Positions 1-64,000 of a DNA stretch of 64,000 bases are shown here, in pieces (the first letter of the stretch is position 1; every line of letters begins with the position of its first letter). The position numbers and the translations under genes are program-made. The stretch is taken from NCBI GenBank assembly GCA_015233395.1, contig JADFXV010000005.1, positions 1 through 64,000 on the forward strand. The letters run 5' to 3'. The notes below the pieces were generated by a model. The model made no database searches. It saw only the letters and a list, made by a program, of their open reading frames with translations, and was not told where the DNA came from. The DNA comes from Desulfovibrionaceae bacterium (GTDB taxonomy: Bacteria; Desulfobacterota; Desulfovibrionia; Desulfovibrionales; Desulfovibrionaceae).

Positions 1-819
1 GTCGGCCTGCCGGGCGCGCTCGAAGGGAGCGACGTCGAACCCGGCGAAAATGAACCGCGCCGCGCCGACCTGGGCGGGTAAAGACCCCGCGCCGTCGCAA
101 GCGGCCAGGCCCTGGCCAAGCCCTGGCCCCATGGCCTCGCGGCCCGCGCTTGGTCCGGGAGAATCAAGGGTTCCGGCCGAACCGGGCAAATCGGGCATGC
201 CCGGGCAGTCGGCCATGCCGCAAAAGGGGAAGGCGGCCAGCCGGAAATGCCCGTAGACCTCAAACGCCCCCCGTCCGGCGGGCGCGCCGGGGGCGAGCCC
301 GGGTTCGCCGGGCAGGGCGGGACCGGCCGTGGTCAGCCGCCAGCGCCAGCGCTGTTCGCCCTGGTCTTTGGCGGCGGTTTCGCCGTCCTGCGGACTCGAA
401 GGCCGGGGGGACGACCCGGCCCCGGGATCGCGCAGATGGGAGACGTCCATGGTCCGGCCGATCATGGCGCGTTCGTTGTGGGCCAGGATCAGGCCGTTCT
501 CGTCGGTCACGGCGAGATAGAGGATGTCGGGCTGCCTGGCCGTCTCCTCAAGCAGCGTCTGGAGCTGGCCGCCGTTCCAGCGCATGCCCATGCCGGTGCG
601 CGCCCCGGACTCGAAGGCCCGGATCAGGGCCGTGCCCTTCTCGAAGAGGATCTGGGACATGAAGGCTTTTTCGCGGCTCGCCGAACGCGCGAACAGCGCC
701 GCCACCACGGCCGCCAGAACGACCATGGCCCCGACCATGATCCGGGAGGGGGACAGGCCAGTCGGGCCAGTCGGGCCAGTCGGGCCGGTCGGGCCGGTCG
801 GGCGCGCGGCTTGGGTCAT
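1..819 (-). CDS. ZraS-like membrane sensor histidine kinase, N-terminal part only (cut by window edge)
   Basis: The minus-strand frame stays open to base 1, so only the N-terminal 273 residues are visible and the kinase core would lie outside the window. After a short leader with repeated T-G-P triplets comes one hydrophobic segment (IMVGAMVVLAAVVAALF). An extracytoplasmic sensor region follows, with FESGARTGMGMRW, a PAS/Cache-like stretch ending MIGRTMDVSHLRD, and FAGFDVAPFERARQAD at the edge. This layout is familiar from ZraS/HydH-type sensor kinases of Desulfovibrio, but no kinase motif can be seen here. I chose the ATG at 819 because AAGGAAGG sits about ten bases before it; the in-frame ATG at 840 has no clear ribosome binding site. 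A possible link to the Met-rich ZraP-like gene at 4.2 kb is only inference. Confidence 0.7.
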   Translation of the reverse strand, partial: MTQAARPTGPTGPTGPTGPTGLSPSRIMVGAMVVLAAVVAALFARSASREKAFMSQILFEKGTALIRAFESGARTGMGMRWNGGQLQTLLEETARQPDILYLAVTDENGLILAHNERAMIGRTMDVSHLRDPGAGSSPRPSSPQDGETAAKDQGEQRWRWRLTTAGPALPGEPGLAPGAPAGRGAFEVYGHFRLAAFPFCGMADCPGMPDLPGSAGTLDSPGPSAGREAMGPGLGQGLAACDGAGSLPAQVGAARFIFAGFDVAPFERARQAD

Positions 820-1274
820 TGGCGTGGAACCTTCCTTCATCGCAACCTGGCCCGGCCGGTGCAAAAAACGGTCTTGCCCTGCGGCGTCCGTTGTATTTTG
901 AGCATAACCATCGGTATAATTCATTAATTACAATTCAAGCCTGCCCGCGCCGTCCTGCGACCGTGGATACAATACGACCTTATGGGTAATTTGTAAACAC
1001 ATGCGCCGTCCAACTGGGTAATTAGGAGCCAGTTGCGGTGCGTCAGCCCGCGCGACGCCGGCGCGGCAAGCAGGCGCAGGGTGACGATCGCCCGGCATGC
1101 CTGGGTTGCTGGCGCGCCGGGGCGCCTTTGGCACGGACCATGCTTTGGGTTCGTAAACGGGCGGGAAGCGCGCTTGCGCTCTCTGGCCCGATCGATAATA
1201 CCGGGCGTGGACAAGACGCCCGGAAAAACGACCACCCGCGACCGTTCCGGGAGACATACCGTTCTGGAGGCCCC
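820..1274. promoter_or_regulatory. Divergent intergenic region with promoter-like and operator-like motifs
   Basis: This 455-base stretch separates the leftward sensor kinase from the rightward DUF2318 gene. It has a plus-strand TTGTAT (891) and TATAAT (915) pair with an 18-base spacer, and an inverted repeat AACTGG...CCAGTT at 1012-1034. The motif TGGGTAATT occurs twice, at about 983 and 1016, the second inside the inverted repeat. These look like regulatory sites for the iron-type operon at 1275, but the regulator is unknown. No convincing gene is present. Confidence 0.35.
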
Positions 1275-1715
1275 ATGCATCGACCGACCGCGCGTTTTTC
1301 TCTTCCGGCCGCCCTGTTCGCCGTCCTGACCCTGACCGCTCTGCTCGGGCTTGCCGCCGCGCCGGCCCTGGCCGCCGGAGCCAGTAGCGACGAGAGCGAA
1401 CTGGCCGACGGCAAGGCCCATTTCTACTCCGCCAAGATCGACGGGGTGACGGTCAAGTATTTTCTGGTCAAGACCCCCGACGGCGTGGTGCGCGCCGCCT
1501 TCAACGCCTGCGACGTCTGCTATCCCGAGAAAAAAGGCTATGCCCAGGACGGCGGCTTCATGGTCTGCGCCAATTGCGGCCAGAAGTTTCCCCTGGCCAA
1601 GGTGGGCCTGATCAAGGGCGGCTGCAACCCGGCTCCGCTGGCGCATGCGGAAGAAAACGGCAAGGTCGTCATCGGCGAAGACGCCCTGCGCCAGGGCCTG
1701 CAATTCTTCAAATAA
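1275..1715 (+). CDS. DUF2318 Fe-S/heavy-metal-binding exported protein
   Basis: A 146-residue protein with an N-terminal signal or anchor (PAALFAVLTLTALLGLAAAPALA) and a DUF2318 domain. Its metal-binding cysteines lie in FNACDVCYPEKKGY and MVCANCGQKF. In known Fet/P19-type iron loci a DUF2318 protein accompanies FtsX-like permeases and an ABC ATPase, which are the next two genes here. The likely role is periplasmic electron or iron handling coupled to that transporter; this is inferred from context. The start is set by GGAGG eight bases before the ATG; upstream in-frame starts lie in noncoding-looking sequence. The permease gene begins three bases after the stop. Confidence 0.85.
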   Translation: MHRPTARFSLPAALFAVLTLTALLGLAAAPALAAGASSDESELADGKAHFYSAKIDGVTVKYFLVKTPDGVVRAAFNACDVCYPEKKGYAQDGGFMVCANCGQKFPLAKVGLIKGGCNPAPLAHAEENGKVVIGEDALRQGLQFFK

Positions 1716-1718
1716 CGC

Positions 1719-2912
1719 ATGAACATCCTCACCATCCCCTTGCGCAACCTGCGCCGCAAGTGGCTCAAGACCTGCCTGTTGACCGGGGTCTTCGCCGCCG
1801 CCGTTTTGTCCGTGGTCGGCCTGACCTACGTCTCCCGGGAGGTCGGCCAGAGCCTGGAAAAAAAGCTGACCCAGTTCGGGGCCAATATCCTGGTCGAGCC
1901 CAAGGTCGAGTCCCTAAGCGTCGGCTACGGCGGCTTCAACCTGGGCGCGGTGGCCTACGCCGCCAAATCCCTGGACGCGAGCGCGGCTGCGGCCAAGATC
2001 CGCTCCATCGCGCTGCATGAACGCATCAGCTCTGTGGCCCCCAAACTCATCGAAATGGCCAAGGTCGGGGACAAGCCGGTGGGCCTGATCGGCGTGGACT
2101 TCGAGCAGGAGCAGCTGATCAAGAATTATTGGACCGTCACCGGCGCGATGCCGGACAAACCGGGCGAGGTCCTGGCCGGGTCCAAGGCGGCCAGCCTGCT
2201 CGGTCTGGCCGTGGGCTCGACGCTGACCGCAAGCGGCCGCGACTTCACCGTCGCCGGAGTGCTGGACGAAACCGGCTCCGAGGACGACGCGGTGATTTTC
2301 GCGGGCCTTCGCGACGTGCAGGAAGCCACGGGCGCAATCGGCCAGGCCAATTTCATCGAAGTCGCCGCCCTGTGCTCGGCCTGCCCGATCGACGACATCG
2401 TGGCCCAGATCCGCGCCCTTTTGCCGGACGTGGAGATCGTGGCCATGCAGAAGGTGGTCAAAAGCCGGATGTACGCCATCGATTTCGTGAAAAACCTGGC
2501 CATGGGCGTGTGCGCCGTGCTCCTGCTCACCGCCTGCTTCATGATCGCCCTGTCGCTTCTGGCCTCGGTCAACGAACGCAAGCACGAGATCGGCATTCTG
2601 CGCTCGCTCGGCTTTTCCCGGGCCAAGGTGTTCGCCATCTTCTGCTTCGAGGCCGTGGCCATCGGCTGCGCCGCCGCCGTGGCGGGGTACCTCGGCGGCG
2701 TGCTCGCCAGCCAAAAAACCTTGGCCATGCTCGATGTCGCCGGCCAGGCGGAACAGGCCGCCCACGCCGGACACGCCTCCGTAGTCGGCTTTGACGCCGC
2801 CCACTTCGGCCTGACGCTCGCGGCCGTGTGCCTGATCTCCGTCGCCGCCTCGATCGCGCCGGCCTGGAAAGCGGCCAACACCGACCCCTGCGAAGCGTTG
2901 GTCATGCTGTAA
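1719..2912 (+). CDS. FtsX/MacB-type ABC transporter permease
   Basis: A 397-residue permease with the usual FtsX-like plan: an N-terminal membrane helix (residues about 18-38), a large periplasmic domain (about 45-250), then three helices near 258-285, 305-330 and 365-385. The cytoplasmic coupling segment VNERKHEIGILRSLGFSRAKV is typical of MacB/FtsX/LolC families. It starts three bases after the DUF2318 gene and is followed by its likely ATPase at 3058, so the three form one transcription unit. Only one permease is present, whereas Fet/P19-type iron loci usually carry two. Substrate is not shown by sequence; iron-linked function is inferred from the DUF2318 neighbour. Confidence 0.88.
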   Translation: MNILTIPLRNLRRKWLKTCLLTGVFAAAVLSVVGLTYVSREVGQSLEKKLTQFGANILVEPKVESLSVGYGGFNLGAVAYAAKSLDASAAAAKIRSIALHERISSVAPKLIEMAKVGDKPVGLIGVDFEQEQLIKNYWTVTGAMPDKPGEVLAGSKAASLLGLAVGSTLTASGRDFTVAGVLDETGSEDDAVIFAGLRDVQEATGAIGQANFIEVAALCSACPIDDIVAQIRALLPDVEIVAMQKVVKSRMYAIDFVKNLAMGVCAVLLLTACFMIALSLLASVNERKHEIGILRSLGFSRAKVFAIFCFEAVAIGCAAAVAGYLGGVLASQKTLAMLDVAGQAEQAAHAGHASVVGFDAAHFGLTLAAVCLISVAASIAPAWKAANTDPCEALVML

Positions 2913-2940
2913 GGTTCAAAGCGGGGGGAGAGGAAGAAAA

Positions 2941-3005
2941 CCGGGGGAAACCCCTTTTGTGAACAAAAGGGGTTTCCCCCGGTCCCCCTTCCCCAAAAAA
3001 CTTTA
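2941..3005 (+). repeat. R-family hairpin repeat, copy 1
   Basis: A perfect 19-base-pair hairpin (arms 2941-2959 and 2964-2982) around the core TTTTGTGAACAAAA, followed by a C-run and the tail CCCAAAAAACTTT. It lies between the permease and its ATPase, with the tail on the plus-strand 3' side. It may act as an mRNA 3' end or stabiliser inside the operon. Confidence 0.85.
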
Positions 3006-3057
3006 TCATTTTGAGACGGTTGAACTTTTCCCCCGATCTTCCTCAAAAGGATCAACG

Positions 3058-3732
3058 ATGATAGCGGTCAAAAACATCACCAAGACATACGCGGGCGGCG
3101 GAAACGGCGGCGCGCCCGCCCTGCGCGGCGTGTCCTTCGACGTCCGCGAGGGCGACTTTTTGTGCGTAACCGGCCGCTCGGGCTCGGGCAAGTCGACCCT
3201 GCTGCACGTCGTCTCGACCCTGCTGCGCCCGGACTCGGGCCAAATCCTGTACCGCGGCGAGGACGTGACGCGGCTGCCCGAACCGGAACTCAACCGGCTG
3301 CGGCTTGGCGACTTCTCCATGATCTTCCAGATGCACCACCTGCTGGCCTATCTCACCGCCCTGGAAAATACGCTTTTGCCCTTCATGAGCCGGCTGACTC
3401 CGGTCAAGGACGCCGAACTCGCCGCAGCCAGGCTTTGCCTGGACAAGGTCGGGCTGGCCGGCAAACACGACCGCCTGCCCGGCAGCCTGTCGGGCGGCGA
3501 ACAGCAACGCGTGGCCATCGCCCGGGCGTTGGTCAAAAAACCCAAGGCGCTTTTCGCCGACGAACCGACCGGCAGCCTGGACAAGAAAACCGGCGGCGGC
3601 ATCATCGATCTGCTCGGCGATCTCAACGCCGAAGGCATGACCGTAACCATGGTCACCCACGACCAGGCGTACGCAAACGCCGGAAACCGCAAACTGACCA
3701 TGGAGGACGGCGTCCTCGCGTCCGACGGTTAA
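3058..3732 (+). CDS. ABC transporter ATP-binding protein, LolD/MacB type
   Basis: A 224-residue ATPase with Walker A GRSGSGKST (about 40), Q-loop FQMHH, signature LSGGEQQRVAIARAL, Walker B ALFADEPTGSLD and the switch histidine in VTHD. It belongs to the LolD/MacB/FtsE branch that pairs with FtsX-type permeases, matching the permease upstream. The ATG at 3058 follows AAAAGG by seven bases and begins the conserved IAVKNITKTY strand; a longer in-frame start would run back through the hairpin repeat. With DUF2318 and the permease it forms a compact iron-locus-like ABC system. Confidence 0.9.
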   Translation: MIAVKNITKTYAGGGNGGAPALRGVSFDVREGDFLCVTGRSGSGKSTLLHVVSTLLRPDSGQILYRGEDVTRLPEPELNRLRLGDFSMIFQMHHLLAYLTALENTLLPFMSRLTPVKDAELAAARLCLDKVGLAGKHDRLPGSLSGGEQQRVAIARALVKKPKALFADEPTGSLDKKTGGGIIDLLGDLNAEGMTVTMVTHDQAYANAGNRKLTMEDGVLASDG

Positions 3733-3758
3733 GGAAGAGGGGAAAAGATCTGGAGGAA

Positions 3759-3824
3759 TCGGGGGAGGAACCTTTTTTATAAAAAAGGTTCCTCCCCCGA
3801 ACCCCCGCCTCCCAAAAACTTTCA
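3759..3824 (+). repeat. R-family hairpin repeat, copy 2
   Basis: Perfect arms 3759-3780 and 3781-3800 (TCGGGGGAGGAACC with its complement around TTTTTTATAAAAAA), then the tail ACCCCCGCCTCCCAAAAACT. It follows the ATPase gene in the same orientation and could terminate the iron-type operon. Confidence 0.85.
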
Positions 3825-4052
3825 TGTTCGAGGCCGTCTTGGTTTTATGTTCCACGGCTGGCGGCCGCCTGTCCCGTCCCCGGTCGCGGGTCATTTGGAA
3901 ACGGGCGGATACTTTCGGTGGATACAAACGATACACCCTGACCTCCCAAAGAACGCCCCTTGGCTGAAAAAATTAGTCCCCGGTATTGCAACACATGATT
4001 ATTTCAGTGCTTTGAAACGACAAGGCGACCTGGCACGGCGGTTGCTTTATAA

Positions 4053-4175
4053 CTGGGAGCAAAAAGGAAAAACCTTTTTGCTCCCAGCGGCGACCGCCGC
4101 TTGGCCTCGCCAAAAGCGGGGCCGCACAAAGAAACGGCAGCGCGAACAGGAAGAAATTTTCCGCTCCCGTTGTTA
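4053..4175 (+). repeat. S-family four-hairpin element, copy A
   Basis: Four successive stems: CTGGGAGCAAAAAGG with its complement (4053-4086), GCGGC/GCCGC, GGCCTCGC/GCGGGGCC, and a weaker last stem ending TTTTCCGCTCCCG. The same order recurs at 8065 and 60688 with paired base changes. It sits between the ABC ATPase and the ZraP-like gene; no gene is seen in the remaining intergenic bases 3825-4052. Confidence 0.8.
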
Positions 4176-4220
4176 GGCAGGCCAAGTCATTTGACGTCAA
4201 CCATCCACGCGGAGGAATTC

Positions 4221-4685
4221 ATGAAACGCTTTTTGATCATCGCGACTATTCTCGGCATGACGGCGATCGCCGCCCAGGCCCAGACCAAGGCCAAGACCCC
4301 CCCGGCCGCGAACAACGCCCTGCCGCCCTGCTGCCAGACCGGCGGCGAAGCGGCCAAAATGAGCAGCGAACAAATCCAGAAGTTCATGGACGCCACCGTC
4401 CAGCTGCGCCAGGATCTCTTCGGCAAGAACGCGGAATACCAGGCCCTGATGCGCCAGCCCAGTCCCGACCCCAAGGCCGCCGGCGCGCTGGCCCGTGAAA
4501 TTTTCGACCTGCACGCCAAAATCGCGGCCGAAGCCGCCAAGCAAGGCCTTCCCCCGATGCACATGGGCATGATGGGCATGGGCGGCTGCGGCATGATGGG
4601 CGGCGGCATGGGCGGCGGCATGATGGGCGGCATGATGGGCGGCAAAGGTATGGGCGAAAAAGGCATGAGCGCCCCGGCCAAATAA
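4221..4685 (+). CDS. Met/Gly-rich periplasmic protein, ZraP/Spy-like
   Basis: A 154-residue exported protein with a signal peptide (KRFLIIATILGMTAIAAQAQ), a helical middle (MSSEQIQKFMDATVQLRQDL; FDLHAKIAAEAAKQG) and a C-terminal tail made almost only of Met, Gly and a few His and Cys (from about residue 112). This is the layout of ZraP/CpxP-type periplasmic metal-binding chaperones, where the tail can bind Cu, Ag or Zn. The start follows GGAGG by five bases. It is monocistronic, with a strong terminator directly after. Cognate control by the ZraS-like kinase at the left edge is possible but not shown. Confidence 0.8.
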   Translation: MKRFLIIATILGMTAIAAQAQTKAKTPPAANNALPPCCQTGGEAAKMSSEQIQKFMDATVQLRQDLFGKNAEYQALMRQPSPDPKAAGALAREIFDLHAKIAAEAAKQGLPPMHMGMMGMGGCGMMGGGMGGGMMGGMMGGKGMGEKGMSAPAK

Positions 4686-4712
4686 CGATTTTCCCTCCCC
4701 TCCCCTCTCCAG

Positions 4713-4738
4713 AAAACGCCCGCATGCGCGGGCGTTTT
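4713..4738 (+). terminator. Rho-independent terminator after the ZraP-like gene
   Basis: An 11-base-pair stem AAAACGCCCGC / GCGGGCGTTTT with a four-base loop, about 28 bases after the stop codon. The A and T ends make it able to work in both directions. The rest of the gap to 4993 shows no gene and no motif I can support. Confidence 0.85.
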
Positions 4739-4993
4739 CATTTCCAAGGCCAAACGTCCCGAAGACGGCGTTGCGGGCGTGAGCGCAAGCTCCCGGCGCA
4801 GACGGACCGGCGGTCCGTTCGGCCGCCGATTGCGTCCGGACGCGAATCGTGGTATGCATTTTTTATTCGTCTGTACGTATTTCGCGCCGGGGCGCATTTC
4901 CGGCCCGTCCCCCCCCAGCCCGCACGGCCAAACCGCACCCGGCCGCGCGGGTGTTTTGTCGCCGCGCGCCGCAAGCGCGCCGGCGGAGGTTTC

Positions 4994-6265
4994 ATGAAGA
5001 AAGGCGGCTGTCTGCTTCTCGTAGCCGGTGTGTCGGCCTTGGCGGCCGCCCTGTTTATCCCGTTTGCCCGCAAGGCCGCCGTCTCCCCGTTCGTCTGCGC
5101 CGACCCGCTCGGTTGCCTGGATCTGGCGCCCGAAGAACCGCTCAAGCTCGGCGTCATCGAATCGCTCACCGGCAAAGTGGCGACCTTGGGACAAGAGCAG
5201 GTCCGGGGGCTGGAGCTGGCCTTGGCCCGGCGCGGCGGCAAGCTGTCGGGGCGCACCGTGGCGCTGCAGATCGAAGACAGCGGCTGCACGCCCGAGGGAG
5301 GGGCCAACGCCGCCTTGCGCATCACCGCCGACCCCAAGATCGCGGCCGTCTTCGGCACGACCTGTTCCTGCGACGCCGCCACCGCCGCAAAGGTCGTAAG
5401 CCAGGCCGGGCTGTCCATGATTTCCGGCAACAACAGCGCCCCCTATCTCACCGCTCTTTGCGGCCTCAAAGCCCCCAGCTGGCAGGACGGCTACCTGCGC
5501 ACCGCCCCCAACGAAGAGTTCTCCGGCCCGACCGCGGCCCGGTTCGCTCATGAAAAACTCGGCCTGCGCCTGGCCGCCACCGTCGACGACGGCGACATTT
5601 ACACCACGGGCCTCACCGGCGGCTTCAAGAAGGAATTCGAGCGCCTGGGCGGCAAAGTCGTCTTGTCGGCCACCATCGACAAAGGCGACGTCGACATGGC
5701 CCCGGTTCTCACGGCGGTGACGAATTCCGGAGCCGATCTGGTCTTTTTTCCGCTCTTTCAGCCCGAAGGCAACAACCTGCTGCTGGCGGCGAGAAAGTCC
5801 CCGGATCTGCAAAACCTCGTCCTGATGAGCGACGGCTCGCTCATCGACGCCACCTTCATCGCCGCCGTGGGCCAAGCGGCCGTGGGCATGTATTTCGTCG
5901 GCCCGACGCCGCCGCCGGATTCTCCCGAGCTGGCGCGGCTGAGAGACGAGTATCAAACCCGCTACCGGGAGGCTCCTCCGACCGAATATTACGCAAACGC
6001 CTTCGACGCGGCCGCAATCCTGTGCGACGCCATCGAAAAAACGGCGGTGACGGACCCAAGCGGCGGCCTGCATCTGCCCCGCCAGGCGTTGCGCGACGCC
6101 CTGTACGCGACCGCCGGACACCGGGGCGTCACCGGCCGCTTGACCTGCGACCGCTTCGGCGACTGCGCCAGGCCGAGTTTCAACGTCCTGACACTGCGCG
6201 ACCCCGCGTGCGGCATCGAAGGGCTCAAGGCCAACCCGGTCTTCACCTTCGCCGCGGACCAATGA
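4994..6265 (+). CDS. LivJ-type periplasmic binding protein (branched-chain amino acid / type 1 fold)
   Basis: A 423-residue protein with an N-terminal hydrophobic export segment (CLLLVAGVSALAAALFIPF) and no lipobox. The type 1 periplasmic-binding fold starts at LKLGVIESLTGKVATLGQEQ, with VAAVFGTTCSCDAATAAKV and NNSAPYLTAL in the ligand-binding cleft region. Such proteins bind amino acids, amides or similar small ligands. No permease or ATPase gene is nearby; instead its TGA overlaps the ATG of a membrane diguanylate cyclase. This suggests that it presents a ligand signal to that enzyme rather than feeding a transporter. The start at 4994 follows GGAGGT. The ligand cannot be told from sequence alone. 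Confidence 0.82.
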   Translation: MKKGGCLLLVAGVSALAAALFIPFARKAAVSPFVCADPLGCLDLAPEEPLKLGVIESLTGKVATLGQEQVRGLELALARRGGKLSGRTVALQIEDSGCTPEGGANAALRITADPKIAAVFGTTCSCDAATAAKVVSQAGLSMISGNNSAPYLTALCGLKAPSWQDGYLRTAPNEEFSGPTAARFAHEKLGLRLAATVDDGDIYTTGLTGGFKKEFERLGGKVVLSATIDKGDVDMAPVLTAVTNSGADLVFFPLFQPEGNNLLLAARKSPDLQNLVLMSDGSLIDATFIAAVGQAAVGMYFVGPTPPPDSPELARLRDEYQTRYREAPPTEYYANAFDAAAILCDAIEKTAVTDPSGGLHLPRQALRDALYATAGHRGVTGRLTCDRFGDCARPSFNVLTLRDPACGIEGLKANPVFTFAADQ

Positions 6266-8046
6266 AGCGGCGCCACTCTCCAAGGCGCCTCTGGGCGCGG
6301 CTCGGCATCACCGCCAAACTCGGCCTGGCGTTCGCCCTGCTCGTGGCCTTGATCTTCATCGCCGCCTTCGTCCACTATTCCACGTTGCGCGTGGTCAACC
6401 GCGCCCAGGCCGAAATATTGACCAGCATGGAGATCCGCCAACGGGTTTTCGAAATGGACGACGGCCTGGAAAAGGCCCGCCGCCTGTACCGCGATTTCAT
6501 CTTCTATTATCCGGAAATCGGTTTCGAAGCGGCCCGGGAAACGTATTGCCGGCCCTTGCAGGCCTCCATGGACTCCGTGATCGCCCAAAGCGAGGAGCTC
6601 AAGGAATTGATCAACTGGTCCAACGTCAGCGACGCCTTGCGCAAGACCAACGTGAACGTCAATCTGTACCTGTCCTCGGCCAGGCGCTTTGCGGCCATAT
6701 TCCTGGAACTCGCAGACCTGGTCACGGCCATCGCCGGACCGCAAACCGGGCTGCACGCCCGGCAGGACGCCCTGATGAACGAGCTGATGGACGCCCTGGC
6801 CGGCGTGCGGACGGACGGCCGAGGCCCGGCGGCCGAAGCCGTCGAAAACATCGCCCTGAGCTGCCGGAAGATGGATCTGTTGTCCAAGCAGTACCGCATC
6901 GGCCGGCAGCGGCCGTACATGCAATCGGTGTTCAACTCGGTTCACGAAATCAACGCGGAGGTGGCCAGATCCGCGAAACTTTCGCCCGGGCAAAAGACAA
7001 TGTTGCGGGATCTGCTCGATCAATACGCCGGCGCCGGAGAAAAAATTTTGGACGCCGATACGGCCATCCGCAGCAAGGTCAACGATTTCAACCTGCAATT
7101 CGCGGCCTTGGACCCGATCTCTCTGGGCCTGAAAATGCTGGCCGCGACCGAGGTCGAAAACGCCCGGGGCCGCATCGACGCCGCCGGACGCCTGGCCCTG
7201 GGGGGCATCGTCGCCACCTCCGCGTTCGGCCTGATCTGCGCCCTGTGCATCGCCTGGGTGGTCAACGCGAGCGTGACGCGCAAGATCACCTCCATGACCA
7301 GAGCGGCCTTCGAGCTTCGCACCGGCAACCTCGACGCCCGCGTGAAAACCGGCGGCAGCGACGAACTGGCCATCCTGGCCGAAAGCTTCAACGCCATGGC
7401 CGAACGGCTCAAGGATCTGGTCGAAAATCTGGAAGGCAACGTCCGCCGGCGCACCCTCGAACTGGCGGCGAAAAACAAGGAGCTCGACGGGAAAAACCAC
7501 GCCCTGGAAATCCTGTCCACCACCGACCGCCTGACCGGAATCAACAACCGGCGCAAGGTCGAACAGGCCCTCCAGGCGGAACTGCTGCGGGCCAAACGCT
7601 ATCGCACCCCGTATTCGGTGATTCTGATCGATGTGGACAATTTCAAGCAGGTCAACGACAATTTCGGCCATCCCGCCGGAGACGCCGTGCTCATGCGCTT
7701 CGCCGGCATCCTCACCGCCCTGATCCGGGAAACCGACATGGCCGGGCGTTGGGGGGGCGAGGAATTCATCGTCGTCTGCCCGGAGTCCGATCTGCCGGTC
7801 GCGGCCGCCCTGGCCGAACGCTTGCGCGGAGAAATCGCCGACAGCGATTTTCCCCCGGCCGGCCAGGTCAGCGCCAGTTTCGGCGTGGCCGCCTACCGCC
7901 TTGGCGACGAGGTCCACAGCCTCATCCACCGGGCGGACAAGGCCCTGTACCAAGCCAAAAAAGCCGGACGCAACCGGGTGATGACGCAGGGCGAGACAGG
8001 CGAAAGCGACGGGACACAGGGCGAAGCCGGTTTGCAAAAGCCGTAG
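6262..8046 (+). CDS. Membrane diguanylate cyclase with HAMP and GGDEF domains
   Basis: A 594-residue protein. It has one N-terminal membrane helix (about residues 17-38), a long periplasmic helical sensor domain (about 40-310), a second helix (about 312-335), HAMP (ARVKTGGSDELAILAESFNAM), a coiled coil (about 380-420) and a C-terminal GGDEF domain. The active motif is GGEEF at 498-502. An RxxD inhibitory site (RETD) sits five residues before it, so product feedback by c-di-GMP is expected. The ATG overlaps the TGA of the binding-protein gene (ATGA), implying coupled translation and a shared sensory job. Start codon choice rests on that overlap. Confidence 0.93.
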   Translation: MKRRHSPRRLWARLGITAKLGLAFALLVALIFIAAFVHYSTLRVVNRAQAEILTSMEIRQRVFEMDDGLEKARRLYRDFIFYYPEIGFEAARETYCRPLQASMDSVIAQSEELKELINWSNVSDALRKTNVNVNLYLSSARRFAAIFLELADLVTAIAGPQTGLHARQDALMNELMDALAGVRTDGRGPAAEAVENIALSCRKMDLLSKQYRIGRQRPYMQSVFNSVHEINAEVARSAKLSPGQKTMLRDLLDQYAGAGEKILDADTAIRSKVNDFNLQFAALDPISLGLKMLAATEVENARGRIDAAGRLALGGIVATSAFGLICALCIAWVVNASVTRKITSMTRAAFELRTGNLDARVKTGGSDELAILAESFNAMAERLKDLVENLEGNVRRRTLELAAKNKELDGKNHALEILSTTDRLTGINNRRKVEQALQAELLRAKRYRTPYSVILIDVDNFKQVNDNFGHPAGDAVLMRFAGILTALIRETDMAGRWGGEEFIVVCPESDLPVAAALAERLRGEIADSDFPPAGQVSASFGVAAYRLGDEVHSLIHRADKALYQAKKAGRNRVMTQGETGESDGTQGEAGLQKP

Positions 8047-8064
8047 CCGCGCCCGCTCCTATTC

Positions 8065-8187
8065 CTGGGAGCATAAAGTTTTTAACTTTATGCTCCCAGC
8101 GGCGGACGCCGCTTGGCCCCGCGACGAGCGGGGCCGTATCAATAAACGGGAGCGGGAAAATGCAAAAATTTTCCGCTCCCGTTAATA
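8065..8187 (+). repeat. S-family four-hairpin element, copy B
   Basis: The best-formed copy. Stem 1 is CTGGGAGCATAAAGTT/AACTTTATGCTCCCAG, stem 2 GCGGC/GCCGC, stem 3 GGCCCCGC/GCGGGGCC, and stem 4 CGGGAGCGG(G)AAAAT/ATTTTCCGCTCCCG with a bulged G. It lies between convergent genes and includes the stop codon of the leftward amidotransferase-like gene, so it could serve as a shared transcript end. Confidence 0.85.
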
Positions 8188-9078
8188 TTTCCTGGCGGCG
8201 TCCACAAAGGCCTTGAACAGCCCGAGCATGTCCGGCCGCGTCTGGGCCATCCCCTCGGGATGCCACTGCACGCCCAGCATGAAGCGGTATTTGGGGTTTT
8301 CCATGGCCTCGACGATCCCGTCCGCGCTTTGCGCGCTGACCACGAAACCCTGGGCCGGGGTTTTCACGGACTGGTGGTGGAAGCTGTTCACGGTGACGGT
8401 TTTCTCCTTGAGCAGGGTCGCGGTCAGGGTGTTGGGGGCGACTTGCACGGTGATCGTGGCCACGTCGCGCTTGGCCTTCTGGGAATGCTTGACCACCGGC
8501 CCGTGCAGGGAGACGTCCTGGTAGAGCGTGCCGCCGAAGGCCACGTTCATGGCCTGGAGCCCCCGGCAGACGCCGAATACGGGCTTGTTCAGCTCTGCGG
8601 CGATCCGGATCGCCTCCAGATCGTAAGTGTCGCGCTCGGCCGAAATGTCTTCGGTCGCGGGCATGGGCTCCTCGTGGTAGAGCAGCGGATTGATGTCCGG
8701 CCCCCCGGCCACGAGCAGCCCGTCGATCAATTCCATGTGCTGGCGGATCACGGCCGCATCGGAAGACAGCGGCAGAATCAGCGGGGTTCCTCCGGCGGCG
8801 ATGACGGCGGCGACGTAGTCCGCGTTCTGGTACTCGCGCTCGGGTCCGGCGTGGCCGCTGGAGACGTCTGGCGGCATAAGCCCGGCGGTGATCCCGATGA
8901 CCGGCCGCTTGACCGCCGCCGGGGCGGGCGCGGCGGGACCGGCCGGACCGGGCGCCTGGCCCAGGACGGCTGCCCCGGGCGCGGCCGCGACCTGGGCCGG
9001 GGACGGGGAGGCCAGGGCCAAGAGCAGGGCCAGGCAGAAAAACACGCTGGCGACGATTCGTTTCACGACAAGCGGCAT
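8182..9078 (-). CDS. Exported class I glutamine amidotransferase-like hydrolase (peptidase C26, PuuD-like)
   Basis: A 298-residue protein with a clear signal peptide (RIVASVFFCLALLLALASPSPA) followed by a C26/gamma-glutamyl-hydrolase domain. The nucleophile Cys is in FGVCRGLQAMN, and the catalytic His-x-Glu is in VQWHPEGM. GGPDINPLLYHEEP matches the PuuD (gamma-glutamyl-GABA hydrolase) branch. Most PuuD proteins are cytoplasmic, so the signal peptide is unusual; it could act on gamma-glutamyl or peptidoglycan-derived compounds in the periplasm. It stands alone on the minus strand. Its stop lies inside repeat element S-B. Confidence 0.85.
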   Translation of the reverse strand: MPLVVKRIVASVFFCLALLLALASPSPAQVAAAPGAAVLGQAPGPAGPAAPAPAAVKRPVIGITAGLMPPDVSSGHAGPEREYQNADYVAAVIAAGGTPLILPLSSDAAVIRQHMELIDGLLVAGGPDINPLLYHEEPMPATEDISAERDTYDLEAIRIAAELNKPVFGVCRGLQAMNVAFGGTLYQDVSLHGPVVKHSQKAKRDVATITVQVAPNTLTATLLKEKTVTVNSFHHQSVKTPAQGFVVSAQSADGIVEAMENPKYRFMLGVQWHPEGMAQTRPDMLGLFKAFVDAARKY

Positions 9079-9145
9079 GGCGGGCTCCCGATGATCTTAA
9101 AGATATTCCTTTTACATGGCAAAATTGAGCCGTTGAATAATTTTT

Positions 9146-9954
9146 TTAGAAATTTTCCAACTCAAACATTCTCGTTGTAATTGTCTCAATTAGCGCATCT
9201 TCCGTACCAAACAGTGAAAAAGAATTTATATTCATTTTATCCAATTTTTTCAAAACTTTTTGTTTTTCAGTGACTGGTATTGTCACCATCTCAACTACAT
9301 CTTTGCCTTGGATATTTTGTTTAAAAAATTCGTCATGAGATCCATACACAACATGCCTATCCTTCGTCTGTAAACATACAGTATATTCACTTTGCTGAAG
9401 ATGATGTCTTTTATGTGTCTTGATATATGGACCAAGCGCGTGTATATGGGGATCACTATCACTCCAAGTTTTGCCACCACCAAGATATTCCATATAACTA
9501 AATATTGATACTTTTTCTGAACAGATATCTCCGTTAAAAGCAAAAAATGACGCGATAAATGGAGATCTCGTCCAATCTAATAGTGGAGATGGAAACCCAT
9601 GATGACGTAAATATGCCATAAATTCGTAGCCAGGCAATTCAGGGAAAGCTCCCCATTTATTATTTGTTACCAATTCATGAAACTCTTTACGCGTTGGAAT
9701 TATTAAATTTGTATCCTGGAATGAATCTATTAATTTCTTAGCAAACCATATTTTCTCATAACAATTTTTCATGGTTATATATTTTTCTTTTCGATCTAAT
9801 GTTGAATCTATCCCCCATAAAGAACACGCTTGTCCTCTATATAAAATATTGGAGAAATGCCCATTTCCCATTTTTCGCTTTTCGGAGACAGTTTCAGATA
9901 ACTTACTCACATAATTTTCATATTCTTCCCAACTTTAAGATGGCTTGTTGTCAT
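9146..9954 (-). pseudogene. FRG-domain protein gene with a probable 5' frameshift
   Basis: The protein has both hallmarks of the FRG domain: LYRGQACSLWGIDSTLDR and HHGFPSPLLDWTRSPFIASF. The gene is strongly AT-rich against GC-rich neighbours, so it was probably acquired. The main frame runs from 9146 to a GTG at 9910, but family-like sequence continues upstream (SWEEYENYV) to a TAA at 9937-9935 with no start. One added base in the A-run near 9934-9936 would join it to an ATG at 9954 and give MTTSHLKSWEEYENYV. It may be a real frameshift, a sequence error, or a gene using the GTG. FRG proteins are often linked to phage defence or toxin functions. It lies 30 bases after hicA on the same strand. 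Confidence 0.65.
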
Positions 9955-9984
9955 CTTGTCATTCAACACGCTAACATTAATCAC

Positions 9985-10164
9985 TTATTTTAGACCAAGT
10001 TGCCGCCGAATCAATTGACAAAGCGAATCTTTTATTTCGGCATGGCGGGGAATAGGCACCGTTCGCCCATTGGCTGGGTTCAAGTAAATATCATGATTGC
10101 CGCCATGGCGCTTGAGAACACAACCCATCGCTTCAAGCACCTGGAGGAAAGCCCGGCGTTTCAC
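9985..10164 (-). CDS. hicA: HicA-type mRNA interferase toxin
   Basis: A 59-residue protein starting with GTG. It reads VKRRAFLQVLEAMGCVLKRH then GGNHDIYLNPANGRTVPIPRH and ends EIKDSLCQLIRRQLGLK. The conserved HGGNHDIY with the catalytic His, and the VPIPRHAEIK segment, identify the HicA double-stranded RNA-binding-fold RNase. The GTG overlaps the TGA of hicB (GTGA), so the pair is translationally coupled. The order antitoxin then toxin is one of the two known for hic loci. HicA cleaves mRNA when not bound by HicB. Confidence 0.88.
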   Translation of the reverse strand: MKRRAFLQVLEAMGCVLKRHGGNHDIYLNPANGRTVPIPRHAEIKDSLCQLIRRQLGLK

Positions 10165-10361
10165 GATGAAAGCCGGATTTCCTTAGTCAACGCAGGAAGC
10201 GGCGCTGGATCCTGATCCTCTATCATCAACAGGTAGACTTCACGGATATTCTCTTCCAGTTCAGCCAGGGTTTCCCCTTGGCTGAACACGCCGGGCACTT
10301 CCCGCAATCGCCCGACATACCATGCGTCATCGAGCCAATATTCCAGCGTGTAGTTGTTCAT
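10161..10361 (-). CDS. hicB: HicB-type antitoxin (short form)
   Basis: A 66-residue protein beginning MNNYTLEYWLDDAWYVGRL. The motif VPGVFSQGETLAELEENIREV is the partly degenerate RNase H-like fold of HicB antitoxins. No C-terminal DNA-binding domain is present, as in the short HicB class, so autoregulation would have to come from elsewhere. GGAGG sits just before the ATG at 10361. It overlaps hicA by four bases. The pair is less AT-rich than the FRG gene but clearly unlike the secD operon beside it. Confidence 0.85.
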   Translation of the reverse strand: MNNYTLEYWLDDAWYVGRLREVPGVFSQGETLAELEENIREVYLLMIEDQDPAPLPALTKEIRLSS

Positions 10362-10540
10362 GGCCCCTCCTCGGCGTTTTGAATGCCCCAAGCCAGCCAG
10401 ACAATACCCGTCGCCCGGGAATTTCACAACGCCCGCTTCAACGGGCAGCCTCATCGCCAACCTGCGGCGAGCATGTATGGTCATCTTTGGGATCAGCCCG
10501 CCACTTCGTCCGCATGGCGATTGAATCAGGAGTGAATGAA

Positions 10541-10605
10541 TAAAGTTTTTGGGAGGCGGGGGTCCGGGGGAGGAACCTTTTTTTCAAAAAAGGTTCCTCC
10601 CCCGG
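10541..10605 (-). repeat. R-family hairpin repeat, copy 3
   Basis: Arms of CCGGGGGAGGAACC and complement around TTTTTTTCAAAAAA, with the tail read on the minus strand (CCCCCGCCTCCCAAAAACTT). It starts about 20 bases after the secD stop in the direction of secD transcription, fitting a terminator or 3' end. The gap 10362-10540 shows no gene. Confidence 0.85.
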
Positions 10606-10625
10606 ATTCTCCACTGCAAAACTCT

Positions 10626-12221
10626 TCAGATATTGAGCGCGGCGCCCGGCTTGCGGCAGGCGAGCCAGGTGTCCATGAGGACTTTGGAGGCGAAGATGGC
10701 GGTGAACATGGAGGCCACGATGCCAAGGATCAGCGTCACGGCGAAGCCCCTGATCGGGCCGGTGCCGAACTGGTAGAGCACGATGGCGGCGATGATGGTG
10801 GTCAGGTTGGCGTCGAGAATGGTCAGGGTGGCCCGGGAATAGCCTTCGTCCATGGCCGCGTGGGGGGTGAGCCCGCGTTTGGTTTCTTCGCGGATGCGCT
10901 CGAAGATGATGACGTTGGCGTCCACGGCCATGCCGATGGTGAGGATGATGCCCGCGATGCCGGGCAGGGTCAGGGTCGCCCCAAACAGGGCCAGGCCGGC
11001 CAGGATGAGCACGATGTTGAGCAGCAGGGCCACGTCGGCGACGACGCCGGCGAAGCCGTAGTACACGGCCATGAACACGATCACGGCCAGGCCGCCGACG
11101 AGCGCCGAGAACACGCCCTTGTCGATGGACTCCTGTCCCAGGGAGGGGCCGACGCTGCGCTGTTCGAGCACGGTCACCGGCGCGGGCAAGGAACCCGCGC
11201 GCAGGACGATGGCCAGGTCGCGCGCCTCGTTGACCGTGAAGTGGCCGGTGATCGAGGCCCGGCCGCCGGCGATCTTGTCCTGGATGACCGGCGCGGAATA
11301 GACCTTGCCGTCGAGCACGATGGCCAGGCGTTTTTTGATGTTCTCGCCGGTTAGGCGCTCAAACAGCTTGGCCCCGCGCGCGTTGAAATTGAGCACGACG
11401 TAGGGCTGGTTGGTGTTGTCGAAACTGGCCCTGGCGTCGGAGATGTACTCGCCGGTCATGACCGCTTCTTTTTTGAGCACGATCGGCTTTTCCAGATAGC
11501 TGCCGTCCGGATTGCGGTAGCGGTAGACGCCGATTTCCCGGCCGGGCGGCGGGGTCTTGACTTTTTCCGGGTTGGACTCGTCGTCCACCAGTTTGAATTC
11601 CAGGTGCGCGGTCTGGCCGATGATCTGGATGGCCCGTTCCGGGTCTTGCAGGCCCGGCAATTGAACCTGGATGCGGCCGTCCGCCTGTTTGCGGATGTCG
11701 GGCTCGGCCACGCCGAACTGGTCGATGCGGTTGCGGATGGTCTTGACCGCCTGGTCGATCGTCAGGTCGGTCATGTATTTTTTGTATTCCGGGGTCATGG
11801 ACATGACGTATTTGAGCTTGCCGTCTTCGGCGGGCTCGGTGCGGTCGATGCGCAGGATCGAATACTTGTCCTTGAGAAAGGCCTCCAGGGCGTCTTTCTT
11901 GTCCGGATTGACGAGCGTGAATTCCAGATGCTTGCCGTCGGCGGACTCGGGCTTGTAGACGCCGATCTTCTCGTCCTGGGCGAAGCTCTTGATGTCCTGG
12001 GCCATCTGGGAAAGCGAGTTGGCCACGGCCTTGTCGATGTCCACGGCCAGGGTCAGGTGGATGCCGCCGCGCAGATCGAGCCCCAGGCTGATCTGGTCGC
12101 CGGGGAGAAATTTCGCCAGATAGCCGCCCTGCACGAACGGCATCGAGGGCAGGACGTAGAGAATCCCGATCAGGGCAACCAAGGACACAAGCACGTAACG
12201 CCAAGTCAATCTGCCGGACAT
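10626..12221 (-). CDS. secD: Protein translocase subunit SecD
   Basis: A 531-residue inner-membrane protein of the SecDF-YajC complex, which uses the proton motive force to aid export. It has the N-terminal helix (YVLVSLVALIGILYVLPSM), the D1 motif GLDLRGGIHLTL, the periplasmic P1 domain, and the D4-D6 region (AGSLPAPVTVLEQRSVGPSLG; TLPGIAGIILTIGMAVDANVIIFERI) with five further helices. It is a stand-alone SecD rather than a SecDF fusion. yajC is upstream, but no secF follows; a hairpin repeat and the hicBA-FRG patch occupy that place. secF must be elsewhere if functional. Confidence 0.96.
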   Translation of the reverse strand: MSGRLTWRYVLVSLVALIGILYVLPSMPFVQGGYLAKFLPGDQISLGLDLRGGIHLTLAVDIDKAVANSLSQMAQDIKSFAQDEKIGVYKPESADGKHLEFTLVNPDKKDALEAFLKDKYSILRIDRTEPAEDGKLKYVMSMTPEYKKYMTDLTIDQAVKTIRNRIDQFGVAEPDIRKQADGRIQVQLPGLQDPERAIQIIGQTAHLEFKLVDDESNPEKVKTPPPGREIGVYRYRNPDGSYLEKPIVLKKEAVMTGEYISDARASFDNTNQPYVVLNFNARGAKLFERLTGENIKKRLAIVLDGKVYSAPVIQDKIAGGRASITGHFTVNEARDLAIVLRAGSLPAPVTVLEQRSVGPSLGQESIDKGVFSALVGGLAVIVFMAVYYGFAGVVADVALLLNIVLILAGLALFGATLTLPGIAGIILTIGMAVDANVIIFERIREETKRGLTPHAAMDEGYSRATLTILDANLTTIIAAIVLYQFGTGPIRGFAVTLILGIVASMFTAIFASKVLMDTWLACRKPGAALNI

Positions 12222-12253
12222 GGGGACTCCAGGGGGGTGGAATGAAGAGGAGA

Positions 12254-12319
12254 CCGGGGGAGAAACCTTTTTTAAAAAAAAGGTTTCTCCCCCGGGCCCC
12301 CGCTTCCAAAAAACTTTTA
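12254..12319 (+). repeat. R-family hairpin repeat, copy 4
   Basis: Arms CCGGGGGAGAAACC and complement around an A/T core, tail GGGCCCCCGCTTCCAAAAAA on the plus strand. It lies between yajC and secD, both on the minus strand, so here the tail points against transcription. This argues that not all copies are simple terminators. Confidence 0.82.
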
Positions 12320-12342
12320 CAGGTGTACGAAAGAAAAGAGGA

Positions 12343-12705
12343 CTATTTCTTTTCTTCCTTGTCCTTGGACTTGGCTTCCTTGGTCACGGGCTCGGACAGG
12401 CCGTTGACGTAATTGCGGTTGACCTTGATCTCGATGCCCTTGGACAGCTCCACGGTCAGCACGTCGCCGTCGGTGTCGAGGATGCGGCCGTACAGCCCGC
12501 CGCCGGTCAGGATGTAGTCGCCCTTTTTGAGCGCGCCGAGCATGGCCTTTTGCTCCTTGGCCTTTTTCTGCTGCGGCCGGATGAGCAAAAAGTAGAAGAT
12601 CACGAACATCAGGATCAGCGGCAAAAAGCTCATCAGGGGGTTGCCCGGCTTGCCGTCGGCCCCCGGGGCGGCGCCCATCGCATGGGCAATGCTGTCAAAG
12701 AACAT
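12343..12705 (-). CDS. yajC: Preprotein translocase accessory subunit YajC
   Basis: A 120-residue protein with one membrane helix (LMSFLPLILMFVIFYFLLIRPQQKK) and the conserved cytoplasmic part MLGALKKGDYILTGGGLYGRI. The start at 12705 gives MFFDSIAHAMGAAPGADG, a normal YajC N-terminus. It is the first gene of the yajC-secD unit and lies downstream of the glutamate synthase operon, separated by about 45 bases, so read-through from that operon is possible. Confidence 0.94.
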   Translation of the reverse strand: MFFDSIAHAMGAAPGADGKPGNPLMSFLPLILMFVIFYFLLIRPQQKKAKEQKAMLGALKKGDYILTGGGLYGRILDTDGDVLTVELSKGIEIKVNRNYVNGLSEPVTKEAKSKDKEEKK

Positions 12706-12750
12706 GTCGTCCTCCGAATCGGTAAAGGGTTGACGCGGTTTGTATCCCGC

Positions 12751-13500
12751 TTACGCGGCCACGTACAGGTTGCCGTAGGGCCGGTGGGAAAACGGTTTGA
12801 CCCGGACAAAGGGCGCGTCCAGGATCGCCTTGGCGTCAAGGCCGAAGGCTTCGGCAAAGGCCGTCACGTGCTTGGACAAAAGCGCCCGGTCTTCGTCGCC
12901 GGCGGCTTCGGTCTTCAGGTGCGGCCCGAGCTGCTCGGCCGGCACGCCGCCGCGCACGTAGATGACGCCGCCGTGCATGCCGGTGCCGAGGCTGCGGCCG
13001 GCGATCGGGGCGCTCGCGTTGCCGGAAAACATGCCCAGCAAAACGATCGCCCCGCCGGCCATATATTCGCCGAGAAAGTCCCCGGCCTTGCCGCCGATGA
13101 CCACCACCGGGACTTTTTCCTTGTAGGCCTTCATGTGGATGCCCACGCGGTAGCCGACGTCGCCGCGCACCATGATGCGGCCGCCTCGCATGGCGTAGCC
13201 GAGCACGTCGCCGGCCAGGCCGTCGACGACGATCTCGCCGTCGTCCATGGTGTTGCCCACGCCGTCCTGGGCGTTGCCGGTCACGAGAATCTTGGGGCCG
13301 CGCATGAACGCGCCCAGATCCTGGCCGGGAACGCCGCGGATGTGAAAGCGCAGGTCGCCGTCGAGGGCGTCGGCGATGTAGCGCTGGCCGCGCACGTTGA
13401 TCAGCTCGAAATCCGTATGCCCTCCGGCCACCGCTTCGCGGATGCGCTCGTTGAGCTGACGATAGTAGACGCCGCCCGCGTCCAAAGTCAATTTTTCCAT
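12751..13500 (-). CDS. Glutamate synthase GXGXG (GltB C-terminal) domain protein
   Basis: A 249-residue right-handed beta-helix protein, equal to the third domain of large glutamate synthase subunits. Repeated turns such as GDVLGYAMRGGRIMVRGDVG and AGDFLGEYMAGGAIVLLGM mark the fold. In split, archaeal-type glutamate synthases this domain is a separate subunit, as here. It is the last gene of the five-gene operon running from 18108 and begins four bases after the amidotransferase stop. It should form a complex with the FMN and amidotransferase subunits. Confidence 0.9.
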   Translation of the reverse strand: MEKLTLDAGGVYYRQLNERIREAVAGGHTDFELINVRGQRYIADALDGDLRFHIRGVPGQDLGAFMRGPKILVTGNAQDGVGNTMDDGEIVVDGLAGDVLGYAMRGGRIMVRGDVGYRVGIHMKAYKEKVPVVVIGGKAGDFLGEYMAGGAIVLLGMFSGNASAPIAGRSLGTGMHGGVIYVRGGVPAEQLGPHLKTEAAGDEDRALLSKHVTAFAEAFGLDAKAILDAPFVRVKPFSHRPYGNLYVAA

Positions 13501-13504
13501 GATC

Positions 13505-14599
13505 CTAGGCCTCCAGTTCCACGATCACCGGCTCGCCGGCCTTGGGCATCCACACCTTGTCGAGCTCGGGGCAAACGTCGCGCACGGCGCTCTCTTCGCT
13601 CGACATGAACACCCGGTCGCCGCTCTCGGCGACCAAGAGAGGCCGCAGTTTGATGCGGTCGTTGAGTCCCATCAGGCTTTTGCCGTCGCCGACCAGGATG
13701 GCGAAGGGGCCGTTGAGCATTGCCGGTCCATAGACCATGCGCAGGGCGGTGAAAGTCTTTTTGTCCTCTTCGCTCATGCGCTCGATCTCGTCCCAGAACG
13801 GCGGGGCGAACACCCAGGAGGCCATGCGCCGGGACAGGCCGTGCTTGCGGATGAGCAGGTCGAGCAGGTAGGCGACCACCTCGGTGTCGGTCATCAGCGT
13901 GCATTCGTAGTCGTGCATGCACAGATAGCGGCGGTTGATGCCGTACGAGGAGATCTCGCCGTTGTGCACGATCGACCAGTTGAGCAGGGTGAACGGGTGC
14001 GCCCCGCCCCACCAGCCCGGGGTGTTGGTCGGAAAACGGTTGTGCCCGGTCCAGATGTAGGCGCAGTATTCGTCGAGCCGGAAAAACTCGGCGATGTCCT
14101 CGGGAAAGCCCACGCCCTTGAAGGCGCCCATGTTCTTGCCGCTGGAAAAGACGTAGGCCCCGCCGGAAGTCTTGTTGATGTCCATGAGCGTGGCCACGAC
14201 GTAGTCCTCTTCGCCCAGGCTCTTCCAGCGCGGCCGGGTCTCCTTGACCGAAAGGAAATAGCGCCACATCAGCGGCGGATTTTTGATGGCCAGCGTCTTG
14301 CGCGTGGGCATGGGCTGGGATTCGTGGACCTCGAAGTGGGCCTTGATCATCTCCTCGGCCCGGTCCAGCGCCGACTGGGAGCTGCTCATGACGTGGAAGG
14401 CGTACAGATCGGCCAGTTCGGGATAGATGCCGTAGGCCGCGAAACCGCCGCCCAGGCCGTTGCCCCGGTCGTGCATGCAGGTCATGGCCGCGATCGGCAT
14501 GTCGCCCTTGATCAGGCCGCGCTTCTTGTCGATGACCCCGAAGATGCCGCAGCCGGAAATGTCCTTCTCGTAATCGTAATACCGCAAAGGCGCTTTCAT
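13505..14599 (-). CDS. Glutamate synthase glutaminase (class II amidotransferase) subunit
   Basis: A 364-residue Ntn-type glutaminase that frees ammonia from glutamine for glutamate synthesis. The nucleophile is Cys17 in DISGCGIFGVID, so a 16-residue propeptide must be removed to expose it. Other expected parts are TGHNRFPTNTPG and WSIVHNGEISSYGINRRYL, forming the glutamine site. It corresponds to the first domain of bacterial GltB, here as a separate subunit. The gene is followed within four bases by the GXGXG subunit and preceded by an FAD oxidoreductase gene 63 bases upstream. Confidence 0.9.
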   Translation of the reverse strand: MKAPLRYYDYEKDISGCGIFGVIDKKRGLIKGDMPIAAMTCMHDRGNGLGGGFAAYGIYPELADLYAFHVMSSSQSALDRAEEMIKAHFEVHESQPMPTRKTLAIKNPPLMWRYFLSVKETRPRWKSLGEEDYVVATLMDINKTSGGAYVFSSGKNMGAFKGVGFPEDIAEFFRLDEYCAYIWTGHNRFPTNTPGWWGGAHPFTLLNWSIVHNGEISSYGINRRYLCMHDYECTLMTDTEVVAYLLDLLIRKHGLSRRMASWVFAPPFWDEIERMSEEDKKTFTALRMVYGPAMLNGPFAILVGDGKSLMGLNDRIKLRPLLVAESGDRVFMSSEESAVRDVCPELDKVWMPKAGEPVIVELEA

Positions 14600-14662
14600 T
14601 GTATTGTCGTCTCCGCTTGGCCGGTTTGTGCTGGTCTTGCCCGAAAACGGGAGGCCGGATCG

Positions 14663-15949
14663 TTACACGGTTTCCTTGGCTCCGACCGGATTCCAGTTGG
14701 CGTCGAAAAAGTTCTCGGGCCACATCAAAATGGACGGCGCGCCGTCGATGAGCTTTTGCTTGGCCTCCGCATCGAGCGGAAACTTGAAGCGGATGAACCC
14801 GGTGTACAGCCCGGCGCCGTCGATGTCGCCGAGCAGCACGCAGCCGACCAGCCGGTCGTCCTGAAAGACCAGCTTGCGGTAGGTTCCGGCCTCGGCGTTG
14901 ACGATGTCGCACACCTCAAAGCGCGGGTCGTCCGCCGGGGGGTTGACCAGTCCCACGGAAGTGGTGGCCAGGCCGTAGAAGCTGATCGCGTTCATGGCCA
15001 GGCCGCCCCGGTAGGAGGCTGCGTCCCCGGCCATGTTCTTGCCTGCGTAATAGCCCTGGTTGTAGGCGTTGGGCCAGATGGGCACGACCCGGGCGCCTTC
15101 GGTCAGCATGTCCGGGGCCTGGGCCACGTCGCCGGCGGCGTAGACGCCCGCCTCGCTCGCGGCCAGATGCTCGTCCACCAGGATGCCCCGGTCGACCGTG
15201 ACGCCCGCGTCCTTGGCGAGCGCGCACGCCGGAACCACGCCGATGGCCACGACCACGATGTCGGCTTCCAGAAACGTCCCGTCGGACAGGAGCACGCCCT
15301 TGATTTTGCCGTTCTCGCGGCGGATTTCCTTGGCCGAGACGTTGCAGAAGACCTTGAGCCCGATCTTGCCCAGCCGCTCGGAGACGATCGCCCCGGCCTT
15401 GTCGTCGAAGGCCGCCGACAAGACGCGCGGGGCCAGTTCCACGATGGATACGGCCACGCCCCGGTCGAACAGGCTTTCCGCGGCTTTCAGGCCGATCAGC
15501 CCGCCGCCGACGACCACGGCCTTTTTGACCTCGGCCGCCGCCTCGGCCAGCGCCTCGGCATGGGCGAAGGTGGTGAAGGAGTAAACGCCCTCGCCTTCCA
15601 GGCCCGCCATCGGAGGCCGAAACGGCACGCCGCCGGTGGCGATGAGCAGTCGGTCGTAAGGCAGGATCTCGCCCGCCCCGGTGGTCGCGGTCCTGGCCTT
15701 GACGTCGATCGCGGCGACCTTGGCGTTCAGCTTGAGCTCCACCTTGTTGGCGGCGTAAAAGGCTTCGTCTCGCAGGGCCAGGCGGTCCTTGCCGATCTTG
15801 CCGGCCAAAAGATAGGAAATCAGCGGGCGGCCGTAGGTCGGGACCGGCTCGTCGCTTACGACCGTGATGGCGCCGTCCTGGTCCGTGAGCCGGATGCCCT
15901 CGATGGCGCCGAGCGAGGCCACGCCGTTGCCGATAATCAGGTATTTCAT
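14663..15949 (-). CDS. FAD/NAD(P)-dependent oxidoreductase of the glutamate synthase operon
   Basis: A 428-residue pyridine nucleotide-disulfide family flavoprotein. It has an N-terminal FAD-binding motif (IIGNGVASLGAIEGIR), a central NAD(P) fold (KKAVVVGGGLIGLKAAESL) and the second FAD motif (GVYAAGDVAQ). It resembles NADH-dependent ferredoxin or rubredoxin reductase-like proteins. Set in this operon beside a ferredoxin and the split glutamate synthase, it probably moves electrons between NAD(P)H and the Fe-S subunits. The exact donor is not decided by sequence. Confidence 0.87.
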   Translation of the reverse strand: MKYLIIGNGVASLGAIEGIRLTDQDGAITVVSDEPVPTYGRPLISYLLAGKIGKDRLALRDEAFYAANKVELKLNAKVAAIDVKARTATTGAGEILPYDRLLIATGGVPFRPPMAGLEGEGVYSFTTFAHAEALAEAAAEVKKAVVVGGGLIGLKAAESLFDRGVAVSIVELAPRVLSAAFDDKAGAIVSERLGKIGLKVFCNVSAKEIRRENGKIKGVLLSDGTFLEADIVVVAIGVVPACALAKDAGVTVDRGILVDEHLAASEAGVYAAGDVAQAPDMLTEGARVVPIWPNAYNQGYYAGKNMAGDAASYRGGLAMNAISFYGLATTSVGLVNPPADDPRFEVCDIVNAEAGTYRKLVFQDDRLVGCVLLGDIDGAGLYTGFIRFKFPLDAEAKQKLIDGAPSILMWPENFFDANWNPVGAKETV

Positions 15950-16038
15950 TGGGACTTCCCCGTTGCCTTGGTGTCTGTTGTCGCCGTTTGGCGCCTATCG
16001 CCGTCCGGTTCGCGCCGCCTTGCCGTCCGCCCGGGGCG

Positions 16039-16491
16039 CTATTTCTCGCCCCTTTCCTCGTAGACCAGCGCCCAGTTGGGGCAGGCCTCGACGCAGGCCG
16101 GGATGTCGCGCCCGGCGCACAGGTCGCACTTGACGATCTTTTCCTTGATGGGATGGCGCCGGATCGAGCCGAAGGGACAGGCCATCAGGCACGACCAGCA
16201 GCCCACGCATTTTCCCTCGTCGTACTCGGTGCGGCCGGTCTCGCGGTTCTTGGTCAGCGCCCCGGAAATGCAGGCGGCCACGCAGGCCGGCTCCTCGCAG
16301 TGACGGCAGGACAAGGCCACGCAGGCCGGACCGGCGTGGACCACGGTCTTGCAGGGGGACAAGCCGAGGGCGTCCTTTTCCTGCTTGTAAGCGATGACCA
16401 CGTCGCGGCTTTTGGAGTGGGCGGTCAGACAGGCCACCTCGCACAGGTGGCAACCGATGCAGACTTCCTTGTTCGGATAAACCTTTTTCAT
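16039..16491 (-). CDS. Four-cluster ferredoxin-like electron transfer protein (HycB/CooF family)
   Basis: A 150-residue Fe-S protein with cysteine groups CIGCHLCEVACL (about residue 11), CRHCEEPACVAACI (about 56), CVGCWSCLMACP (about 87) and CDLCAGRDIPACVEAC (about 115). This is the four-[4Fe-4S] plan of DMSO reductase beta-subunit-like, HycB and CooF proteins. Its place between the FMN synthase subunit and the flavoprotein suggests that it is the electron wire of this glutamate synthase. Confidence 0.9.
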   Translation of the reverse strand: MKKVYPNKEVCIGCHLCEVACLTAHSKSRDVVIAYKQEKDALGLSPCKTVVHAGPACVALSCRHCEEPACVAACISGALTKNRETGRTEYDEGKCVGCWSCLMACPFGSIRRHPIKEKIVKCDLCAGRDIPACVEACPNWALVYEERGEK

Positions 16492-16575
16492 ACTGCTCCC
16501 GCGTCCGTTTCCGGACTTGCGTCAAATCGCGCCAAGGCGGCCTTGCCGCCGCCCGCCGCGTTTTCCTGCTTTGCC

Positions 16576-18108
16576 TTAGGCCCCGGCGTGCCTGACGCCC
16601 AGGATGTCGAGTTCGGTCTGAGACAATCCCACGGCCCGCAGCTTGTCGCGGTTGCCGCGCAGGCTCTCGATGGAATTAAGCCCCATGCCGCCGAGCATCT
16701 CCTCGATCTCGTGCGACCAGGCGCGGATCAGGTTGGCCATCTGCTTGGCCGCCTTGTCCGGATTCTGGCGCTTGGCGAGCGAGGGATCGTTGGTGGCGAT
16801 GCCCCAGGGACATTTGCCGGTGTAGCAGCGGGCGCACAAGGTGCAGCCCACGGCGAGCAGCGCGGCCGTGCCGATGTAGACCGCGTCCGCGCCGAGCGCG
16901 ATGGCCTTGACCACGTCGGCGCTGCAGCGGATGCCGCCGGCGGCGATGACCGAGGCCTGGCCCCGGATGCCTTCGTCGCGCAGGCGCTGGTCGACCGCGG
17001 CCAGGGCGAGTTCGATGGGAATGCCCACGTTGTCGCGGATCATGCCCGGGGCCGCGCCCGTGCCGCCGCGCATGCCGTCGATGGCCACGTAGTCCGCCCC
17101 GGCCCGCACGATCCCCGAGGCGATGGCGGCCACGTTGTGCACGGCGGCGATCTTCACGCCCACGGGCACGCGGTATTGCGAGGCTTCCTTGAGGGCGAAG
17201 ATGAGCTGGAGCAGGTCTTCGATGGAATAGATGTCGTGATGCGGCGCCGGGCTGATGGCGTCGGAGCCCAGCGGCACCATGCGCGTCTCGCTCACCTTGG
17301 CGTTGATCTTTTCGCCGGGCAGGTGGCCGCCGATGCCGGGCTTGGCGCCCTGGCCGACCTTGATCTCGATGCCGCCGCCGGCGTTTAAGTAGTCGCGGTG
17401 CACGCCGAAACGGCCCGAGGCCACCTGGACGATGGTGTTGGCCCCGTACTTGTAGAGCGAGGGATGCAGGCCGCCCTCGCCGGTGTTGTAGAAGATGCCG
17501 AGCTCCGTGGCCGCGCGGGCCATGGCGATATGCAGGTTGAAGTTGATCGAGCCGAAACTCATGGCCGAGAACATGATCGGGGATTTGAGCCGCAGTTGCG
17601 GACCGATTTTGGTGGCGAGCTTCGGACCGTCCGGGGTCTGCTCGAAGGCGAGCGCGTCCGGCTTGGCTCCGATGAAGGTGGTCAGCTCCATGGGCTCGCG
17701 CAAGGGGTCGATGGACGGGTTGGTGACCTGGGAGGCGTCGAGCAGCAGGCGGTCCCAGTAGACCGGGATGTTCACCGGACTGCCCATGCCGGTGAGCAGG
17801 ACGCCGCCGGTCTCGGCCTGTTTGTAGATGTATTTGATGAACTCCGGCCGCCAGCAGGCGTTGGCCTTGAAGTCCGAGGCCTTCTCCTGGATGAGCAGGG
17901 CGTCGGTCGGACACAGGGCTTCGCAGCGATGGCAGCCGATGCACTTGGAATTGTCGTGGACCACGCACTTGCGGTTCTCGTCGAAGGTGTGGACCCCATA
18001 GGAGCACTGGCGCACGCAGACCTGGCAATTGATGCAGGCGTCCTTGTCCCGCACGACCTGGAAGTCGTGGTATTTTTTGCCGATAGGGGTGAAGGCCAAG
18101 TGAATCAC
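16576..18108 (-). CDS. Glutamate synthase FMN-binding subunit with N-terminal ferredoxin domain
   Basis: A 510-residue synthase subunit. Residues about 20-60 hold two [4Fe-4S] motifs (CINCQVCVRQC and CIGCHRCEALC). The rest is the FMN barrel of GltB, with SPIMFSAMSFGSINFNLHIA, GQGAKPGIGGHLPGEKI and the 3Fe-4S-type cysteines in CTLCARCYTGKCPWGI. It makes glutamate from 2-oxoglutarate and ammonia delivered by the glutaminase subunit. It is the first gene of the operon. The GTG at 18108 is possible, but GAGGTGA lies five bases before a TTG at 18099, which may be the true start. Confidence 0.92.
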   Translation of the reverse strand: MIHLAFTPIGKKYHDFQVVRDKDACINCQVCVRQCSYGVHTFDENRKCVVHDNSKCIGCHRCEALCPTDALLIQEKASDFKANACWRPEFIKYIYKQAETGGVLLTGMGSPVNIPVYWDRLLLDASQVTNPSIDPLREPMELTTFIGAKPDALAFEQTPDGPKLATKIGPQLRLKSPIMFSAMSFGSINFNLHIAMARAATELGIFYNTGEGGLHPSLYKYGANTIVQVASGRFGVHRDYLNAGGGIEIKVGQGAKPGIGGHLPGEKINAKVSETRMVPLGSDAISPAPHHDIYSIEDLLQLIFALKEASQYRVPVGVKIAAVHNVAAIASGIVRAGADYVAIDGMRGGTGAAPGMIRDNVGIPIELALAAVDQRLRDEGIRGQASVIAAGGIRCSADVVKAIALGADAVYIGTAALLAVGCTLCARCYTGKCPWGIATNDPSLAKRQNPDKAAKQMANLIRAWSHEIEEMLGGMGLNSIESLRGNRDKLRAVGLSQTELDILGVRHAGA

Positions 18109-18240
18109 CTCGATGTTGGGAATTTGCGGGGATCGTCCCCCGAAACGCCGTTAATGAACAACTCCGGTTTCTTCGCCGCGCGGCCGCGGCCGGCCGATTC
18201 CCAGGGACCGTCCGGCGCGCGACGCCTTTCCCGCTTCGGG

Positions 18241-18273
18241 AAAAAAAAGTGAAACCGCTTCTGGCGGCTTCAC
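18241..18273 (-). terminator. Intrinsic terminator in the glutamate synthase leader (possible attenuator)
   Basis: On the minus strand the leader contains GTGAAGCCGC-CAGAA-GCGGTTTCAC followed directly by eight T. It lies between the promoter at 18354-18383 and the first operon gene at 18108, so it would stop transcription before the operon unless countered. No known riboswitch consensus or obvious leader peptide was recognised in the roughly 70 bases before it. Confidence 0.75.
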
Positions 18274-18353
18274 CTCGAATACTTGGGTTCAGGGCGCGCT
18301 GCTCCGGACGCCGAAAACGAAAGTTCCTCAAAACGCCAGCTGAAAAGTGCGGA

Positions 18354-18383
18354 ATTCTAAACAGAAACTTTGAGCCGTGTCAA
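18354..18383 (-). promoter_or_regulatory. Sigma70-type promoter of the glutamate synthase operon
   Basis: Minus-strand TTGACA (18383-18378), an 18-base spacer and TAGAAT (18359-18354). Transcription would start near 18346, giving a leader of about 240 bases before the first gene, with the terminator hairpin midway. Confidence 0.72.
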
Positions 18384-18483
18384 CCGGCGATGCAGAGCGA
18401 AACAGGAGGAAACGGCCGGCGAAATCCCGGACGGCGCCCGCCGTGACGGAACGCCTCACGTCCCGGCGCGGGCGAAGGCCGGG

Positions 18484-18723
18484 TCAGGAAACGGTTATCG
18501 TGACGCGCAATCCGGCCTTTTCCAAGCTCGTCTTGAGACGGCAAAGGGCCTCGCTTTCTTCCCGCGGCAACTGCAGCGAACCGGCCAGGGCCACATCCCG
18601 CAGCGCCAGGGCCAGGGCCTCGGGATCGCCGTCCTCCAAAACAGCGTTGATATATTGCGCCGCCTCGACGGGGCTGCGAAGGTCTTTAATCAAGTCCGCG
18701 CGGTAATCTCGAGTCAGGCTCAT
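18484..18723 (-). CDS. HigA-like addiction module antidote protein, shortened C-terminus
   Basis: A 79-residue protein starting MSLTRDYRADLIKDLRSPVE. The segment EAAQYINAVLEDGDPEALALALRDVALAG matches the N-terminal half of the probable addiction module antidote family. In that family a helix-turn-helix with an SRESLYRALS-like stretch normally follows; here that part is replaced by SLQLPREESEALCRLKTSLE and the protein ends early. It may have lost DNA binding and so autoregulation. Its ATG lies inside the 3' end of the toxin gene (38-base overlap). Confidence 0.72.
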   Translation of the reverse strand: MSLTRDYRADLIKDLRSPVEAAQYINAVLEDGDPEALALALRDVALAGSLQLPREESEALCRLKTSLEKAGLRVTITVS

Positions 18724-19045
18724 TTTTTCGCTCCAGGTAATCCGCCCAATATTCCCGGGCCGTTTCCACATCTCTTTCTTGTTCCGACTTATCCCCGCCG
18801 CACAGCAAAACGATGCTTTCGGCGCCGCCTTGGCCGAAATAAACCCTATACCCCGGGCCGAAGTCAACGCGCATCTCGTAAATTCCACCGCCGAGCGCCT
18901 TGCTGTCCCCGATATTCCCGGCGCGCGCCCGGGCCAGCCTGGCCCGGATTTTCGCCCGGGCCTTGACGTCGCGCAAGGCGAGCAACCACTCCCGGAAAGG
19001 ACCGCGGCCGCCGGTCTTTAGATATTGCGAGACTATTTTCTCCAT
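18686..19045 (-). CDS. RelE/HigB-type toxin
   Basis: A 119-residue toxin of the RelE/ParE superfamily, HigB-like branch. It contains FREWLLALRDVKARAKIRAR, LARARAGNIGDSKALGGGIY, the strand EMRVDFGPGYRVYFGQ and the family motif LLCGGDKSEQERDVETA. Such toxins cleave mRNA on the ribosome. The toxin-first order with an overlapping antidote gene is typical. I chose the ATG at 19045 (MEKIVSQYLKTGGR); an in-frame GTG lies four codons upstream. The pair sits between trxC and the glutamate synthase promoter. Confidence 0.87.
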   Translation of the reverse strand: MEKIVSQYLKTGGRGPFREWLLALRDVKARAKIRARLARARAGNIGDSKALGGGIYEMRVDFGPGYRVYFGQGGAESIVLLCGGDKSEQERDVETAREYWADYLERKNEPDSRLPRGLD

Positions 19046-19121
19046 ACCCGGCGTCACGAACTCCCGATTTTTGACCGCGCCGGCGCCGAAAAAATCCGGA
19101 TCATCCCCGCGCCGCCAGGCC

Positions 19122-19556
19122 TCACGCCCCGGCGCGGGCGAAGGCCACGATCCGCTGCGCGTCCACCGCTCCGGCCTGGCGCCTGACTTCGCGGCCGCCG
19201 GAAAAGAGCATCAGCGTCGGGATCGAGGAGACGCCGTAGCGCGCCCCGAGCGCCTGTTCGGCCTGGGTGTCGACCTTGGCCGCGATCACCCCGGGCGCGA
19301 GCATGGCCGCCGCCTGCTCGAACGCGGGAGCCATCATCTTGCACGGACCGCACCACGGCGCCCAAAAATCGACCAGCACCGGCAGGTCCGAGCGTTCGAT
19401 AAACCGCGCAAAGCCCGCGCCGGTCAGGTTGACGGGTTTGCCCGGGATCAGCCCGGCCTTGCATTTGCCGCACACCGGCCCGGAGGAAAGCTTGCCCGCG
19501 TCGATGCGGTTGACGGCCAGACAGCTCGGGCACACGGCGTGAAGGGAGGTGTTCAT
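19122..19556 (-). CDS. trxC: Thioredoxin 2 (zinc-ribbon thioredoxin)
   Basis: A 144-residue cytoplasmic thioredoxin with an N-terminal zinc ribbon (CPSC at 9-12 and CGKC near 30), then a thioredoxin fold with the active site DFWAPWCGPCKMMAPAFE and the cis-proline loop VSSIPTLMLF. This is the TrxC/thioredoxin-2 layout, with zinc control of redox state. It reduces protein disulfides and helps against oxidative stress. It appears to be transcribed alone; two hairpin repeats lie upstream. Confidence 0.93.
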   Translation of the reverse strand: MNTSLHAVCPSCLAVNRIDAGKLSSGPVCGKCKAGLIPGKPVNLTGAGFARFIERSDLPVLVDFWAPWCGPCKMMAPAFEQAAAMLAPGVIAAKVDTQAEQALGARYGVSSIPTLMLFSGGREVRRQAGAVDAQRIVAFARAGA

Positions 19557-19640
19557 GGGTTGCTCCGTTTGCGTCGGTTCGCGCGATAACCCTTTGTGCG
19601 GCGTTTGAAAGAAAAAACCAAAACCACTTTTTTCTTTCCG

Positions 19641-19672
19641 AGGGGCCTGCGGCCCCTGGACCCCGCTTTAGC
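19641..19672 (+). repeat. V-family GC hairpin, copy 1
   Basis: AGGGGCC-TGC-GGCCCCT followed by GGACCCCGCTTTA. A close relative lies at 30379. It sits in the trxC to queF gap; nothing gene-like is seen there. Confidence 0.6.
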
Positions 19673-19730
19673 AAAGATTCAAGCGCGATTCGTGAATCGC
19701 CCTTCTACTGCTTTTGGCGCCCTGCCAAAG

Positions 19731-19763
19731 GTTTCCAAAGGGGCCTCGCCCCTTTGGCCGCCG
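19731..19763 (+). repeat. U-family hairpin, copy 1
   Basis: TTTCCAAAGGGGC-CTC-GCCCCTTTGG, near the 3' end of queF (minus strand), so a candidate terminator for it. A related hairpin with the same TTCCAAAGGG core lies at 46857. Confidence 0.6.
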
Positions 19764-19775
19764 GAGGCGTTCTTT

Positions 19776-20246
19776 TCACCGGCTCCCCGCCGGTCCGCCA
19801 CGGTCCGCGCGCCGCGAGGCTTCCACGGTGATGCGCACGCCGCCGCGCGCGGCGAATTCTCCGGTCACGGTCATTTCCACCGGTTCGCAGGCGGCCCAGA
19901 GGTCGTCGAGGATGCGGTTGGTCAGGGTTTCCATGAAGGCCGGTTCGCTGCGGTAGCTGAAGAGATAAATTTTGAGCGACTTGGATTCGAGGCAGGTTTT
20001 TCCCGGCGCGTAGCGCACCCGGATAACCCCGAAGTCCGGCTGGCCGGTGATCGGGCACAGGCTGGTGAATTCGGCGGTCTCGAAGGTGACCGTGTAGGCG
20101 CGCCCGGGGTGCGCGTTGGGAAAGGTCTCCAGGATGGAGGAGTCGGCGCGCTGCGGGTAGGCCGTTCCGGACTTGCCAAGCAGGGTCAGGCCGGTCGCGT
20201 CGTCTTTGGGAGCGGCCGCAGCCTGGTTTTTGGGCGTGGTCGCCAT
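19776..20246 (-). CDS. queF: NADPH-dependent 7-cyano-7-deazaguanine reductase QueF
   Basis: A 156-residue enzyme of the short (unimodular) QueF class, which reduces preQ0 to preQ1 in queuosine synthesis. The catalytic Cys is in FTSLCPITGQPDF, and the QueF signature is CLESKSLKIYLFSYR. It is divergent from queD-queE-queC, which make preQ0, so all steps to preQ1 are clustered here apart from GTP cyclohydrolase. The Ala-rich first 20 residues are not part of the conserved fold. Confidence 0.95.
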   Translation of the reverse strand: MATTPKNQAAAAPKDDATGLTLLGKSGTAYPQRADSSILETFPNAHPGRAYTVTFETAEFTSLCPITGQPDFGVIRVRYAPGKTCLESKSLKIYLFSYRSEPAFMETLTNRILDDLWAACEPVEMTVTGEFAARGGVRITVEASRRADRGGPAGSR

Positions 20247-20395
20247 GGGCTTGCTCTCCCCTCGTTGTTCCCGATATTTTCGGCGCGGCGTTGACAGGGC
20301 CGGTCCCCGGCCGCTATTTCACTCCCGGTCGCGCGAATGTGCCTCTTTGTTCGCGCCCGCGCAAGAGGCGCGTAGCCTAATATAACAATGATAAA

Positions 20396-20451
20396 CGTTT
20401 TTTGAAGGGGGACCGGGGGAAACTTTTTTACAAAAAAGTTTCTCCCGGTCT
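20396..20451 (-). repeat. R-family hairpin repeat, copy 5
   Basis: GACCGGGGGAAACTTTTTT and its near-complement, tail read on the minus strand (CCCCCTTCAAAAAACG). It lies between a TATAAC at 20381 and the queD start at 20470, inside a divergent promoter region, so it would be in the queD leader rather than at a gene end. Confidence 0.8.
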
Positions 20452-20469
20452 TCTCCCCAAGGGAGCATC

Positions 20470-20877
20470 ATGGCCGGAGTTTTTGAGATCACCGTGACCG
20501 GCGGCTTTTGCGCCGCGCACCGGCTGCCCGGCCACGCCGGGGCCTGCGCGCGCGTGCACGGCCACAATTTCGCGGTCACGGCCCGGCTGAGCGCGCCCGA
20601 TACCGGCGAACCCGACCGGTCCGGCATGGTCATGGATTTTCTGGACATCAAGGCGATTTTGGATTCGGTTCTAGGCGAACTCGACCACAAGGATTTGAAC
20701 GCCCTGCCCGCGTTCCAAAACGCCCCGCCCACGGCCGAGCTTTTGGCCAGGCACATTTTCGGCCGGATCAAGACCGCGCTGGCGGCCACGACCGCCGCGG
20801 CGCCCGCGCCCGTCCGGCTGGCGCGCGTTACGGTGCGCGAGACCAAGGATTTCGCCGCCGGGTACAGCGAGGACTAG
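20470..20877 (+). CDS. queD: 6-carboxy-tetrahydropterin synthase QueD
   Basis: A 135-residue enzyme of the 6-pyruvoyl-tetrahydropterin synthase family, which makes 6-carboxy-tetrahydropterin from dihydroneopterin triphosphate in preQ0 synthesis. Zinc-binding histidines are His17, His30 and His32 (CAAHRL; RVHGHNF), and the catalytic Cys26 is in GACARVHGH. MDFLDIKAIL and LDHKDLNAL are further family motifs. The stop TAG is followed at once by the queE ATG. The ATG at 20470 follows AAGGGAGC. Confidence 0.94.
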   Translation: MAGVFEITVTGGFCAAHRLPGHAGACARVHGHNFAVTARLSAPDTGEPDRSGMVMDFLDIKAILDSVLGELDHKDLNALPAFQNAPPTAELLARHIFGRIKTALAATTAAAPAPVRLARVTVRETKDFAAGYSED

Positions 20878-21516
20878 ATGGCCCTGCTCGTCAGCGAAAT
20901 CTTCCATAGCATCCAGGGAGAATCCTCTTACGCCGGCTATCCCTGCGCCTTTGTCCGGCTCTCGGGCTGCAACCTGCGCTGTTCTTACTGCGACGCCAAG
21001 TATTCCTACACCGGCGGCAAGGAGATGGCGCCGGCGCAAGTGCTTGCGGCGCTGACCGATTTTGGCTGCCCGCTTGTGGAAGTTACCGGCGGCGAACCGC
21101 TGCTCCAGGCCGAAACCCCGCGCCTGATCGAGGATCTCGTCGGTCTCGGGCTGACCGTGCTGGTGGAGACCAACGGCTCCCAGGACATCGGCCCGCTCAG
21201 CCCCGGCTGCATCGCCATCGTGGATTTCAAATGCCCGGGCAGCGGCTGCGCCGAGGCCAACGACCTGGACAACTTCGGCCGGCTGCGGCCCCGCGACGAA
21301 CTGAAATTCGTCCTCGGCGGCCGCGCGGACTACGATTTCGCGGGAGATCTGCTCGCCGCCCACCCCCAACCCGGCCGGACCGTGCATTTCCAGCCGGTCT
21401 TCGGCGTTTTGCATCCCAAAACCCTGGCCGCCTGGATTCTCAAAGACCGCCTGCCGGTGCGCCTTTCCCTGCAACTGCACAAATATATCTGGCATCCCAA
21501 GGCCAAGGGGGTGTAG
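20878..21516 (+). CDS. queE: 7-carboxy-7-deazaguanine synthase QueE (radical SAM)
   Basis: A 212-residue radical SAM enzyme that contracts the pterin ring to 7-carboxy-7-deazaguanine. The cluster motif is CNLRCSYC (CxxxCxxC) near residue 31, after [20 protein letters not shown]. The SAM-binding glycine motif is VTGGEPLLQ. Its ATG abuts the queD stop, and queC begins two bases after its stop, so the three genes form a tight operon. Confidence 0.95.
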
Positions 21517-21518
21517 CC

Positions 21519-22223
21519 GTGGCCGCGCCGGACAAATCCTGCGTCTGCCTGCTTTCGGGCGGACTCGACTCCACCACCTGCCTGGCCATGGCCGCAGCCC
21601 GTGGCTTTGCCGTCCACGCCCTGTCCTTTGACTACCATCAGCGCCACAAGATCGAATTGGAAGCGGCCGCGAACGTGGCCCGCGCCCTCGGCGCGGCCTC
21701 GCACCTGATCCTGCCGCTGCCGCTTGGCGATATCGGCGGCTCGGCCCTGACCGGCGCCACCGCCGTGCCCAAGGACCGGGGCGAGGAGCAGATGGCGGGC
21801 GCCATTCCGGTCACCTACGTGCCGGCGCGCAACACCGTGTTTTTGGCCTTCGCCCTGGCCTACGCCGAGACGCTGGCCACGGGCGACATCTTCATCGGCG
21901 TCAACGCCCTGGACTACTCCGGCTATCCGGATTGCCGGCCGGAATTTATCGCCGCCTTCGAAGCCATGGCCAACCTGGCCACCAAACAGGGCGTGGAAGG
22001 CGCCATCCGCACCGTCATCCACACCCCGCTCATCCGCATGACCAAGGCCGAGATCGTCCGCGCCGGAACCGCCCTCGGCGTGGACTACGGCCAGACCTTT
22101 TCCTGCTACGACCCCGCGCCCGGCGGCCTGGCCTGCGGCCGCTGCGACTCCTGCCTGCTGCGCAAAAAAGGCTTCGTGCAGGCGGGCCTGACCGATCCGG
22201 CGCGCTATTTCGTGGAAGAGTAA
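21519..22223 (+). CDS. queC: 7-cyano-7-deazaguanine synthase QueC
   Basis: A 234-residue ATP-dependent enzyme that turns the carboxyl group into the nitrile of preQ0. It has the PP-loop [14 protein letters not shown] and the C-terminal zinc cysteines in [37 protein letters not shown] and [15 protein letters not shown] are family motifs. The start is GTG two bases after the queE stop; upstream in-frame sequence belongs to queE in another frame. It is the last gene of queD-E-C. Confidence 0.95.
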
Positions 22224-22289
22224 GAGAGAACCGCAAGCCCGCCCCGGGGACAGCGCCTTGTCCGGGCCGCCTGGCCGGGACGGCGGCCG

Positions 22290-23471
22290 CTACAAGCCGA
22301 GCTTTTCGATCATGCCTTGCAGCGCCGCCTTGGCCGGCGCTCCCGCCTCCAGGGACTTGGCCCCGGCCGGGCAATCGGAAGCAGGCGGCTTGGGCGCGCC
22401 GCCGAACCAGCGGGCCGCCAGGGCGTCGGCCAAAAAGTCGCCGATGACCTGATTGCCCTGAACGTTCCAGTGGGTGTCGGTCCCATAGTACAAATCCTCG
22501 CCCTTGCCCGCATGCAAGGCCAGACAGGGATCCGGGTCGATGATTTCTCCGGCCACGCCGTGGCGGCCGGCGAGCGTCTTGACGATATGAAACGGCAGGG
22601 CCGGGTCGAGGGCCTCCGGTTCAACGCCCATGCGCGCGGTCATTTCCCGCAGAAGCTGTTCGTTGTAGTAGGTATGCGGCGGGCTGGCCATGACCGCGAC
22701 CTTGATCCCGGAGTCCTCCAATTGCTTGATGAACTCCATGAAGTGTCCGGCCCAGGTGAGGCCGTTGACGAACTTAGGCAGCTTTTCGGGGTTAAATATC
22801 AGGCCGAAACCGGCCATGAGCGAGACGTATTGATCCCAGGGCACTTGGAAGGTCTGCCGGTAATATTCGTTGGCGGGCTTCGCGTGGCTTGAGGCCTTTA
22901 TTTTCCCGTAAATGTAATCCAGAAAGCGCAAGGGGTACCTGTGCGGCAGAGTGACGCCGACGCCGGATCTGAACGTATCCAACTGGACCAGTTTCGGGTC
23001 GTAGGGCGTTTTCTCGACGTCGCTGAAGTCGTTTTCAAGGCAGATATTGAAGACGACCGCGTCAAAGCGCAGAAGTTTGCTCCAGAACACGTAGTTCGCC
23101 ATGTATTCGGGAAACGAGACGCCCAGGACGCCAAGGTTGACCACCCGGACGCGCTTGCCCGTTCCCAAGCGGTTCAAATCCCTCTCCAGCACGGCGCTGA
23201 AGGTGTACTGGGGCTTGGTGACGGCGGCCGTGAAGGAATCGCCGATGCTTAAAATGCGGAACTCGCCAGGCTCCTCGTCGCGAGCCAGGGCAGGCCCATG
23301 GTCGTTGAAGTCGTAGCTTGGCAGGTCAAAGACCGGCGCGTTTTTGTCCACGTCCGTGATGCAGTCGATTCTTTCGTAAATCCGAAAAATAATGTCGGCC
23401 GCGGTCAGGGCCAGGACGACCGAAGCCAGGACGACGGCCGAGGCGATGAGCGGCTTGCGGTGTTTCTTCAT
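22290..23471 (-). CDS. SGNH/GDSL-type membrane-anchored protein, AlgX/AlgJ-like
   Basis: A 393-residue protein with an N-terminal membrane anchor (PLIASAVVLASVVLALTAADIIF) and an SGNH fold. The block I motif is ILSIGDSFTAAV, and the block V Asp and His are in GTDTHWNVQGNQVI. This resembles AlgX/AlgJ and related proteins that acetylate or de-acetylate polysaccharides, but no polysaccharide genes are near, so the substrate is unknown. An in-frame start at 23588 would add 39 residues of low conservation; I prefer the ATG at 23471 because the anchor follows it directly. Confidence 0.75.
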   Translation of the reverse strand: MKKHRKPLIASAVVLASVVLALTAADIIFRIYERIDCITDVDKNAPVFDLPSYDFNDHGPALARDEEPGEFRILSIGDSFTAAVTKPQYTFSAVLERDLNRLGTGKRVRVVNLGVLGVSFPEYMANYVFWSKLLRFDAVVFNICLENDFSDVEKTPYDPKLVQLDTFRSGVGVTLPHRYPLRFLDYIYGKIKASSHAKPANEYYRQTFQVPWDQYVSLMAGFGLIFNPEKLPKFVNGLTWAGHFMEFIKQLEDSGIKVAVMASPPHTYYNEQLLREMTARMGVEPEALDPALPFHIVKTLAGRHGVAGEIIDPDPCLALHAGKGEDLYYGTDTHWNVQGNQVIGDFLADALAARWFGGAPKPPASDCPAGAKSLEAGAPAKAALQGMIEKLGL

Positions 23472-23756
23472 GGCGGTCGCGATCCAGTCCAAAAGGGGTA
23501 GCGTTGCGTTTGCGATCGTCCGGCGCGACGCAGGCAGCGAATGCGTCCGGGCTTCGCGTGTCGCGGCGTCCAAGGCCGCCGACTTCATAGACGCCGGGAG
23601 GCGTCCAGGTCAAGCCCGTCCGGGACGGAGCGAAAACGCCGCCGCGTCCCGCGCCAATTGGGCCAATTGGGCCCGAAAATTTCCCCTCCCCCCTTGGCCC
23701 GGCCGCCGGAAAATGGTACCGGTGAGTCGCGCCCGCCGGGCGTCCGGAGGAAATCG

Positions 23757-25208
23757 ATGAGCAGTCCGCGACCAGATAACGGCCGCGTCCCGGACGGGGA
23801 CGCGCCAGAACCGCAAACCGGCGCCGTCGCGGGCGAAGAAGCGCGGGCCAACGCCATGTCCCTGTCGGAAGTCCACGAATCCGTCGGCGTGCCCGATGCG
23901 GCCGCCGGATTCTGGAAGCAGTGGCGGGCCTTTACCGGCCCGGCGCTTTTGGTGAGCGTCGGCTACATGGACCCCGGCAATTGGGGCACCGACCTGCAGG
24001 GCGGCGCGCAGTTCAAGTACGGCCTGCTCTGGGTGGTCGGCCTGGCCAGCCTGATGGCCATCTTCCTTCAGGTCCTGGCGGCGCGCCTGGGCGTCGTGTC
24101 CGGCCGCGATCTGGCCCAATGCAGCCGGGAATGGTTCCCGCGCTGGACCCGGCTGCCCAACTGGCTTTTTTGCGAAACCGCCATCATCGCCACGGATCTG
24201 GCCGAAGCGCTCGGCAGCGCCGTGGCCATCAATCTCCTGTTCCACATCCCGCTGCTTCTGGCCTTGTGCATCACCGCGCTCGACGTGCTCTTCCTGCTCG
24301 CCCTCCAGAGCGTCGGCATGCGCCTGATCGAGGCCATCGTGACCATGCTGGTGGCGACCATCGCCGTGTGCTACGGCGTCGAAATCTTCATTTTGCCCCA
24401 GACCCAGCCGAGCTTTCTGGAGATGGGCCGGGCCTTCATCGCCCCGTCCCTGGCCGAAAACGGCATGCTCTACATGGCCATCGGCATCATCGGGGCCACG
24501 GTCATGCCGCACAACCTGTACCTGCATTCGGCCCTGGTCCAGAGCCGCAAATTCCAGAAGGACGCGGCCTCGATCAAGGCGGCGGTCAAGTTCAACACCA
24601 TCGACTCCAGCGTCGCCCTGGTGCTGGCCTTCTTCGTCAACGCCGCCATCTTGGTCCTGGCGGCCATGGTGTTCTACGGCAAGGACGCGGTGACCCTGCC
24701 CGGCGGAGACATGGTGGCTTTAAGCCAAGACAGCGACTGGATCAGGGTCGCCTATCTGACGCTCGCCCCCTTGCTCGGCACGGCGCTGGCCAGCACGCTC
24801 TTCGGCGTGGCCCTTTTGGCCAGCGGCCAGAGCAGCACCATCACCGGCACCCTGGCCGGACAGGTGGTCATGGAAGGCTTCATGCAGTGGCGCATCCGCC
24901 CGGAGGTCCGGCGCGTCGCCACCCGGCTGCTGGCCATCGCGCCCGCCATCGCCATCATCGCCCTGCACGGGGACGGCAGCGTCACCGACATCATCGTCTT
25001 AAGCCAGGTCGTCCTCGGCATGCAGCTGCCGTTCGCCATGTTCCCGCTTCTGCTCTTCACCGGCTCGCGCAAGCGGATGGGCGCCTTGCGAAACGGCTGG
25101 TTTCTGACGATCGCGGGCTGGGCGAGCGCTCTTCTGATCACGGCGCTCGACGTCTACGGCCTGCCGGATTCGCTTGCGGCCGCCTGGCAGGTGATCGCCG
25201 GCGGCTGA
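23757..25208 (+). CDS. Nramp-family divalent metal transporter
   Basis: A 483-residue transporter with about 11 membrane helices. The metal-site motifs are clear: DPGNWGTDLQGG in helix 1 and VMPHNLYLHSALV in helix 6. It should take up Mn2+ or Fe2+ with protons. The first 40 or so residues are polar and not conserved. GGAGG lies before the ATG at 23757. A universal stress protein gene follows 30 bases downstream and is probably co-transcribed. No manganese riboswitch was recognised upstream. Confidence 0.92.
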   Translation: MSSPRPDNGRVPDGDAPEPQTGAVAGEEARANAMSLSEVHESVGVPDAAAGFWKQWRAFTGPALLVSVGYMDPGNWGTDLQGGAQFKYGLLWVVGLASLMAIFLQVLAARLGVVSGRDLAQCSREWFPRWTRLPNWLFCETAIIATDLAEALGSAVAINLLFHIPLLLALCITALDVLFLLALQSVGMRLIEAIVTMLVATIAVCYGVEIFILPQTQPSFLEMGRAFIAPSLAENGMLYMAIGIIGATVMPHNLYLHSALVQSRKFQKDAASIKAAVKFNTIDSSVALVLAFFVNAAILVLAAMVFYGKDAVTLPGGDMVALSQDSDWIRVAYLTLAPLLGTALASTLFGVALLASGQSSTITGTLAGQVVMEGFMQWRIRPEVRRVATRLLAIAPAIAIIALHGDGSVTDIIVLSQVVLGMQLPFAMFPLLLFTGSRKRMGALRNGWFLTIAGWASALLITALDVYGLPDSLAAAWQVIAGG

Positions 25209-25238
25209 GGCGGCTTTCAAACCACGCGGGAGACACCC

Positions 25239-25655
25239 ATGTACGATACAATCCTCGTCACGCTCGACGCCACGCCCACGGACCGGGCCATCATCGAGCA
25301 CATCAAGCCGCTGGCTAAGCTGCTTCGCAGCAAAATCGTGCTTTTGCACGTGGCCGACGGCTGGGCGGCGCGCCGCTTCGGGGCCGACGCCGTCAGCGAA
25401 GAGGTCGACCAGGACGCCGCCTACCTGGAGAAGGTCAGGGAGGAATTCGCCGCCGCGGACATTCCCGCCGAGACGGTCCTGGCCTACGGCGATCCGGCCG
25501 GAGAAATCGTGAACTGGGTCGAAAAAAACGGCTGCGACCTGGTGGCCATGAGCACCCACGGCCACAAAGGATTGTCCGACCTCGTGCTGGGCTACACCGC
25601 CAGCCGCGTGCAGCACGACATCTTCGTGCCCGTGCTCATGCTCCGGGCCGGCTGA
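25239..25655 (+). CDS. Universal stress protein (UspA family)
   Basis: A 138-residue single Usp domain starting MYDTILVTLDATPTD. The ATP-binding type signature near the C-terminus is STHGHKGLSDLVLGYTASRV, close to the G-2x-G-9x-G pattern. It lies 30 bases after the Nramp gene in the same direction, a link seen elsewhere between Usp proteins and transporters. It likely binds nucleotide and may tune the transporter; that is inference. Confidence 0.92.
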   Translation: MYDTILVTLDATPTDRAIIEHIKPLAKLLRSKIVLLHVADGWAARRFGADAVSEEVDQDAAYLEKVREEFAAADIPAETVLAYGDPAGEIVNWVEKNGCDLVAMSTHGHKGLSDLVLGYTASRVQHDIFVPVLMLRAG

Positions 25656-25675
25656 AACGCCTGGCTTTCGGCGGC

Positions 25676-26932
25676 TCAGGGCAGGAGCCTGAGTTCCTCG
25701 ACCAGCCTCGTCAGCTCCGCGATCGCGCCAAGCCGCGCCTCGCCGGTCATTTTGGCGGTGTCCACGACCAGATTCAGTCCGTCGCGCTCCGCTTTCAGGT
25801 ATCGGCCCCGGTCCTGGTCGCCGCCCAGGATGGAAGTCACCGCGAACGGACGCACCGAACGCCTGATGCCCTTGACCTGGAGCGGTTCGCGCTCCTCGGC
25901 CGCGACCATGTCCTGGACCAGGGCGTACGTTTCGTACGACATGAGGATGCCGCCCGGGTCGGCGCTGGCTTCGAGCCTGGCGGCCAGGTTCACCTCGCCG
26001 CCGATGATGGTGTAGTCCATGCGCTCGGTGCTGCCGAAATTGCCGACGTTGCAATAGCCGGTGTTGATGCCGATGCGCATGCGCAGGGGGTTTTGAATGC
26101 CCTTGGCCAGCCACTGGGTTTCAAGCTCGGCCATGCGGCGCTGCATGGCCAGGGCCATGCCGAGACAGGCCCGGGCGTCCTGCTCGACGCCGAGCGTCTG
26201 CGGATCGCCGAAGAACATGAGCATGGCGTCGCCGATGAACTTGTCCACGGTCGCGCCGTAGGCCAGCGCGATGCCGCTCATTTCGGTCAGATAGGTGTTG
26301 AGCAGCCAGGTCAGGTCTTCGGGCTGCATGTCGTCGGTGGTCTGGGTGAAGCTCACGATGTCGCTGAAAAACACGGTCAGCTTCTTGCGCTCGGTGGACA
26401 GAGTCACGTCCTTGTCCCCGGAGAAGATCGAGGAATAGACCTGGGGCGAAAGATATTTGGCCAGTTTGGCGGACAAGCCCTGGAGCATCTCGTTTTTGCC
26501 GCGCAGGTCGTGCAAAAGCTCCTCGCGCGACGGTCTGGCGAGCATTGCGCGCTGGGCCTCGATGAAGGCCGGCGACGGCCGCAGGTCGTATTGCGGCAGA
26601 TGCTTGAAGGCCGAAAGGATCGTGGGCGCGCCGTAGGCTTCGACGGCGTTGAAGGCGTTGAAAAACCGCGCCGCCCCGGGCGGCGCCGCCGTCTTTTCCT
26701 TGTAGGCGAAGCGCAAAGCGAGCCCCGGCCGGTTGTCGCGCGTCTCCAGGGCGGCCTCGACCTCGACCCCGCCCGTCTTGAGTCCCAGGCGGGTCAATTC
26801 GGAAAAGACCGTGCCGAGCCTGGCGGAGGCGATATGGTCAAAACCCAGGGCGTCGGCCAGGTTCATGATCTTGCGCCGCGATTCGTTGAAGGCGTCCGCG
26901 TGGGCGACGCTCAGCGTCCCGAGCGCGGTCAC
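25676..26932 (-). CDS. Class III adenylate cyclase with degenerate RsbT-like N-terminal domain
   Basis: A 418-residue protein and the last gene of the stressosome-like operon. The C-terminal half is a class III cyclase: metal Asp in VFFSDIVSFT and IGDAMLMFFGDP, Lys in VDKFIGD and Asp in MDYTIIGG (the pair for adenine), and Asn/Arg in GEVNLAARLE. cAMP is therefore the predicted product. It is nearly the same as the cyclase at 30568 from the YLSPQ segment onward. The N-terminal 75 residues resemble an anti-sigma-type ATPase fold (RLGTVFSELTRLGLKTGGVE) but lack the N-box Asn and the glycine boxes. The GTG at 26932 overlaps the phosphatase stop (GTGA). Confidence 0.88.
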   Translation of the reverse strand: MTALGTLSVAHADAFNESRRKIMNLADALGFDHIASARLGTVFSELTRLGLKTGGVEVEAALETRDNRPGLALRFAYKEKTAAPPGAARFFNAFNAVEAYGAPTILSAFKHLPQYDLRPSPAFIEAQRAMLARPSREELLHDLRGKNEMLQGLSAKLAKYLSPQVYSSIFSGDKDVTLSTERKKLTVFFSDIVSFTQTTDDMQPEDLTWLLNTYLTEMSGIALAYGATVDKFIGDAMLMFFGDPQTLGVEQDARACLGMALAMQRRMAELETQWLAKGIQNPLRMRIGINTGYCNVGNFGSTERMDYTIIGGEVNLAARLEASADPGGILMSYETYALVQDMVAAEEREPLQVKGIRRSVRPFAVTSILGGDQDRGRYLKAERDGLNLVVDTAKMTGEARLGAIAELTRLVEELRLLP

Positions 26933-27522
26933 GGGGTGCACCGCAGGATCAGGCAGGAGGCGTCGTCGTCGCCCTTGCCGAAATGGGCGAGCACCTCGCC
27001 GGCAATCGCGGCGGCGTTGCCGAGCAGAAGCCCGGGACGGTCGAAGAGTTCGAAATGCTCGCGCACGCCGTCGGAATAGAGCATGAGCACGTCGCCCGGG
27101 AACATGGTCAGGTCCAGGCGCCTGGGCGTGGGCATCGAGTAGCCGACGATGCCGTCGCGGCCGAGCAGCCGGACCGCCTCGCCGCCGAACAGCCTGGCCG
27201 TGATGTTGCCTACGCCGACCAGGCCGAGCGCGCCGGTTTCGCGGTCGAAACGACCCAGAGTGACCACCGCCCCCCGCGTTCCCTTGAGGCGCCCGTGCAA
27301 GGCGCTCATCAAGTCCGTAAGTTCCATCATGCTATTTTGCTTGAGAAATTCCACGGCGGCCAGGGCCACCTCGTGGGCCTGCGGCCCGTGTCCGAGGACG
27401 TCGATCAGCGCCAGAAAGCACTGCCCGCCGCTGTCGACGATCACTCCGGCGTCGCCGCATTCGTCGGGCAGCCCGCTTAAGGCCCGCGTCACCAGCCGGC
27501 AATCGGCGTTAGGCATGCTCAT
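26929..27522 (-). CDS. RsbX-like PP2C-type serine phosphatase
   Basis: A 197-residue minimal SpoIIE/PP2C-type phosphatase, close in length to Bacillus RsbX. Motifs are GDAGVIVDSGGQCFLALIDV with LGHGPQAHEVA, VGVGNITARLFG, MLYSDGVREHF and the final Asp pair GKGDDDASCLI. RsbX removes phosphates from RsbR and RsbS to reset the stressosome. Its ATG overlaps the stop of the RsbT-like kinase gene (ATGA), and its own stop overlaps the cyclase start, so all are coupled in translation. Confidence 0.9.
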   Translation of the reverse strand: MSMPNADCRLVTRALSGLPDECGDAGVIVDSGGQCFLALIDVLGHGPQAHEVALAAVEFLKQNSMMELTDLMSALHGRLKGTRGAVVTLGRFDRETGALGLVGVGNITARLFGGEAVRLLGRDGIVGYSMPTPRRLDLTMFPGDVLMLYSDGVREHFELFDRPGLLLGNAAAIAGEVLAHFGKGDDDASCLILRCTP

Positions 27523-27929
27523 CTCCACTTGCGGCACAGGATGCGGGCGCCGCGCCCGGGCGCGGAGTCGATATGAAATTCGTCCATGATCCGCTTCACG
27601 CTCGGCAGCCCCAGGCCCAGGCTGTCGATCGTGCTGTAATTGTCGCTCATGGCCAGTTCGAGATCGGCGATGCCCGGTCCATTGTCCTTGGCCTCGACCT
27701 CCAAGGCCGTGCGGCCGGCGCTCTCCACGATGCGCAGGCTGATCTCTCCCTTGCCGGCGTAGCGCGCGATGTTCGTGGCCAGTTCCGAGACCGCCGTGGC
27801 CAGCATGAATTGGCGGGTCTCGTCGAAACCGGCCTGCTTGCAAAGCTGCCTGGCCGCCCCGACGGCCACGGTCTTGTCGCTGACGTCGCCAATCTCGACG
27901 CGCGTGGAATCGAGGATGCGCTCAGCCAC
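27519..27929 (-). CDS. RsbT-like switch kinase
   Basis: A 136-residue GHKL-type serine kinase matching RsbT in length and motifs. The N-box is SELATNIARYAGKGE, the G1 box EAKDNGPGIADLELA, and the G2 part SLGLGLPSVKRIMDEFHI. In stressosomes RsbT phosphorylates RsbR and RsbS, is released and then activates an output protein. I chose GTG at 27929, which overlaps the RsbS-like stop and gives a normal RsbT length; a longer TTG start at 27968 is possible. Confidence 0.92.
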   Translation of the reverse strand: MAERILDSTRVEIGDVSDKTVAVGAARQLCKQAGFDETRQFMLATAVSELATNIARYAGKGEISLRIVESAGRTALEVEAKDNGPGIADLELAMSDNYSTIDSLGLGLPSVKRIMDEFHIDSAPGRGARILCRKWR

Positions 27930-28860
27930 CTTCGCCGCCGTCTTGTTCGTCGCCCCCGCCCCGCGCAAGGCCGGGCTGGGTGGAATCCTCCCTGAGCGCG
28001 GGCGGGGAAAAACCCAGCCGGTCGAAGGCGTCCTCGAGGTTGACGGCCCCCTCGATGCCCGAAAAATCGACGTCCAGGTCCATCAGCGACGACACCACCC
28101 CGGGCTGAAAGCCCACGAACACCGTTTTCGCCCCGAGCAGGGCGATGACGCGCTCCATCTCGACCAGACGGGCGCAAGCGGCCGAGTCGAGCAGGCGCAC
28201 CGCCGAGACGTCGACGATCACCGCGCGCGCGCTGGCGGAATGCACCAGGCGCACGACCCGCTCGCGCACCAGGTCGAGCACGGCGTCGGTCAGCCCGTCC
28301 GGCAGCGGCGCGATCAGGCAATCGCCCACGCAGTGCATGCCGGAGGCGGAATGGACGCCGGCGTCGAGCACGGCCTGCAGGCGCTCTTCGCCGCGCCGCA
28401 GGTCCTGCTCGGTCAGCTCGCGTTCGGCGATCTCGCGCTCCATGGCGATCTTCTGGCTCTCGATGCGCTCGAAGGCCTCCTTCAGATCCGTGGCCATCTT
28501 GTTGAAGGCCGCGGAGAATTCGCCCATGAAATCGACGCGCTGGGAAAAATCCCCGGCCGCGATCCGGGTGGCCGCCCAGGTCAGGTTCTTGAGGTTGGCC
28601 AGCAGCGCCTTGAGCGAACCCGCGACCGCCATGCGCCCCTTGGGCGCCGCGGCGCCGAGCTCCCCGTTCGCCACGGCCCGCATGGCCGTGGCGAAAGCCT
28701 CGTACTCGGCCGCGAATTTGTTGATGAAACCGGTCAGCTGGCGAAATTCGTCGTCGGGATACTCCTCGGGCAGAACCACGGGCGAGACGGCGCGGCCGGT
28801 GAGCAGTCCGTGGACGGCCGCGGTCAGCTGGTCGACGAGTTCCGGGGCGACGGTCGGCAT
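27922..28860 (-). CDS. HAMP-linker protein with C-terminal RsbS-like STAS domain
   Basis: A 312-residue soluble protein. Residues about 45-165 form helices with a HAMP-like linker (LTWAATRIAAGDFSQRVDFMGEF) and a coiled coil. Residues about 175-290 are an RsbS-type STAS domain: ARAVIVDVSAVRLLDSAACA with the phosphorylatable Ser, then LLGAKTVFVGFQPGVVSSLM. RsbS is normally a bare STAS domain of about 120 residues, so this is an RsbS with an added signalling linker. No membrane helix is seen. It lies between the V4R gene and the RsbT-like kinase. Confidence 0.85.
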   Translation of the reverse strand: MPTVAPELVDQLTAAVHGLLTGRAVSPVVLPEEYPDDEFRQLTGFINKFAAEYEAFATAMRAVANGELGAAAPKGRMAVAGSLKALLANLKNLTWAATRIAAGDFSQRVDFMGEFSAAFNKMATDLKEAFERIESQKIAMEREIAERELTEQDLRRGEERLQAVLDAGVHSASGMHCVGDCLIAPLPDGLTDAVLDLVRERVVRLVHSASARAVIVDVSAVRLLDSAACARLVEMERVIALLGAKTVFVGFQPGVVSSLMDLDVDFSGIEGAVNLEDAFDRLGFSPPALREDSTQPGLARGGGDEQDGGEGG

Positions 28861-28878
28861 GGCGTTTTTTCGCTGGGC

Positions 28879-29403
28879 CTAGCGCGGCTTGGCCAGGAAA
28901 CGGCAGGTCCTGTCCCCGGTGCACCAGCAGTCGGTCTCGCGGGCCGTGAACGGCTTGCCGGAGTACTCTTCGAGAACCCCGGCCAAAAAGCCCTCGTCGT
29001 AGGCGCAGATGACCTCGTCGGTCTGGGGCAGCCCGGAGCAGTCCAGATCCTCGCCCACGGACACGGTGAATTCGAGCGTGGCCGCATCGGCGCTCTCGAT
29101 GCGCAGGATGCCCACGCCCAGATCCTTGAGCGTCTTTTGCAGCTCGGCCACGAAGGCCGCCAGATCGCCCCTGGCCTTGATCAGGTTGCGGCAAAAATGC
29201 CGGCCGGCCACTTCGCCGGCCTTGACGAAGAGCCTGTTGGCCTCGTCCACTCCGTGCTCGGCGATCAGGACGTCTCGCAGGGTGAACTGCATCAGCCGGT
29301 AGACCGCGAGGTCGGTGGAGCGGCCGAGATTGGGCCGGCCGGCCTCCAGGTCGCCGAGCATGCCCCAATGAAACGTGGATTCGCTGCGCTCTTCCTTGAA
29401 CAT
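28879..29403 (-). CDS. V4R (4-vinyl reductase) domain sensor protein
   Basis: A 174-residue protein made almost wholly of a V4R domain, a small-ligand-binding module. The conserved cysteines are Cys159, Cys161 and Cys167 in DCWCTGDRTCRFLA, which often bind metal. HGVDEANRLFVKAGEVAGRHF is the typical helical part. Placed between the RsbR-like and RsbS-like genes, it is a likely signal input for the switch, perhaps sensing an aromatic compound or metal. The ligand is not known. Confidence 0.85.
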   Translation of the reverse strand: MFKEERSESTFHWGMLGDLEAGRPNLGRSTDLAVYRLMQFTLRDVLIAEHGVDEANRLFVKAGEVAGRHFCRNLIKARGDLAAFVAELQKTLKDLGVGILRIESADAATLEFTVSVGEDLDCSGLPQTDEVICAYDEGFLAGVLEEYSGKPFTARETDCWCTGDRTCRFLAKPR

Positions 29404-29444
29404 GACCGTCTCCTTTGTATTGCTGATCGCGGTCTTCGCCCGGC

Positions 29445-30251
29445 TCAAACGCGCCGGACTTCGAGTTTCAGATGGGCCAGCCCGTCGGACAGGGCGTCTT
29501 TGAGGGTGGAATTGGTGGTCACGTCGCCCAGGTCGATGCCGAGTTGGACGAGCGTCTGGGCCACGCCCGCCGAGATGCCGGAGATGATGCAGCGGCAGCC
29601 CATGAGCCTGGTGGCCTTGGTGATCTTGATCAGGTGGTTGGCCACGGCGGTGTCCATGGCGGCCACGCCCTGGATGTCGAGGATGATGATCTTGGCCGAG
29701 GTCTCGGTGATCTTCGACAGCATGGCGTCCATCATCTGCTTGGCGCGCATGGAGTCGACCACGCCGACCACGGGCAAAACCACGATGCCGTCCCACAAAC
29801 GGATGGCCGGGGTGGAAATTTCCTCGATGGTGCGGCTTTGCTCCAGGAGCTTGCGCTCGGAACGGACCCGCTCGGTGATGTCGATGACGTATTCCACGCC
29901 GCCGACGACCACGCCTTCGTTGTTCTTGAGCGGAGTGGCCGAATACTCGATGGGCACGGCCCGGCCGTGGGGCGACACCTCGTTGCGCGCCGAATGCGAT
30001 TCGCCGGTGTCCATGGCCTGGCGCATGCGGCATTCCGGGGTGTTGCAATGGATGGATTTCATCAGGTCGTAGCAGTGCTTGCCCTGAATCTCCTTCCAAG
30101 GCAGACGCAGAAAGCCCCGGCCGGCGGCGTTGAGGAACACGATCTTCAGATCGGTGTCCACGGCCATGACCGGGGTCGGCACCTGTTCCAGCACCGCCAC
30201 GGCCAAAGCCTCGTTCAACTCGACCGATTCCGCGTTGGTTTTGACTTGCAT
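29445..30251 (-). CDS. RsbR-like PAS-STAS stressosome protein
   Basis: A 268-residue protein with an N-terminal PAS domain (about 15-125; VPTPVMAVDTDLKIVFLN) and an RsbR-type STAS domain. The latter begins with ISTPAIRLWDGIVVLPVVGV and holds the phospho-site region LDIQGVAAMDTAVANHLIKI, with Thr in the DT motif as in RsbR. RsbR and RsbS co-build the stressosome core; the PAS domain would be the sensor turret. The Cys pair in SIHCNTPECRM within the PAS may bind a cofactor. It is the first gene of the operon. Confidence 0.9.
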   Translation of the reverse strand: MQVKTNAESVELNEALAVAVLEQVPTPVMAVDTDLKIVFLNAAGRGFLRLPWKEIQGKHCYDLMKSIHCNTPECRMRQAMDTGESHSARNEVSPHGRAVPIEYSATPLKNNEGVVVGGVEYVIDITERVRSERKLLEQSRTIEEISTPAIRLWDGIVVLPVVGVVDSMRAKQMMDAMLSKITETSAKIIILDIQGVAAMDTAVANHLIKITKATRLMGCRCIISGISAGVAQTLVQLGIDLGDVTTNSTLKDALSDGLAHLKLEVRRV

Positions 30252-30287
30252 GGTCGCTCCTTTGATTTGTTGCCGGACCGGGGAAAA

Positions 30288-30323
30288 CCGGGGGAAAAAC
30301 CCCTTTTCCCCAAAAAAACTTTC
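30288..30323 (+). repeat. R-family repeat, truncated copy 6
   Basis: Only one arm (CCGGGGGAAAAACCCCTTTT) is left, followed directly by the tail CCCCAAAAAAACTTTC. It looks like a copy that lost one arm by deletion. Confidence 0.6.
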
Positions 30324-30378
30324 AAGTTTCGAGCTGTCCTGGCCCGGAGGACCAAAGCCGGAAACACTGTTTTTTCCC

Positions 30379-30409
30379 CAGGGGGCCGCGCCCCCGGCCC
30401 CCGCTTCAC
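30379..30409 (+). repeat. V-family GC hairpin, copy 2
   Basis: GGGGG-CCGCG-CCCCC followed by GGCCCCCGCTTCA, matching the copy at 19641 in arm and tail. It lies in the gap between the two partner-switching operons. Confidence 0.55.
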
Positions 30410-30464
30410 GCCGGGCTACGCGTCCATCCCCCTCGCGTCCATCCCCAAGCCGGTTCTAAACCAT

Positions 30465-30530
30465 GAAAATTTTTTGGAGGCGGGGGTTCGGGGGAGGAAC
30501 CTTTTTTTCAAAAAAGGTTCCTCCCCCGAT
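30465..30530 (-). repeat. R-family hairpin repeat, copy 7
   Basis: Arms TCGGGGGAGGAACC and complement around TTTTTTTCAAAAAA, tail on the minus strand. It lies just after the 3' end of the SiaC-linked cyclase in the direction of transcription and could end that operon. Confidence 0.85.
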
Positions 30531-30567
30531 TCTCCCATCTTCCCTCTCGGCCATCTTCCCTCTCACG

Positions 30568-31596
30568 CTACCCCATCGCCCGCAAATTTTCGATAACGCC
30601 TTCGATGGCGGCGATGGCTTCTTCGCGCGCCGGGCCGGCGAGGGCGGTCAGGTCGCATTTGGCGTCCAGGCCGTCGCATTTGGCCGTGAGGTAGCGCAGA
30701 CGGCAGGCGTCGCCTACGCCGGTGACGGCGAACGAGCGCACTTCGCGGCGGATGCCCTTGACGCGCAGCGGTTCGCGTTCCTCGGCCGCGACCAGGTCCT
30801 GGACCAGGGCGTAGGTTTCGTACGACATGAGGATGCCGCCCGGGTCGGCGCTGGCTTCGAGTCTGGCGGCCAGGTTCACTTCGCCGCCGATAATGGTGTA
30901 GTCCATGCGCTGCGCGCTGCCGAAATTACCCACGTTGCAGTAGCCGGTGTTGACGCCGATGCGCATGCGCAGGGGGTTTTCGACGCCCTTGGCGAGCCAC
31001 TGGGTTTCGAGTTCGGCCATGCGGTTCTGCATGGCCAGGGCCATGCGCAGGCAGGCCCGGGCGTCCTCTTCGACCCCGAGCGTCTGGGGATCGCCGAAGA
31101 ACATGAGCATGGCGTCGCCGATGAACTTGTCCACGGTCGCGCCGTGCTCGGAGGCGATCTGGCCCATTTCCGTAAAATAGGTGTTGAGCAGCCAGGTCAG
31201 GTCTTCGGGCTGCATGTCGTCGGTGGTCTGGGTGAAGCCCACGATGTCGCTGAAGAAGACCGTGAGTTTCTTGCGTTCGGTGGACAGGGTGACGTCCTTG
31301 TCGCCGGAGAAGATCGAGTTGTAGATCTGCGGCGAAAGGTAGCGCGAGAGCTTCCCGGACAGGTTTTCGAGCATCCTGTTTTTTTCGTCCAGGGCCTTGG
31401 AGGCGGTCGTGAGCTTGGCCTCGTTGCGGTCGGCCAGGCGCATCAGCCGCTGCATGTTCTTCAGGAGCTTCTGGTAATCGGCGAGCAGGGCCGTGAAATG
31501 CTCTTCGGCGGCCGGGTCGGCGAAGGCGCCTTTTTCCAGAAGCGCCGCGGCGCGGGCCACGGTCTCGACTTCGTCCTTGAAAATGTCGTAGCCCAT
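30568..31596 (-). CDS. Class III adenylate cyclase, output of the Sia-like module
   Basis: A 342-residue protein with an N-terminal helical coiled-coil region (about 1-85) and a class III cyclase domain. Metal-binding Asp117 (FFSDIVGFT) and Asp161 (GDAMLMFF), adenine-type Lys157 and Asp232, and transition-state Asn241 and Arg245 are all present, so it should make cAMP. From GKLSRYLSPQ to the end of the catalytic domain it is close to identical with the cyclase at 25676. It follows the SiaC-like gene by three bases. In the known Sia pathway this place is held by a diguanylate cyclase (SiaD). Confidence 0.9.
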   Translation of the reverse strand: MGYDIFKDEVETVARAAALLEKGAFADPAAEEHFTALLADYQKLLKNMQRLMRLADRNEAKLTTASKALDEKNRMLENLSGKLSRYLSPQIYNSIFSGDKDVTLSTERKKLTVFFSDIVGFTQTTDDMQPEDLTWLLNTYFTEMGQIASEHGATVDKFIGDAMLMFFGDPQTLGVEEDARACLRMALAMQNRMAELETQWLAKGVENPLRMRIGVNTGYCNVGNFGSAQRMDYTIIGGEVNLAARLEASADPGGILMSYETYALVQDLVAAEEREPLRVKGIRREVRSFAVTGVGDACRLRYLTAKCDGLDAKCDLTALAGPAREEAIAAIEGVIENLRAMG

Positions 31597-31599
31597 AGC

Positions 31600-31980
31600 C
31601 TATTCGCCGAGCTGCAGCCGGAATTTGGCCGCCGTGAGATCCTCGGCGAACTCCTCGCCCATTTCCTGGATGTCGTCGCCTTCCTCGCAGGCCCAGACGA
31701 TGGCGACGTCGTTGCCGGCCTTGGCCGTCTGTTCGAGCAGGTCGAACAGGCCGAGAATGGCTTTGGCGCTGGAGCTGTTGAAGTAGATCAGTTCGAAGGT
31801 GAAATCGACGCGCGCGCCGCGCAGGCGGGCGAAATGCTCCCGCAGCCGGTCCATCAAAGGGGCGAAGAACTCGGCGATGTCTTCCGGATAGCATTCGCCC
31901 TTGAGGCGGTAGACGTTGGCGTCGAAGTCGAAATCCACTTCCGGCGTGCGGGCGCTGGCCCCGATTTTGAGTGTGTCCAT
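31600..31980 (-). CDS. SiaC-like phospho-switch protein (DUF1987)
   Basis: A 126-residue protein of the SiaC/DUF1987 family. It begins with the typical EVDFDFDANVYRLKGECYPE and carries LIYFNSSSAKAILGLFDLLE, the region where the phosphorylated residue of SiaC lies. In Pseudomonas, unphosphorylated SiaC binds and activates the cyclase SiaD, SiaB phosphorylates it and SiaA removes the phosphate. Here it lies directly between SiaB-like and cyclase genes, so the adenylate cyclase is the likely partner. Confidence 0.88.
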   Translation of the reverse strand: MDTLKIGASARTPEVDFDFDANVYRLKGECYPEDIAEFFAPLMDRLREHFARLRGARVDFTFELIYFNSSSAKAILGLFDLLEQTAKAGNDVAIVWACEEGDDIQEMGEEFAEDLTAAKFRLQLGE

Positions 31981-31995
31981 GGGTGATCCTCTCTT

Positions 31996-32541
31996 TCAGA
32001 ACAAGGCCTTGAGGGTGAAAAAACTGCTGGCCTCGTCGACCGGCGTGAAATCGAACTCGATGCCCCGGGTGGCGCGCCGGGCGATGTCGATGAAACCCAC
32101 GCCCGCGCCCTTGCTGCCTTCCGGAACGTCGCCGCGCAGGACGTCCTTGTGCAGCGATTTGAGGCCTTGCTTGTCCAGTCCCCGGATGGTCTCCAGGTTG
32201 GCTCGCAGGCGCGGCACGTCGGCGGCCGCGACCAGGTTGCCGCAGGAGACGAAGATATCGCCGTCCAGGTCGCCCACGGCCAGGATGCCGAAGGGCATTT
32301 CCGGCGGGCCGCCGCCGTCGAGCTTCTCCGCCGAATAGCGGATGACGTTTTGCACCTGCTCCACGAAGACCGCGAACACGCTGCGCGAGGTCTTGGCGTC
32401 CGCCTCCCGGGCCTGCATGTGCCGCCGGATGGCGTTGCCGATGCCGAGCAGGATCTCCTCGGTCATGCATCCGGAGTAGCAATACCCGATTCCGTTGCGA
32501 CTTAAAACCTGCCTGAGAGCGTACATTTCTTCAGCCAGCAT
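31996..32541 (-). CDS. SiaB-like protein kinase
   Basis: A 181-residue protein of the SiaB family, distantly GHKL-like. VFAVFVEQVQNVIRYSAE supplies the N-box-like Glu and Asn. GAGVGFIDIARRATRGIEFD is the later conserved part. SiaB would phosphorylate the SiaC-like protein encoded 15 bases downstream. Its ATG lies within the last codons of the SiaA-like gene (11-base overlap). Confidence 0.85.
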   Translation of the reverse strand: MLAEEMYALRQVLSRNGIGYCYSGCMTEEILLGIGNAIRRHMQAREADAKTSRSVFAVFVEQVQNVIRYSAEKLDGGGPPEMPFGILAVGDLDGDIFVSCGNLVAAADVPRLRANLETIRGLDKQGLKSLHKDVLRGDVPEGSKGAGVGFIDIARRATRGIEFDFTPVDEASSFFTLKALF

Positions 32542-34396
32542 GGTTGCCTCCGAAAGTGAATCCGATCACGGCCAGGTCGTCGCGGCGCGCCTGGGCGCCC
32601 CGGTGCTCTTCCAAACGCTCGAAGACCAGTTCGCCGTGGCGCGTAAACGGCTCGCCGTCGAGTTCCTCGATGGCGGCCATGAAACGCTTCTTGCCGAAAC
32701 TGCGCCCGGTGCGCTCGCCGATCTGGTCGAAAAGACCGTCCGTGGCCAGGTAAAAGCGCCTGTTCGCGGCGATGGCGATCTCCACGTTGGTGAAGGCCTG
32801 CTCCGGGGGAATGCCCCGGTAGCCGATGCCGCTGCGGTCGCCCTTGACGACCGTGACGCCGGAAGGGTCGCCCGGGTCCCGGATGAACAGGGGAAAATGC
32901 GCGCCGGCGTAGACGACGGACGTGGGGTTGGGCGCGATGTAGCACACCCCGAGTTCCAGGCCGTCGTCGGAGTCGCCGCCCGCGACGTGCTGGGAAAGCA
33001 GGTTCTGCACCCGTTTGTGCATGTGGGCGATCAGTCCCGCCGGGTCGCCGGGCTCGACGCGGCGCAGGGCGACTTCCAGCGCGCCGCCGGCGATGAGCGT
33101 CATGAAGGCGCCGGGCACGCCGTGGCCGGTGCAATCGGCCAGGATGATCAACTGGCCCTCGCCCCACTGTTTGTACCAATAGATGTCGCCGCCGACCACG
33201 TCCCTGGGTTTCCAGAGCGCGAAGCGCTCGGGCGGCTTGCCGGCGAAGAATTCCTCATCGGGAAGAACCGCGCGCTGGATGCGGCTGGCGTAGCGGATGC
33301 TGCCGGCGATGACTTCCATGGCGTCGCGCAGGTTCTTGGCGGCGAGGATCTCCGCCTCTCTCGCCTGGAACTTGATCTGATGGTTGCGCAGCAGGACGAG
33401 CGCCAGGAAAAAAAGCAGCAGCGAGGCCAGGCTGGACAAGCCCCAGACCCAGAGTTCGCTTTCGACGCCGATGGCGTTGCTCTGGTCGTCGAGCAAAACG
33501 AGCGTCCAATCCCCCTGGGGGTCGTTCCAGGCCACCGGCGCCTTGGCCAGGGCGTAGCGGCGGCCGTCGGCCCAGACGACGCTGTCGTCGAGGGAAAAAG
33601 GAAGGGGCTTCGGATCGGCCGTATCGAACAGGCGGCCGAACTGCTTGCTGTCGCGGATCGCCTGGATGCGGGCCGGGTCGCGCCGCCCGGCGAGAGCGAA
33701 ATTCCAATCGAGATTGGTGCTGGCGAAGACGACTTTGTTCGGGGTCAAAAGCAGGGCGTAGCCTCGAAAGCCCAGAAGCAATTCGTCGATGCTCTGCAGT
33801 CCGATGCGGATCGCGGCCGCGCCGACGACCGGCGAGGCGCGTTCGATGTCGGCATGCACCGGCGCGGCGAAATACAGCGCCCGCCGCCCGGTGTTGACGC
33901 TCACGGCGGCGTAGATGCTGTCCTTGCCCGCCATGGCGTTGCGGAAATAGGGGCGATACCTGACGTCCATGCCCGTGCTGGAAATTCCGGCGCTGTCCCA
34001 GGAGGTCGCAATCACGCCGTCCTTGTCCACGATGAAACTGCCCTCGGCCTTGCTGTCCTCGCCCAAAAACCGAAGGCTGTCGCGCATAGCCGGCGTGTCG
34101 GCCGGCAAAAGCCTGACGGCCACATCCTTGGCCAGGCTGCTGGTCAAGCCGAAATAGCTCAAATATCCCATGATCTTGCCGTTCGACGTCCGGGACATGA
34201 TCTCGATCGAGCGCCTGGACGCCTCGGCTTCGAGCGCCCTGAGCTGGCCGGATTCCGCGTAGCGTTCGACCTCGACGAGAACGCTCATGCCGAGGATGAG
34301 CGAGGCGAATACCGCAGCCGCCCAATAGCGCGGGCGATTGTCCAGCCAAAAGGCGACAAAGCGGTCGGCGAATTTTACCGGAACGAAGTGCTGCAT
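32531..34396 (-). CDS. SiaA-like membrane sensor PP2C phosphatase
   Basis: A 621-residue membrane protein. A helix at about residues 22-42 and another at about 325-350 flank a large periplasmic Cache-type sensor domain (DVRYRPYFRNAMAGKDSIYA). The cytoplasmic C-terminus is a SpoIIE/PP2C phosphatase: VVGGDIYWYKQ, LADCTGHGVPGAFMT, YLATDGLFDQ and ARRDDLAVIGF. This matches SiaA, which dephosphorylates SiaC on an outside signal. The ligand of the Cache domain is unknown. It is the first gene of the siaA-siaB-siaC-cyclase operon. Confidence 0.9.
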   Translation of the reverse strand: MQHFVPVKFADRFVAFWLDNRPRYWAAAVFASLILGMSVLVEVERYAESGQLRALEAEASRRSIEIMSRTSNGKIMGYLSYFGLTSSLAKDVAVRLLPADTPAMRDSLRFLGEDSKAEGSFIVDKDGVIATSWDSAGISSTGMDVRYRPYFRNAMAGKDSIYAAVSVNTGRRALYFAAPVHADIERASPVVGAAAIRIGLQSIDELLLGFRGYALLLTPNKVVFASTNLDWNFALAGRRDPARIQAIRDSKQFGRLFDTADPKPLPFSLDDSVVWADGRRYALAKAPVAWNDPQGDWTLVLLDDQSNAIGVESELWVWGLSSLASLLLFFLALVLLRNHQIKFQAREAEILAAKNLRDAMEVIAGSIRYASRIQRAVLPDEEFFAGKPPERFALWKPRDVVGGDIYWYKQWGEGQLIILADCTGHGVPGAFMTLIAGGALEVALRRVEPGDPAGLIAHMHKRVQNLLSQHVAGGDSDDGLELGVCYIAPNPTSVVYAGAHFPLFIRDPGDPSGVTVVKGDRSGIGYRGIPPEQAFTNVEIAIAANRRFYLATDGLFDQIGERTGRSFGKKRFMAAIEELDGEPFTRHGELVFERLEEHRGAQARRDDLAVIGFTFGGNHAG

Positions 34397-34776
34397 GCCT
34401 CTCCCGGACGCCTCGGGGGCTCGATATTTGGGACAATCGAGGAAAATTCTCGCTGCATCCGACGCAAAGAGCCTCTAACAAACAAAAGAGCATTGCATCA
34501 AGAGGAGGGAAAGGCCCTATTTGCGCCTGCGAGCGGTCGAGCGGTCGAGCGGTCGAGCGGACGGGGGGCGACATCTCCCCGGGGCCGCGAGAGCGCGCCG
34601 GGCGGCGATTGCGGCGCATATTCGCCGCATATTCGCCGGAAAATTCGCCGCCATGCGCCCGAATCGGCCCAAAAACCTGTTTTCTCCCGCCCCCGCCTCT
34701 GGTAGATGTCTCCCGGCGGCGCCGCAATGGGCCGAAACGGGCCGCAACAGGGCCGCAACCCAAAGGAAAACCGCTC
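34397..34776. other. Divergent gap between SiaA-like gene and kup, with short tandem repeats
   Basis: No gene is seen. The 8-base unit CGAGCGGT is repeated about four times at 34529-34560, and GCATATTCGCC occurs twice near 34616-34640. Both promoters must lie here, but I cannot assign them firmly. The kup start at 34777 is preceded by AAAGGAAA. Confidence 0.5.
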
Positions 34777-36645
34777 ATGAGCCACAAAATCGAGGGCAAG
34801 ACCGGCGTGCTGGTCTTAAGCGCGCTGGGGGTCGTCTTCGGCGACCTGGGCACCAGTCCCCTGTACACCCTGCGGGTCTGCTTCACCGGCTCGCTCGGCG
34901 TCGAGCCGACGCCGGGCAACGTGCTCGGCCTGACCTCGCTCATCTTCTGGTCGCTTCTGCTGGTGGTCAGCCTGAAATACGCCTTGTTCATCCTGCGCGC
35001 CGACGACGACGGCGAAGGCGGCATTTTCGCCATGCTGGCCCTGTTGCACAAAAAACACGGCGCCAAGCTCGGCCGCAACCTGATCCTTTCGGCGCTGTTC
35101 GGGTCGGCGCTGCTGTACGGCGACGGGCTGATCACCCCGGTCATTTCCGTGCTCTCGGCCCTGGAGGGACTGGAGGTGGCCACCTCCCAGGCCAAGCCCC
35201 TGGTTTTGCCGCTGACCTGCGCGGTGCTCGTCGGCCTTTTTATGGTGCAAAGCCACGGCACGGCCAAGATCGGCAAGTATTTCGGCCCGGTGATCCTGGT
35301 CTGGTTCGCGGCCATCGCCGCCCTGGGCGTCGCCGCGATCGTCAAGACGCCCGAAGTGCTGGCGGCCGTCAACCCCCTGCACGCGATCTATTTTTTCCTC
35401 GAAAACGGCCTGCGCGGCTTCGTGGTGCTCGGGGCGGTGGTCCTGTGCATCACCGGCTGCGAGGCGCTCTACGCCGACATGGGCCATTTCGGGGCCCGCT
35501 CCATCCGCATCGCCTGGTACTCGCTCGCCCTGCCGGCGCTCCTGTGCAACTATTTCGGCCAGGCGGCCCTGATCCTCTCCGACCCCGCCGCCATCGACGA
35601 CCCCTTCTACGGCCTGGTTCCGAGGATTCTGCTCTACCCCATGGTCGCGCTCGGCACGGCGGCCACGATCATCGCCTCCCAGGCGATCATCTCCGGCGTC
35701 TTTTCCTTGACCCGCCAGGCCATGCAACTCGGCTACATGCCGCGCATGCGCATCGTGCACACCTCGGAAATGGCCGAGGGCCAGGTCTACATTCCGGAAA
35801 TCAATTATATGATGCTGGCCGCCTCCCTGGTCCTGGCCCTGATGTTCAAGCAGTCGGAAAACCTGGCCGACGCCTACGGCATCGCGGTCACGGCCACCAT
35901 GTTCATCACCTCGGTGATGTTCTATTTCATCGCCACCGACATCTGGGGCTGGAAACGGCTGCACGCCCTGCCCCTGGTCAGCGCCTTCTGGGTGCTCGAC
36001 GGCTCGTATTTCGCCTCCTGCCTGACCAAGCTGCTGTCCGGAGGCTGGTTTCCGGTCACGACCGCGCTTGGCATCATGTTCCTCATGGCCACCTGGCGCG
36101 ACGGCTGGAAACGGGTCGGACGCCTGATCTTCCGCGATCGGCTGCGCCTGGATCATTTCGTCGAACGCATCTTCTTCAAAAAGCCGCTGCGCATCCCGGG
36201 CGCCGGCGTCTACCTCTCGACCTTCCGCACCGAAGTGCCGCCCATGCTGGCCTATCAGCTGAGCCACACCAGCGCCCTGCACGAACAACTCGTGATCTTG
36301 TCCATCCTGACCGGCGACGCGCCTTACGTGGACCGGGAAAAACGCCTGGACATCCGCAAACTCGGCCAGGGCGTCTACCGGGTGAACGCCCACGCCGGGT
36401 TCATGGAAACCCCGGACGTGCCGGAACTCATGGAACAGATGAAAGAGGCGGGAATTCCCCTTGAGGACGGCAAGGTCAAGTATTACCTCGGCCGCATTTC
36501 GCTCGTGCCGGCCGCCAAGCCGGGCATGAACCGCCTGCGCCGGGCGGTCTTCACCTTCATGCAGCGCAACGCCGTAAGCCCGGTGGTCTACTACAACATC
36601 CCGGCCAAGGACGTGCTCGAACTCGGCGTGCAGCTGGAATTTTAG
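34777..36645 (+). CDS. kup: Kup-family potassium transporter
   Basis: A 622-residue K+/H+ symporter with about 12 membrane helices and a cytoplasmic C-terminus. The family motif GVVFGDLGTSPLYTLRVCFT is near the N-terminus. DDDGEGGIFAMLALL, SALFGSALLYGDGLITPVIS and TGCEALYADMGHFG follow as expected. I chose the ATG at 34777, which gives the usual N-terminus; a longer in-frame start at 34609 would add low-complexity sequence. It is transcribed alone. Confidence 0.95.
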   Translation: MSHKIEGKTGVLVLSALGVVFGDLGTSPLYTLRVCFTGSLGVEPTPGNVLGLTSLIFWSLLLVVSLKYALFILRADDDGEGGIFAMLALLHKKHGAKLGRNLILSALFGSALLYGDGLITPVISVLSALEGLEVATSQAKPLVLPLTCAVLVGLFMVQSHGTAKIGKYFGPVILVWFAAIAALGVAAIVKTPEVLAAVNPLHAIYFFLENGLRGFVVLGAVVLCITGCEALYADMGHFGARSIRIAWYSLALPALLCNYFGQAALILSDPAAIDDPFYGLVPRILLYPMVALGTAATIIASQAIISGVFSLTRQAMQLGYMPRMRIVHTSEMAEGQVYIPEINYMMLAASLVLALMFKQSENLADAYGIAVTATMFITSVMFYFIATDIWGWKRLHALPLVSAFWVLDGSYFASCLTKLLSGGWFPVTTALGIMFLMATWRDGWKRVGRLIFRDRLRLDHFVERIFFKKPLRIPGAGVYLSTFRTEVPPMLAYQLSHTSALHEQLVILSILTGDAPYVDREKRLDIRKLGQGVYRVNAHAGFMETPDVPELMEQMKEAGIPLEDGKVKYYLGRISLVPAAKPGMNRLRRAVFTFMQRNAVSPVVYYNIPAKDVLELGVQLEF

Positions 36646-36654
36646 CCCCGGTCC

Positions 36655-37380
36655 TCACCCGGCGCTCGCGGCGAACGCCGCCCGCGCCGCGTCGCCGTCT
36701 GGCTGGTAGACGGTCGCGCCGGCGGCCTTGCCGCGGTCGTAGATCACCACCTGCCCGGCCAGGGCGGCGACGTCGCCGGGATCGTGGGTGATGAGCACCG
36801 AGGGGATCGAAAATTGGCGCGTCACCCGGCGCAGTTCCTCGCGCATGCGCGCCCGCAGCGGCACGTCGAGCGCGCTGAACGGTTCGTCCAGGAGCAAAAG
36901 CCTGGGCCGCGCCGCCAGGGCCCGAGCCAGGGCCGTCCGCTGGCGCTGGCCGCCGGAGAGTTCGCCGGGACGCACATCGGCCAGGCCGGTCAGCTCCAAG
37001 GCGTCGAGCATCTCGCCCACCCGGTTTCTTCGCTCGCGCGCGCCCAGCCGGCCGTCTCCCACGCTCAGCCCGAAGCCGACGTTGCCTGCCACGCTCAAGT
37101 GCGGAAAAAGGGCGTAGTCCTGGAACACGAAGCCGATGCGCCGCCTGGCCGCCGGGACGTCGACGCCGAGCGCGGAGTCGTACAGAACCTCGCCGTCCAG
37201 GGCGATACGGCCGCAGTCCGGTCGCGTCAGCCCGGCCAGGGCCGAAAGCGTCACGGTCTTGCCCGAACCCGAGGGACCGAACAGGACCAGGACGCCGCAC
37301 TCGCAGGCAAAGGCGACGTCAAGCGCAAAGCGCCTGGTCCCGCTGACAAGCTCCTTGGCGATGGCCGCTTCGATGAACAC
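36655..37380 (-). CDS. modC: Molybdate ABC transporter ATP-binding protein, short ModC
   Basis: A 241-residue ATPase with Walker A FGPSGSGKTVT, signature LSGGQRQRTALARAL, Walker B LLLLDEPFSALD and VLITHD. It is shorter than classical ModC (about 350) because the C-terminal TOBE/Mop domain is missing. A separate di-Mop protein is encoded at 39442 and may make up for it. The start is GTG at 37380. It is the last gene of modB-modA-modC. Confidence 0.88.
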   Translation of the reverse strand: MFIEAAIAKELVSGTRRFALDVAFACECGVLVLFGPSGSGKTVTLSALAGLTRPDCGRIALDGEVLYDSALGVDVPAARRRIGFVFQDYALFPHLSVAGNVGFGLSVGDGRLGARERRNRVGEMLDALELTGLADVRPGELSGGQRQRTALARALAARPRLLLLDEPFSALDVPLRARMREELRRVTRQFSIPSVLITHDPGDVAALAGQVVIYDRGKAAGATVYQPDGDAARAAFAASAG

Positions 37381-37381
37381 C

Positions 37382-37447
37382 CTACCGGCCTCCGGCCTTC
37401 TTCATTGCGCCGGCGCGTTTCGCGGCGCTGTCCGCCAAGCCGGACAT
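37382..37447 (-). CDS. Possible 21-residue ORF between modA and modC
   Basis: ATG at 37447 overlaps the region of the modA stop, and the frame ends TAG directly before the modC GTG. It reads MSGLADSAAKRAGAMKKAGG plus Arg. It could serve only to couple translation of modA and modC. Nothing else supports it as a protein. Confidence 0.2.
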   Translation of the reverse strand: MSGLADSAAKRAGAMKKAGGR

Positions 37448-37448
37448 G

Positions 37449-38279
37449 CTAATTGCCCGCAGCCTTCTTAAAGCCGTACCCGGCGAGGATCTCCTGGCCG
37501 GGGGCCGAGGTGAGATAGCGCAGGAAACTCGCGGCCGCCTCCTTGTTCCCCGAACCGGCCGCGATCGCAACCGGGTAGGTGATGGGCGCGGGCCCGGTCA
37601 GGACCGCCGCGACCCGGACCTTGTCCTTGGCCGCCAGGGCGTCGGTGGCGAACACCACGGCCGCGTCCACTTCGCCGCGCACGCAATAATCGAGGACCTG
37701 GCGCACCGATTCGCCGTCGATGAACTTCGGCCGCAGGCTCTCAAGCAGGCCGGAGGCGGCGAACGATTCCACGGCGTAGCGGCCGACCGGAACGAGATTG
37801 GGATTGCCGACGGCGATGCGGGCCACCCCCGGCCCGGCCAGAGCCTCGGGGCCGGACACGGGGATTTTGGACTCAACGGGAACGATCAGGACCAGGGAAT
37901 TGGCCGCGAAATCGACGCGGGAATCCGGATCGATCAATTTCTTGAGCTTGGCCAGGTCCATGGTCGTTTCGTCGGCGCTGGCGAACACGTCCACCGGCGC
38001 GCCCTGCTCCATCTGTTTGAGCAAGGTTCCGGAAGCGCCGAAATTGGTGACGACGGTTGTCCCGGGATTTTCCTTTTCAAAGGCCGTCTTGACCTTGGCC
38101 AGGGCGTCGGTCAGGCTGGCCGCCGCCGAGACCACGATCTCCCCGGCCCAGGCGGCCCGGACTGGACCGATTGCGGCGGCGAACACGGCCAGGGCCAAAA
38201 CGGCCGGTCCTGCTAATCGGGCAAATCGGGCGAATCGGGCGAATCGAATCAAGCGGGCGTAACGGCTGCGGCTTTTCAT
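37449..38279 (-). CDS. modA: Molybdate-binding periplasmic protein ModA
   Basis: A 276-residue periplasmic binding protein. The N-terminal Arg-rich stretch has a repeated Arg-Phe-Ala triplet (9-base DNA repeats), followed by the signal peptide hydrophobic core and cleavage near GPVRAAWAGEIVV. The mature protein has the ModA motifs VVSAAASLTDALAKV, NFGASGTLLKQMEQGAPVDV and VGRYAVESF. It captures molybdate or tungstate for the ModB/ModC transporter. The gene order modB-modA-modC is unusual, since modA-modB-modC is common. Confidence 0.93.
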   Translation of the reverse strand: MKSRSRYARLIRFARFARFARLAGPAVLALAVFAAAIGPVRAAWAGEIVVSAAASLTDALAKVKTAFEKENPGTTVVTNFGASGTLLKQMEQGAPVDVFASADETTMDLAKLKKLIDPDSRVDFAANSLVLIVPVESKIPVSGPEALAGPGVARIAVGNPNLVPVGRYAVESFAASGLLESLRPKFIDGESVRQVLDYCVRGEVDAAVVFATDALAAKDKVRVAAVLTGPAPITYPVAIAAGSGNKEAAASFLRYLTSAPGQEILAGYGFKKAAGN

Positions 38280-38314
38280 GGTTCCTCCGGGAGACATTTT
38301 GGGGGGGCGCTCCA

Positions 38315-38980
38315 TCAATATTTTTTTGCGGCCAGCTTGCCCGCTCCGAGCAGGACGGCCAGGCTCACGGCCGTGGTCAGCAGGACCAGCGCCGCGGCGT
38401 CGCCGTCGCGGCCGGCCTGGACGGCCTCGTAAATCGCCAGGGACAATGTTTGCGTCTTGCCCGGCAGGTTGCCCGCGATCATCAGGGTGGCCCCGAATTC
38501 GCCCATGGCCCGGGCAAAGGCGAGCAGGGTCCCGGCGGCCACGCCGCGCCAAGCCAGCGGCAGGCTGATGCGGAAAAACACGGCCAGCTCCCCGGCGCCG
38601 AGCGTGCGGGCGGCGTTTTGCATGTTCGCGTCCACCCCGGCGAAGGCCGCCCGGGCCGAGGTGAAAACCAGGGGAAAACCGACCAGGGCCGAGGCCAGGG
38701 CCGCGCCTTGCCAGGTGAAGGTCAGGCTGACGCCGAAAGTCGCCAGGAGCCAGGCGCCGAAAACGCCCCTGCGGCCGACGGCCACCAAAAGGTAATAGCC
38801 GAGCACGGTCGGCGGCAGGACCAGCGGCATGGCGCACACGGCGTCGAGCAGGCCGCGCCCGGGAAAGGGCCGCCTGGAGACGAGGCCTGCCAGCCCGACT
38901 CCCAGGACGAACGAGCACAGCGTGGCCGTGACCGCGACCTTGAGGGTGATGGCCAGGGCAGAGGCGAAGACCGGCCCCAC
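38315..38980 (-). CDS. modB: Molybdate ABC transporter permease ModB
   Basis: A 221-residue permease with five to six membrane helices. The cytoplasmic coupling loop is AARTLGAGELAVFFRISLPL followed by ARAMGEFGATLMIAGN, the EAA-type motif of ModB/CysT. The start is GTG at 38980, with GGGAG eight bases before it. It is the first gene of the mod operon. Confidence 0.92.
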   Translation of the reverse strand: MGPVFASALAITLKVAVTATLCSFVLGVGLAGLVSRRPFPGRGLLDAVCAMPLVLPPTVLGYYLLVAVGRRGVFGAWLLATFGVSLTFTWQGAALASALVGFPLVFTSARAAFAGVDANMQNAARTLGAGELAVFFRISLPLAWRGVAAGTLLAFARAMGEFGATLMIAGNLPGKTQTLSLAIYEAVQAGRDGDAAALVLLTTAVSLAVLLGAGKLAAKKY

Positions 38981-39441
38981 CGCTCAGCTCCCGCGGCCGG
39001 ACGGGCGGCCGGCGGCGAAAAACACGGCCGCGTCCCGGAGCGGAAGAAATACGCGAGTTTGTTCCATGACGACCTCAACCGGCCTTTCGCAATATCGATG
39101 CCAAAACTAATCCACTGAAACAACAGGCGATTTAATTTGGGGAACAACAAGACAGCACAAAAATGCGACCATGGACTTCATTTTTGTCATATTTCCCGAT
39201 TGCTTCCCCGGAACGATCCAAAGAGGCGCGCGGGCCTCGCGCCGGCGCATCCGAAAATAGGGCCGTTCGCGCTCTCGCGTCAACGATGTCGCCAAAACGC
39301 TCAAAAGCGTGACTGTACATCCCCTTCGGAGACATGTACGACGCATATGCTGGCGGTCCCCAAATCAATCACGTTTTCCGTAAAAAGCGTGACTTGCCCT
39401 GGCGCCGCGAAGCACACCTTCACGCAACCAAGGAGAATCGC
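38981..39441. promoter_or_regulatory. Divergent mod / di-Mop control region with repeated motif
   Basis: The 12-base AAAAGCGTGACT occurs at 39303-39314 and 39383-39394, 80 bases apart, each next to a short inverted repeat (ACGCT-CAAA-AGCGT in the first). GTACAT...ATGTAC (about 39316-39340) lies between them. These could be sites for a molybdate regulator, although no ModE gene is in the window. No gene is seen in this stretch. Confidence 0.35.
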
Positions 39442-39867
39442 ATGAAAACCAGCGCCCGCAATTCGTTTTCCGGTCCGGTCACGGCCATCAAGCACGGCAA
39501 AATCCTGTCGGAAGTTGAGCTGACCACGCCCTCGGGCAACAAGGTGGTCTCGGTGATCACCACCGAAAGTTTCCACAATCTCGGCATCGTGGAAGGCCTG
39601 CCCATGACGGCCACGATCAAGGCCCCCAACGTCATCATCCTCAAGGAGCCCCAGGCCGGCAAAACCAGCGCCCGCAACCGTTTCCACGGCAAGATCGCGC
39701 GCATCAACGAAGGCATGATCGCCGCCGAGGTGGTCGTGGCCCTGCCCGACGCAACCGAGGTCTGCGCCCTGATTACGGACGTATCGGTGAAAAATCTCGG
39801 CCTGAAAGTTGGCGACGAGGTCTGGATGCTGTTCAAGGTCTTCGCGGTGGTGCTCAACGCGGATTAG
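39442..39867 (+). CDS. Di-Mop (double TOBE) molybdate-binding protein
   Basis: A 141-residue protein of two Mop/TOBE domains in tandem. The first opens with TSARNSFSGPVTAIKHGKIL and the second with TSARNRFHGKIARINEGMIA. SVITTESFHNLGIVEGLPM and ALITDVSVKNLGLKVGDEV are the matching second halves. Such proteins store molybdate or tungstate in the cytoplasm as oligomers. AAGGAG lies before the ATG at 39442. It is divergent from modB and may act with the ModC that lacks its own TOBE domain. Confidence 0.92.
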   Translation: MKTSARNSFSGPVTAIKHGKILSEVELTTPSGNKVVSVITTESFHNLGIVEGLPMTATIKAPNVIILKEPQAGKTSARNRFHGKIARINEGMIAAEVVVALPDATEVCALITDVSVKNLGLKVGDEVWMLFKVFAVVLNAD

Positions 39868-39925
39868 CCTTCTCAAGCGGCGGGGGCCATGGCCGCATGG
39901 CCCCCGGCCGAAGCCGGGGACGAGA

Positions 39926-40762
39926 ATGCGCACCTTGCTTGCCCGAACGGCGGCCGTCGCGGCCGGGGCCTACCTTTGCGTCCTGGCCTTCCTGTATCTG
40001 ACCCAGCAAAGCCAAGTGTTTCCGTCCAAGGCGGCGGACAACGCCCTGGACGCCGCCGTGCGCGAGCGTTTCCCGGACATGCGCGCACTGTCGCTGCCCA
40101 CCCCGGACGGCTCGGTTCTTTCGGGCTGGCTGCTCGCGCGGCCGGACGCCGCCCAAGACGCGCCCGCGCCGCTTGTGCTCTATTTCGGCGGCAACGCGGA
40201 CCTATGCTCCCAGTTTCTCCTGGACGCGCCGAGGGAGTTGCCCGGCTTTTCCATCGCCGCCTTCGACTACCGGGGATACGGCCGCAGTACGGGAGTTCCC
40301 TCGGAAACCGCGCTCAAGGCCGACGCGCTGCTGCTTTACGACCGTTTGACGGCGGCCGGCGGCGCGCGAAAGACGATCGTCATGGGCCGCAGCCTGGGCA
40401 CGGCCCTGGCCGCGCACGTCGCCGCGAACCGCGAGGCCGCCGCCGTTATCCTCGTCACGCCCTTCGACAGCATCCGCGCCGTGGGGCAACAGCGCCATCC
40501 CTTCATCCCGGTGGGCCTGCTGCTCAAAAACCCCTTCGACGTTTTGCCCGACGCCGCACAAATATACGCGCCTGCCCTGGTCCTGATCGCCGCGCGCGAC
40601 ACGACCGTGCCCCCGGAGCACGCCAGGCGCCTGGCCGAGGCCCTGCGCGGCCAGGAAAAAACGGTCGTGCTCGACGGGGACCACGCCTCCATCCTCAAAA
40701 AAACGGAGTATTGGCCGTCGATCAGGGATTTTTTGCGGGAAAACGGAGCGGGGCCGAGGTAA
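39926..40762 (+). CDS. Membrane-anchored alpha/beta hydrolase (serine aminopeptidase S33-like)
   Basis: A 278-residue protein with an N-terminal membrane anchor (TAAVAAGAYLCVLAFLYL) and an alpha/beta hydrolase fold like E. coli YfhR/BEM46. The oxyanion region is VLYFGGNADLC and the nucleophile elbow MGRSLGTALAAHVA. The acid Asp is in LIAARDTTVPPEHA and the His in LDGDHASILKK. The substrate is unknown. The start at 39926 puts the anchor at the N-terminus. It is transcribed toward nrfA, with a hairpin repeat between them. Confidence 0.85.
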   Translation: MRTLLARTAAVAAGAYLCVLAFLYLTQQSQVFPSKAADNALDAAVRERFPDMRALSLPTPDGSVLSGWLLARPDAAQDAPAPLVLYFGGNADLCSQFLLDAPRELPGFSIAAFDYRGYGRSTGVPSETALKADALLLYDRLTAAGGARKTIVMGRSLGTALAAHVAANREAAAVILVTPFDSIRAVGQQRHPFIPVGLLLKNPFDVLPDAAQIYAPALVLIAARDTTVPPEHARRLAEALRGQEKTVVLDGDHASILKKTEYWPSIRDFLRENGAGPR

Positions 40763-40792
40763 CCCGGCCCGCTTTGGATGAGCAAGAGAGGA

Positions 40793-40834
40793 ATCGGGGG
40801 AGGAACCCTTTGTGAACAAAGGGTTCCTCCCCCG
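40793..40834 (+). repeat. R-family hairpin repeat, copy 8
   Basis: Perfect arms TCGGGGGAGGAACCCTTTG and complement around GTGAAC. It lies between the convergent hydrolase and nrfA genes, ten bases from the nrfA stop, and can serve as a two-way terminator. The tail is weak here. Confidence 0.8.
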
Positions 40835-40843
40835 ACCCTTTCT

Positions 40844-42310
40844 CTAAAAGTAGTCCTGCACGCCGGTCGGGTCTTTGAATTCGAGTCCCGGATCGCCCAT
40901 GAGTTTTTTGGTTCCCCGGCCTTCCAGGTATTTGCCCAGCTCCAGGTCGACTTTCAGGGGCGCGTCCACGCCGGCCTTGGCCAGGGCCTGGCGCAGGTAG
41001 CCTTGCGCCCCTTCGGCGAAGGCGATGGAATCGCCGAGCACGCGCATGGCTTCGGTCGGGTTGTGGAAGCCCATCGAGTTTTCCGCGCCGACGAACAGGG
41101 AGCGGTAGAAGGCCTGGTCGTAGAACTCCTTGGCGCGCGTATATAAGGCCTCGTCGATCTGCTTGCCGGCGTCTTTGGCCTTGTGGGCGGTCTCGAAGAG
41201 TTTGGCCGCCGCGGCCGTGGCGTTTCCGGCGCGCAGGAGCAGCGAGGCGGTGCGGTCCTGGATGGCGACGACCTGTTGCCTGAGCCATTCGGCGCTTTCG
41301 GCGTGGCACTGGGTGCAGGCGCGCAGGTCGCTTTTGAGCGGGCTCATGACCCGGTGGTCGCTGATCTTGTGCAGTCCGGCCTTGGTGTAGGGCATGTGGC
41401 AGTCGGCGCAGGCGACTCCCGCCTTGAAATGCACGGAATTGTTCGAGAACATCTCGAATTCCGGATGCCGGATGAAGGCCATCTTAAAGCCGGTGACGGT
41501 CTGCTTCCATTCCTTGACCGAGTCGTCGCTTTGGATTTGCTTGATGATGTCCTCGATGGCGATGGCGCCCCATTTGCTTTTTTGCCACGGGAAGTAGACG
41601 CCCGTGGAGTTCATGTCCTTGTCCTTGGAGATGTTGTAGGTCACGTGGCACTGGGCGCACACGGCGCTGCGCAGTTCCTGACGGGTGAGCTTGGTTTGGT
41701 CCACGCCCATGGCGGTCAGCGCCTTGGTCAGGGTGAAGCCCCGGGAGATCTTGAGCGTCATGTCCTTGTTGTCGTGGCAGTCGATGCAGGCCACGCCGAG
41801 TTCCTTGTTCTTCTCCGGAATCATGGCCAGGACGTCTTTGTAGGGCAATTTGTAGTATTCCAGGCCCATCTCTTTTTCGAACCGGGGGGCGTAGGGGGTC
41901 TTGCAGGTCAGGCAGACGCCGCCGGCCTTCAGGCGCGAGGCGTCGATCTCGAGCTGGTCGCGCACCATGTTCGCGTGGCCCTTGGGCTCGTTGTACTCCA
42001 CGCCAAAACCCCAGCCGTTGAACAACAGGGCCATGTAGGGGTATTCGGCCAATTTGTCGCGGGTGATGTGGTCGGCGTCGAAGCCGCGTTTGTATTTGCT
42101 CTTGCCGGCCGGTTCGGGCTCGGCGGTCTTTTTCCAGGACTCGAACTCCTCGGGATAGGCCTTGCCCCAAGTGTCGGGATCGACTTCGTTGTCGGGGATG
42201 ACCACGGTCTTGACCAATTCTTTCTTTTCCGGGGCGCAGCCGTAGGGAGCGGCCAGATAGGCCGAAAACACCACGATCGCGACCAGCCAAAATTTGTTCT
42301 TGCCCCTCAT
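40844..42310 (-). CDS. nrfA: Cytochrome c nitrite reductase catalytic subunit NrfA
   Basis: A 488-residue pentaheme enzyme that reduces nitrite to ammonia with six electrons. The active-site heme uses CLTCK (Lys ligand), and four further hemes bind through CIDCH, CAQCH, CADCH and CTQCH. FKMAFIRHPEFEMFSNNSVH and KISDHRVMSPL are typical NrfA parts. The N-terminus is a signal or anchor with a possible lipobox Cys (LAAPYGC). It is encoded 32 bases after nrfH in an nrfHA operon. In sulfate reducers it works in nitrite defence and ammonification. Confidence 0.97.
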   Translation of the reverse strand: MRGKNKFWLVAIVVFSAYLAAPYGCAPEKKELVKTVVIPDNEVDPDTWGKAYPEEFESWKKTAEPEPAGKSKYKRGFDADHITRDKLAEYPYMALLFNGWGFGVEYNEPKGHANMVRDQLEIDASRLKAGGVCLTCKTPYAPRFEKEMGLEYYKLPYKDVLAMIPEKNKELGVACIDCHDNKDMTLKISRGFTLTKALTAMGVDQTKLTRQELRSAVCAQCHVTYNISKDKDMNSTGVYFPWQKSKWGAIAIEDIIKQIQSDDSVKEWKQTVTGFKMAFIRHPEFEMFSNNSVHFKAGVACADCHMPYTKAGLHKISDHRVMSPLKSDLRACTQCHAESAEWLRQQVVAIQDRTASLLLRAGNATAAAAKLFETAHKAKDAGKQIDEALYTRAKEFYDQAFYRSLFVGAENSMGFHNPTEAMRVLGDSIAFAEGAQGYLRQALAKAGVDAPLKVDLELGKYLEGRGTKKLMGDPGLEFKDPTGVQDYF

Positions 42311-42342
42311 GCGCGGTCCTCCCTGTCTCGTTGTCCGAAATG

Positions 42343-42804
42343 TCATTGGGTCGCCACCAGGCCGCTTTTCTTATGGATCAGGCGGCGGTGGCAATCAACG
42401 CAGCTGCGCTGTTTGTCGATCATGTCCACGGCCGTTTCGTGGCAGCGCACGCAGTTGGCCTGGACGGTGGCGCGGCCGTGTCCGGAAATTTCGATGACGT
42501 CCGGAACCCGGCCGGAATTGAAGACCACCACGTCCTTGAGGCCGTCGATGGATTTCCAGAGGTAGTGCGCGGCGACGTTGTCGCCCGGCAGGTGGCATTC
42601 GACGCAGTTCTTGCGCCGGTGCGCCCCTTCATGGAACCAGGCCTCATACTCGGCTTCCATGACGTGGCAGGAGGCGCAAAACAGAGGCGCCTCGGATTTG
42701 GCCAGAAGATCCGGGGGGCCGAAGGCGGCAAAGGCGCCGGCCGCCGCGCCGGCCAAGCAGACCACGAAAACAAGCCGGAACAATCCCGGCCTCGCGCGTT
42801 GCAT
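42343..42804 (-). CDS. nrfH: Cytochrome c nitrite reductase small subunit NrfH
   Basis: A 153-residue NapC/NirT-family tetraheme quinol dehydrogenase that feeds NrfA. One N-terminal membrane helix (LVFVVCLAGAAAGAFAAFG) precedes four heme sites: CASCHVME, CVECHLPG, CVRCHETA and CVDCHRRL. The Met in CASCHVM is the known heme 1 ligand position. It is the first gene of nrfHA and has a long upstream region with an FNR-type palindrome. Confidence 0.96.
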   Translation of the reverse strand: MQRARPGLFRLVFVVCLAGAAAGAFAAFGPPDLLAKSEAPLFCASCHVMEAEYEAWFHEGAHRRKNCVECHLPGDNVAAHYLWKSIDGLKDVVVFNSGRVPDVIEISGHGRATVQANCVRCHETAVDMIDKQRSCVDCHRRLIHKKSGLVATQ

Positions 42805-43091
42805 CGGCTTGCCTCCCTGTTTGACCGGTTCGTCGGTTCCCCGGCATCGCGGAACCGGCGTGACAATCTTAATACCGTAATCGGAAAAAATTTCAAGGCC
42901 TTATCGCCCGGAGCCGGGCGGAGCGTTTTTTACAAAAAACGCATCATTCCATTCCGGCGGGAACCCGCGCGGCCGGGTTTTTCCCGCGCCCGCCCGGCCG
43001 ATCCGGGGCTTCTCCGCCGCCCGGACAAAAACGTAGGCCAAACGCGCCGCCTGGTCCGCCCTGGGTAGAATGCCGCCCGGGCCGGAAAATA

Positions 43092-43111
43092 AAATTGATC
43101 CAGATCAATTT
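43092..43111. promoter_or_regulatory. FNR/CRP-family operator upstream of nrfHA
   Basis: AAATTGATCCAGATCAATTT is a perfect 9+2+9 palindrome holding the FNR consensus TTGATnnnnATCAA. If it works as a class II site toward nrfH, transcription would begin near 43060, and minus-strand CATTCT sits exactly at the -10 position (43072-43067). The nrfH start is about 255 bases further on, so the leader would be long. Confidence 0.7.
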
Positions 43112-43331
43112 TTCGCGCATCTTCCTCAAAATTCCCCGGGAAAACCCAAAAGGCCGCCCGGTCCGCGCTCGCCGCCCGGGCGGCGTCCGGCCGTCGCCCA
43201 CTTTTACAAAGACCTGCGAGACACCGTTTAACCGGCCTGAAAGACTGCTGAAATGAATATTTTGCGCATTTTCCCATCAAGGCGTCCCCCAAATATATCG
43301 CCTCCGGGGAAGTTTGTTTCGCGGCAAACGA

Positions 43332-43360
43332 TTGACGAATTCGCGTTTGTGAAATATATA
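43332..43360 (+). promoter_or_regulatory. Sigma70-type promoter of the hybrid kinase gene
   Basis: TTGACG (43332-43337), a 17-base spacer and TATATA (43355-43360), in a locally AT-rich stretch. A start near 43368 gives a leader of about 59 bases to the ATG at 43427. Confidence 0.6.
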
Positions 43361-43426
43361 ACATAGTAAGAATATCCACACCGGCCTTTGAACGCGCCAA
43401 GACGGCAGCCAAACCGGGAGCCGGAA

Positions 43427-46400
43427 ATGGGACGCAAGGAATTGACCGCAGCCGTCCTGCTGGGCCTCGCCGGATTCGCCGGCAACTGGTTCAAGATCGA
43501 ATTGTTTTTCAACGTCGATTTCCTGTTCGGCTCGTTCTTCGCCATCCTGGCGCTGTTGCGCTTCGGCCCGGCGGCCGGGATCGCGGCGGCGGCCATCGCC
43601 GGTTCATGCACGTATCTCCTGTGGAATCATCCTTACGCCTGGCTCATCCTGATCGCCGAAACCGCGAGCGTGGCCTTTTTGACCCGCCGGGGCGGCCGCG
43701 ACGTCCTGATCGCGGACATCGCCTTCTGGCTCGCCGGCGGCAGTGTCCTGATCTGGCTTTTCTACCATCTGATCCTGGGCATGAGTCCCGAATCCACGGC
43801 CCTGATCGCCTTCAAGCAAGGGCTCAACGGCGTGTGCAACACCCTGGCGGCCTACGCCGTCTCCACCGCCCTGGACGCCTTTCGCGGCAGGCGGCGCGGC
43901 GAACTGCCCGCCTTCCGCCAGGTGGTCTTCATTTCCCTGGCGTCCATCGTTCTGTTCCCGGCCATGGCGCTCATGATCGCCACCCTGCGCGCCGAAATGC
44001 GCGAGGGCCTCACCGACAGCGCCGGACAGACGGCCGCGCTCTCCAAGATCCTGGCCGACTCCGTGGGCCGCTGGATCGACGAACACCACCAAAGCGTCAA
44101 GACCCTGGCCCTGCTCGTATCGAGTCACGCCGCTGACGACGTCCCGGCCATGCAGCGCGAAGTGGAAATCCTGCGGGCGTCCTCGCTGGCCTTCAAACGC
44201 ATGGGGGTGCTCGACAACGACTCGGTTACCATCGCCTACAGCCCCCTTCGGGACGACAACGGCAACTCCACTCTGGGACTTGATTTCTCGGACCGGCCTC
44301 ATGTTCCCGTCCTGCGCGCGATCAAAGAGCCCCTCATAGGGGATATGGTCCCGGGGCGGATCGGAAAACCTTCGCCCATGCTCCCGATGCTCGCCCCGGT
44401 CGTACGGGGCGGCAAGTATGACGGATTTTGCACCGGCATCGTGGACACCTCGCGTCTATCCGAAATCATGGCCGTCATCACCGCCCCGTATCACGCCCTG
44501 GCCACGCTCACCGACCGGAAAGGCGCGGTCGTGGTCACGACGCGCGGCGACCTGGCCATGATGGACGCCTACCGCCTGCCGGACAACGGCGAAATCCGCG
44601 ACGCTGGCCAGGGCGTATCGCACTTTCTCCCTCGCCTGGAAGCCGGCGTGAGCGTCATGCAGCGCTGGCGCAAATCGTTTTTCCTGAAGGAGGAAAGCGC
44701 CGGCCGGGAAACCGGTTTCAACGTCGCCGTCGAGACCTCGCTCGTTCCCCTGCTCGACAAGCTGACCGGGCAGAGCATCACGGTCATGGCCGGGATGTCG
44801 CTTTTGGTCGTGCTCGCCGCCGGCTTCGCCCAGATCGTCAGCGAAAGGCTGGTCCGCCCGCTTGCGATGCTCACGCGGGTCACCGAGGCCATCCCCCGGG
44901 GGCTCATGACCGGCGCCGGAGTTCCGGATATTCCCGGAGGCAGCCGCATTCGCGAACTCGATGCGCTGATGGACAATTTCCGGCGCATGGCCGAGTTCGT
45001 GCGCGGCTCGTTTACGAAACTTACGGCCTTAAACGACACCCTGGAAGACCGGGTGGCCGAACGCACCGCCGAGCTCACGGCCAGCCAGGAACGCTTCCGC
45101 GCCCTGCTCGATTCCGCGCCGGCGGCCATCGCCGTCATCGACGCGCGAGGCCGTGGGGTGCATCTCAACCGGAGATTCGTGGATTTCACGGGCTACAGCC
45201 TGGCCGATCTGCCCGATTTCGACGCCTGGACGCGCCTGGCCCATCCCGATCCGGACTACCGGCGGGAAATGGTCGCGCGCTGGCGCGCGGCGGTGGCCGC
45301 GGGCGTCGAAACCGGCGAGCCCATCAAGCCCGGGGAGGCCGAAATCGTCTGCAAGAACGGCGCGACCCGGTTCGTCGAAGTGCAAACGGCGATCATCGGC
45401 GGCCTGACCATGGCGACGCTCACCGACCTGACCGACCGCGAGGCGAGGCGTCAGGAACTGCAAGCCGCCAAGGACATCGCCGAATCCGGGGCGCGCTCCA
45501 AAAACGCCTTTCTGGCCAGCATGAGCCATGAGATCCGCACACCGCTCAGCGGCGTCATGGGTATGCTCAGGCTGTGCCTGGACACGAAGTTGAGCGCTAG
45601 CCAACGGGAATTCATCGAGATCGCTCTCGACGCGGCCAGGCGCCTGCTCGATCTGCTCAACGACGTCCTGGACCTCTCGCGCATCGAGGCCGGAAAGCTG
45701 ACCGTCGCCGCCGAACCGTTCGAGCCCCGGCGGCTCTTTCACTCCGTCGCCGCGCTGTTCAAGGAGCAAACCGTCCGCAAAAACGTCCCCCTGCTCTTTC
45801 ACCTCGACCCCGGCCTGCCGCCGGTGATTTGCGGCGACGAGGCCCGGTTGCGCCAGATCCTGTTCAACCTGATCGGCAACGCCTACAAATTCACCGATCA
45901 CGGCTCGATATCGGTGAGCATGCAGCCGCTTGGCGCGCCCGGGCAGGACCGCTTCAAGATGCTGTGCATCGTATCCGACACCGGCACGGGCATCGACGGC
46001 GATACGGTCGGCCGGCTGTTCTCCCCCTTCACCCAGGCAGAGGGGGGATACACCCGCAAACACGAAGGAACGGGACTCGGATTGTCCATCGTCAAGCGGC
46101 TGGTGCAGCTGATGCACGGGGAAATTTGCCTGGACACCGAGCTTGGCCGGGGCACGGACGTGTGTTTCACCGTGGAGGCGTCCGCCGTCCGCGAACAGGA
46201 ACGCGAAATCCCGGCCGAGCCGCAAAAGAACGCTCCGGAAAACGATCTCGCCTGCCTGCGCGTCCTGATCGCCGAAGACGAAGCGATCAACCGCAAATTT
46301 CTCGCGCTCCTCCTGCAAGGCCTGGGAATGGCCTGCGAAGCCGCCGCCGACGGGAACCAGGCGCAGGACATGCTTGAGCGCGGTCGCTTCGACCTGGTCC

Positions 46401-46657
46401 TGATGGACGTGCAGATGCCGGAAAAAGACGGGCTCGAGACGGCGCTCGCGATTCGCGCCAGCGGCCGGGCATACGCGTCCGTTCCCATCATCGCCCTGAC
46501 CGCCCACGCCATGCCCGGGGACCGGGAAAATTGCCTCCAGGCCGGCATGGACGACTACCTCGTCAAGCCGGTCGAGACCGAGGAACTCACGGCGGCGATC
46601 CGGCGCGTCCTGGCGGGACCGCGCGAGAGAACCTCCGGGAGGAAACCCCTTTTGTGA
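43427..46657 (+). CDS. Membrane hybrid sensor histidine kinase (1076 residues)
   Basis: The N-terminus has five or so membrane helices (residues about 5-150), then a helix, a Cache-like periplasmic sensor (about 190-440), a further helix (about 450) and HAMP-like sequence. A PAS domain (about 555-675), HisKA and HATPase_c (LRQILFNLIGNAYKFTDHG; GTGLGLSIVKRL) and a receiver domain follow. The phospho-acceptor is His701 in SMSHEIRTPLSG and the receiver Asp is Asp994 in LVLMDVQMPEKDG. No separate response regulator is adjacent. The last codons (GRKPLL) are encoded by repeat R9, whose loop gives the TGA stop. The chosen ATG follows GGGAGCCGG. Confidence 0.9.
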   Translation: MGRKELTAAVLLGLAGFAGNWFKIELFFNVDFLFGSFFAILALLRFGPAAGIAAAAIAGSCTYLLWNHPYAWLILIAETASVAFLTRRGGRDVLIADIAFWLAGGSVLIWLFYHLILGMSPESTALIAFKQGLNGVCNTLAAYAVSTALDAFRGRRRGELPAFRQVVFISLASIVLFPAMALMIATLRAEMREGLTDSAGQTAALSKILADSVGRWIDEHHQSVKTLALLVSSHAADDVPAMQREVEILRASSLAFKRMGVLDNDSVTIAYSPLRDDNGNSTLGLDFSDRPHVPVLRAIKEPLIGDMVPGRIGKPSPMLPMLAPVVRGGKYDGFCTGIVDTSRLSEIMAVITAPYHALATLTDRKGAVVVTTRGDLAMMDAYRLPDNGEIRDAGQGVSHFLPRLEAGVSVMQRWRKSFFLKEESAGRETGFNVAVETSLVPLLDKLTGQSITVMAGMSLLVVLAAGFAQIVSERLVRPLAMLTRVTEAIPRGLMTGAGVPDIPGGSRIRELDALMDNFRRMAEFVRGSFTKLTALNDTLEDRVAERTAELTASQERFRALLDSAPAAIAVIDARGRGVHLNRRFVDFTGYSLADLPDFDAWTRLAHPDPDYRREMVARWRAAVAAGVETGEPIKPGEAEIVCKNGATRFVEVQTAIIGGLTMATLTDLTDREARRQELQAAKDIAESGARSKNAFLASMSHEIRTPLSGVMGMLRLCLDTKLSASQREFIEIALDAARRLLDLLNDVLDLSRIEAGKLTVAAEPFEPRRLFHSVAALFKEQTVRKNVPLLFHLDPGLPPVICGDEARLRQILFNLIGNAYKFTDHGSISVSMQPLGAPGQDRFKMLCIVSDTGTGIDGDTVGRLFSPFTQAEGGYTRKHEGTGLGLSIVKRLVQLMHGEICLDTELGRGTDVCFTVEASAVREQEREIPAEPQKNAPENDLACLRVLIAEDEAINRKFLALLLQGLGMACEAAADGNQAQDMLERGRFDLVLMDVQMPEKDGLETALAIRASGRAYASVPIIALTAHAMPGDRENCLQAGMDDYLVKPVETEELTAAIRRVLAGPRERTSGRKPLL

Positions 46658-46702
46658 ACAAAAGGGGTTTTCCCCCAGACCCCCTTTCCCCAAAAAACTT
46701 TT
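46634..46702 (+). repeat. R-family hairpin repeat, copy 9
   Basis: Arms GGAAACCCCTTTTG and complement around the GTGAAC core, tail CCCCCTTTCCCCAAAAAACT. The stop codon of the upstream kinase is the TGA of the loop. Confidence 0.85.
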
Positions 46703-46856
46703 TTCGGGGACGGGGGTATTTTCGCCGCTTTTCGGGCCAAGGGGAACGAAGCAACGGCTTGGGGCGCCAGGAAAAACATTGCGAATAAGCCTCTTGCAAA
46801 ATTCATATGCCGCCCTGTCGGACCCGCGACACGGCTGAGCAACTCTTGAAATTGAT

Positions 46857-46893
46857 GCGGGCTTCCAAAGGGCGCAGCCCTTTGGAAGCCCGC
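46857..46893 (+). repeat. U-family hairpin, copy 2
   Basis: A near-perfect 17-base-pair stem GCGGGCTTCCAAAGGGC with a three-base loop, between the two hybrid kinase genes. It shares TTCCAAAGGG with the hairpin at 19731. The rest of the gap 46703-47031 holds no gene I can support. Confidence 0.65.
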
Positions 46894-47031
46894 GGCGTTG
46901 ATAAAACAATTTTGCGAGTCCCTCGAATACTATCCTTTGCGCGATGCGCGCGACCGGCTTTACAAGAGAGATTTTTTCCCGCATTCGGGACGCGCGGCCG
47001 CAACAAGGCGACGATTGAGGAACGCAGGGGA

Positions 47032-50000
47032 ATGGCTCGAAACAATCCGCCGGGAACATCGTTTCGCTTTCATTGGCTTATTCTGGCGATCGCGCTGACG
47101 CTTTTTTGCGCGTACGCCGCCCTGAACCTGTACCGCGACCGGCTCGGCCTCGAAGCCAGGGAACGCGCCCGCCTGCTCACCCAGGCGCGCGTGATCGAGG
47201 CCAATCTCAGCCTGCAACTGGAAGGCGCCGCCTTGGCCCTCAAGGGCGTCGGCGAGGAGCTTGCAGGCGCGCCCCCGGGCGGCTCGGACGTCAATCGGAA
47301 GCTGCGCATCCTGAAAGCCGCCATGCCCGGCGTCCGAACCCTGATCGTCCTCGATAAGGACGGCGGCGCCTTGTATTCGAACCGCGAAGAGCTGCTCGGG
47401 GCGTCTCTGGGAGAACGGGACTATTTCCGCAAGATGCGTAGCGACCCGGCCCCGGCCAAACTCACTCTCTCGCCCCCCTTCAAGACCGTGCTCGGCTCCT
47501 GGGCCATGACCCTGTCTTTGCCGCTCGCCGGGCAATCCGGCGGCTTCGCCGGCCTGGTCACCGCCACGCTCGACCCGGAGTTTTTCAAGACGCTTCTGGG
47601 GTCGGTCAATTCCACCGCCGACATGCGCTCGGCCGTGATCCACGGCGACGGACAGATGTACCTGACGGCGCCGGAGATCGAGGAGTTGCGCGGCAAGAAT
47701 CTGATCCAGCCCGGCTCGTTCTTCACGCGCCACCTGGAAAGCGGCAGCCGGGAAAGCTTTTTCACCGGCAAGTCCGAATCGACCGGCGAAGACCGCATGG
47801 TCGCCATCGTCACGGTCAATACCGCGAACCCGCCCATGGACAAGCCGCTGGTGGTCTCGGTCAGCCGCGACCTGGCCGCGACCCACGCCGTCTGGCGCGC
47901 CGAGGCGCGCGGCCAGGCCGCGACGTTTGGCGTCATCGCCGCGCTCTCCTGCGCCGCCCTGGCCGCCTATCACCGCCGCCAGCGGGCCCACGACCGGGAC
48001 GCCGCCCTTTCCCGGGCCAAATTGCGCGAAAGCGAGCAGCGCGCCCGCGCGATCACCGACAGCGCCCAGGACGCCATCCTCATGCTCGATCCGGCCGGGA
48101 TGATCAGCTTCTGGAACCCGGCGGCCGAACGCATCCTGGGCTACAGCGCGAGCGAAGCCCTCGGGGCCGACCTGCACGGACTGCTCATGCCGCCCCGATA
48201 CGCCCAGGCGTTCGCGGCCGGCTACGCCGCCTTCCAGCGCGACGGAACCGGAGCGGTGCTCGAAAAAACCATCGAGATCACGGCCAGACGCAAGGATGGA
48301 GCGGAAATCCCCATCTCCCTGTCGATCTCGGCCCTGTGGCGGGACGAAGGCTGGTGCGCGGTCGGCATCCTGCGCGACATCACCGAGGAAAAACGCGCCG
48401 CCGACGAGCTCAGGCGCGAAGGCGAGCTGCGCCGGGCGGTTCTGGACAACAGCGCCGTGGGCATTTTTCTGGGAACCCCGGAGCGCGTCATCGTCAAGGC
48501 CAACAAGCGCGCCTGCGAGATGTTCGGCTACGCGCGGGAGGAAATGGAAGGGAAAAACTTCCGCCTGATCCACGTAAGCGACGAATCATACCAGGCGATC
48601 GCGGCCCTCTACCCCCAGCTCTCCGGGACCGGGCTCGCCAGCATGGATTACCGGTACCGCCGCAAGGACGGCTCCTTGTTCTGGTGCCAAATATCGGGCA
48701 CGGCGCTCGATCCGGACGACATCGGCAAGGGCGTGATCTGGACGTTTTTGGACATTTCCGAACGCAAGCGGGCCGAAAACGAGATCAAGGCCGGCGCGGC
48801 CTGGCTGCAAAGCCTGGTGAACATCCTGCGCTCGCCGGCCGCCTCGCTCAAAGAGGTCCTCGACGACGCCTTGCGCGAGGCCCTCGCCCTGACCGGCAGC
48901 CAGCTCGGCTACATTTACCATTACAGCGAGGAGCGCCAGGAGTTCATCCTGCACGCCTGGTCCGAACAGGTCATGGCGGAATGCTCCATCCTCAAGCCGG
49001 AAAGCCACTACGAACTGAAGAACGCCGGACTGTGGGGGGAGGCGGTCAGGCAGCGCGGGCCGGTCATGGTCAACGACTACAGCGGAGAAAACCCCCTCAA
49101 GAAGGGGTATCCCGCCGGACACGCCGCCCTGACGCGGTTTCTGACCATCCCGGTGATCGTCGAGGGCCGGATCGTGGCCGTGGTCGGCGTGGCCAACAAG
49201 GACGAAGACTACGACGGCGCGGACACGCGGTGCCTGACCCTGTTCATGGACGCGACCTGGCAAGTGATCGGCCGCCTGCGCGCCGAGGAACAATTGAACG
49301 AAAGGGCCGATTTCGTCCGCTTCAATCCCGCCCCGGTCCTGCGCGCGGCCAAGGACGGACGCATCCTGCGCCTGAACCCGGCCGCCGAGGCGGAACTTGG
49401 ACCCAGGCGGGTCGGAACCTCGGTGTACGACATCCTGCCCGAACTTGAGGGCGTACAGCCGCGCGACATCGATCCGGACGCCCCCCTGCGCCTGGAAGTC
49501 AGGCTGGACGAGAAATGGTACGCCTTCGACGCGGTCGCCGGCCAGGACGATTCGTTTTTCATCTACGGCAGCGACATCAGCCTGCGCAAGCGCGCCCAGG
49601 AATCGCTCAAGGCCGTCTCGATCTACACCCGGAGCCTGATTGAAGCCAACCTCGACCTCATGATCACCAACGATCCCGACGGACTGATCATGGACGTCAA
49701 CAAGGCCGCCGAGGACATCTTCGGCCGCCCCAGGAGCGAATTGATCGGACAGCATTTCATGCAGTTCGACGCCAATCCCGAGAAGGCCTTCGAGTCGTTC
49801 CGGGAAACGATCGCCCTCGGCCCCGTCACCGGCTTTCCCGCCGCCATCCGCCACGCCTCAGGGACGATCACCGAGTTGTCCTTAAACGCCACCGTGCTGC
49901 GGGACCAGGACGGCCGGATCATGGGCGTTTTAGCTGTCGGCCGGGACGTCACCGCGCAAAAACGCCTCGAAGAGGACCTGCGGCGCGCCAAAGAGGGCGC

Positions 50001-51654
50001 CGAGGCGGCCAGCCGGGCCAAAGGCGATTTTTTGGCCAACATGAGCCACGAGATACGCACCCCGATCAGCGGACTGCTGGGCATGCTCGAACTCGCGAAG
50101 TCCGCTCCCGATATGGACCAGTGCCGCCAGTGGCTGGAACTGGGCGCCAAGGCGGGCCGGTCGCTTCTGCTCATCGTCAACGACATCCTCGATTTTTCCA
50201 AGATCGAAGCCGGCAAGCTCCATTTGCGGGTCCAGCCCTTCGACGTCCAGGAACTCGTCGACGAGGTGACGGCCACGGTTTCCATGCTGGCCCGGGAAAA
50301 AGGCCTCGCCCTGAGCGTTTCCGTCGATCCCGGCGTACCCGCCCGCGTGATCGGCGACCAGGGCCGCCTCAACCAAATTCTGCTCAACCTGCTCGGCAAC
50401 GCGATCAAATACACCGACAAGGGAAGCGTCGGCCTCCAGGTGGCCCTTGCCGCCCCCAAGCCCGGCCGCGACGAAACCCGGCCCACGCTGCGCTTCGCCG
50501 TCGCCGACACCGGCATCGGCATTCCCCGCGACAAGCGCGAAGCCCTGTTCACGCCCTTCAGCCAGGTGGACAGCTCCTCCTCCAAACGCTTCCAAGGCAC
50601 GGGACTTGGGCTGTCCATCTGCAAACGCCTGGTGGACATGATGGACGGGGAAATTGGGGTCGAAAGCGAGCCCGGCCGGGGAAGCGTCTTCACCTTCACG
50701 GCGCCGCTGGCCGTGGCCCCCGGGACGGCCAAAACGCCGGGCTTGTCCGCCGCCTCCGCTTCGCCGGCCGCGCCTGCCCCTGCCGCCGCGCCCGCTCGCG
50801 CCCCGGACAGTTCCGGGGGCCTGGCCGTCCTTTTGGCCGAGGACGATCCGATCAACCGCAAATTCATCCTCGTCACGCTGCAAAACGCCGGACACAAGGT
50901 GGTCTGCGCGGCCAACGGCGTCGAGGCGCTGGCGCTCACCGCCGGGACCCGCTTCGACCTGATCCTCATGGACATCCAAATGCCCCGCCTGGGAGGCGAC
51001 GAGGCCGCGCGCCGCATCCGCGAACGGGAAGCAAGCACGGGCGACGCACGCCGCACGCCGATCCTGGCCCTGACCGCCTACGCCCTGCCCGAAGACCGGG
51101 CGCGCTTTCTGTCGCTCGGCATCGACGACTGCGTCACCAAGCCGATCGACGTCAGCGAATTCTTCGCGGCCATCGCCCGGGTGGCCCCCAACCGGCGCGA
51201 AACCGGGGACGCGCGGACCGCGCCGCCGGAAACGGCTCAAGACCGCGCCGGGGCCGGCTTCGACAAGGCCGCCGTGGACAGCCGCTTCCCCGGCAATTTC
51301 GACTTCTGGGCCGACCTGGCCCGCGAATTTCTGGATAAATCCTTTCCCCTGTATGTGGCCGGCCTGCGCTCGGGACTTGAACAAGACGATATGGACCAGG
51401 CCGGCAAGGCGGCGCACACCTTAAAAGGCGTCTGCGGCACGATCTGCGCCCCGCTCGCCGAGCAACTCGCCGCCCGGGCCGCGGCCGCAGCCAGAGAAAA
51501 CGACGCTCAGACCCTGCGCGACCTGCTGGACCGGCTGGAGGAAGAAAAACCCCGCCTGGCGGCCAGCCTGGCGGCAGTGCGGGGCGAGGAACGGGAGGCG
51601 GAGGCGGGAGAGAGAAAAGAGGGGAGTGAATCGGGGGGAAAACCCCTTTTGTGA
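47032..51654 (+). CDS. Giant multi-PAS/GAF hybrid histidine kinase with HPt domain (1540 residues)
   Basis: Order: membrane helix (about 15-35), double-Cache sensor (about 40-285), second helix (about 300), two PAS domains (about 335-580), a GAF domain (about 600-755; IYHYSEERQEFILHAWSEQV), two more PAS-like units (about 760-985), HisKA/HATPase_c, receiver and C-terminal HPt. The phospho-acceptor is His1006 in NMSHEIRTPISG, the receiver Asp is Asp1314 in LILMDIQMPRLGG, and the HPt His is His1462 in AAHTLKGVCGTI. It can run a full phosphorelay within one chain. The start at 47032 follows CAGGGGA. The C-terminus GGKPLL is encoded by repeat R10. Confidence 0.9.
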   Translation: MARNNPPGTSFRFHWLILAIALTLFCAYAALNLYRDRLGLEARERARLLTQARVIEANLSLQLEGAALALKGVGEELAGAPPGGSDVNRKLRILKAAMPGVRTLIVLDKDGGALYSNREELLGASLGERDYFRKMRSDPAPAKLTLSPPFKTVLGSWAMTLSLPLAGQSGGFAGLVTATLDPEFFKTLLGSVNSTADMRSAVIHGDGQMYLTAPEIEELRGKNLIQPGSFFTRHLESGSRESFFTGKSESTGEDRMVAIVTVNTANPPMDKPLVVSVSRDLAATHAVWRAEARGQAATFGVIAALSCAALAAYHRRQRAHDRDAALSRAKLRESEQRARAITDSAQDAILMLDPAGMISFWNPAAERILGYSASEALGADLHGLLMPPRYAQAFAAGYAAFQRDGTGAVLEKTIEITARRKDGAEIPISLSISALWRDEGWCAVGILRDITEEKRAADELRREGELRRAVLDNSAVGIFLGTPERVIVKANKRACEMFGYAREEMEGKNFRLIHVSDESYQAIAALYPQLSGTGLASMDYRYRRKDGSLFWCQISGTALDPDDIGKGVIWTFLDISERKRAENEIKAGAAWLQSLVNILRSPAASLKEVLDDALREALALTGSQLGYIYHYSEERQEFILHAWSEQVMAECSILKPESHYELKNAGLWGEAVRQRGPVMVNDYSGENPLKKGYPAGHAALTRFLTIPVIVEGRIVAVVGVANKDEDYDGADTRCLTLFMDATWQVIGRLRAEEQLNERADFVRFNPAPVLRAAKDGRILRLNPAAEAELGPRRVGTSVYDILPELEGVQPRDIDPDAPLRLEVRLDEKWYAFDAVAGQDDSFFIYGSDISLRKRAQESLKAVSIYTRSLIEANLDLMITNDPDGLIMDVNKAAEDIFGRPRSELIGQHFMQFDANPEKAFESFRETIALGPVTGFPAAIRHASGTITELSLNATVLRDQDGRIMGVLAVGRDVTAQKRLEEDLRRAKEGAEAASRAKGDFLANMSHEIRTPISGLLGMLELAKSAPDMDQCRQWLELGAKAGRSLLLIVNDILDFSKIEAGKLHLRVQPFDVQELVDEVTATVSMLAREKGLALSVSVDPGVPARVIGDQGRLNQILLNLLGNAIKYTDKGSVGLQVALAAPKPGRDETRPTLRFAVADTGIGIPRDKREALFTPFSQVDSSSSKRFQGTGLGLSICKRLVDMMDGEIGVESEPGRGSVFTFTAPLAVAPGTAKTPGLSAASASPAAPAPAAAPARAPDSSGGLAVLLAEDDPINRKFILVTLQNAGHKVVCAANGVEALALTAGTRFDLILMDIQMPRLGGDEAARRIREREASTGDARRTPILALTAYALPEDRARFLSLGIDDCVTKPIDVSEFFAAIARVAPNRRETGDARTAPPETAQDRAGAGFDKAAVDSRFPGNFDFWADLAREFLDKSFPLYVAGLRSGLEQDDMDQAGKAAHTLKGVCGTICAPLAEQLAARAAAAARENDAQTLRDLLDRLEEEKPRLAASLAAVRGEEREAEAGERKEGSESGGKPLL

Positions 51655-51703
51655 ACAAAAGGGGTTTTCCCCCCGCCCCCCCCCTTTCCCCAAAAAACTT
51701 TAC
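51631..51703 (+). repeat. R-family hairpin repeat, copy 10
   Basis: Arms GGGGGGAAAACCCCTTTTG and complement around GTGAAC, C-rich spacer and tail CCCCAAAAAACTTTA. The loop TGA ends the 1540-residue kinase gene. Confidence 0.85.
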
Positions 51704-51771
51704 CGGGGAGAATCAACTCATCGACGATATGGTGAATTGCCCGTCCTCTGTCGAGGGGGTCCGGGGGGTTC

Positions 51772-51812
51772 AACTGCGAGTTGCGGAGGTCTTCCTTCGC
51801 CTACTCGCAGTT
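51772..51812 (-). terminator. Inverted repeat after the LOG-domain gene
   Basis: AACTGCGAGT and ACTCGCAGTT form a 10-base-pair stem with a 21-base loop, about 45 bases past the stop of the minus-strand gene at 51857. It lacks a clear T-run, so a factor-dependent end or an operator is also possible. Confidence 0.45.
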
Positions 51813-51856
51813 AATCCCCCGGCGGGGTCTGGAGCGGAGCCCCAGGAAAACGGGCA

Positions 51857-54124
51857 TTATTCCCCGGCCTGCTCGATCGCCCGGTCGATGTAGGGCGGCA
51901 CGACCACTCCGGCCTTGCGCATGTTGTCGTGGGCGGTGAGCACTTGGGACCGGGGGATCTCGCGTTCGCGCCAGTAGTCCGCCGGGCCGGCGATGAAGCG
52001 TTCGATCACGTCCAGGCCTTCCAGGTAGCTCCCGGCCAGGTGGCAGCAGTTGAGCACCCACTTGGGTCCAAGCGGCGGGACCGTCACGCCCTTGGCCTGA
52101 TTGACCCGAGTCAGCATGACGAATTGCTCAAGGGTCTTCGCCCACAAGCCGTTCCCGTTATCACCCAGCCCCAGGGGATCGACAAAGATGTACGGCGCGG
52201 GCAGGCACTGGCCGATTTTCATGAAGGTCAGGGCCATGTTGATCTCGTAGCTGGTGCCGAAGCCGCCGATGTTGAAGACCTTGAACACCGAGCGCCGGTC
52301 GAGGATGTCCTGGCGGGTGTTCATGGCCAGGTTGACGAACTGGACGATGGCCTCGGGCGCGAAATTTGATTCCTGGCCGATTTCCTCGGCGTCGATGCCC
52401 ACGCCCAGGCGCAGAATATCCAGCGAGGCGGCCACGTCGTCCACGATGCGCATGACTCCGGGCCCGCTGCCGTGGGCCACGGCCAGGGCATCGCCGAGCA
52501 TCGGGTTGGCCCGCAGGCGCGTCAGAAATCCGGTCAGATCCTCGCGCAGCGGCTCTTTTAAGCTGTCCACGCAGGAGCCGAACATGGCCACGGTGGTGTG
52601 CGCCTGGTCGAGGCGCTCCTTGCCGCGCTCCGTGACCCACAGTCCCCGGTGGAATTCGCGGACGTGGGCGGCTTGCCCCTCGCCGAGCAGCAGATAAAAC
52701 CGCATGCCTTCGCCTTCCAGCTTGACCAGCTCCTCGTACAGGGCCTGATCCAAGCAGAGCCTGGGTCTGCCGGCATGGTCGCCGGCGTCGACGCCCTTGG
52801 CCAGAACCACGCCCACGCCGTTTCGTTTGAGCACTCGCATGGTGTCCACCGGCGGCAGGCCGTGGGCCACGAAAATCTGGCTGAGATTCTGCTCGCCGCC
52901 GATGTACTTCAGATCGTCGAGAAAGGCCCGAAGCCGCATGGGCACTTCATCCCCGGCGAGCACGCCCTCGCGCATGTTGCCCCTGGCGTATTCGTAGACC
53001 AGCCGCCATTGGAATTCGGTCAGCCAGCTTGCGCCTTCGTTTTCGAAGGGAATGGAGATCATCTTGCCGGGCATGAAGATGCGGCCGTAGGAACCGCCGC
53101 GCGTGGGCGCGCTCGACAGCTCGTCGAACAGCGCGCCGCAGACCGAGGCGTCGAACACGCCCGAGAGTTCGGCGAAGTCCACGCCGCGCGCGAGGATGCA
53201 GCGGGCCTTGGCCGGAGTGAGGATCTTGGCCGCGATGCGGGCCACCTGCTCGTCGGCCGGATACAGGCGCAGGCGCACCTTGAGGCTCGCGGTAGGCGCC
53301 GCTTCCTCGCCCATGTTGTAGAGTTCGACCTGGCGAAAGACGTTGATCCCGGTGGTGCGGATGCCGTCGAGCAGGCGCGAGGCCAGATGAAAGACGCGCT
53401 CGTCGCTTAGGATGCGCTCGATGAACGCGGTGTACGGCCCAAGCGAGATGCGCACCGCGCCGACCAGAAACTCCTTGGGCTCGATGGCCGGGGGCAGTCC
53501 CAGGGGAGAAAGCGCCTGGATCAGCCCAAGGCCGTGCTTGCCCTTGACGATCATCTCCGAAAAATTGTGCGGCACGCTCATCAGCCGCGAGGACAGGATA
53601 TAGCGCACGTTTTCGAGCGGCAGTTCGACGAGCCCGTCCTCGGTCACGACGACGCTCTCCGGCAGCAGAAGCCGGTTGTTCCGCTGGGCTTCGAAAATCT
53701 CCTCTCTGGACAGTGAGGGCGACAGGGGGATGAAGAGCCGGCCGATGTCCACCCGGGTCCGTTTGGCCAGGCTGCTCAGATCGGCCAGCGGTTCGGCCAG
53801 CACCCGGTTGAGGGCGGTGATCTTGACCGGGACGTCGATGCGCTTGGCCGCGTCGGAGATATCCGGGAACGCCTCGCCGAGCCGGATGTCGATGCCGATG
53901 CGCGAATGTCCGCTGCGGCCGCTGATGTCGAGCAGCTGGCGCATGGGCACGGCCTCGGCGCGGGCCCGTTCGCACAGGTCGCGCACCAGCCCGCGCAGGG
54001 CGTCGCTGGTGTGCTCGAAGCGCATCACGCCGAGCACCTGGGGCGCGCCGAGACGGGTGTTGAAATGGACTTCGCCGACCTCGGCGAGCTGGCCGTCTCC
54101 GGTGATGAAAGGGGGTCTGTTCAT
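51857..54124 (-). CDS. Large protein with C-terminal LOG-like (Rossmann nucleotide-binding) domain
   Basis: A 755-residue cytoplasmic protein with no membrane helix. The last 230 residues resemble the LOG/lysine-decarboxylase-like fold: AVAHGSGPGVMRIVDDVA, then FNIGGFGTSYEINMALTF in place of the usual PGGxGTxxE, and PAPYIFVDPLGLGDNG. The first 500 residues match nothing that I recognise; they contain paired segments such as RTRVDIGRLFIPLSPSLSRE and GVDFAELSGVFDASVCGALF. LOG enzymes release bases from nucleotide monophosphates, but the changed motif makes that uncertain here. The start at 54124 gives MNRPPFITGDGQLAEVGEVH. Confidence 0.6.
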   Translation of the reverse strand: MNRPPFITGDGQLAEVGEVHFNTRLGAPQVLGVMRFEHTSDALRGLVRDLCERARAEAVPMRQLLDISGRSGHSRIGIDIRLGEAFPDISDAAKRIDVPVKITALNRVLAEPLADLSSLAKRTRVDIGRLFIPLSPSLSREEIFEAQRNNRLLLPESVVVTEDGLVELPLENVRYILSSRLMSVPHNFSEMIVKGKHGLGLIQALSPLGLPPAIEPKEFLVGAVRISLGPYTAFIERILSDERVFHLASRLLDGIRTTGINVFRQVELYNMGEEAAPTASLKVRLRLYPADEQVARIAAKILTPAKARCILARGVDFAELSGVFDASVCGALFDELSSAPTRGGSYGRIFMPGKMISIPFENEGASWLTEFQWRLVYEYARGNMREGVLAGDEVPMRLRAFLDDLKYIGGEQNLSQIFVAHGLPPVDTMRVLKRNGVGVVLAKGVDAGDHAGRPRLCLDQALYEELVKLEGEGMRFYLLLGEGQAAHVREFHRGLWVTERGKERLDQAHTTVAMFGSCVDSLKEPLREDLTGFLTRLRANPMLGDALAVAHGSGPGVMRIVDDVAASLDILRLGVGIDAEEIGQESNFAPEAIVQFVNLAMNTRQDILDRRSVFKVFNIGGFGTSYEINMALTFMKIGQCLPAPYIFVDPLGLGDNGNGLWAKTLEQFVMLTRVNQAKGVTVPPLGPKWVLNCCHLAGSYLEGLDVIERFIAGPADYWREREIPRSQVLTAHDNMRKAGVVVPPYIDRAIEQAGE

Positions 54125-54257
54125 GGGTAGTGGCGTCCGTTGCTTGCGGTATGGCGCGGCCCAGACGACGCCCGGGCCGTAGCGGCGCATGATTGGCACA
54201 CCCTCGCCTTTCGCGCAAGGACTTATGCGGGACGTGCCGCAAATCCGTTTTTTTGCA

Positions 54258-54286
54258 TTGACGCCGGTTTGCGCAAGCGTCATGCT
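54258..54286 (+). promoter_or_regulatory. Weak promoter candidate before the DASS transporter
   Basis: TTGACG, a 17-base spacer and CATGCT in the 250-base divergent gap. The -10 is poor, so this is only a candidate. AAGGAGC precedes the transporter start. Confidence 0.3.
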
Positions 54287-54375
54287 TAGCGCGAAGTGGG
54301 TGAATTACCGATTGAAATTGCGAGCACTGTTGCGGACCGGCATCTTTAAGGACTCATTCCTACAAGGAGCGCGCC

Positions 54376-55974
54376 ATGAAGTCCCTGTCGTTCAAAGCGG
54401 TCGCACCCATCGTCATCGGGCTGGCCATCTGGCTTTTACCCGTTCCGGAGGGCCTGACCCAGGCGGCCTGGAGTTATTTCGCCCTGTTCGTGGCCGTGGT
54501 GGCCACCCTGATCCTGGAGCCCATTCCGGCGGCGGCGGCCGGTTTCATCGGCGTGACCCTGGCGGCGGCGCTTTTGCTCGTGCCGGCCAACCCCCCCGCC
54601 CCGCCCAAGGCTGCGCCCGCGCAGACGGTCCAGGCCAAGCCCGCCGAAGCGCCCAAAGCGGCAGAGCCGGCCGCAGTGACCGGACCGGCCGAGAAGGCCA
54701 CGCAGGCCGGTCCAGCCGAGGCGGCGCCCGCCCCCCAGCAGGCCGAGACTCCCAAGGCCCCGCCGGTCAAGCCCGCCGACGCCATCCGCTGGGCCTTGTC
54801 CGGCTTTTCCAACGGCACGGTCTGGCTGATATTCATCGCCTTCATGTTCGCCATGGGCTACGACAAGACGGGACTCGGCAAACGCATCGCCCTGCTCCTG
54901 GTCAAGGGCCTGGGCAAGAAGACCCTGGGCCTGGGCTACGCCGTGGCCTTCGCCGATCTGGCCCTGGCGCCGTTTATGCCCTCCAACACCGCCCGCAGCG
55001 GCGGCACGATCTTTCCGATCATCAAGAACATTCCCGGGCTCTACGGCTCCACGCCCGACAACGAGCCGCGCAAGATCGGCGGCTACCTGATGTGGACCGC
55101 CCTGGCCACGACCTGCGTCACCAGCTCCATGTTCATCACCGCCCTGGCCCCGAACCTGCTCGCCCTGCAACTGGCCGAGAAGACGGCCAAGATCACCTTC
55201 GCCTGGGGCGACTGGTTCATGAATTTCCTGCCGGTGGGCGTGATCCTGTTCGCGCTCACGCCGTGGCTCGCCTACCTGGTCTATCCGCCGGCCATGAAGG
55301 AAAGCGCCGGGGCGTCCAAGTGGGCCGGAGACGAACTGACCAAGATGGGACCGGTCGGCGCCAAGGAATGGACCATGCTCGGCATCGCCGTGGCCGCGCT
55401 CGTGTTCTGGATCGTCGGCGCCGGCTTCATCGACGCCACCACCGTGGCCATGGGCGCTTTAAGCCTCATGCTGCTCGCCAAGGTCATCAGTTGGGACGAC
55501 CTGCTCTCCAACAAGCAGGCCTGGAACGTGCTGATCTGGTTCGGCACCCTGGTGGCCCTGGCCGACGGTTTGGGCAAGGTGGGTTTTCTGACCTGGTTCG
55601 CGACCAAAGCGGCGGCGGCCATGGCCGGTTTTTCGCCCCTGGCCCTGGTGGTCGGCCTGGTGGCCGTGTTCTTCCTGGTGCATTACCTGTTCGCCAGCCT
55701 GACCGCGCACACCACGGCGCTTTTGCCGGTATTTTTGGCCTCGGCGCTCGGCGTGCCCGGGGTTCCCATGAAGGCCCTGACGTTTCTCTTGTGCGCGAGC
55801 CTCGGCCTGATGGGCATCATCACCCCCTTCGCCACCGGCCCGTCGCCGATCTATTACGGCAGCGGCTACATCAAGCCCAAGGATTTCTGGCTTCTCGGGC
55901 TTGTCTTCGGCCTGGTCTACCTGGCCGTGTTCCTCGGGGTGGGCGTCCCCTGGTTCCAGATGCTCAACCCGTGA
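54376..55974 (+). CDS. DASS-family (SLC13-type) sodium/anion symporter
   Basis: A 532-residue transporter with about 11-12 membrane helices, related to CitT, malate/2-oxoglutarate and dicarboxylate carriers. The sodium/substrate SNT motif is FMPSNTARSGGTIFPI, and a second related site is ASLTAHTTALLPVF. IITPFATGPSPIYYGSGYIK is also conserved. Between helices 2 and 3 (about residues 75-133) there is an Ala/Pro/Lys-rich, low-complexity insertion not usual in the family. The substrate is probably a di- or tricarboxylate. A terminator follows, then a TetR-type gene. Confidence 0.88.
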   Translation: MKSLSFKAVAPIVIGLAIWLLPVPEGLTQAAWSYFALFVAVVATLILEPIPAAAAGFIGVTLAAALLLVPANPPAPPKAAPAQTVQAKPAEAPKAAEPAAVTGPAEKATQAGPAEAAPAPQQAETPKAPPVKPADAIRWALSGFSNGTVWLIFIAFMFAMGYDKTGLGKRIALLLVKGLGKKTLGLGYAVAFADLALAPFMPSNTARSGGTIFPIIKNIPGLYGSTPDNEPRKIGGYLMWTALATTCVTSSMFITALAPNLLALQLAEKTAKITFAWGDWFMNFLPVGVILFALTPWLAYLVYPPAMKESAGASKWAGDELTKMGPVGAKEWTMLGIAVAALVFWIVGAGFIDATTVAMGALSLMLLAKVISWDDLLSNKQAWNVLIWFGTLVALADGLGKVGFLTWFATKAAAAMAGFSPLALVVGLVAVFFLVHYLFASLTAHTTALLPVFLASALGVPGVPMKALTFLLCASLGLMGIITPFATGPSPIYYGSGYIKPKDFWLLGLVFGLVYLAVFLGVGVPWFQMLNP

Positions 55975-55984
55975 GCCCGTAAGT

Positions 55985-56037
55985 CCCCGGTCCCCCGGTG
56001 AAGCGCCCTTGGGGCGCTTTCACCGAGGGACCGGGGG
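55985..56037 (+). terminator. Long hairpin after the DASS gene
   Basis: CCCCGGTCCC and CGGTGAAGCGCCC pair with GGGCGCTTTCACCG and GGGACCGGGG, a stem of over 20 base pairs with one mismatch. It starts about ten bases past the stop and lacks a T-run. Confidence 0.65.
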
Positions 56038-56175
56038 GCGGCCGGCGGAATATACCAACCGGACTGGGAACCGCGCCTGGCTTGCCGGGCCGAACGGGCG
56101 CGCGCTGTCGCCGCGATCCGTCGCTTTGCTCGATCCGTCGGGCCGTCTCGCGCTTCAACGTCAGGAGTAATCGCA

Positions 56176-56808
56176 TTGACCCCGCAATCAAATGAAGCCG
56201 ACATGCTTCCGGAAATCCTGCGCGCCGCCAGAGACCTGATCGTGCGCAACGGTTTCGAGGCGACGACCATCCATGACATCGCCCGGCTGGCCGGCGTTGA
56301 GGCCGAGGCCGTCGTGACGTTGTTCAAGAAGAAGGAAAATATCCTTTTTATCCTCGCCCGCCAGACCCGGCACAACATCCTCAGATTATCCAAGGCCGCC
56401 ACGGTCGGCTCGAAAGAGCCCGTGGACACGCTGAAAAGGCTCGTCAAGGTCTTCATCAACTACACCGAGAACAACACCGACGAAATGATCGTCCTGGCCA
56501 AGGCCGACCCTTCCCTGCGCCTGGACCTGTCGCGCTTCCCCAACAAGGAATACGATTTTCTGCGCGACGAATATCTGTATTTGTTCGAAAGCGCGATCGA
56601 TTGGGGAATCCGGGAGAATCATTTCGAGGGCGTCGTGTCGCGGCATGCGGCCAAAGTCGTCGTTTCGCTGCTCAACGGCGTTTGCACGCAGTTGTGCACG
56701 GATTTCACGGTCTCGTATCTGGCGGAGGAAATTTTGATGTTTGTCGAGAAACGCTTCGCCGGCCCAGACCCCGCTGCCGGCGGATCGGCCCCTCCGGCCG
56801 AGGGATAA
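56176..56808 (+). CDS. TetR-family transcriptional regulator
   Basis: A 210-residue regulator with an N-terminal helix-turn-helix (EILRAARDLIVRNGFEATTI then HDIARLAGVEAEAVVTLFKK) and an all-helical ligand domain. The start is TTG at 56176 with AGGAG ten bases before it; an ATG at 56203 is a shorter option. It may control the DASS transporter upstream or the FUSC protein that converges on it. Its ligand is unknown. Confidence 0.88.
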   Translation: MTPQSNEADMLPEILRAARDLIVRNGFEATTIHDIARLAGVEAEAVVTLFKKKENILFILARQTRHNILRLSKAATVGSKEPVDTLKRLVKVFINYTENNTDEMIVLAKADPSLRLDLSRFPNKEYDFLRDEYLYLFESAIDWGIRENHFEGVVSRHAAKVVVSLLNGVCTQLCTDFTVSYLAEEILMFVEKRFAGPDPAAGGSAPPAEG

Positions 56809-56839
56809 ACGCTCCCCGGAATTCTCTTCTTGTTTCCCC

Positions 56840-57931
56840 CTACCCCCTCTGCGCGTACGCCTCGGCCAATTCGGCCGCGCGGGTGGTCATGCCGACGATT
56901 TCCTCGGCCAGCGAGCGCATGCCGAAATAAAAGGAAAAAAAGCGCAGCACTTCTTCGAGTTCGTGGTTGGCGGTGGCTTTGGCCAGGCGCAGGGTCTTGA
57001 TCGCCTCCTCGGCCCGGTTCAGGGCGGCGGCGACATTGTCCGGCGACCCGGGCGCCGCGCCCGAGGCCACGCTCGCGGCCAGCGCGTCCATGGCCGCGAG
57101 CGTGGCCTCATAAAGCTCCGCGAGTTGCGGACGCAGCTTGTGGCGCAGGGCTTCCAGGCCGATGGGCGAGCAGGCGTGCTCCATGGCCAGCACGTCCTCG
57201 AACATGCGGTCTTCGAAGTTCATCAGCGAGATCATGATTTGTTCGGGCTTGGTCAGGCCGCCGGGCTCCTTTTGCGCTTCGAGGAGCAGGGCGCGGTTTT
57301 GGGCGCGGCTGACGCGCAGGTTTTTGCGCGGCCCGTCGATATCGGCCGGGCGCGGGACGCCCTCCTGCCAGCCGGTGAAGACCAGGGCGTACAGGCCGGT
57401 CAGTTCGCGCAGGACGGAGGCGATGCCGCAGGCGAGCTCCTGCTTGGCCCGCGACGGCCAGACGAAGAACGTCACGGCCAGCCCGACGGCGACGCCGATG
57501 GCGATTTCCAGGAACCGGTCCAGGCCGAGCCTGGCGGCGGCGAGCGCGCTCTCGCCGGCGTTCGCCCCGAGCATGATGACGACCGTGGCCGTGACGGCGG
57601 CCAGCCGGGAGCTGTCGCGCAGCATCGCGACGCCCGAGCAGATCAGGATGGTGGCCAGGACGCCGGTCCCGAGCGAGACCGGGCCGTGGCCGAGCAGGAT
57701 CAGGCAGACGGCGCCGACGGCGGCGCCGGCGAACGTGCCGAGCAGGCGCGACCAGCCGGCGGCGATGGAGCCGCCCAGATTGGTTTGCATGACCAAAAGC
57801 GAGGTGATGACGGCCCAGTAGCCCTGTTTGAGCCCCAGGGCCTCGGTGAGCGCCATGGCGGCCAGCGCGCCCAGGGTGGATTTCAGGGCGTGTTTGAATT
57901 GGACCGGGTCCAGGGCATATGTGGATTTCAT
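56840..57931 (-). CDS. FUSC-family inner membrane protein
   Basis: A 363-residue protein with six membrane helices in the first 165 residues (KQGYWAVITSLLVMQTNLGG is the FUSC motif) and a long helical cytoplasmic C-terminus. It is related to YccS and aromatic acid exporters (AaeB). The ATG at 57931 gives MKSTYALDPVQFKHALKSTL; twelve residues of in-frame sequence upstream are unlikely. It converges with the TetR gene. Confidence 0.87.
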   Translation of the reverse strand: MKSTYALDPVQFKHALKSTLGALAAMALTEALGLKQGYWAVITSLLVMQTNLGGSIAAGWSRLLGTFAGAAVGAVCLILLGHGPVSLGTGVLATILICSGVAMLRDSSRLAAVTATVVIMLGANAGESALAAARLGLDRFLEIAIGVAVGLAVTFFVWPSRAKQELACGIASVLRELTGLYALVFTGWQEGVPRPADIDGPRKNLRVSRAQNRALLLEAQKEPGGLTKPEQIMISLMNFEDRMFEDVLAMEHACSPIGLEALRHKLRPQLAELYEATLAAMDALAASVASGAAPGSPDNVAAALNRAEEAIKTLRLAKATANHELEEVLRFFSFYFGMRSLAEEIVGMTTRAAELAEAYAQRG

Positions 57932-58030
57932 ATGGATGCGCCGCCGTTGTCCGTTGGACGGACTCAAATCGCCAAGCGGCCGGCCGGGGTATTTTCCCCT
58001 GGCTTTGCCGCCGCAGGCTTCATTATATTA

Positions 58031-58105
58031 CCGGAAGCGAAAAGTATCGTACTTTTTGCTCCCGGCGGCAAACGCCGCTTGGCCCCGCCAAAAGCGCGCC
58101 GCTCC
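58031..58105 (+). repeat. S-family element, partial copy D
   Basis: Contains stem 1 (AAAAGTA-TCG-TACTTTT, ending GCTCCC), stem 2 (GCGGC-AAAC-GCCGC) and a damaged stem 3; stem 4 is missing. Stem 1 matches copy C most closely. It lies in the divergent gap between the FUSC and RRM genes. Confidence 0.7.
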
Positions 58106-58192
58106 GAAGGATGCAATCCGAACGCCTTGCCTTCCCGGCCGCGCGATTTGGGACGATATGCATCTCGCTTTGATGCAACACGGCGCCCGGGC

Positions 58193-58252
58193 ATGCAAAA
58201 AAAATAAAAAAATGATTTTTTTCTTGCAAGTTTTTTTAAAAAAAATTACGGG
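58193..58252 (+). promoter_or_regulatory. AT-rich A/T-tract block upstream of the RRM gene
   Basis: About 60 bases made of long A and T runs in otherwise GC-rich DNA, with TTGCAAG in the middle. It may be an UP-element-type promoter region or a cold-responsive leader. No firm -10 can be assigned. Confidence 0.4.
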
Positions 58253-58324
58253 CTCTCAATTCCAGCTGCACACCGGCATCCCGCCGTGGTGAAAATTTTG
58301 CTGGTCGTTGAGGAGAAGAGGGAA

Positions 58325-58597
58325 ATGGTTAAGTCTATTTATGTTGGCAATCTGCCCTTCAGCGCCACGGACGACGAAGTTCGCGACCTTTTCGCCCAGT
58401 ACGGGGAGGTCAAGGCCGTCAAAATGATCAGCGACCGCGAAACCGGCCGCTTCCGGGGCTTCGGCTTCGTGGAGATGGATGAGGCGGATGCCAAGCGGGC
58501 CGTTGAGGGCCTCAATGGTACGGATATGGGCGGCCGCTCGCTGCGGATCAACGATGCCCAGGAAAAGCCCCAACGCCCGAAACGCAACGACTGGTAA
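58325..58597 (+). CDS. Single-RRM RNA-binding protein
   Basis: A 90-residue protein that is one RNA recognition motif. RNP2 is SIYVGNLPF and RNP1 is RGFGFVEMD, with the aromatic residues used for RNA stacking. It ends in a short basic tail (KPQRPKRNDW). Such proteins occur in cyanobacteria and sulfate reducers and may take the place of cold-shock proteins. GAGGAG/GAGGG precedes the ATG at 58325. A strong terminator follows. Confidence 0.93.
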   Translation: MVKSIYVGNLPFSATDDEVRDLFAQYGEVKAVKMISDRETGRFRGFGFVEMDEADAKRAVEGLNGTDMGGRSLRINDAQEKPQRPKRNDW

Positions 58598-58640
58598 CCG
58601 GCTCGAACGCGCCGGCGACCGTTCGCCATTCCCGTGAATA

Positions 58641-58668
58641 CGCCCCGCCCGCGCGGGGCGTTTTTTTT
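58641..58668 (+). terminator. Rho-independent terminator after the RRM gene
   Basis: CGCCCCGC / GCGGGGCG with a short loop and eight T. Confidence 0.92.
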
Positions 58669-58698
58669 CCATCGCTTGCAGTCCCAAAGGAGAATTCC

Positions 58699-59082
58699 AT
58701 GGCCGACCATCAACTCATTTCCTCCGGCTCCAAGTGGGAGCCGCTGCTCGGCTATTCCCGGGCCGTGAAAGCCGGCAACGTCGTGCACGTCTCGGGCACC
58801 GTAGGCGTCGGCGCCGACGGCGTCGTGCCCAAATCGGCCAAGGCCCAGGCGGCCCGCGCCCTGGAAATCATCCTGGACGCGCTGGCCAAGGCCGGGGCTA
58901 CGGCCGCCGACGTGGTGCGCACCCGCATCTACGTCACCAACATGGACGACTTCGACGACATCGCGGCGGCCCACGGCGCGGTCTTTAGCGCCATACGCCC
59001 GGCCACGGCCATCGTCGAAGTGAGCCGGCTCGCCGGACCCGACTTCGTGGTCGAAATCGAAGCCGAGGCGATCATCGGTTAA
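58699..59082 (+). CDS. RidA/YjgF-family protein
   Basis: A 127-residue Rid-family trimer-forming protein, starting MADHQLISSGSKWEPLLGYS. VVRTRIYVTNMDDFDDIAAA and VEVSRLAGPDFVVEIEAEAI are conserved. In true RidA the imine-binding Arg lies in PARS; here the same place reads PATA, so Arg is Thr. It is thus probably not a 2-aminoacrylate deaminase. AAAGGAG precedes the ATG at 58699. Confidence 0.88.
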   Translation: MADHQLISSGSKWEPLLGYSRAVKAGNVVHVSGTVGVGADGVVPKSAKAQAARALEIILDALAKAGATAADVVRTRIYVTNMDDFDDIAAAHGAVFSAIRPATAIVEVSRLAGPDFVVEIEAEAIIG

Positions 59083-59248
59083 CGTAAGACGCACGCGCGA
59101 TTTTCCCTCCGATCGCCCAAGGCTCGCAGGCGCCGCGTCGCGGCGATTTTTCTTGACCGGTGTAGCGCCCTTGGATAACCAAGGCCGGGTCCTGTCCATC
59201 CCCGCGGGCGACGCCTTCAAGCCGGTTGTGGGGCCGGGCGCGAGAGAA

Positions 59249-59325
59249 GCTCCCGTAGCTCAGAAGGATAGAGCGATCGCCTCCTAAGCGATAGGCCGTG
59301 CGTTCGATTCGCGCCGGGAGCACCA
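59249..59325 (+). tRNA. tRNA-Arg (anticodon CCT)
   Basis: 77 bases with acceptor arms GCTCCCG / CGGGAGC, a D-arm with AGCTCAGAAGGATAGAGC, anticodon stem ATCGC/GCGAT around loop CTCCTAA (anticodon CCT), T-loop TTCGATT, and an encoded CCA end. It decodes AGG. Confidence 0.95.
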
Positions 59326-59336
59326 GAAAAATCGAG

Positions 59337-59368
59337 GGCCTTACGGTGAAAGCCGTAAGGCCTTTTTT
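59337..59368 (+). terminator. Rho-independent terminator of the tRNA
   Basis: GGCCTTACGG-TGAAAG-CCGTAAGGCC followed by six T, eleven bases past the tRNA. Confidence 0.93.
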
Positions 59369-59423
59369 CATTGCCCCCGTGGTTTGTCCCCGCTCTGTCC
59401 CCGCTTTTTTCAGGAAGAAGGGT

Positions 59424-59460
59424 GAAGCCGGGTGAAACTTTGCCGGTGGAAAGTCTTCCT
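59424..59460 (+). repeat. T-family repeat, copy 1
   Basis: The 37-base unit opening GAAGCCGGGTGAAACTTTGC and ending GGAAAGTCTTC occurs here and at 60637 with one or two differences. The sequence between the tRNA terminator and this repeat holds GTCCCC twice but no gene. Confidence 0.75.
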
Positions 59461-59568
59461 CTGGGCGGATAAAAATGCTCTTTGTCCGGCGCATTCAGCC
59501 GTTCCAAGTCTCTTGAGTTGTCTTCCCCGTTGCTATATTTTGAGCCTGGATTACGCGAGGAGGGCAGC

Positions 59569-59793
59569 ATGCCTATTTACGAATACCAGTGCCGCGGTTG
59601 CGCAAAGATTTTCGAGGAGATCACCCCGGCCGCCTGCGCGGCTGCTCCCGAATGTCCAGGCTGTGGATCAAAGAAGACCCAGCGCTGCATCAGTGCGACC
59701 GCTGCTTGCGCCAAGCGGTCGCATGCCGCCGGTGGACAGGCGAGCATGCCCATGCCGCCTTCTTCCGGATGCGGCGGGGGCGGATTCTCCTGA
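59569..59793 (+). CDS. FmdB-like zinc ribbon protein
   Basis: A 74-residue protein with an N-terminal FmdB-type zinc ribbon (MPIYEYQCRGCAKIFEEI; CPGCGSKKTQRC) and a Gly/Ser/Cys-rich tail (SSGCGGGGFS). It is thought to be regulatory or metal-binding; the exact role is unknown. GAGGAGGG precedes the ATG at 59569. Confidence 0.9.
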   Translation: MPIYEYQCRGCAKIFEEITPAACAAAPECPGCGSKKTQRCISATAACAKRSHAAGGQASMPMPPSSGCGGGGFS

Positions 59794-59854
59794 CGCTCGT
59801 GAATTCTCCCCGGCGGGGAGTCTTTTCCGATATCCGGCATAGGATAAATATTGC

Positions 59855-60481
59855 ATGCATCAATTTCTGACCGACTTCGTGACGTTGCTGGTGGTGATCA
59901 ATCCGATCAGCAAACTTTCAATCTTCCTGGCGGTGACCGCCGGGCAATCGCCGCAACGCCAGCGTTCCATCGCCTTGCGGGCCACGTTGATCGCTTTCGG
60001 CGTCTTGATTTTTTTCATCGTCTTAGGACAGATACTTCTCGGCGCATTGGGCATAGGAATCGAGTCGTTCCGCATCGCCGGATCGTTGGTGCTGCTGCTC
60101 TTCGGGTTGCAGATGGTGTTCGACAAGGTGGGAAAATCAACCCCGGATTCCCAAGTGGCGGGTTTGTCGAATACTGAAATAGCGGTGTTTCCCCTTGCCG
60201 TCCCCGCCATCGCGGGACCAGGCGCTATGCTGGCCGTGGTGGTGCTAACCGATAACGACCAGTTTACCGTTCTTGAGCAGGCCCAAACAGCCGCGACTTT
60301 GGTCCTGGCGCTGTTGATCACTTGGGGGGCCATGCGCTTTGCCGCTCCCATCCTGAAACTGATCCGTCCGGCCGGCGCCAACATTGTTGCCCGGGTGATG
60401 GGGCTGATCCTGGCGAGTCTGGCGGTGAACGGCATGGTGCGGGCCGTGATCGCCATCGTGCACGGCGCCTCGTGCGGCTAG
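59855..60481 (+). CDS. MarC-family integral membrane protein
   Basis: A 208-residue protein with six membrane helices of the MarC/UPF0056 family. It has the N-terminal LLVVINPISKLSIFLAV, the middle FPLAVPAIAGPGAMLAVVVL and the C-terminal RVMGLILASLAVNGMVRAV. Its transport function is not settled. It follows the FmdB-like gene by about 60 bases and precedes repeats T2 and S-C. Confidence 0.9.
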   Translation: MHQFLTDFVTLLVVINPISKLSIFLAVTAGQSPQRQRSIALRATLIAFGVLIFFIVLGQILLGALGIGIESFRIAGSLVLLLFGLQMVFDKVGKSTPDSQVAGLSNTEIAVFPLAVPAIAGPGAMLAVVVLTDNDQFTVLEQAQTAATLVLALLITWGAMRFAAPILKLIRPAGANIVARVMGLILASLAVNGMVRAVIAIVHGASCG

Positions 60482-60636
60482 CCGCCCAAGGCTGGATTCG
60501 GGCGCGCATCGATTGCCTCCCGTGACATAAACGCCGGTTCCGAAAAATTCCCGCACTTGCCGAAGAAAAATTTTGGAATCCTCGAATCGAAACATTTGTC
60601 CGGGCAGGCGGACATTTCAACTCATTATGCTGAGGG

Positions 60637-60673
60637 GAAGCCGGGTGAAACTTTGCCAGTGGAAAGTCTTCTT
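60637..60673 (+). repeat. T-family repeat, copy 2
   Basis: Second copy of the 37-base unit at 59424. It lies 15 bases before S-family element C. Nothing gene-like is seen in 60482-60636. Confidence 0.75.
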
Positions 60674-60687
60674 TTGACCTGATATTA

Positions 60688-60807
60688 CTGGGAGCAAAAA
60701 GTATCGTACTTTTTGCTCCCACGGCGGAAGCCGCCTAACCGCGCTGACAGCGCGGTTATACTTATAAACAGGAGCACGAAAATTAAGAAATTTTCTGCTC
60801 CCGTTAA
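60688..60807 (+). repeat. S-family four-hairpin element, copy C
   Basis: Stem 1 TGGGAGCAAAAAGTA-TCG-complement; stem 2 GGCGG/CCGCC; stem 3 TAACCGCGC/GCGCGGTTA; stem 4 GGAGCA(C)GAAAATT/AATTTTCTGCTCC. Stems 3 and 4 differ from copy B by paired changes on both sides, and the bulged base in stem 4 is kept. Confidence 0.85.
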
Positions 60808-60867
60808 TAAAACACCTCGGCGCCTGGCGCATTCGCCTGGCGCCATCCAATCCAAGGAGTCCAAAAT

Positions 60868-61272
60868 ATGGAAATCAAACGAGTCGGATCGCAGGCCTCC
60901 ATCGCGGGTCCCGCCGATTGGTTTACCGGAACGGTGCGCATTGACCCTTTGTTTCTGGAGGCTCACGATCCGTCCCGGGCGACCGGCGCGAGCGTCACAT
61001 TCGAGCCCGGCGCTCGGACAGCATGGCATAGCCACCCGCTGGGCCAGACCCTGATCGTGACGTTCGGTTGCGGCCGCGTGCAGCGCTTTGGAGGCCCGGC
61101 CGAGAAAATCCGTCCGGGCGACGTGGTCTGGATTGCGCCGGGAGAGAAACATTGGCACGGAGCTACGGCAGCCACGGCGATGACGCACATCGCCATTCAG
61201 GAACAACTCGATGGCAAGGCTGCCGACTGGATGGAAAAGGTCACCGACGAAGAGTACCGGGCCGGAGTCTAA
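60868..61272 (+). CDS. Cupin-domain protein (mandelonitrile-lyase-like cupin branch)
   Basis: A 134-residue single cupin. Metal-binding residues are in [15 protein letters not shown] (two His and Gln) and [31 protein letters not shown] and the end MEKVTDEEY match a cupin family often annotated as carboxymuconolactone-linked or (R)-mandelonitrile lyase-like. The substrate is unknown. AAGGAG precedes the ATG at 60868. Confidence 0.9.
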
Positions 61273-61317
61273 CAGGGGACACAGCCTCTGCGCCCGCGCC
61301 ACGGCGATCTCTTCCCA

Positions 61318-61824
61318 TTAAAACGCGGGGACCGCGACCGAAGGGTTGAGTTGCCTGGCTTTGGCGGCGTCGGACTTGGCCTTTTCAATCTCTCCCTTTC
61401 GTTGCCACGCTTTCGCTCGTGCAGCGTAAGCATACCCGTCGGGTTTGATTTCGAGGCCTTTTGTGATGTCGGCGATTTCCTGGTCGGTATCGCCTTTGCC
61501 ATTCCAGCATGAGGCCCGCACGAAATAAGCCATGGCGTCCGGAGAAATTTCAATTGCTCTGCCTAAATCCGCGATGGCCCTGTCGTTCTCACCCGTGACG
61601 GACAAGGTTATACCCCGTTGGTAATACGCTTCTCCGAAGTCCGGCCTGATTTCGATGGCTCGCGTATAATCAGCGATCGCTTGATCGTAGTTATTCGCCT
61701 TAAAATTCGCCCTTCCGTCCGACAGGTATTCCTCGGCGGACTTGCCTCCTTGGGGTGTGCCCAAGCCCGGCAGGCAGATCAGCATCGTCGCCAATGCCAA
61801 CGCGACCAGCATATGCGCGCGCAT
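61318..61824 (-). CDS. Secreted TPR-repeat protein
   Basis: A 168-residue protein with a signal peptide (MLVALALATMLICLPGLG) and about three to four TPR units (NYDQAIADYTRAIEIRPDF; ENDRAIADLGRAIEISPDA). It ends KAKSDAAKARQLNPSVAVPA plus Phe, almost the same as the end of the TPR protein at 62499. GGGAGG lies before the ATG at 61824; an in-frame GTG at 61845 is less likely. It probably mediates protein contacts in the periplasm. Confidence 0.85.
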   Translation of the reverse strand: MRAHMLVALALATMLICLPGLGTPQGGKSAEEYLSDGRANFKANNYDQAIADYTRAIEIRPDFGEAYYQRGITLSVTGENDRAIADLGRAIEISPDAMAYFVRASCWNGKGDTDQEIADITKGLEIKPDGYAYAARAKAWQRKGEIEKAKSDAAKARQLNPSVAVPAF

Positions 61825-62052
61825 ACGACCCCTCCCTTTGTTCACGCCGCCGCAGCGACGCTCACACCGCTGCGATCTCTTCCCGGACCGTCATCCGACA
61901 CAACAATTGCAAATCTTGATGTTTGAGACAAGACTCGCCGCCCGGCGGGCGGCGGCCGTCAACCTCGCCCATGACGCCACTGGTCTTGCCTTGAGGACGC
62001 CAACCCGGGAAAATGCGTTCCGGCTCGCGCGCTCCAAGCAAGAATTCATCGA

Positions 62053-62469
62053 TTATTGGGAAATCTCCACCCCCGATACGCAGCAGTCTCTGGATGCAGC
62101 AGGCGGGACACTTGATTTTAACCAGCAACGGGCGTTTGGTCCTTGAATCCCTGGCTTTACATACGTATAGGCTCTACAATTTGCGTCCCGGGCGCAGGCA
62201 TCCCGGCACAACTCATACCGGGCGCTTGGCAAATCGAAATCGACGTAATCTCCGCCTGGACGATCCGTGTCCGATTCAACCCCTACATTGCGGCGATACG
62301 GCGGCTGCGCTGAAGTTGTTTTCCCCTGTGGCGCGGACGTCTTGGCCTGCCCCATGGCCTGGTCCAAAGCCTCGATGGCCTTGTCGGCGTCTGATTGGGC
62401 GGAGACGAAGCCCGGGAGACAGAAAAGCGGCGCCGCCAGCAGGAGGGCGGCAAACAGGCGTGCACGCAT
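62053..62469 (-). CDS. Secreted PAN/Apple-domain protein
   Basis: A 138-residue protein with a signal peptide, then QSDADKAIEALDQAMGQAKT, a segment shared with the next gene. A PAN/Apple-like domain follows: GGDYVDFDLPSARYELCRDA with cysteines in CARDANCRAYTYV and CWLKSSVPPAASRDCC. PAN domains bind proteins or sugars. AAAGGAGG precedes the ATG at 62469. Confidence 0.82.
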   Translation of the reverse strand: MRARLFAALLLAAPLFCLPGFVSAQSDADKAIEALDQAMGQAKTSAPQGKTTSAQPPYRRNVGVESDTDRPGGDYVDFDLPSARYELCRDACARDANCRAYTYVKPGIQGPNARCWLKSSVPPAASRDCCVSGVEISQ

Positions 62470-62498
62470 GGGCAGAATCCCTCCTTTCGGCGAATCGT

Positions 62499-63125
62499 TC
62501 AAAACGCGGGCACATTGATCGAGGGATCGAGCTGCCTGGCCTTTTCGGCGTCGGCCTTGGCCTTTGCGAGTTCACCCTTCTCCTTCCAAGCGAACGCGCG
62601 TTTGGCATAGGCGAACGGATGCCCCGGATTTACTTCAATGGCCTTGGTATAATTGGCTATCGCCTGATCGAAGTCGCCGCTCTCCAGCCAGATATTGCCA
62701 GTGTTGTTATATGCCGCCCTGTAGTCCGGCTTGATTTGGATGGCCTTGGTCAAGTCCGCGATGGCCTGATCCCGGTTGCCCTTACCGCTCCAGGCGTTTC
62801 CGCGGAATTTATAGGCAACGGCGGAATCCGGCTTCATTTCGATGGCCTTGGTCAAGTCAGCGATGGCTTGGTCATAGTTTCTCGCCGCGTAATTGGCCCG
62901 TCCGCTCGCGATAAAGTCCTCGGCCGTTTTGCCGCTGGCGGAAGCATCGTGGTTTGCGGGAGAACCCGGTCCCTGTTTTTCCGGAGCGGCGGACTGCTTC
63001 GCCTTCCCCATGGCCTTGTCCAGGGCTTCGATGGCTTTGTCCTCGTCGGATTGGGCCGAGGCAAAGACAGGTGTGAAAAGAATAAGCGCCCCCAGAGTCA
63101 TGGCCATGAGTTTGCTTCCGATCAT
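62499..63125 (-). CDS. Secreted TPR-repeat protein with shared N-terminal module
   Basis: A 208-residue protein with a signal peptide (KLMAMTLGALILFTPVFASA), the segment QSDEDKAIEALDKAMGKAKQ that it shares with the PAN protein, and about four TPR units (NYDQAIADLTKAIEMKPDSA; NRDQAIADLTKAIQIKPDYR). It ends KAKADAEKARQLDPSINVPA plus Phe, as in the TPR protein at 61318. AAGGGAG precedes the ATG at 63125. It is 29 bases upstream of the PAN gene, so the two are probably co-transcribed. Confidence 0.85.
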   Translation of the reverse strand: MIGSKLMAMTLGALILFTPVFASAQSDEDKAIEALDKAMGKAKQSAAPEKQGPGSPANHDASASGKTAEDFIASGRANYAARNYDQAIADLTKAIEMKPDSAVAYKFRGNAWSGKGNRDQAIADLTKAIQIKPDYRAAYNNTGNIWLESGDFDQAIANYTKAIEVNPGHPFAYAKRAFAWKEKGELAKAKADAEKARQLDPSINVPAF

Positions 63126-63337
63126 TTTCAACTCCCTTGGTTTGGTCTGCAAGCGCTTTGTTTCGTCCTTTGATCCATCCTTGCGGTCCGCATGCGACCG
63201 GACACCCCGGCGCGGCCGCGCGCGGCCGCGAGTCTCTCCCGGACCTCGGGCGCCGGCTCGCCGGGCAAGGCTCAGCATGGCCTGAAAAAACGAGCGCCAC
63301 AAAGACTATTGACAAGACCTGGCGCTGGATCGCGGCG

Positions 63338-64000
63338 CTACATCCTGCGGGCTTTCCAGTGACCAAGTTCTGAACCTTCATGATGCGTATCGCCACTTCC
63401 CTCTTGGCCGGTAATTTTGCCTTGCATCTTTCCCGTCCCGGACTTGCCCAGATGGTCGGTCCAGGAGTATTGGCAATTCACCGTCCCAGCGGCGTCCACC
63501 GTTCCGGTAATGTGCGCCCTCCAGTAGGCTGGCTGACCATGGCTCGTGAATGTGTAATTGACGTCTCCCTCGATACGGCCGCCCTTGATGACAAACGTCA
63601 GCGTATTGGGATTGCCGTTGAATTCCCCCTGGTATCTGCCGTCAAACGACGACTGGGCGCTTTGAACGGCTGGCGGCGGCGGGGCGGCCGGTTGACGGGA
63701 CGGCGGGGTCTGTCCGGATATCGCTCCAGAGATCCGTTTCCCATATCCGCCCTGCACTCCCTTTTTGAAAGATGTCAACTCTTCGCCATTGTTGATAAAC
63801 TGGATGTTCACGGTCTCCCCGTTCACCATGATATCCCGGGCGGCGCTCGACCGGGCTACCCAGGTTCCTTTCCAAAGGCCCGGGACTTCCACCTCGCCAT
63901 TGGAGTAGAATATCATGGGGGCCGGCAAGGGCGCTTGCCCCTTGGCGTTTGAAATGGACCAGCGGCTTTCCTCTGTTTTTGACCCAGACGCGACCGGGGC
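63338..64000 (-). CDS. Secreted or surface protein of unknown function, C-terminal part (cut by window end)
   Basis: The frame is open from the window edge to a stop at 63338, so the N-terminus is missing. The visible 220 residues hold a segment VEVPGLWKGTWVARSSAARD, a Pro-rich linker (SRQPAAPPPPAVQSAQ), and a beta-rich unit FDGRYQGEFNGNPNTLTFVI to GKSGTGKMQGKITGQEGSGD. I do not recognise the family. It lies upstream of the TPR and PAN genes on the same strand and looks like part of the same secreted set. Confidence 0.65.
   Translation of the reverse strand, partial: APVASGSKTEESRWSISNAKGQAPLPAPMIFYSNGEVEVPGLWKGTWVARSSAARDIMVNGETVNIQFINNGEELTSFKKGVQGGYGKRISGAISGQTPPSRQPAAPPPPAVQSAQSSFDGRYQGEFNGNPNTLTFVIKGGRIEGDVNYTFTSHGQPAYWRAHITGTVDAAGTVNCQYSWTDHLGKSGTGKMQGKITGQEGSGDTHHEGSELGHWKARRM

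Follow-up and report, generated by a model that had tools for sequence, protein, structure and literature searches.

A dispersed four-hairpin repeat of Desulfovibrionaceae genomes, probably a non-autonomous mobile element

Our question was what kind of element lies at positions 8060-8187 of contig JADFXV010000005.1, from the host Desulfovibrionaceae bacterium, where four hairpins occupy a unit of about 128 bp. An earlier note on this locus had offered a structured 3' RNA, a REP-like element moved by a RAYT, or a protein-bound DNA element. Note that positions refer to the window unless a locus (L) is named, the window being the whole 64,000-nt stretch analysed, which is contig C114 of the host genome (G000; 3.37 Mb in 158 contigs). 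Copies of the element are dispersed, occupy lineage-specific positions, are related to one another within genomes, and keep their structure through paired changes. We conclude that the element is probably a mobile but non-autonomous DNA repeat, about 128 bp long, bounded by terminal inverted repeats with TA edges.

Anatomy and distribution of the element

The window contains three full copies (4048-4175, 8060-8187 and 60683-60809) and a truncated copy (58026-58105), all on the plus strand. These agree, within a few bases, with the coordinates in the earlier note, and the stems quoted there are present. The copy first noted, at 8060-8187, has ends reading TATTC...TTAATA. Its hairpin 1 (8065-8099) is an end hairpin and a bulge-free, perfect palindrome. 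Hairpin 2 (8099-8112) pairs GCGGC with GCCGC, and hairpin 3 (8115-8135) pairs GGCCCCGC with GCGGGGCC. Hairpin 4 (8145-8183), the second end hairpin, has one bulged base; most copies keep it and, family-wide, it is mostly C. The first three hairpins, like the fourth, are read on the plus strand. On the minus strand, the stem-4 end (8182-8187) reads TATTAA and provides the TAA stop for a peptidase C26 gene (8182-9078). The copy at 4048-4175 is older, with several stem positions unpaired. That at 60683-60809 belongs to a young subfamily, with TAACCGCGC/GCGCGGTTA as stem 3 and near-identical copies elsewhere in the genome. The truncated copy retains hairpins 1 and 2, together with a broken hairpin 3, and hairpin 4 is missing. 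The window also encodes a tRNA-Arg (CCT), at 59249-59325.

In the consensus, TATTAMYGGGAGC runs into hairpin 1, followed by hairpin 2, hairpin 3, a linker, hairpin 4, and the TTAATA end. This TATTAMYGGGAGC motif is present at both ends as an imperfect terminal inverted repeat, edged by TA. Because hairpins 1 and 4 are alike when read from the outside inwards, the imperfect inverted repeat spans about 25 nt. Allowing up to one mismatch, the host genome has 80 end motifs per strand, compared with 5 and 4 for a reversed control. Similarly, the pattern CTGGGAGC..GCTCCC matches 5 times in the window, where 0.04 matches are expected. Relative to dinucleotide shuffles, the three full window copies fold strongly (z of -5.8, -8.4 and -10.7), and four stem-loops are readable in each. 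While the G+C content of the window is 64%, copies are mostly near 50%. The young subfamily has 10 members, including 60683-60809, and their flanks past the outer TA are unrelated. All 10, and most other copies, have TA at both termini.

A blastn search, with one copy as the query, found about 40 related places in the host genome. With a covariance model that we trained on 32 copies, and whose E-values are rough, we recovered about 66 full or partial host copies, plus weaker matches below these. The same approach, suggested in the earlier note, was fruitful beyond the host: the element occurs in at least 8 further Desulfovibrionaceae genomes, from 6 further genera. Full copies are present in G009 (dozens), G066, G022, G058, G042 (Desulfovibrionaceae bacterium UBA6814, DKEU01000078.1), G105, G109 and G046. 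In G109 and G046, there is a single well-structured copy each. Overall, 17 of 199 Desulfovibrionaceae genomes have matches, some of them weak. Among 297 genomes of the order, only 1 outside the family has matches, and these are weak. Of 122 copies, 114 have their nearest neighbour within their own genome (compared with 36 in shuffles), and young groups of copies are more than 90% identical. The four-hairpin plan persists in related genera despite changed letters. A covariance model, and not sequence, allows the architecture to be traced from genus to genus. No supported match was found in plasmids, phages or viral contigs. The element is also not described in the open-licence papers searched on Desulfovibrio with REP, MITE or palindromic repeats, and so represents a new repeat family for Desulfovibrionaceae with respect to that literature.

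Genomic context and sites of insertion

Only 11 of 132 copies overlap a called gene, the calls being approximate and from a home-made codon-usage caller; the others are intergenic or beside the end of a locus. The three full copies in the window do follow plus-strand genes, as the earlier note had stated, but genome-wide the element is found in every orientation. Where a copy has a called gene on each side (112 copies), the order of these genes is ++ in 22 cases, -- in 36, divergent in 32 and convergent in 22. Gaps with and without copies are also similar in kind, with co-directional, divergent and convergent classes numbering 63/30/22 around copies and 174/75/48 among other gaps.

G009 and G066 are two species of one genus. 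For six G009 copies (L201 3052 and 14836, L212, L216, L225, and L226), we compared the syntenic region of G066, aligned on at least one side of the copy. None of these G066 regions has the element. The empty orthologous sites are present in G066, where the intergenic DNA is too diverged for base-by-base alignment of a TA duplication. Abutting copies have one TA in common (L102 3576, L100 3001, and the C78 pair). This sharing is an indirect sign of insertion at TA. Duplication of the target site is suggested at most.

In the host, eight genes continue straight into the stem-4 end, where its TAA serves as their stop; for 7 of these, the reading is TAT TAA. One of the eight is the peptidase C26 gene (8182-9078), which has no ortholog, at an E-value of 1e-30, in 58 relatives. 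In addition, 5 copies in G009, G066, G109 and G058 begin directly 3' of a gene's stop codon. We infer that such stem-4 TAA stops are what would remain if the element had inserted into a TAA or TAG stop codon, at its TA. RRM-domain genes, 57% identical to each other, adjoin copies in the window (58286-58597) and in G009 (L203 4401-4664), but their arrangements differ. We take the presence of such a gene near both 58026 and a G009 copy to be chance.

A mechanism can be proposed on this basis. The unit is bounded by terminal inverted repeats, each TATTAMYGGGAGC leading into an end hairpin (1 or 4), with the two GC-rich hairpins, 2 and 3, in between. A transposase supplied in trans would recognise the hairpin ends. 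Insertion would occur at TA dinucleotides, sometimes within stop codons and, in such cases, the stem-4 end would restore a stop. The hairpins may then persist via recognition by the enzyme, via palindrome correction during replication, or both.

Paired changes in the four stems

The earlier note held that paired changes maintain the structure, and this is supported: each of the four stems has compensatory changes, both within genera and between them. In an alignment of 32 copies (A3), 15 of 42 pairs are changed on both sides, compared with 7.2 in shuffles. With 26 copies from 9 genomes (A6), the signal is strong. Briefly, 27 of 42 pairs are changed on both sides, against 13.0 in shuffles and at most 15 in slid controls, and every helix contributes. 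Note that, owing to the shared descent of the copies, cell counts are not independent. Using one copy per genome (9 sequences), we found 20 changed pairs, where 2,000 shuffles averaged 8.8 and reached 16 at most. The bulged base of stem 4 was correctly described as kept while its pairs change: it is C in 110 of 119 copies overall, with 59 of 64 for cross-genome copies and 51 of 55 for those of the host. This is the best hint of recognition. A protein-bound DNA element, as also raised in the earlier note, is possible.

Template switching can give compensatory changes without selection, and covariation by itself is thus no proof of function. Logically, the covariation could be a mutational by-product, with template switching between the arms of imperfect palindromes repairing mismatches and no selection on structure. 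We regard this as a serious prospect, although at somewhat less than an even chance. It concerns only the persistence of the hairpins, and is compatible with mobility. Hairpins can arise and be maintained through template switching (PMC8794818). Consistent with such events, the paired changes include adjacent pairs that change together in stem 1 (GG/CC to TT/AA), and G·U is no more frequent than A·C, apart from a few stem-4 positions. Conversely, correction should erase the stem-4 bulge, yet its C is kept. Palindrome correction by template switching could account for part of the covariation. The element could help to distinguish between such correction and selection acting on DNA hairpins.

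Known systems, candidate enzymes and competing identities

To place the mobile repeat among known systems, we used a published property table for ERIC, RUP and Correia (NEMIS) elements, which are of the MITE class (PMC2229807). Like these, the element is shorter than 200 bp, has terminal inverted repeats and TA at both ends, and is dispersed, mostly intergenic, with lineage-specific insertions. It differs in having four separate hairpins, and in keeping both this plan and compensatory changes across several genera. Furthermore, RUP has an IS630-type relative, whereas none was found in the host of our element. Three points count against a mobile repeat. First, G109 and G046 have one copy each, which is unusual for an amplifying repeat. 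Second, none of the empty sites could be aligned to reveal a TA duplication. Third, no mobilising enzyme was found.

Several sources of such an enzyme were considered and rejected. Spans between outward-facing end motifs, at L114 and L107, could have marked an autonomous element but have no evident transposase. No mobiliser encoded by a shared neighbouring gene was found among flanking genes. For an IS630 partner, PF13358 (IS630-type DDE_3) was not found in the host and 6 other carriers; among the carriers searched, only G046 has it. For a RAYT partner, PF01797 (Y1_Tnp) was not found in seven carriers (G009, G066, G022, G058, G042, G109, and G105), which include a genome with dozens of copies. 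The host has two PF01797 genes, both IS200/IS605-type. No GGGAGC hairpin was found at their readable flanks, one upstream end being beyond the contig. Hence, the RAYT raised in the earlier note is rejected. The mobiliser could belong to another transposase family, have been lost, or be carried elsewhere. The missing enzyme makes the spread of small palindromic repeats a testable question.

It is conceivable, although unlikely, that the four-hairpin fold and its bulge serve as substrate for an enzyme of transposition or recombination, of neither Y1 nor IS630 type, that reads single-stranded or cruciform DNA. If so, structure, and not sequence, would define a mobile element across genera.

We consider it improbable that the element is REP-like or derived from IS200/IS605, and moved as single-stranded DNA by a RAYT/TnpA protein reading a bulged hairpin. 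The hairpin ends and kept stem-4 bulge do resemble such systems, solo stem-4 hairpins occur, and the host has the two Y1_Tnp genes described above. Like REP/BIME/RAYT systems, the element is also composed of several hairpins, contains palindromes with an imperfect (bulged) member, and occurs between genes in many copies. However, REPs measure 20-40 bp and have a GTAG or CGTC tag (PMC3733652). Our element is a 128-bp unit with TATTA/TAATA ends and neither tag. Moreover, most carriers have no Y1 transposase and the host TnpA flanks, where readable, are without the element's hairpin. Of the REP-like proposal, then, the mobile palindromic repeat stands, but the RAYT does not.

A structured RNA that is co-transcribed with its neighbouring gene and then acts as a terminator, riboregulator or 3' stabiliser is highly improbable. 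While strong folding, compensatory pairs and the placing of the three full window copies 3' of plus-strand genes are in its favour, all gene orders occur, gap classes are alike with and without copies, and positions are not conserved. Nor did the element match any Rfam family at the gathering score. That G·U does not exceed A·C, outside a few stem-4 positions, counts against a structure that is read solely as plus-strand RNA. The 3' RNA of the earlier note is thus disfavoured. A mobile element of the ERIC/RUP/Correia kind fits better, because copies are almost all intergenic, in every orientation, grouped by genome and absent at all six syntenic sites, and because of the G·U frequencies. This serves as a warning that a dispersed repeat with covariation need not be a functional RNA.

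Finally, a DNA site bound by a protein of replication or chromosome organisation, and both dispersed and conserved for this function, can be largely discounted: the hairpin plan and bulge are conserved across genera, and single well-structured copies occur in G109 and G046, but the distribution is patchy (any match, some weak, in 17 of 199 family genomes), copy number ranges from 1 to dozens, and positions are not shared.

Other palindromes were seen alongside the mobile repeat. In the host, a second palindromic repeat, AATCGGGGGAGGAACCTTTTG...CAAAAGGTTCCTCCCCCG, has the stem-4 core GAGCRCGAAAATGAAGACATTTTCTGCTC nested inside. There are 4 near-identical copies and 1 variant (L115-L118 and L121; contigs C158, C139, C76, C92, and C147). 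Solo stem-4 hairpins, with the rest of the element missing, are found at L120 and L122-L127, and some have ends that are TATTAC or TAATA-like. L078, L079 and L083, from genomes of one genus, have a palindrome of 47 bp, which is TATTACCGGGAGCGAAAAGCATTTCCTGCTTTTCGCTCCCGGTAATA or closely similar. In the three genomes it is upstream of what appears to be the same gene; its position is seemingly conserved, unlike that of the four-hairpin element. Lastly, in a variant copy from G009 (L036), hairpin 1 is disrupted and hairpin 3 is extended into a long, perfectly paired stem, GTTATCAGCACGGCCCCGC/GCGGGGCCGTGCTGATAAC.

Follow-up and report, generated by a model that had tools for sequence, protein, structure and literature searches.

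The best explanation we can offer for a ten-gene locus in the window, the 64,000-nucleotide stretch of DNA analysed here from a bacterium of sulfate-reducer type, is a pair of adjacent partner-switching modules that each act on a class III cyclase of their own, and we put the probability of this full reading at about 0.6. All ten genes lie on the minus strand (Table 1). Operon 1 runs Cache-SiaA, SiaB, SiaC and a class III cyclase (cyc1), and operon 2 runs RsbR, V4R, HAMP-RsbS, RsbT, RsbX and a second class III cyclase (cyc2). Open reading frames and Pfam matches place every gene where a preliminary description of this DNA had put it; earlier calls are corrected for RsbX, which starts at the ATG at 27522, and for the V4R gene (29403-28879), and homologues make the GTG at 26932 a more likely start for cyc2 than 26941. 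The same description called the genes tightly coupled, which holds within each operon but not between them, where 316 nt holding a perfect 20-nt palindrome intervene; because of this gap, the operons are probably separate transcription units. Five copies of the palindrome occur within the window. A promoter scan returned one site, on the wrong strand, and terminator-like sites were no commoner than in shuffled sequences.

Table 1. Features of the two-operon locus, with positions in the window
Feature	Position	Strand	Remarks
SiaA-like phosphatase	32531..34396	-	N-terminal Cache-like sensor region and C-terminal PP2C/SpoIIE
SiaB-like switch kinase (DUF6272)	31996..32541	-	Pfam 3e-40
SiaC-like phosphoprotein	31600..31980	-	PF09345 1e-35
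cyc1, class III cyclase with SiaC-binding-type stalk	30568..31596	-	Guanylate_cyc 1e-29
Inter-operon palindrome, perfect 20-nt	30488..30529	none	terminator-like or dispersed repeat
RsbR-like co-antagonist, PAS_4-STAS	29445..30251	-	Pfam
V4R-domain protein	28879..29403	-	Pfam V4R 6e-15
RsbS-like scaffold, extra N-terminal HAMP-like module	27922..28860	-	HAMP 3e-7, STAS 8e-6
RsbT-like switch kinase	27519..27968	-	HATPase_c_2 8e-12
RsbX-like feedback phosphatase	26929..27522	-	SpoIIE 4e-12
cyc2 N-terminal adaptor domain and start of coiled coil	26462..26941	-	RsbT-derived, apparently ATP-site-dead
cyc2, class III cyclase bearing adaptor domain	25676..26941	-	Guanylate_cyc 2e-26

The first module resembles SiaABCD of Pseudomonas aeruginosa (PMC8457831, PMC7647112), in which a SiaA PP2C, a SiaB kinase and a SiaC phosphoprotein act with an output enzyme that stands behind a helical SiaC-binding stalk. 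The SiaA-like protein matches SpoIIE (4e-18), and its dCache_1 match of 37.7 bits lies under the 45-bit Pfam cut-off; its PP2C part aligns with P. aeruginosa SiaA (6k4e, 8e-45), with the acidic metal-site positions conserved in an alignment read by eye. In the PDB, the SiaB-like protein matches SiaB (6kko) across its whole length (5e-24) and the SiaC-like protein matches SiaC (6kko/7e6g, 1.6e-14). The SiaC-like phosphosite is a Ser (N-S-S) where P. aeruginosa has T68, leaving a phosphorylatable residue at position 68, and the three switch components of SiaABCD are accordingly all found here. The output is different: P. aeruginosa has the GGDEF diguanylate cyclase SiaD, whereas the locus has a class III cyclase (Guanylate_cyc PF00211). 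For this reason the module, as read from its sequence, would work like SiaABCD without being a member of that system in the strict sense.

Residues 1-84 of cyc1 form a stalk, with helices at 4-21 and 28-84 in an AF2 model that is readable for the stalk only, since confidence is low in places within the catalytic domain. A phmmer search of the PDB with the cyc1 stalk alone gave nothing useful and a profile was needed. Against 177,635 PDB sequences, the stalk-family profile had as its top match SiaD (7e6g) at the SiaC-binding motif (residues 58-99), a modest match (E 0.0019) with designed helical repeats close behind. In P. aeruginosa, SiaC binds SiaD at this motif (PMC8457831), and the profile match gives cyc1 a counterpart of it, to which SiaC would be predicted to bind. 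At six SiaD contact positions the cyc1 stalk has the same or a similar residue (K77/R, V78/L, R80/R, I81/L, D83/D, R84/R), contacts S82, Y85 and Q86 are replaced by Ala, Asn and Glu, and the stalk has one clear copy of the motif versus two in SiaD. In the genome contigs searched, stalk-cyclases directly follow SiaB-SiaC in nine of nine cases and stalk-less cyclases in none of 11 (Fisher 6e-6, kinship ignored), an association borne by only three independent pairs on supported branches. The same stalk also heads GGDEF and GAF-HD enzymes that adjoin SiaC. Roseospirillum parvum 930I, a cultivable organism, has a SiaB-SiaC-stalk-cyclase set.

The second module has the gene order of Gram-negative RsbRSTX stressosomes such as that of Vibrio vulnificus, namely RsbR, RsbS, RsbT and RsbX followed by an output gene (PMC9237108). 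The STAS part of the RsbR-like protein, which follows a sensor domain and contains the phospho-acceptor motifs DTAVA and AQTLV, matches RsbR of the stressosome 7o0i (1.3e-43). The RsbS-like STAS domain has RsbS (6qcm, 1.5e-14) as its best PDB match, with RsbR at just 2e-4, and its phospho-acceptor Ser is aligned (LDSAA). The RsbT-like protein has an intact ATP site, its N-box and G-boxes being complete in the alignment (SELATN, DNGPG, GLGLP). The RsbS-like protein consists of more than a STAS domain, having an N-terminal HAMP-like module that pairs elsewhere with V4R proteins, a V4R domain followed by the same HAMP-like domain being found in many genomes. The V4R protein is thus likely a small-molecule sensor that feeds RsbS, and its signal probably enters via RsbS and not via the PAS domain of RsbR. 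The outputs listed in the survey of Gram-negative stressosomes (PMC9237108) are PP2C phosphatases, c-di-GMP enzymes and histidine kinases, most of them without RsbU_N, and include no class III cyclase; here the output is a class III cyclase with an RsbT-derived adaptor, and RsbS bears a HAMP-like module paired with V4R. The genes of the locus include no sigma factor, and we reject an anti-sigma partner switch with a sigma-factor output on this ground.

The N-terminal adaptor domain matches nothing in Pfam, whether in cyc2 or in the 10 aligned members. A phmmer search of the PDB with the cyc2 N-terminus alone was likewise uninformative, and profiles and fold were needed. The AF2 model of the adaptor (pLDDT 89) finds RsbW/SpoIIAB as top Foldseek matches, with TM-scores by query length of only 0.45-0.5, and the adaptor profile aligns with RsbT in hhalign (81%). 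The ATP-site motifs are absent from the cyc2 adaptor, and in other genomes RsbT-like intermediates with ATP motifs from intact to decayed are located after RsbX. From sequence and model together, the adaptor looks like a decayed copy of RsbT. It is not RsbU_N, which it does not match in Pfam, the model showing an alpha/beta switch-kinase fold and not four helices. There are 12 strong adaptor matches (our own, nine others in 297 genomes of the class and two in a further family), every one directly after RsbX and fused either to a class III cyclase (our own, G006, G200, G117) or to a SiaA-like PP2C; a plasmid search found none. RsbX orthologues (E<1e-50), found in nine of the other sampled class genomes, are confined to exactly the 10 class genomes that have the adaptor, our own included.

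The catalytic core of cyc1 has CyaB (3r5g, 1.5e-64) as its best PDB match. Both cyclases possess the complete IIIb-type catalytic set (D, K, D, T, N, R: two metal Asp, substrate Lys/Thr and transition-state Asn/Arg), and FFSDI, DKFIGDA and DYTIIGGEVNLAARLE, present in both, are invariant in homologues. The cyclases had been described as near-identical, which is borne out for the core at ~78% amino acid identity (cyc1 residues 72-294), but not for the C-terminal parts, which differ, or the N-termini, which are unrelated. Identical codons are used at 150 of 201 shared degenerate residues, with 110 expected from codon usage, and the two cores are sisters in the tree (support 100/99). As only the core is common to both, simple tandem duplication of whole genes is rejected, and core swap or gene conversion appears to fit better. 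A single clade of stalk-cyclases is also rejected (AU p 2e-5); together with the sister cores, this indicates that catalytic domains have moved between stalk and adaptor plugs. The genome has 11 cNMP-binding matches. A third paralogue in it (404 aa) is a REC-cyclase and no part of the two-switch system.

The preliminary description had proposed that both cascades act on paralogous class III cyclases. Since each cyclase has at its N-terminus the acceptor expected for its own switch, and other genera keep this pairing, control of a class III cyclase by both cascades is very likely. The description is thereby supported in part; its further proposal, integration of the two signals by one cAMP pool, is a hypothesis. 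The wiring of each switch to its own cyclase via the N-terminal plug is well supported by these sequence comparisons; we infer the SiaC-cyc1 and RsbT-cyc2 contacts, the direction of control, the cAMP product, and RsbT rather than the STAS proteins as the partner of the adaptor. Moreover, in three genomes (G208, G076, G193) a stressosome, an adaptor-PP2C, SiaB, SiaC and a stalk-cyclase form one serial cluster, by its gene content a two-tier cascade to cAMP. These clusters mirror the Bacillus sigma-B pathway (RsbRST, RsbU, RsbV/RsbW, SigB) in having a stressosome, a PP2C, a kinase/antagonist pair and an output, with SiaB/SiaC in place of RsbW/RsbV, a class III cyclase in place of the sigma factor, and the RsbT-derived adaptor, as in cyc2, where Bacillus has RsbU_N.

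In the proposed mechanism, the Cache-like region of SiaA would receive an extracytoplasmic signal that activates the PP2C domain of the protein, and SiaA would then strip from SiaC the phosphate placed by SiaB. Free SiaC would then bind the helical stalk of cyc1, stabilise a coiled-coil dimer and turn on catalysis, as SiaC does with SiaD. In the second module, a stressosome of RsbR (PAS) and RsbS (HAMP, V4R-fed) would hold RsbT; upon a signal, RsbT would phosphorylate the STAS proteins and depart, engage the cyc2 adaptor and the coiled coil that follows it, and so bring the catalytic halves together, with RsbX resetting the stressosome complex. Rigidification of the RsbU linker by RsbT provides a precedent (PMC12143880). 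The diguanylate cyclase MtG of the Moorella thermoacetica stressosome (Quin 2012, as cited in PMC12143880 and PMC7647112) is likewise a second-messenger enzyme with an N-terminal acceptor, but the acceptor is RsbU_N, where that of cyc2 is RsbT-derived, and the product c-di-GMP. Because this cyclase is reportedly attenuated by the RsbT homologue (PMC7647112 citing Quin 2012), the sign of RsbT control on cyc2 may be opposite.

The RsbT-like nature of the adaptor would also allow cyc2 to dock directly on the STAS domains of RsbR/RsbS, as RsbT itself does, and to be released (or retained) upon phosphorylation by RsbT, which would never bind cyc2. RsbX in distant operons also has an N-terminal RsbT domain, which looks like STAS docking, given that RsbX must reach STAS proteins, and few parts of the adaptor are as well conserved as the start of its helix 1 (FNESRRK). 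In SpoIIAB complexes, however, the nucleotide-lid half contacts the STAS protein, and this half is missing from the cyc2 adaptor, while the coil behind it (PSREELL..KN) is unusually conserved, which would fit a partner that binds at the linker, as happens in RsbU. We regard direct docking as the most serious competitor, and still as unlikely.

It is distinctly improbable that only one switch, or neither, controls its cyclase and that the cyclases are co-transcribed passengers regulated otherwise, for example by bicarbonate. This genome is well supplied with class III cyclases, having six, and REC, MASE10 and solute-binding domains also precede catalytic domains of the cyc1/cyc2 clade; those enzymes, however, have neither stalk nor adaptor, and the stalk goes with SiaC and the adaptor with RsbX in nearly every case examined, over several different outputs. 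Least probable by a little is that cyc1 and cyc2 form heterodimers with active sites shared between subunits, making the locus a coincidence detector for two signals. The similarity of the cores, their sister position in one genome and the excess of identical codons would suit such a pairing, but neither cyclase lacks any of the catalytic residues, and relatives have just one of the two enzymes.

The preferred reading, in which each switch addresses its own cyclase, has no counterpart in the literature searched, of which coverage is incomplete: we found no Sia or stressosome pathway ending in cAMP, in agreement with the preliminary description, which knew of no described system with this pairing. 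The outputs reported for these switches are sigma factors, PP2C phosphatases, c-di-GMP enzymes and histidine kinases, and no class III cyclases. We consider it reasonably probable that cAMP can be the end point of bacterial stressosomes and Sia switches, and that fusion of a decayed RsbT to the output enzyme provides a plug of general use in stressosomes, not described so far, which is found on cyclases and PP2C phosphatases and, in intact form, on histidine kinases. In the Gram-negative survey, most downstream proteins had no RsbU_N, and the route by which the signal exits the complex was left open (PMC9237108). If the proposal is true, the RsbT-derived plug explains how stressosomes address many outputs without RsbU_N, and the adaptor, always first after RsbX on interchangeable outputs, is a concrete answer for one lineage. 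Phosphatases, kinases and GGDEF enzymes have been proposed to share an exchangeable coiled-coil toolkit (PMC12143880), to which the adaptor and stalk wiring would add class III cyclases. The wiring would also link cAMP to two switch systems that sense stress, and the serial gene clusters would represent a cascade like that of sigma-B in which a second messenger, and not a sigma factor, is the final step.

Comparative genomics gives good support to a wiring in which each of the two switches would act on its own cyclase, several of the statements being based on single searches and MAG contigs; that one second messenger would merge both signals, as the preliminary description proposes, is a hypothesis. 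All ten genes named in the preliminary description lie where it placed them. Operon 1 runs Cache-SiaA, SiaB, SiaC and the class III cyclase cyc1, with overlaps or short gaps, and operon 2 is a closely packed series of RsbR, V4R, HAMP-RsbS, RsbT, RsbX and the class III cyclase cyc2. The tight coupling claimed for the whole set holds inside each operon but not between them, and since 316 nt with a perfect 20-nt palindrome part the two, they are likely two transcription units. This palindrome is one of five dispersed copies in the window of a terminator-like or repeat element, GGGGGAGGAACCTTTTTT paired with the reverse complement (10 arm matches observed versus 0.03 expected in the 64 kb).

Coordinates of features in the window, the same genome and one relative
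Feature	Position	Strand	Remark
cyc1	30568..31596	-	last gene of operon 1
cyc2	25676..26941	-	last gene of operon 2
V4R	28879-29403		operon 2
HAMP-like module	27922-28860		span of the whole RsbS, which opens with the module
Palindrome copies	30488-30529, 3761-3798, 10566-10603, 12256-12293, 40796-40833		
Lower G+C	8001-10000		51% vs about 64%
Third close cyclase paralogue	G000:C74:12231-12974 (L037)		own genome; REC-cyclase, 60% identity
Serial cluster of relative G193	4049-11774 (L060)		

The PP2C domain of SiaA can be aligned over its whole length with P. aeruginosa SiaA (8e-45), and SiaB (5e-24) and SiaC (1.6e-14) match their P. aeruginosa counterparts, SiaC differing from that of SiaABCD in a Ser at the position of phosphosite T68. 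Because the N-terminal part of SiaA matches dCache_1 at 37.7 bits, under the Pfam cut-off of 45 bits, its assignment as a Cache-like sensor is provisional. The STAS domain of RsbS matches RsbS far more strongly than RsbR, and the ATP site of RsbT is intact.

Both cyclases retain the complete class IIIb residue set, with K/T at the substrate positions. Described earlier as near-identical, they are alike in the catalytic core (~78% identity, restricted to cyc1 residues 72-294) but not in their N-termini, which are unrelated. Given this restriction, the excess of identical codons (150/201 versus 110 expected from codon usage) and the sister position of the cores at 100/99 in a tree of 27 relatives, it appears that either a copy of one core replaced the other or conversion took place between them, each front end being retained.

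A structure model of moderate confidence predicts two helices for the N-terminal stalk of cyc1 (residues 1-84), the first short and the second long (28-84). When a profile of 17 stalks was compared with all PDB chains, the top match was SiaD (7e6g, residues 58-99, E 0.0019), the diguanylate cyclase output of P. aeruginosa SiaABCD, and the matched stretch is the SiaC contact region of the SiaD crystal structure (PMC8457831). The stalk also heads GGDEF enzymes (loci L040, L041, L047) and GAF-HD enzymes (L043, L062, L064, L101), and SiaC adjoins nearly every stalk-bearing protein, whether GGDEF, GAF-HD or class III cyclase. In one scan of genome contigs SiaB-SiaC lay directly upstream of 9/9 stalk-bearing cyclases versus 0/11 stalk-less ones, which supports the proposed tie of a cyclase to the Sia switch; the isolate Roseospirillum parvum 930I is among the carriers, along with Pseudodesulfovibrio MAGs, Rhodospirillales and a Hyphomicrobiales MAG. 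That the stalk-cyclases are one clade by catalytic domain was rejected (AU p 2e-5), so the stalk/SiaC pairing recurs across swapped catalytic domains. An independent-contrast test of the association gave no formal significance, because weak tree support leaves 3 fully independent contrasts. At two loci of Rhodospirillaceae MAGs (L101, L103) the stalk is present on several proteins of a single SiaC region, namely a class III cyclase, a GAF-HD enzyme and, weakly, a histidine kinase, which suggests one Sia switch with several outputs.

Pfam has no match to the first 160 residues of cyc2 or to the corresponding part of nine homologues. This adaptor domain occurs in 10/297 genomes of the class, plus one weak match, with two further cases in another family of the phylum. 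It opens the gene directly after RsbX in 12/12 strong cases, in keeping with the proposed tie of a cyclase to the stressosome switch, and is fused to a class III cyclase in four (the own genome, G006, G200, G117) and to a SiaA-like PP2C in the remaining eight. RsbX orthologues at E<1e-50 were found, in the class sample, only in the 10 adaptor-bearing genomes.

An AF2 model of the adaptor (pLDDT 89) has RsbW, SpoIIAB and UsfX as its top PDB hits (E from 6e-5 upward), with modest TM-scores, and the adaptor profile, compared with that of RsbT, scores 81% over 52 columns; in cyc2 the N-box Asn and DxGxG motif are lost. More distant stressosome clusters of the class and phylum carry RsbT and then an RsbX preceded by a fused extra RsbT domain (among them L195-L197 and L230-L233). 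At 6/9 loci inspected the next gene encodes an output protein opening with an RsbT-like domain, followed in most of the six by a coil resembling P.EE..N; no such start was matched in L199, L231 and L232. Since the ATP motifs form a graded series, intact in L195, L197 and L233 and partly decayed in L196, L198 and L230, the cyc2 front end is likely a decayed RsbT serving as adaptor.

Relatives of the V4R protein occur in 26/148 other class genomes, and in those inspected the next gene mostly opens with the HAMP-like domain that begins the window RsbS, a recurrent two-gene sensor pair. Elsewhere this domain is joined to a histidine kinase or GGDEF (assigned by reading sequences) and, in L161, to PP2C. 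Because of this pairing, V4R most likely passes its signal into RsbS itself.

A survey of Vibrio stressosomes lists PP2C, c-di-GMP and histidine kinase outputs, with RsbU_N, the RsbT-binding domain of Bacillus RsbU, missing from most (PMC9237108); the window output differs in being a class III cyclase. An RsbT-RsbU study puts forward an exchangeable coiled-coil mechanism that would control phosphatases, kinases and GGDEF enzymes, and does not name adenylate cyclases (PMC12143880). In the non-subscription literature we found no described case joining a stressosome, SiaC/DUF1987 or partner switching to adenylate cyclase or cAMP; the earlier statement that no such system is described stands to that extent, as not found rather than proven.

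Clusters with cyclases beside both Sia and RsbT/RsbX genes, which the preliminary description had proposed looking for, occur in three relatives (G208, G076, G193), reading in a single direction RsbR, RsbS, RsbT, RsbX, adaptor-PP2C, SiaB, SiaC and stalk-cyclase. The G193 cluster, with a single SiaB-SiaC-cyclase, has a second PP2C phosphatase and a periplasmic binding protein; one PP2C carries the adaptor and the other adjoins the binding protein, as if two inputs converged on one SiaC. A similar chain in G030, G093 and G138 ends in GAF-HD, assigned by Pfam (HD_5) in G030 and by sequence similarity in the others; its Sia half is divergently oriented in G138, and G030 is without a called SiaC. 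The strongest case for a signalling logic common to stressosome, Sia switch and cyclase comes from these serial clusters. The window would be its split form, the stressosome acting directly on cyc2 and Cache-SiaA acting through SiaC on cyc1, and the broader point is that stressosomes likely have an output adaptor derived from RsbT.
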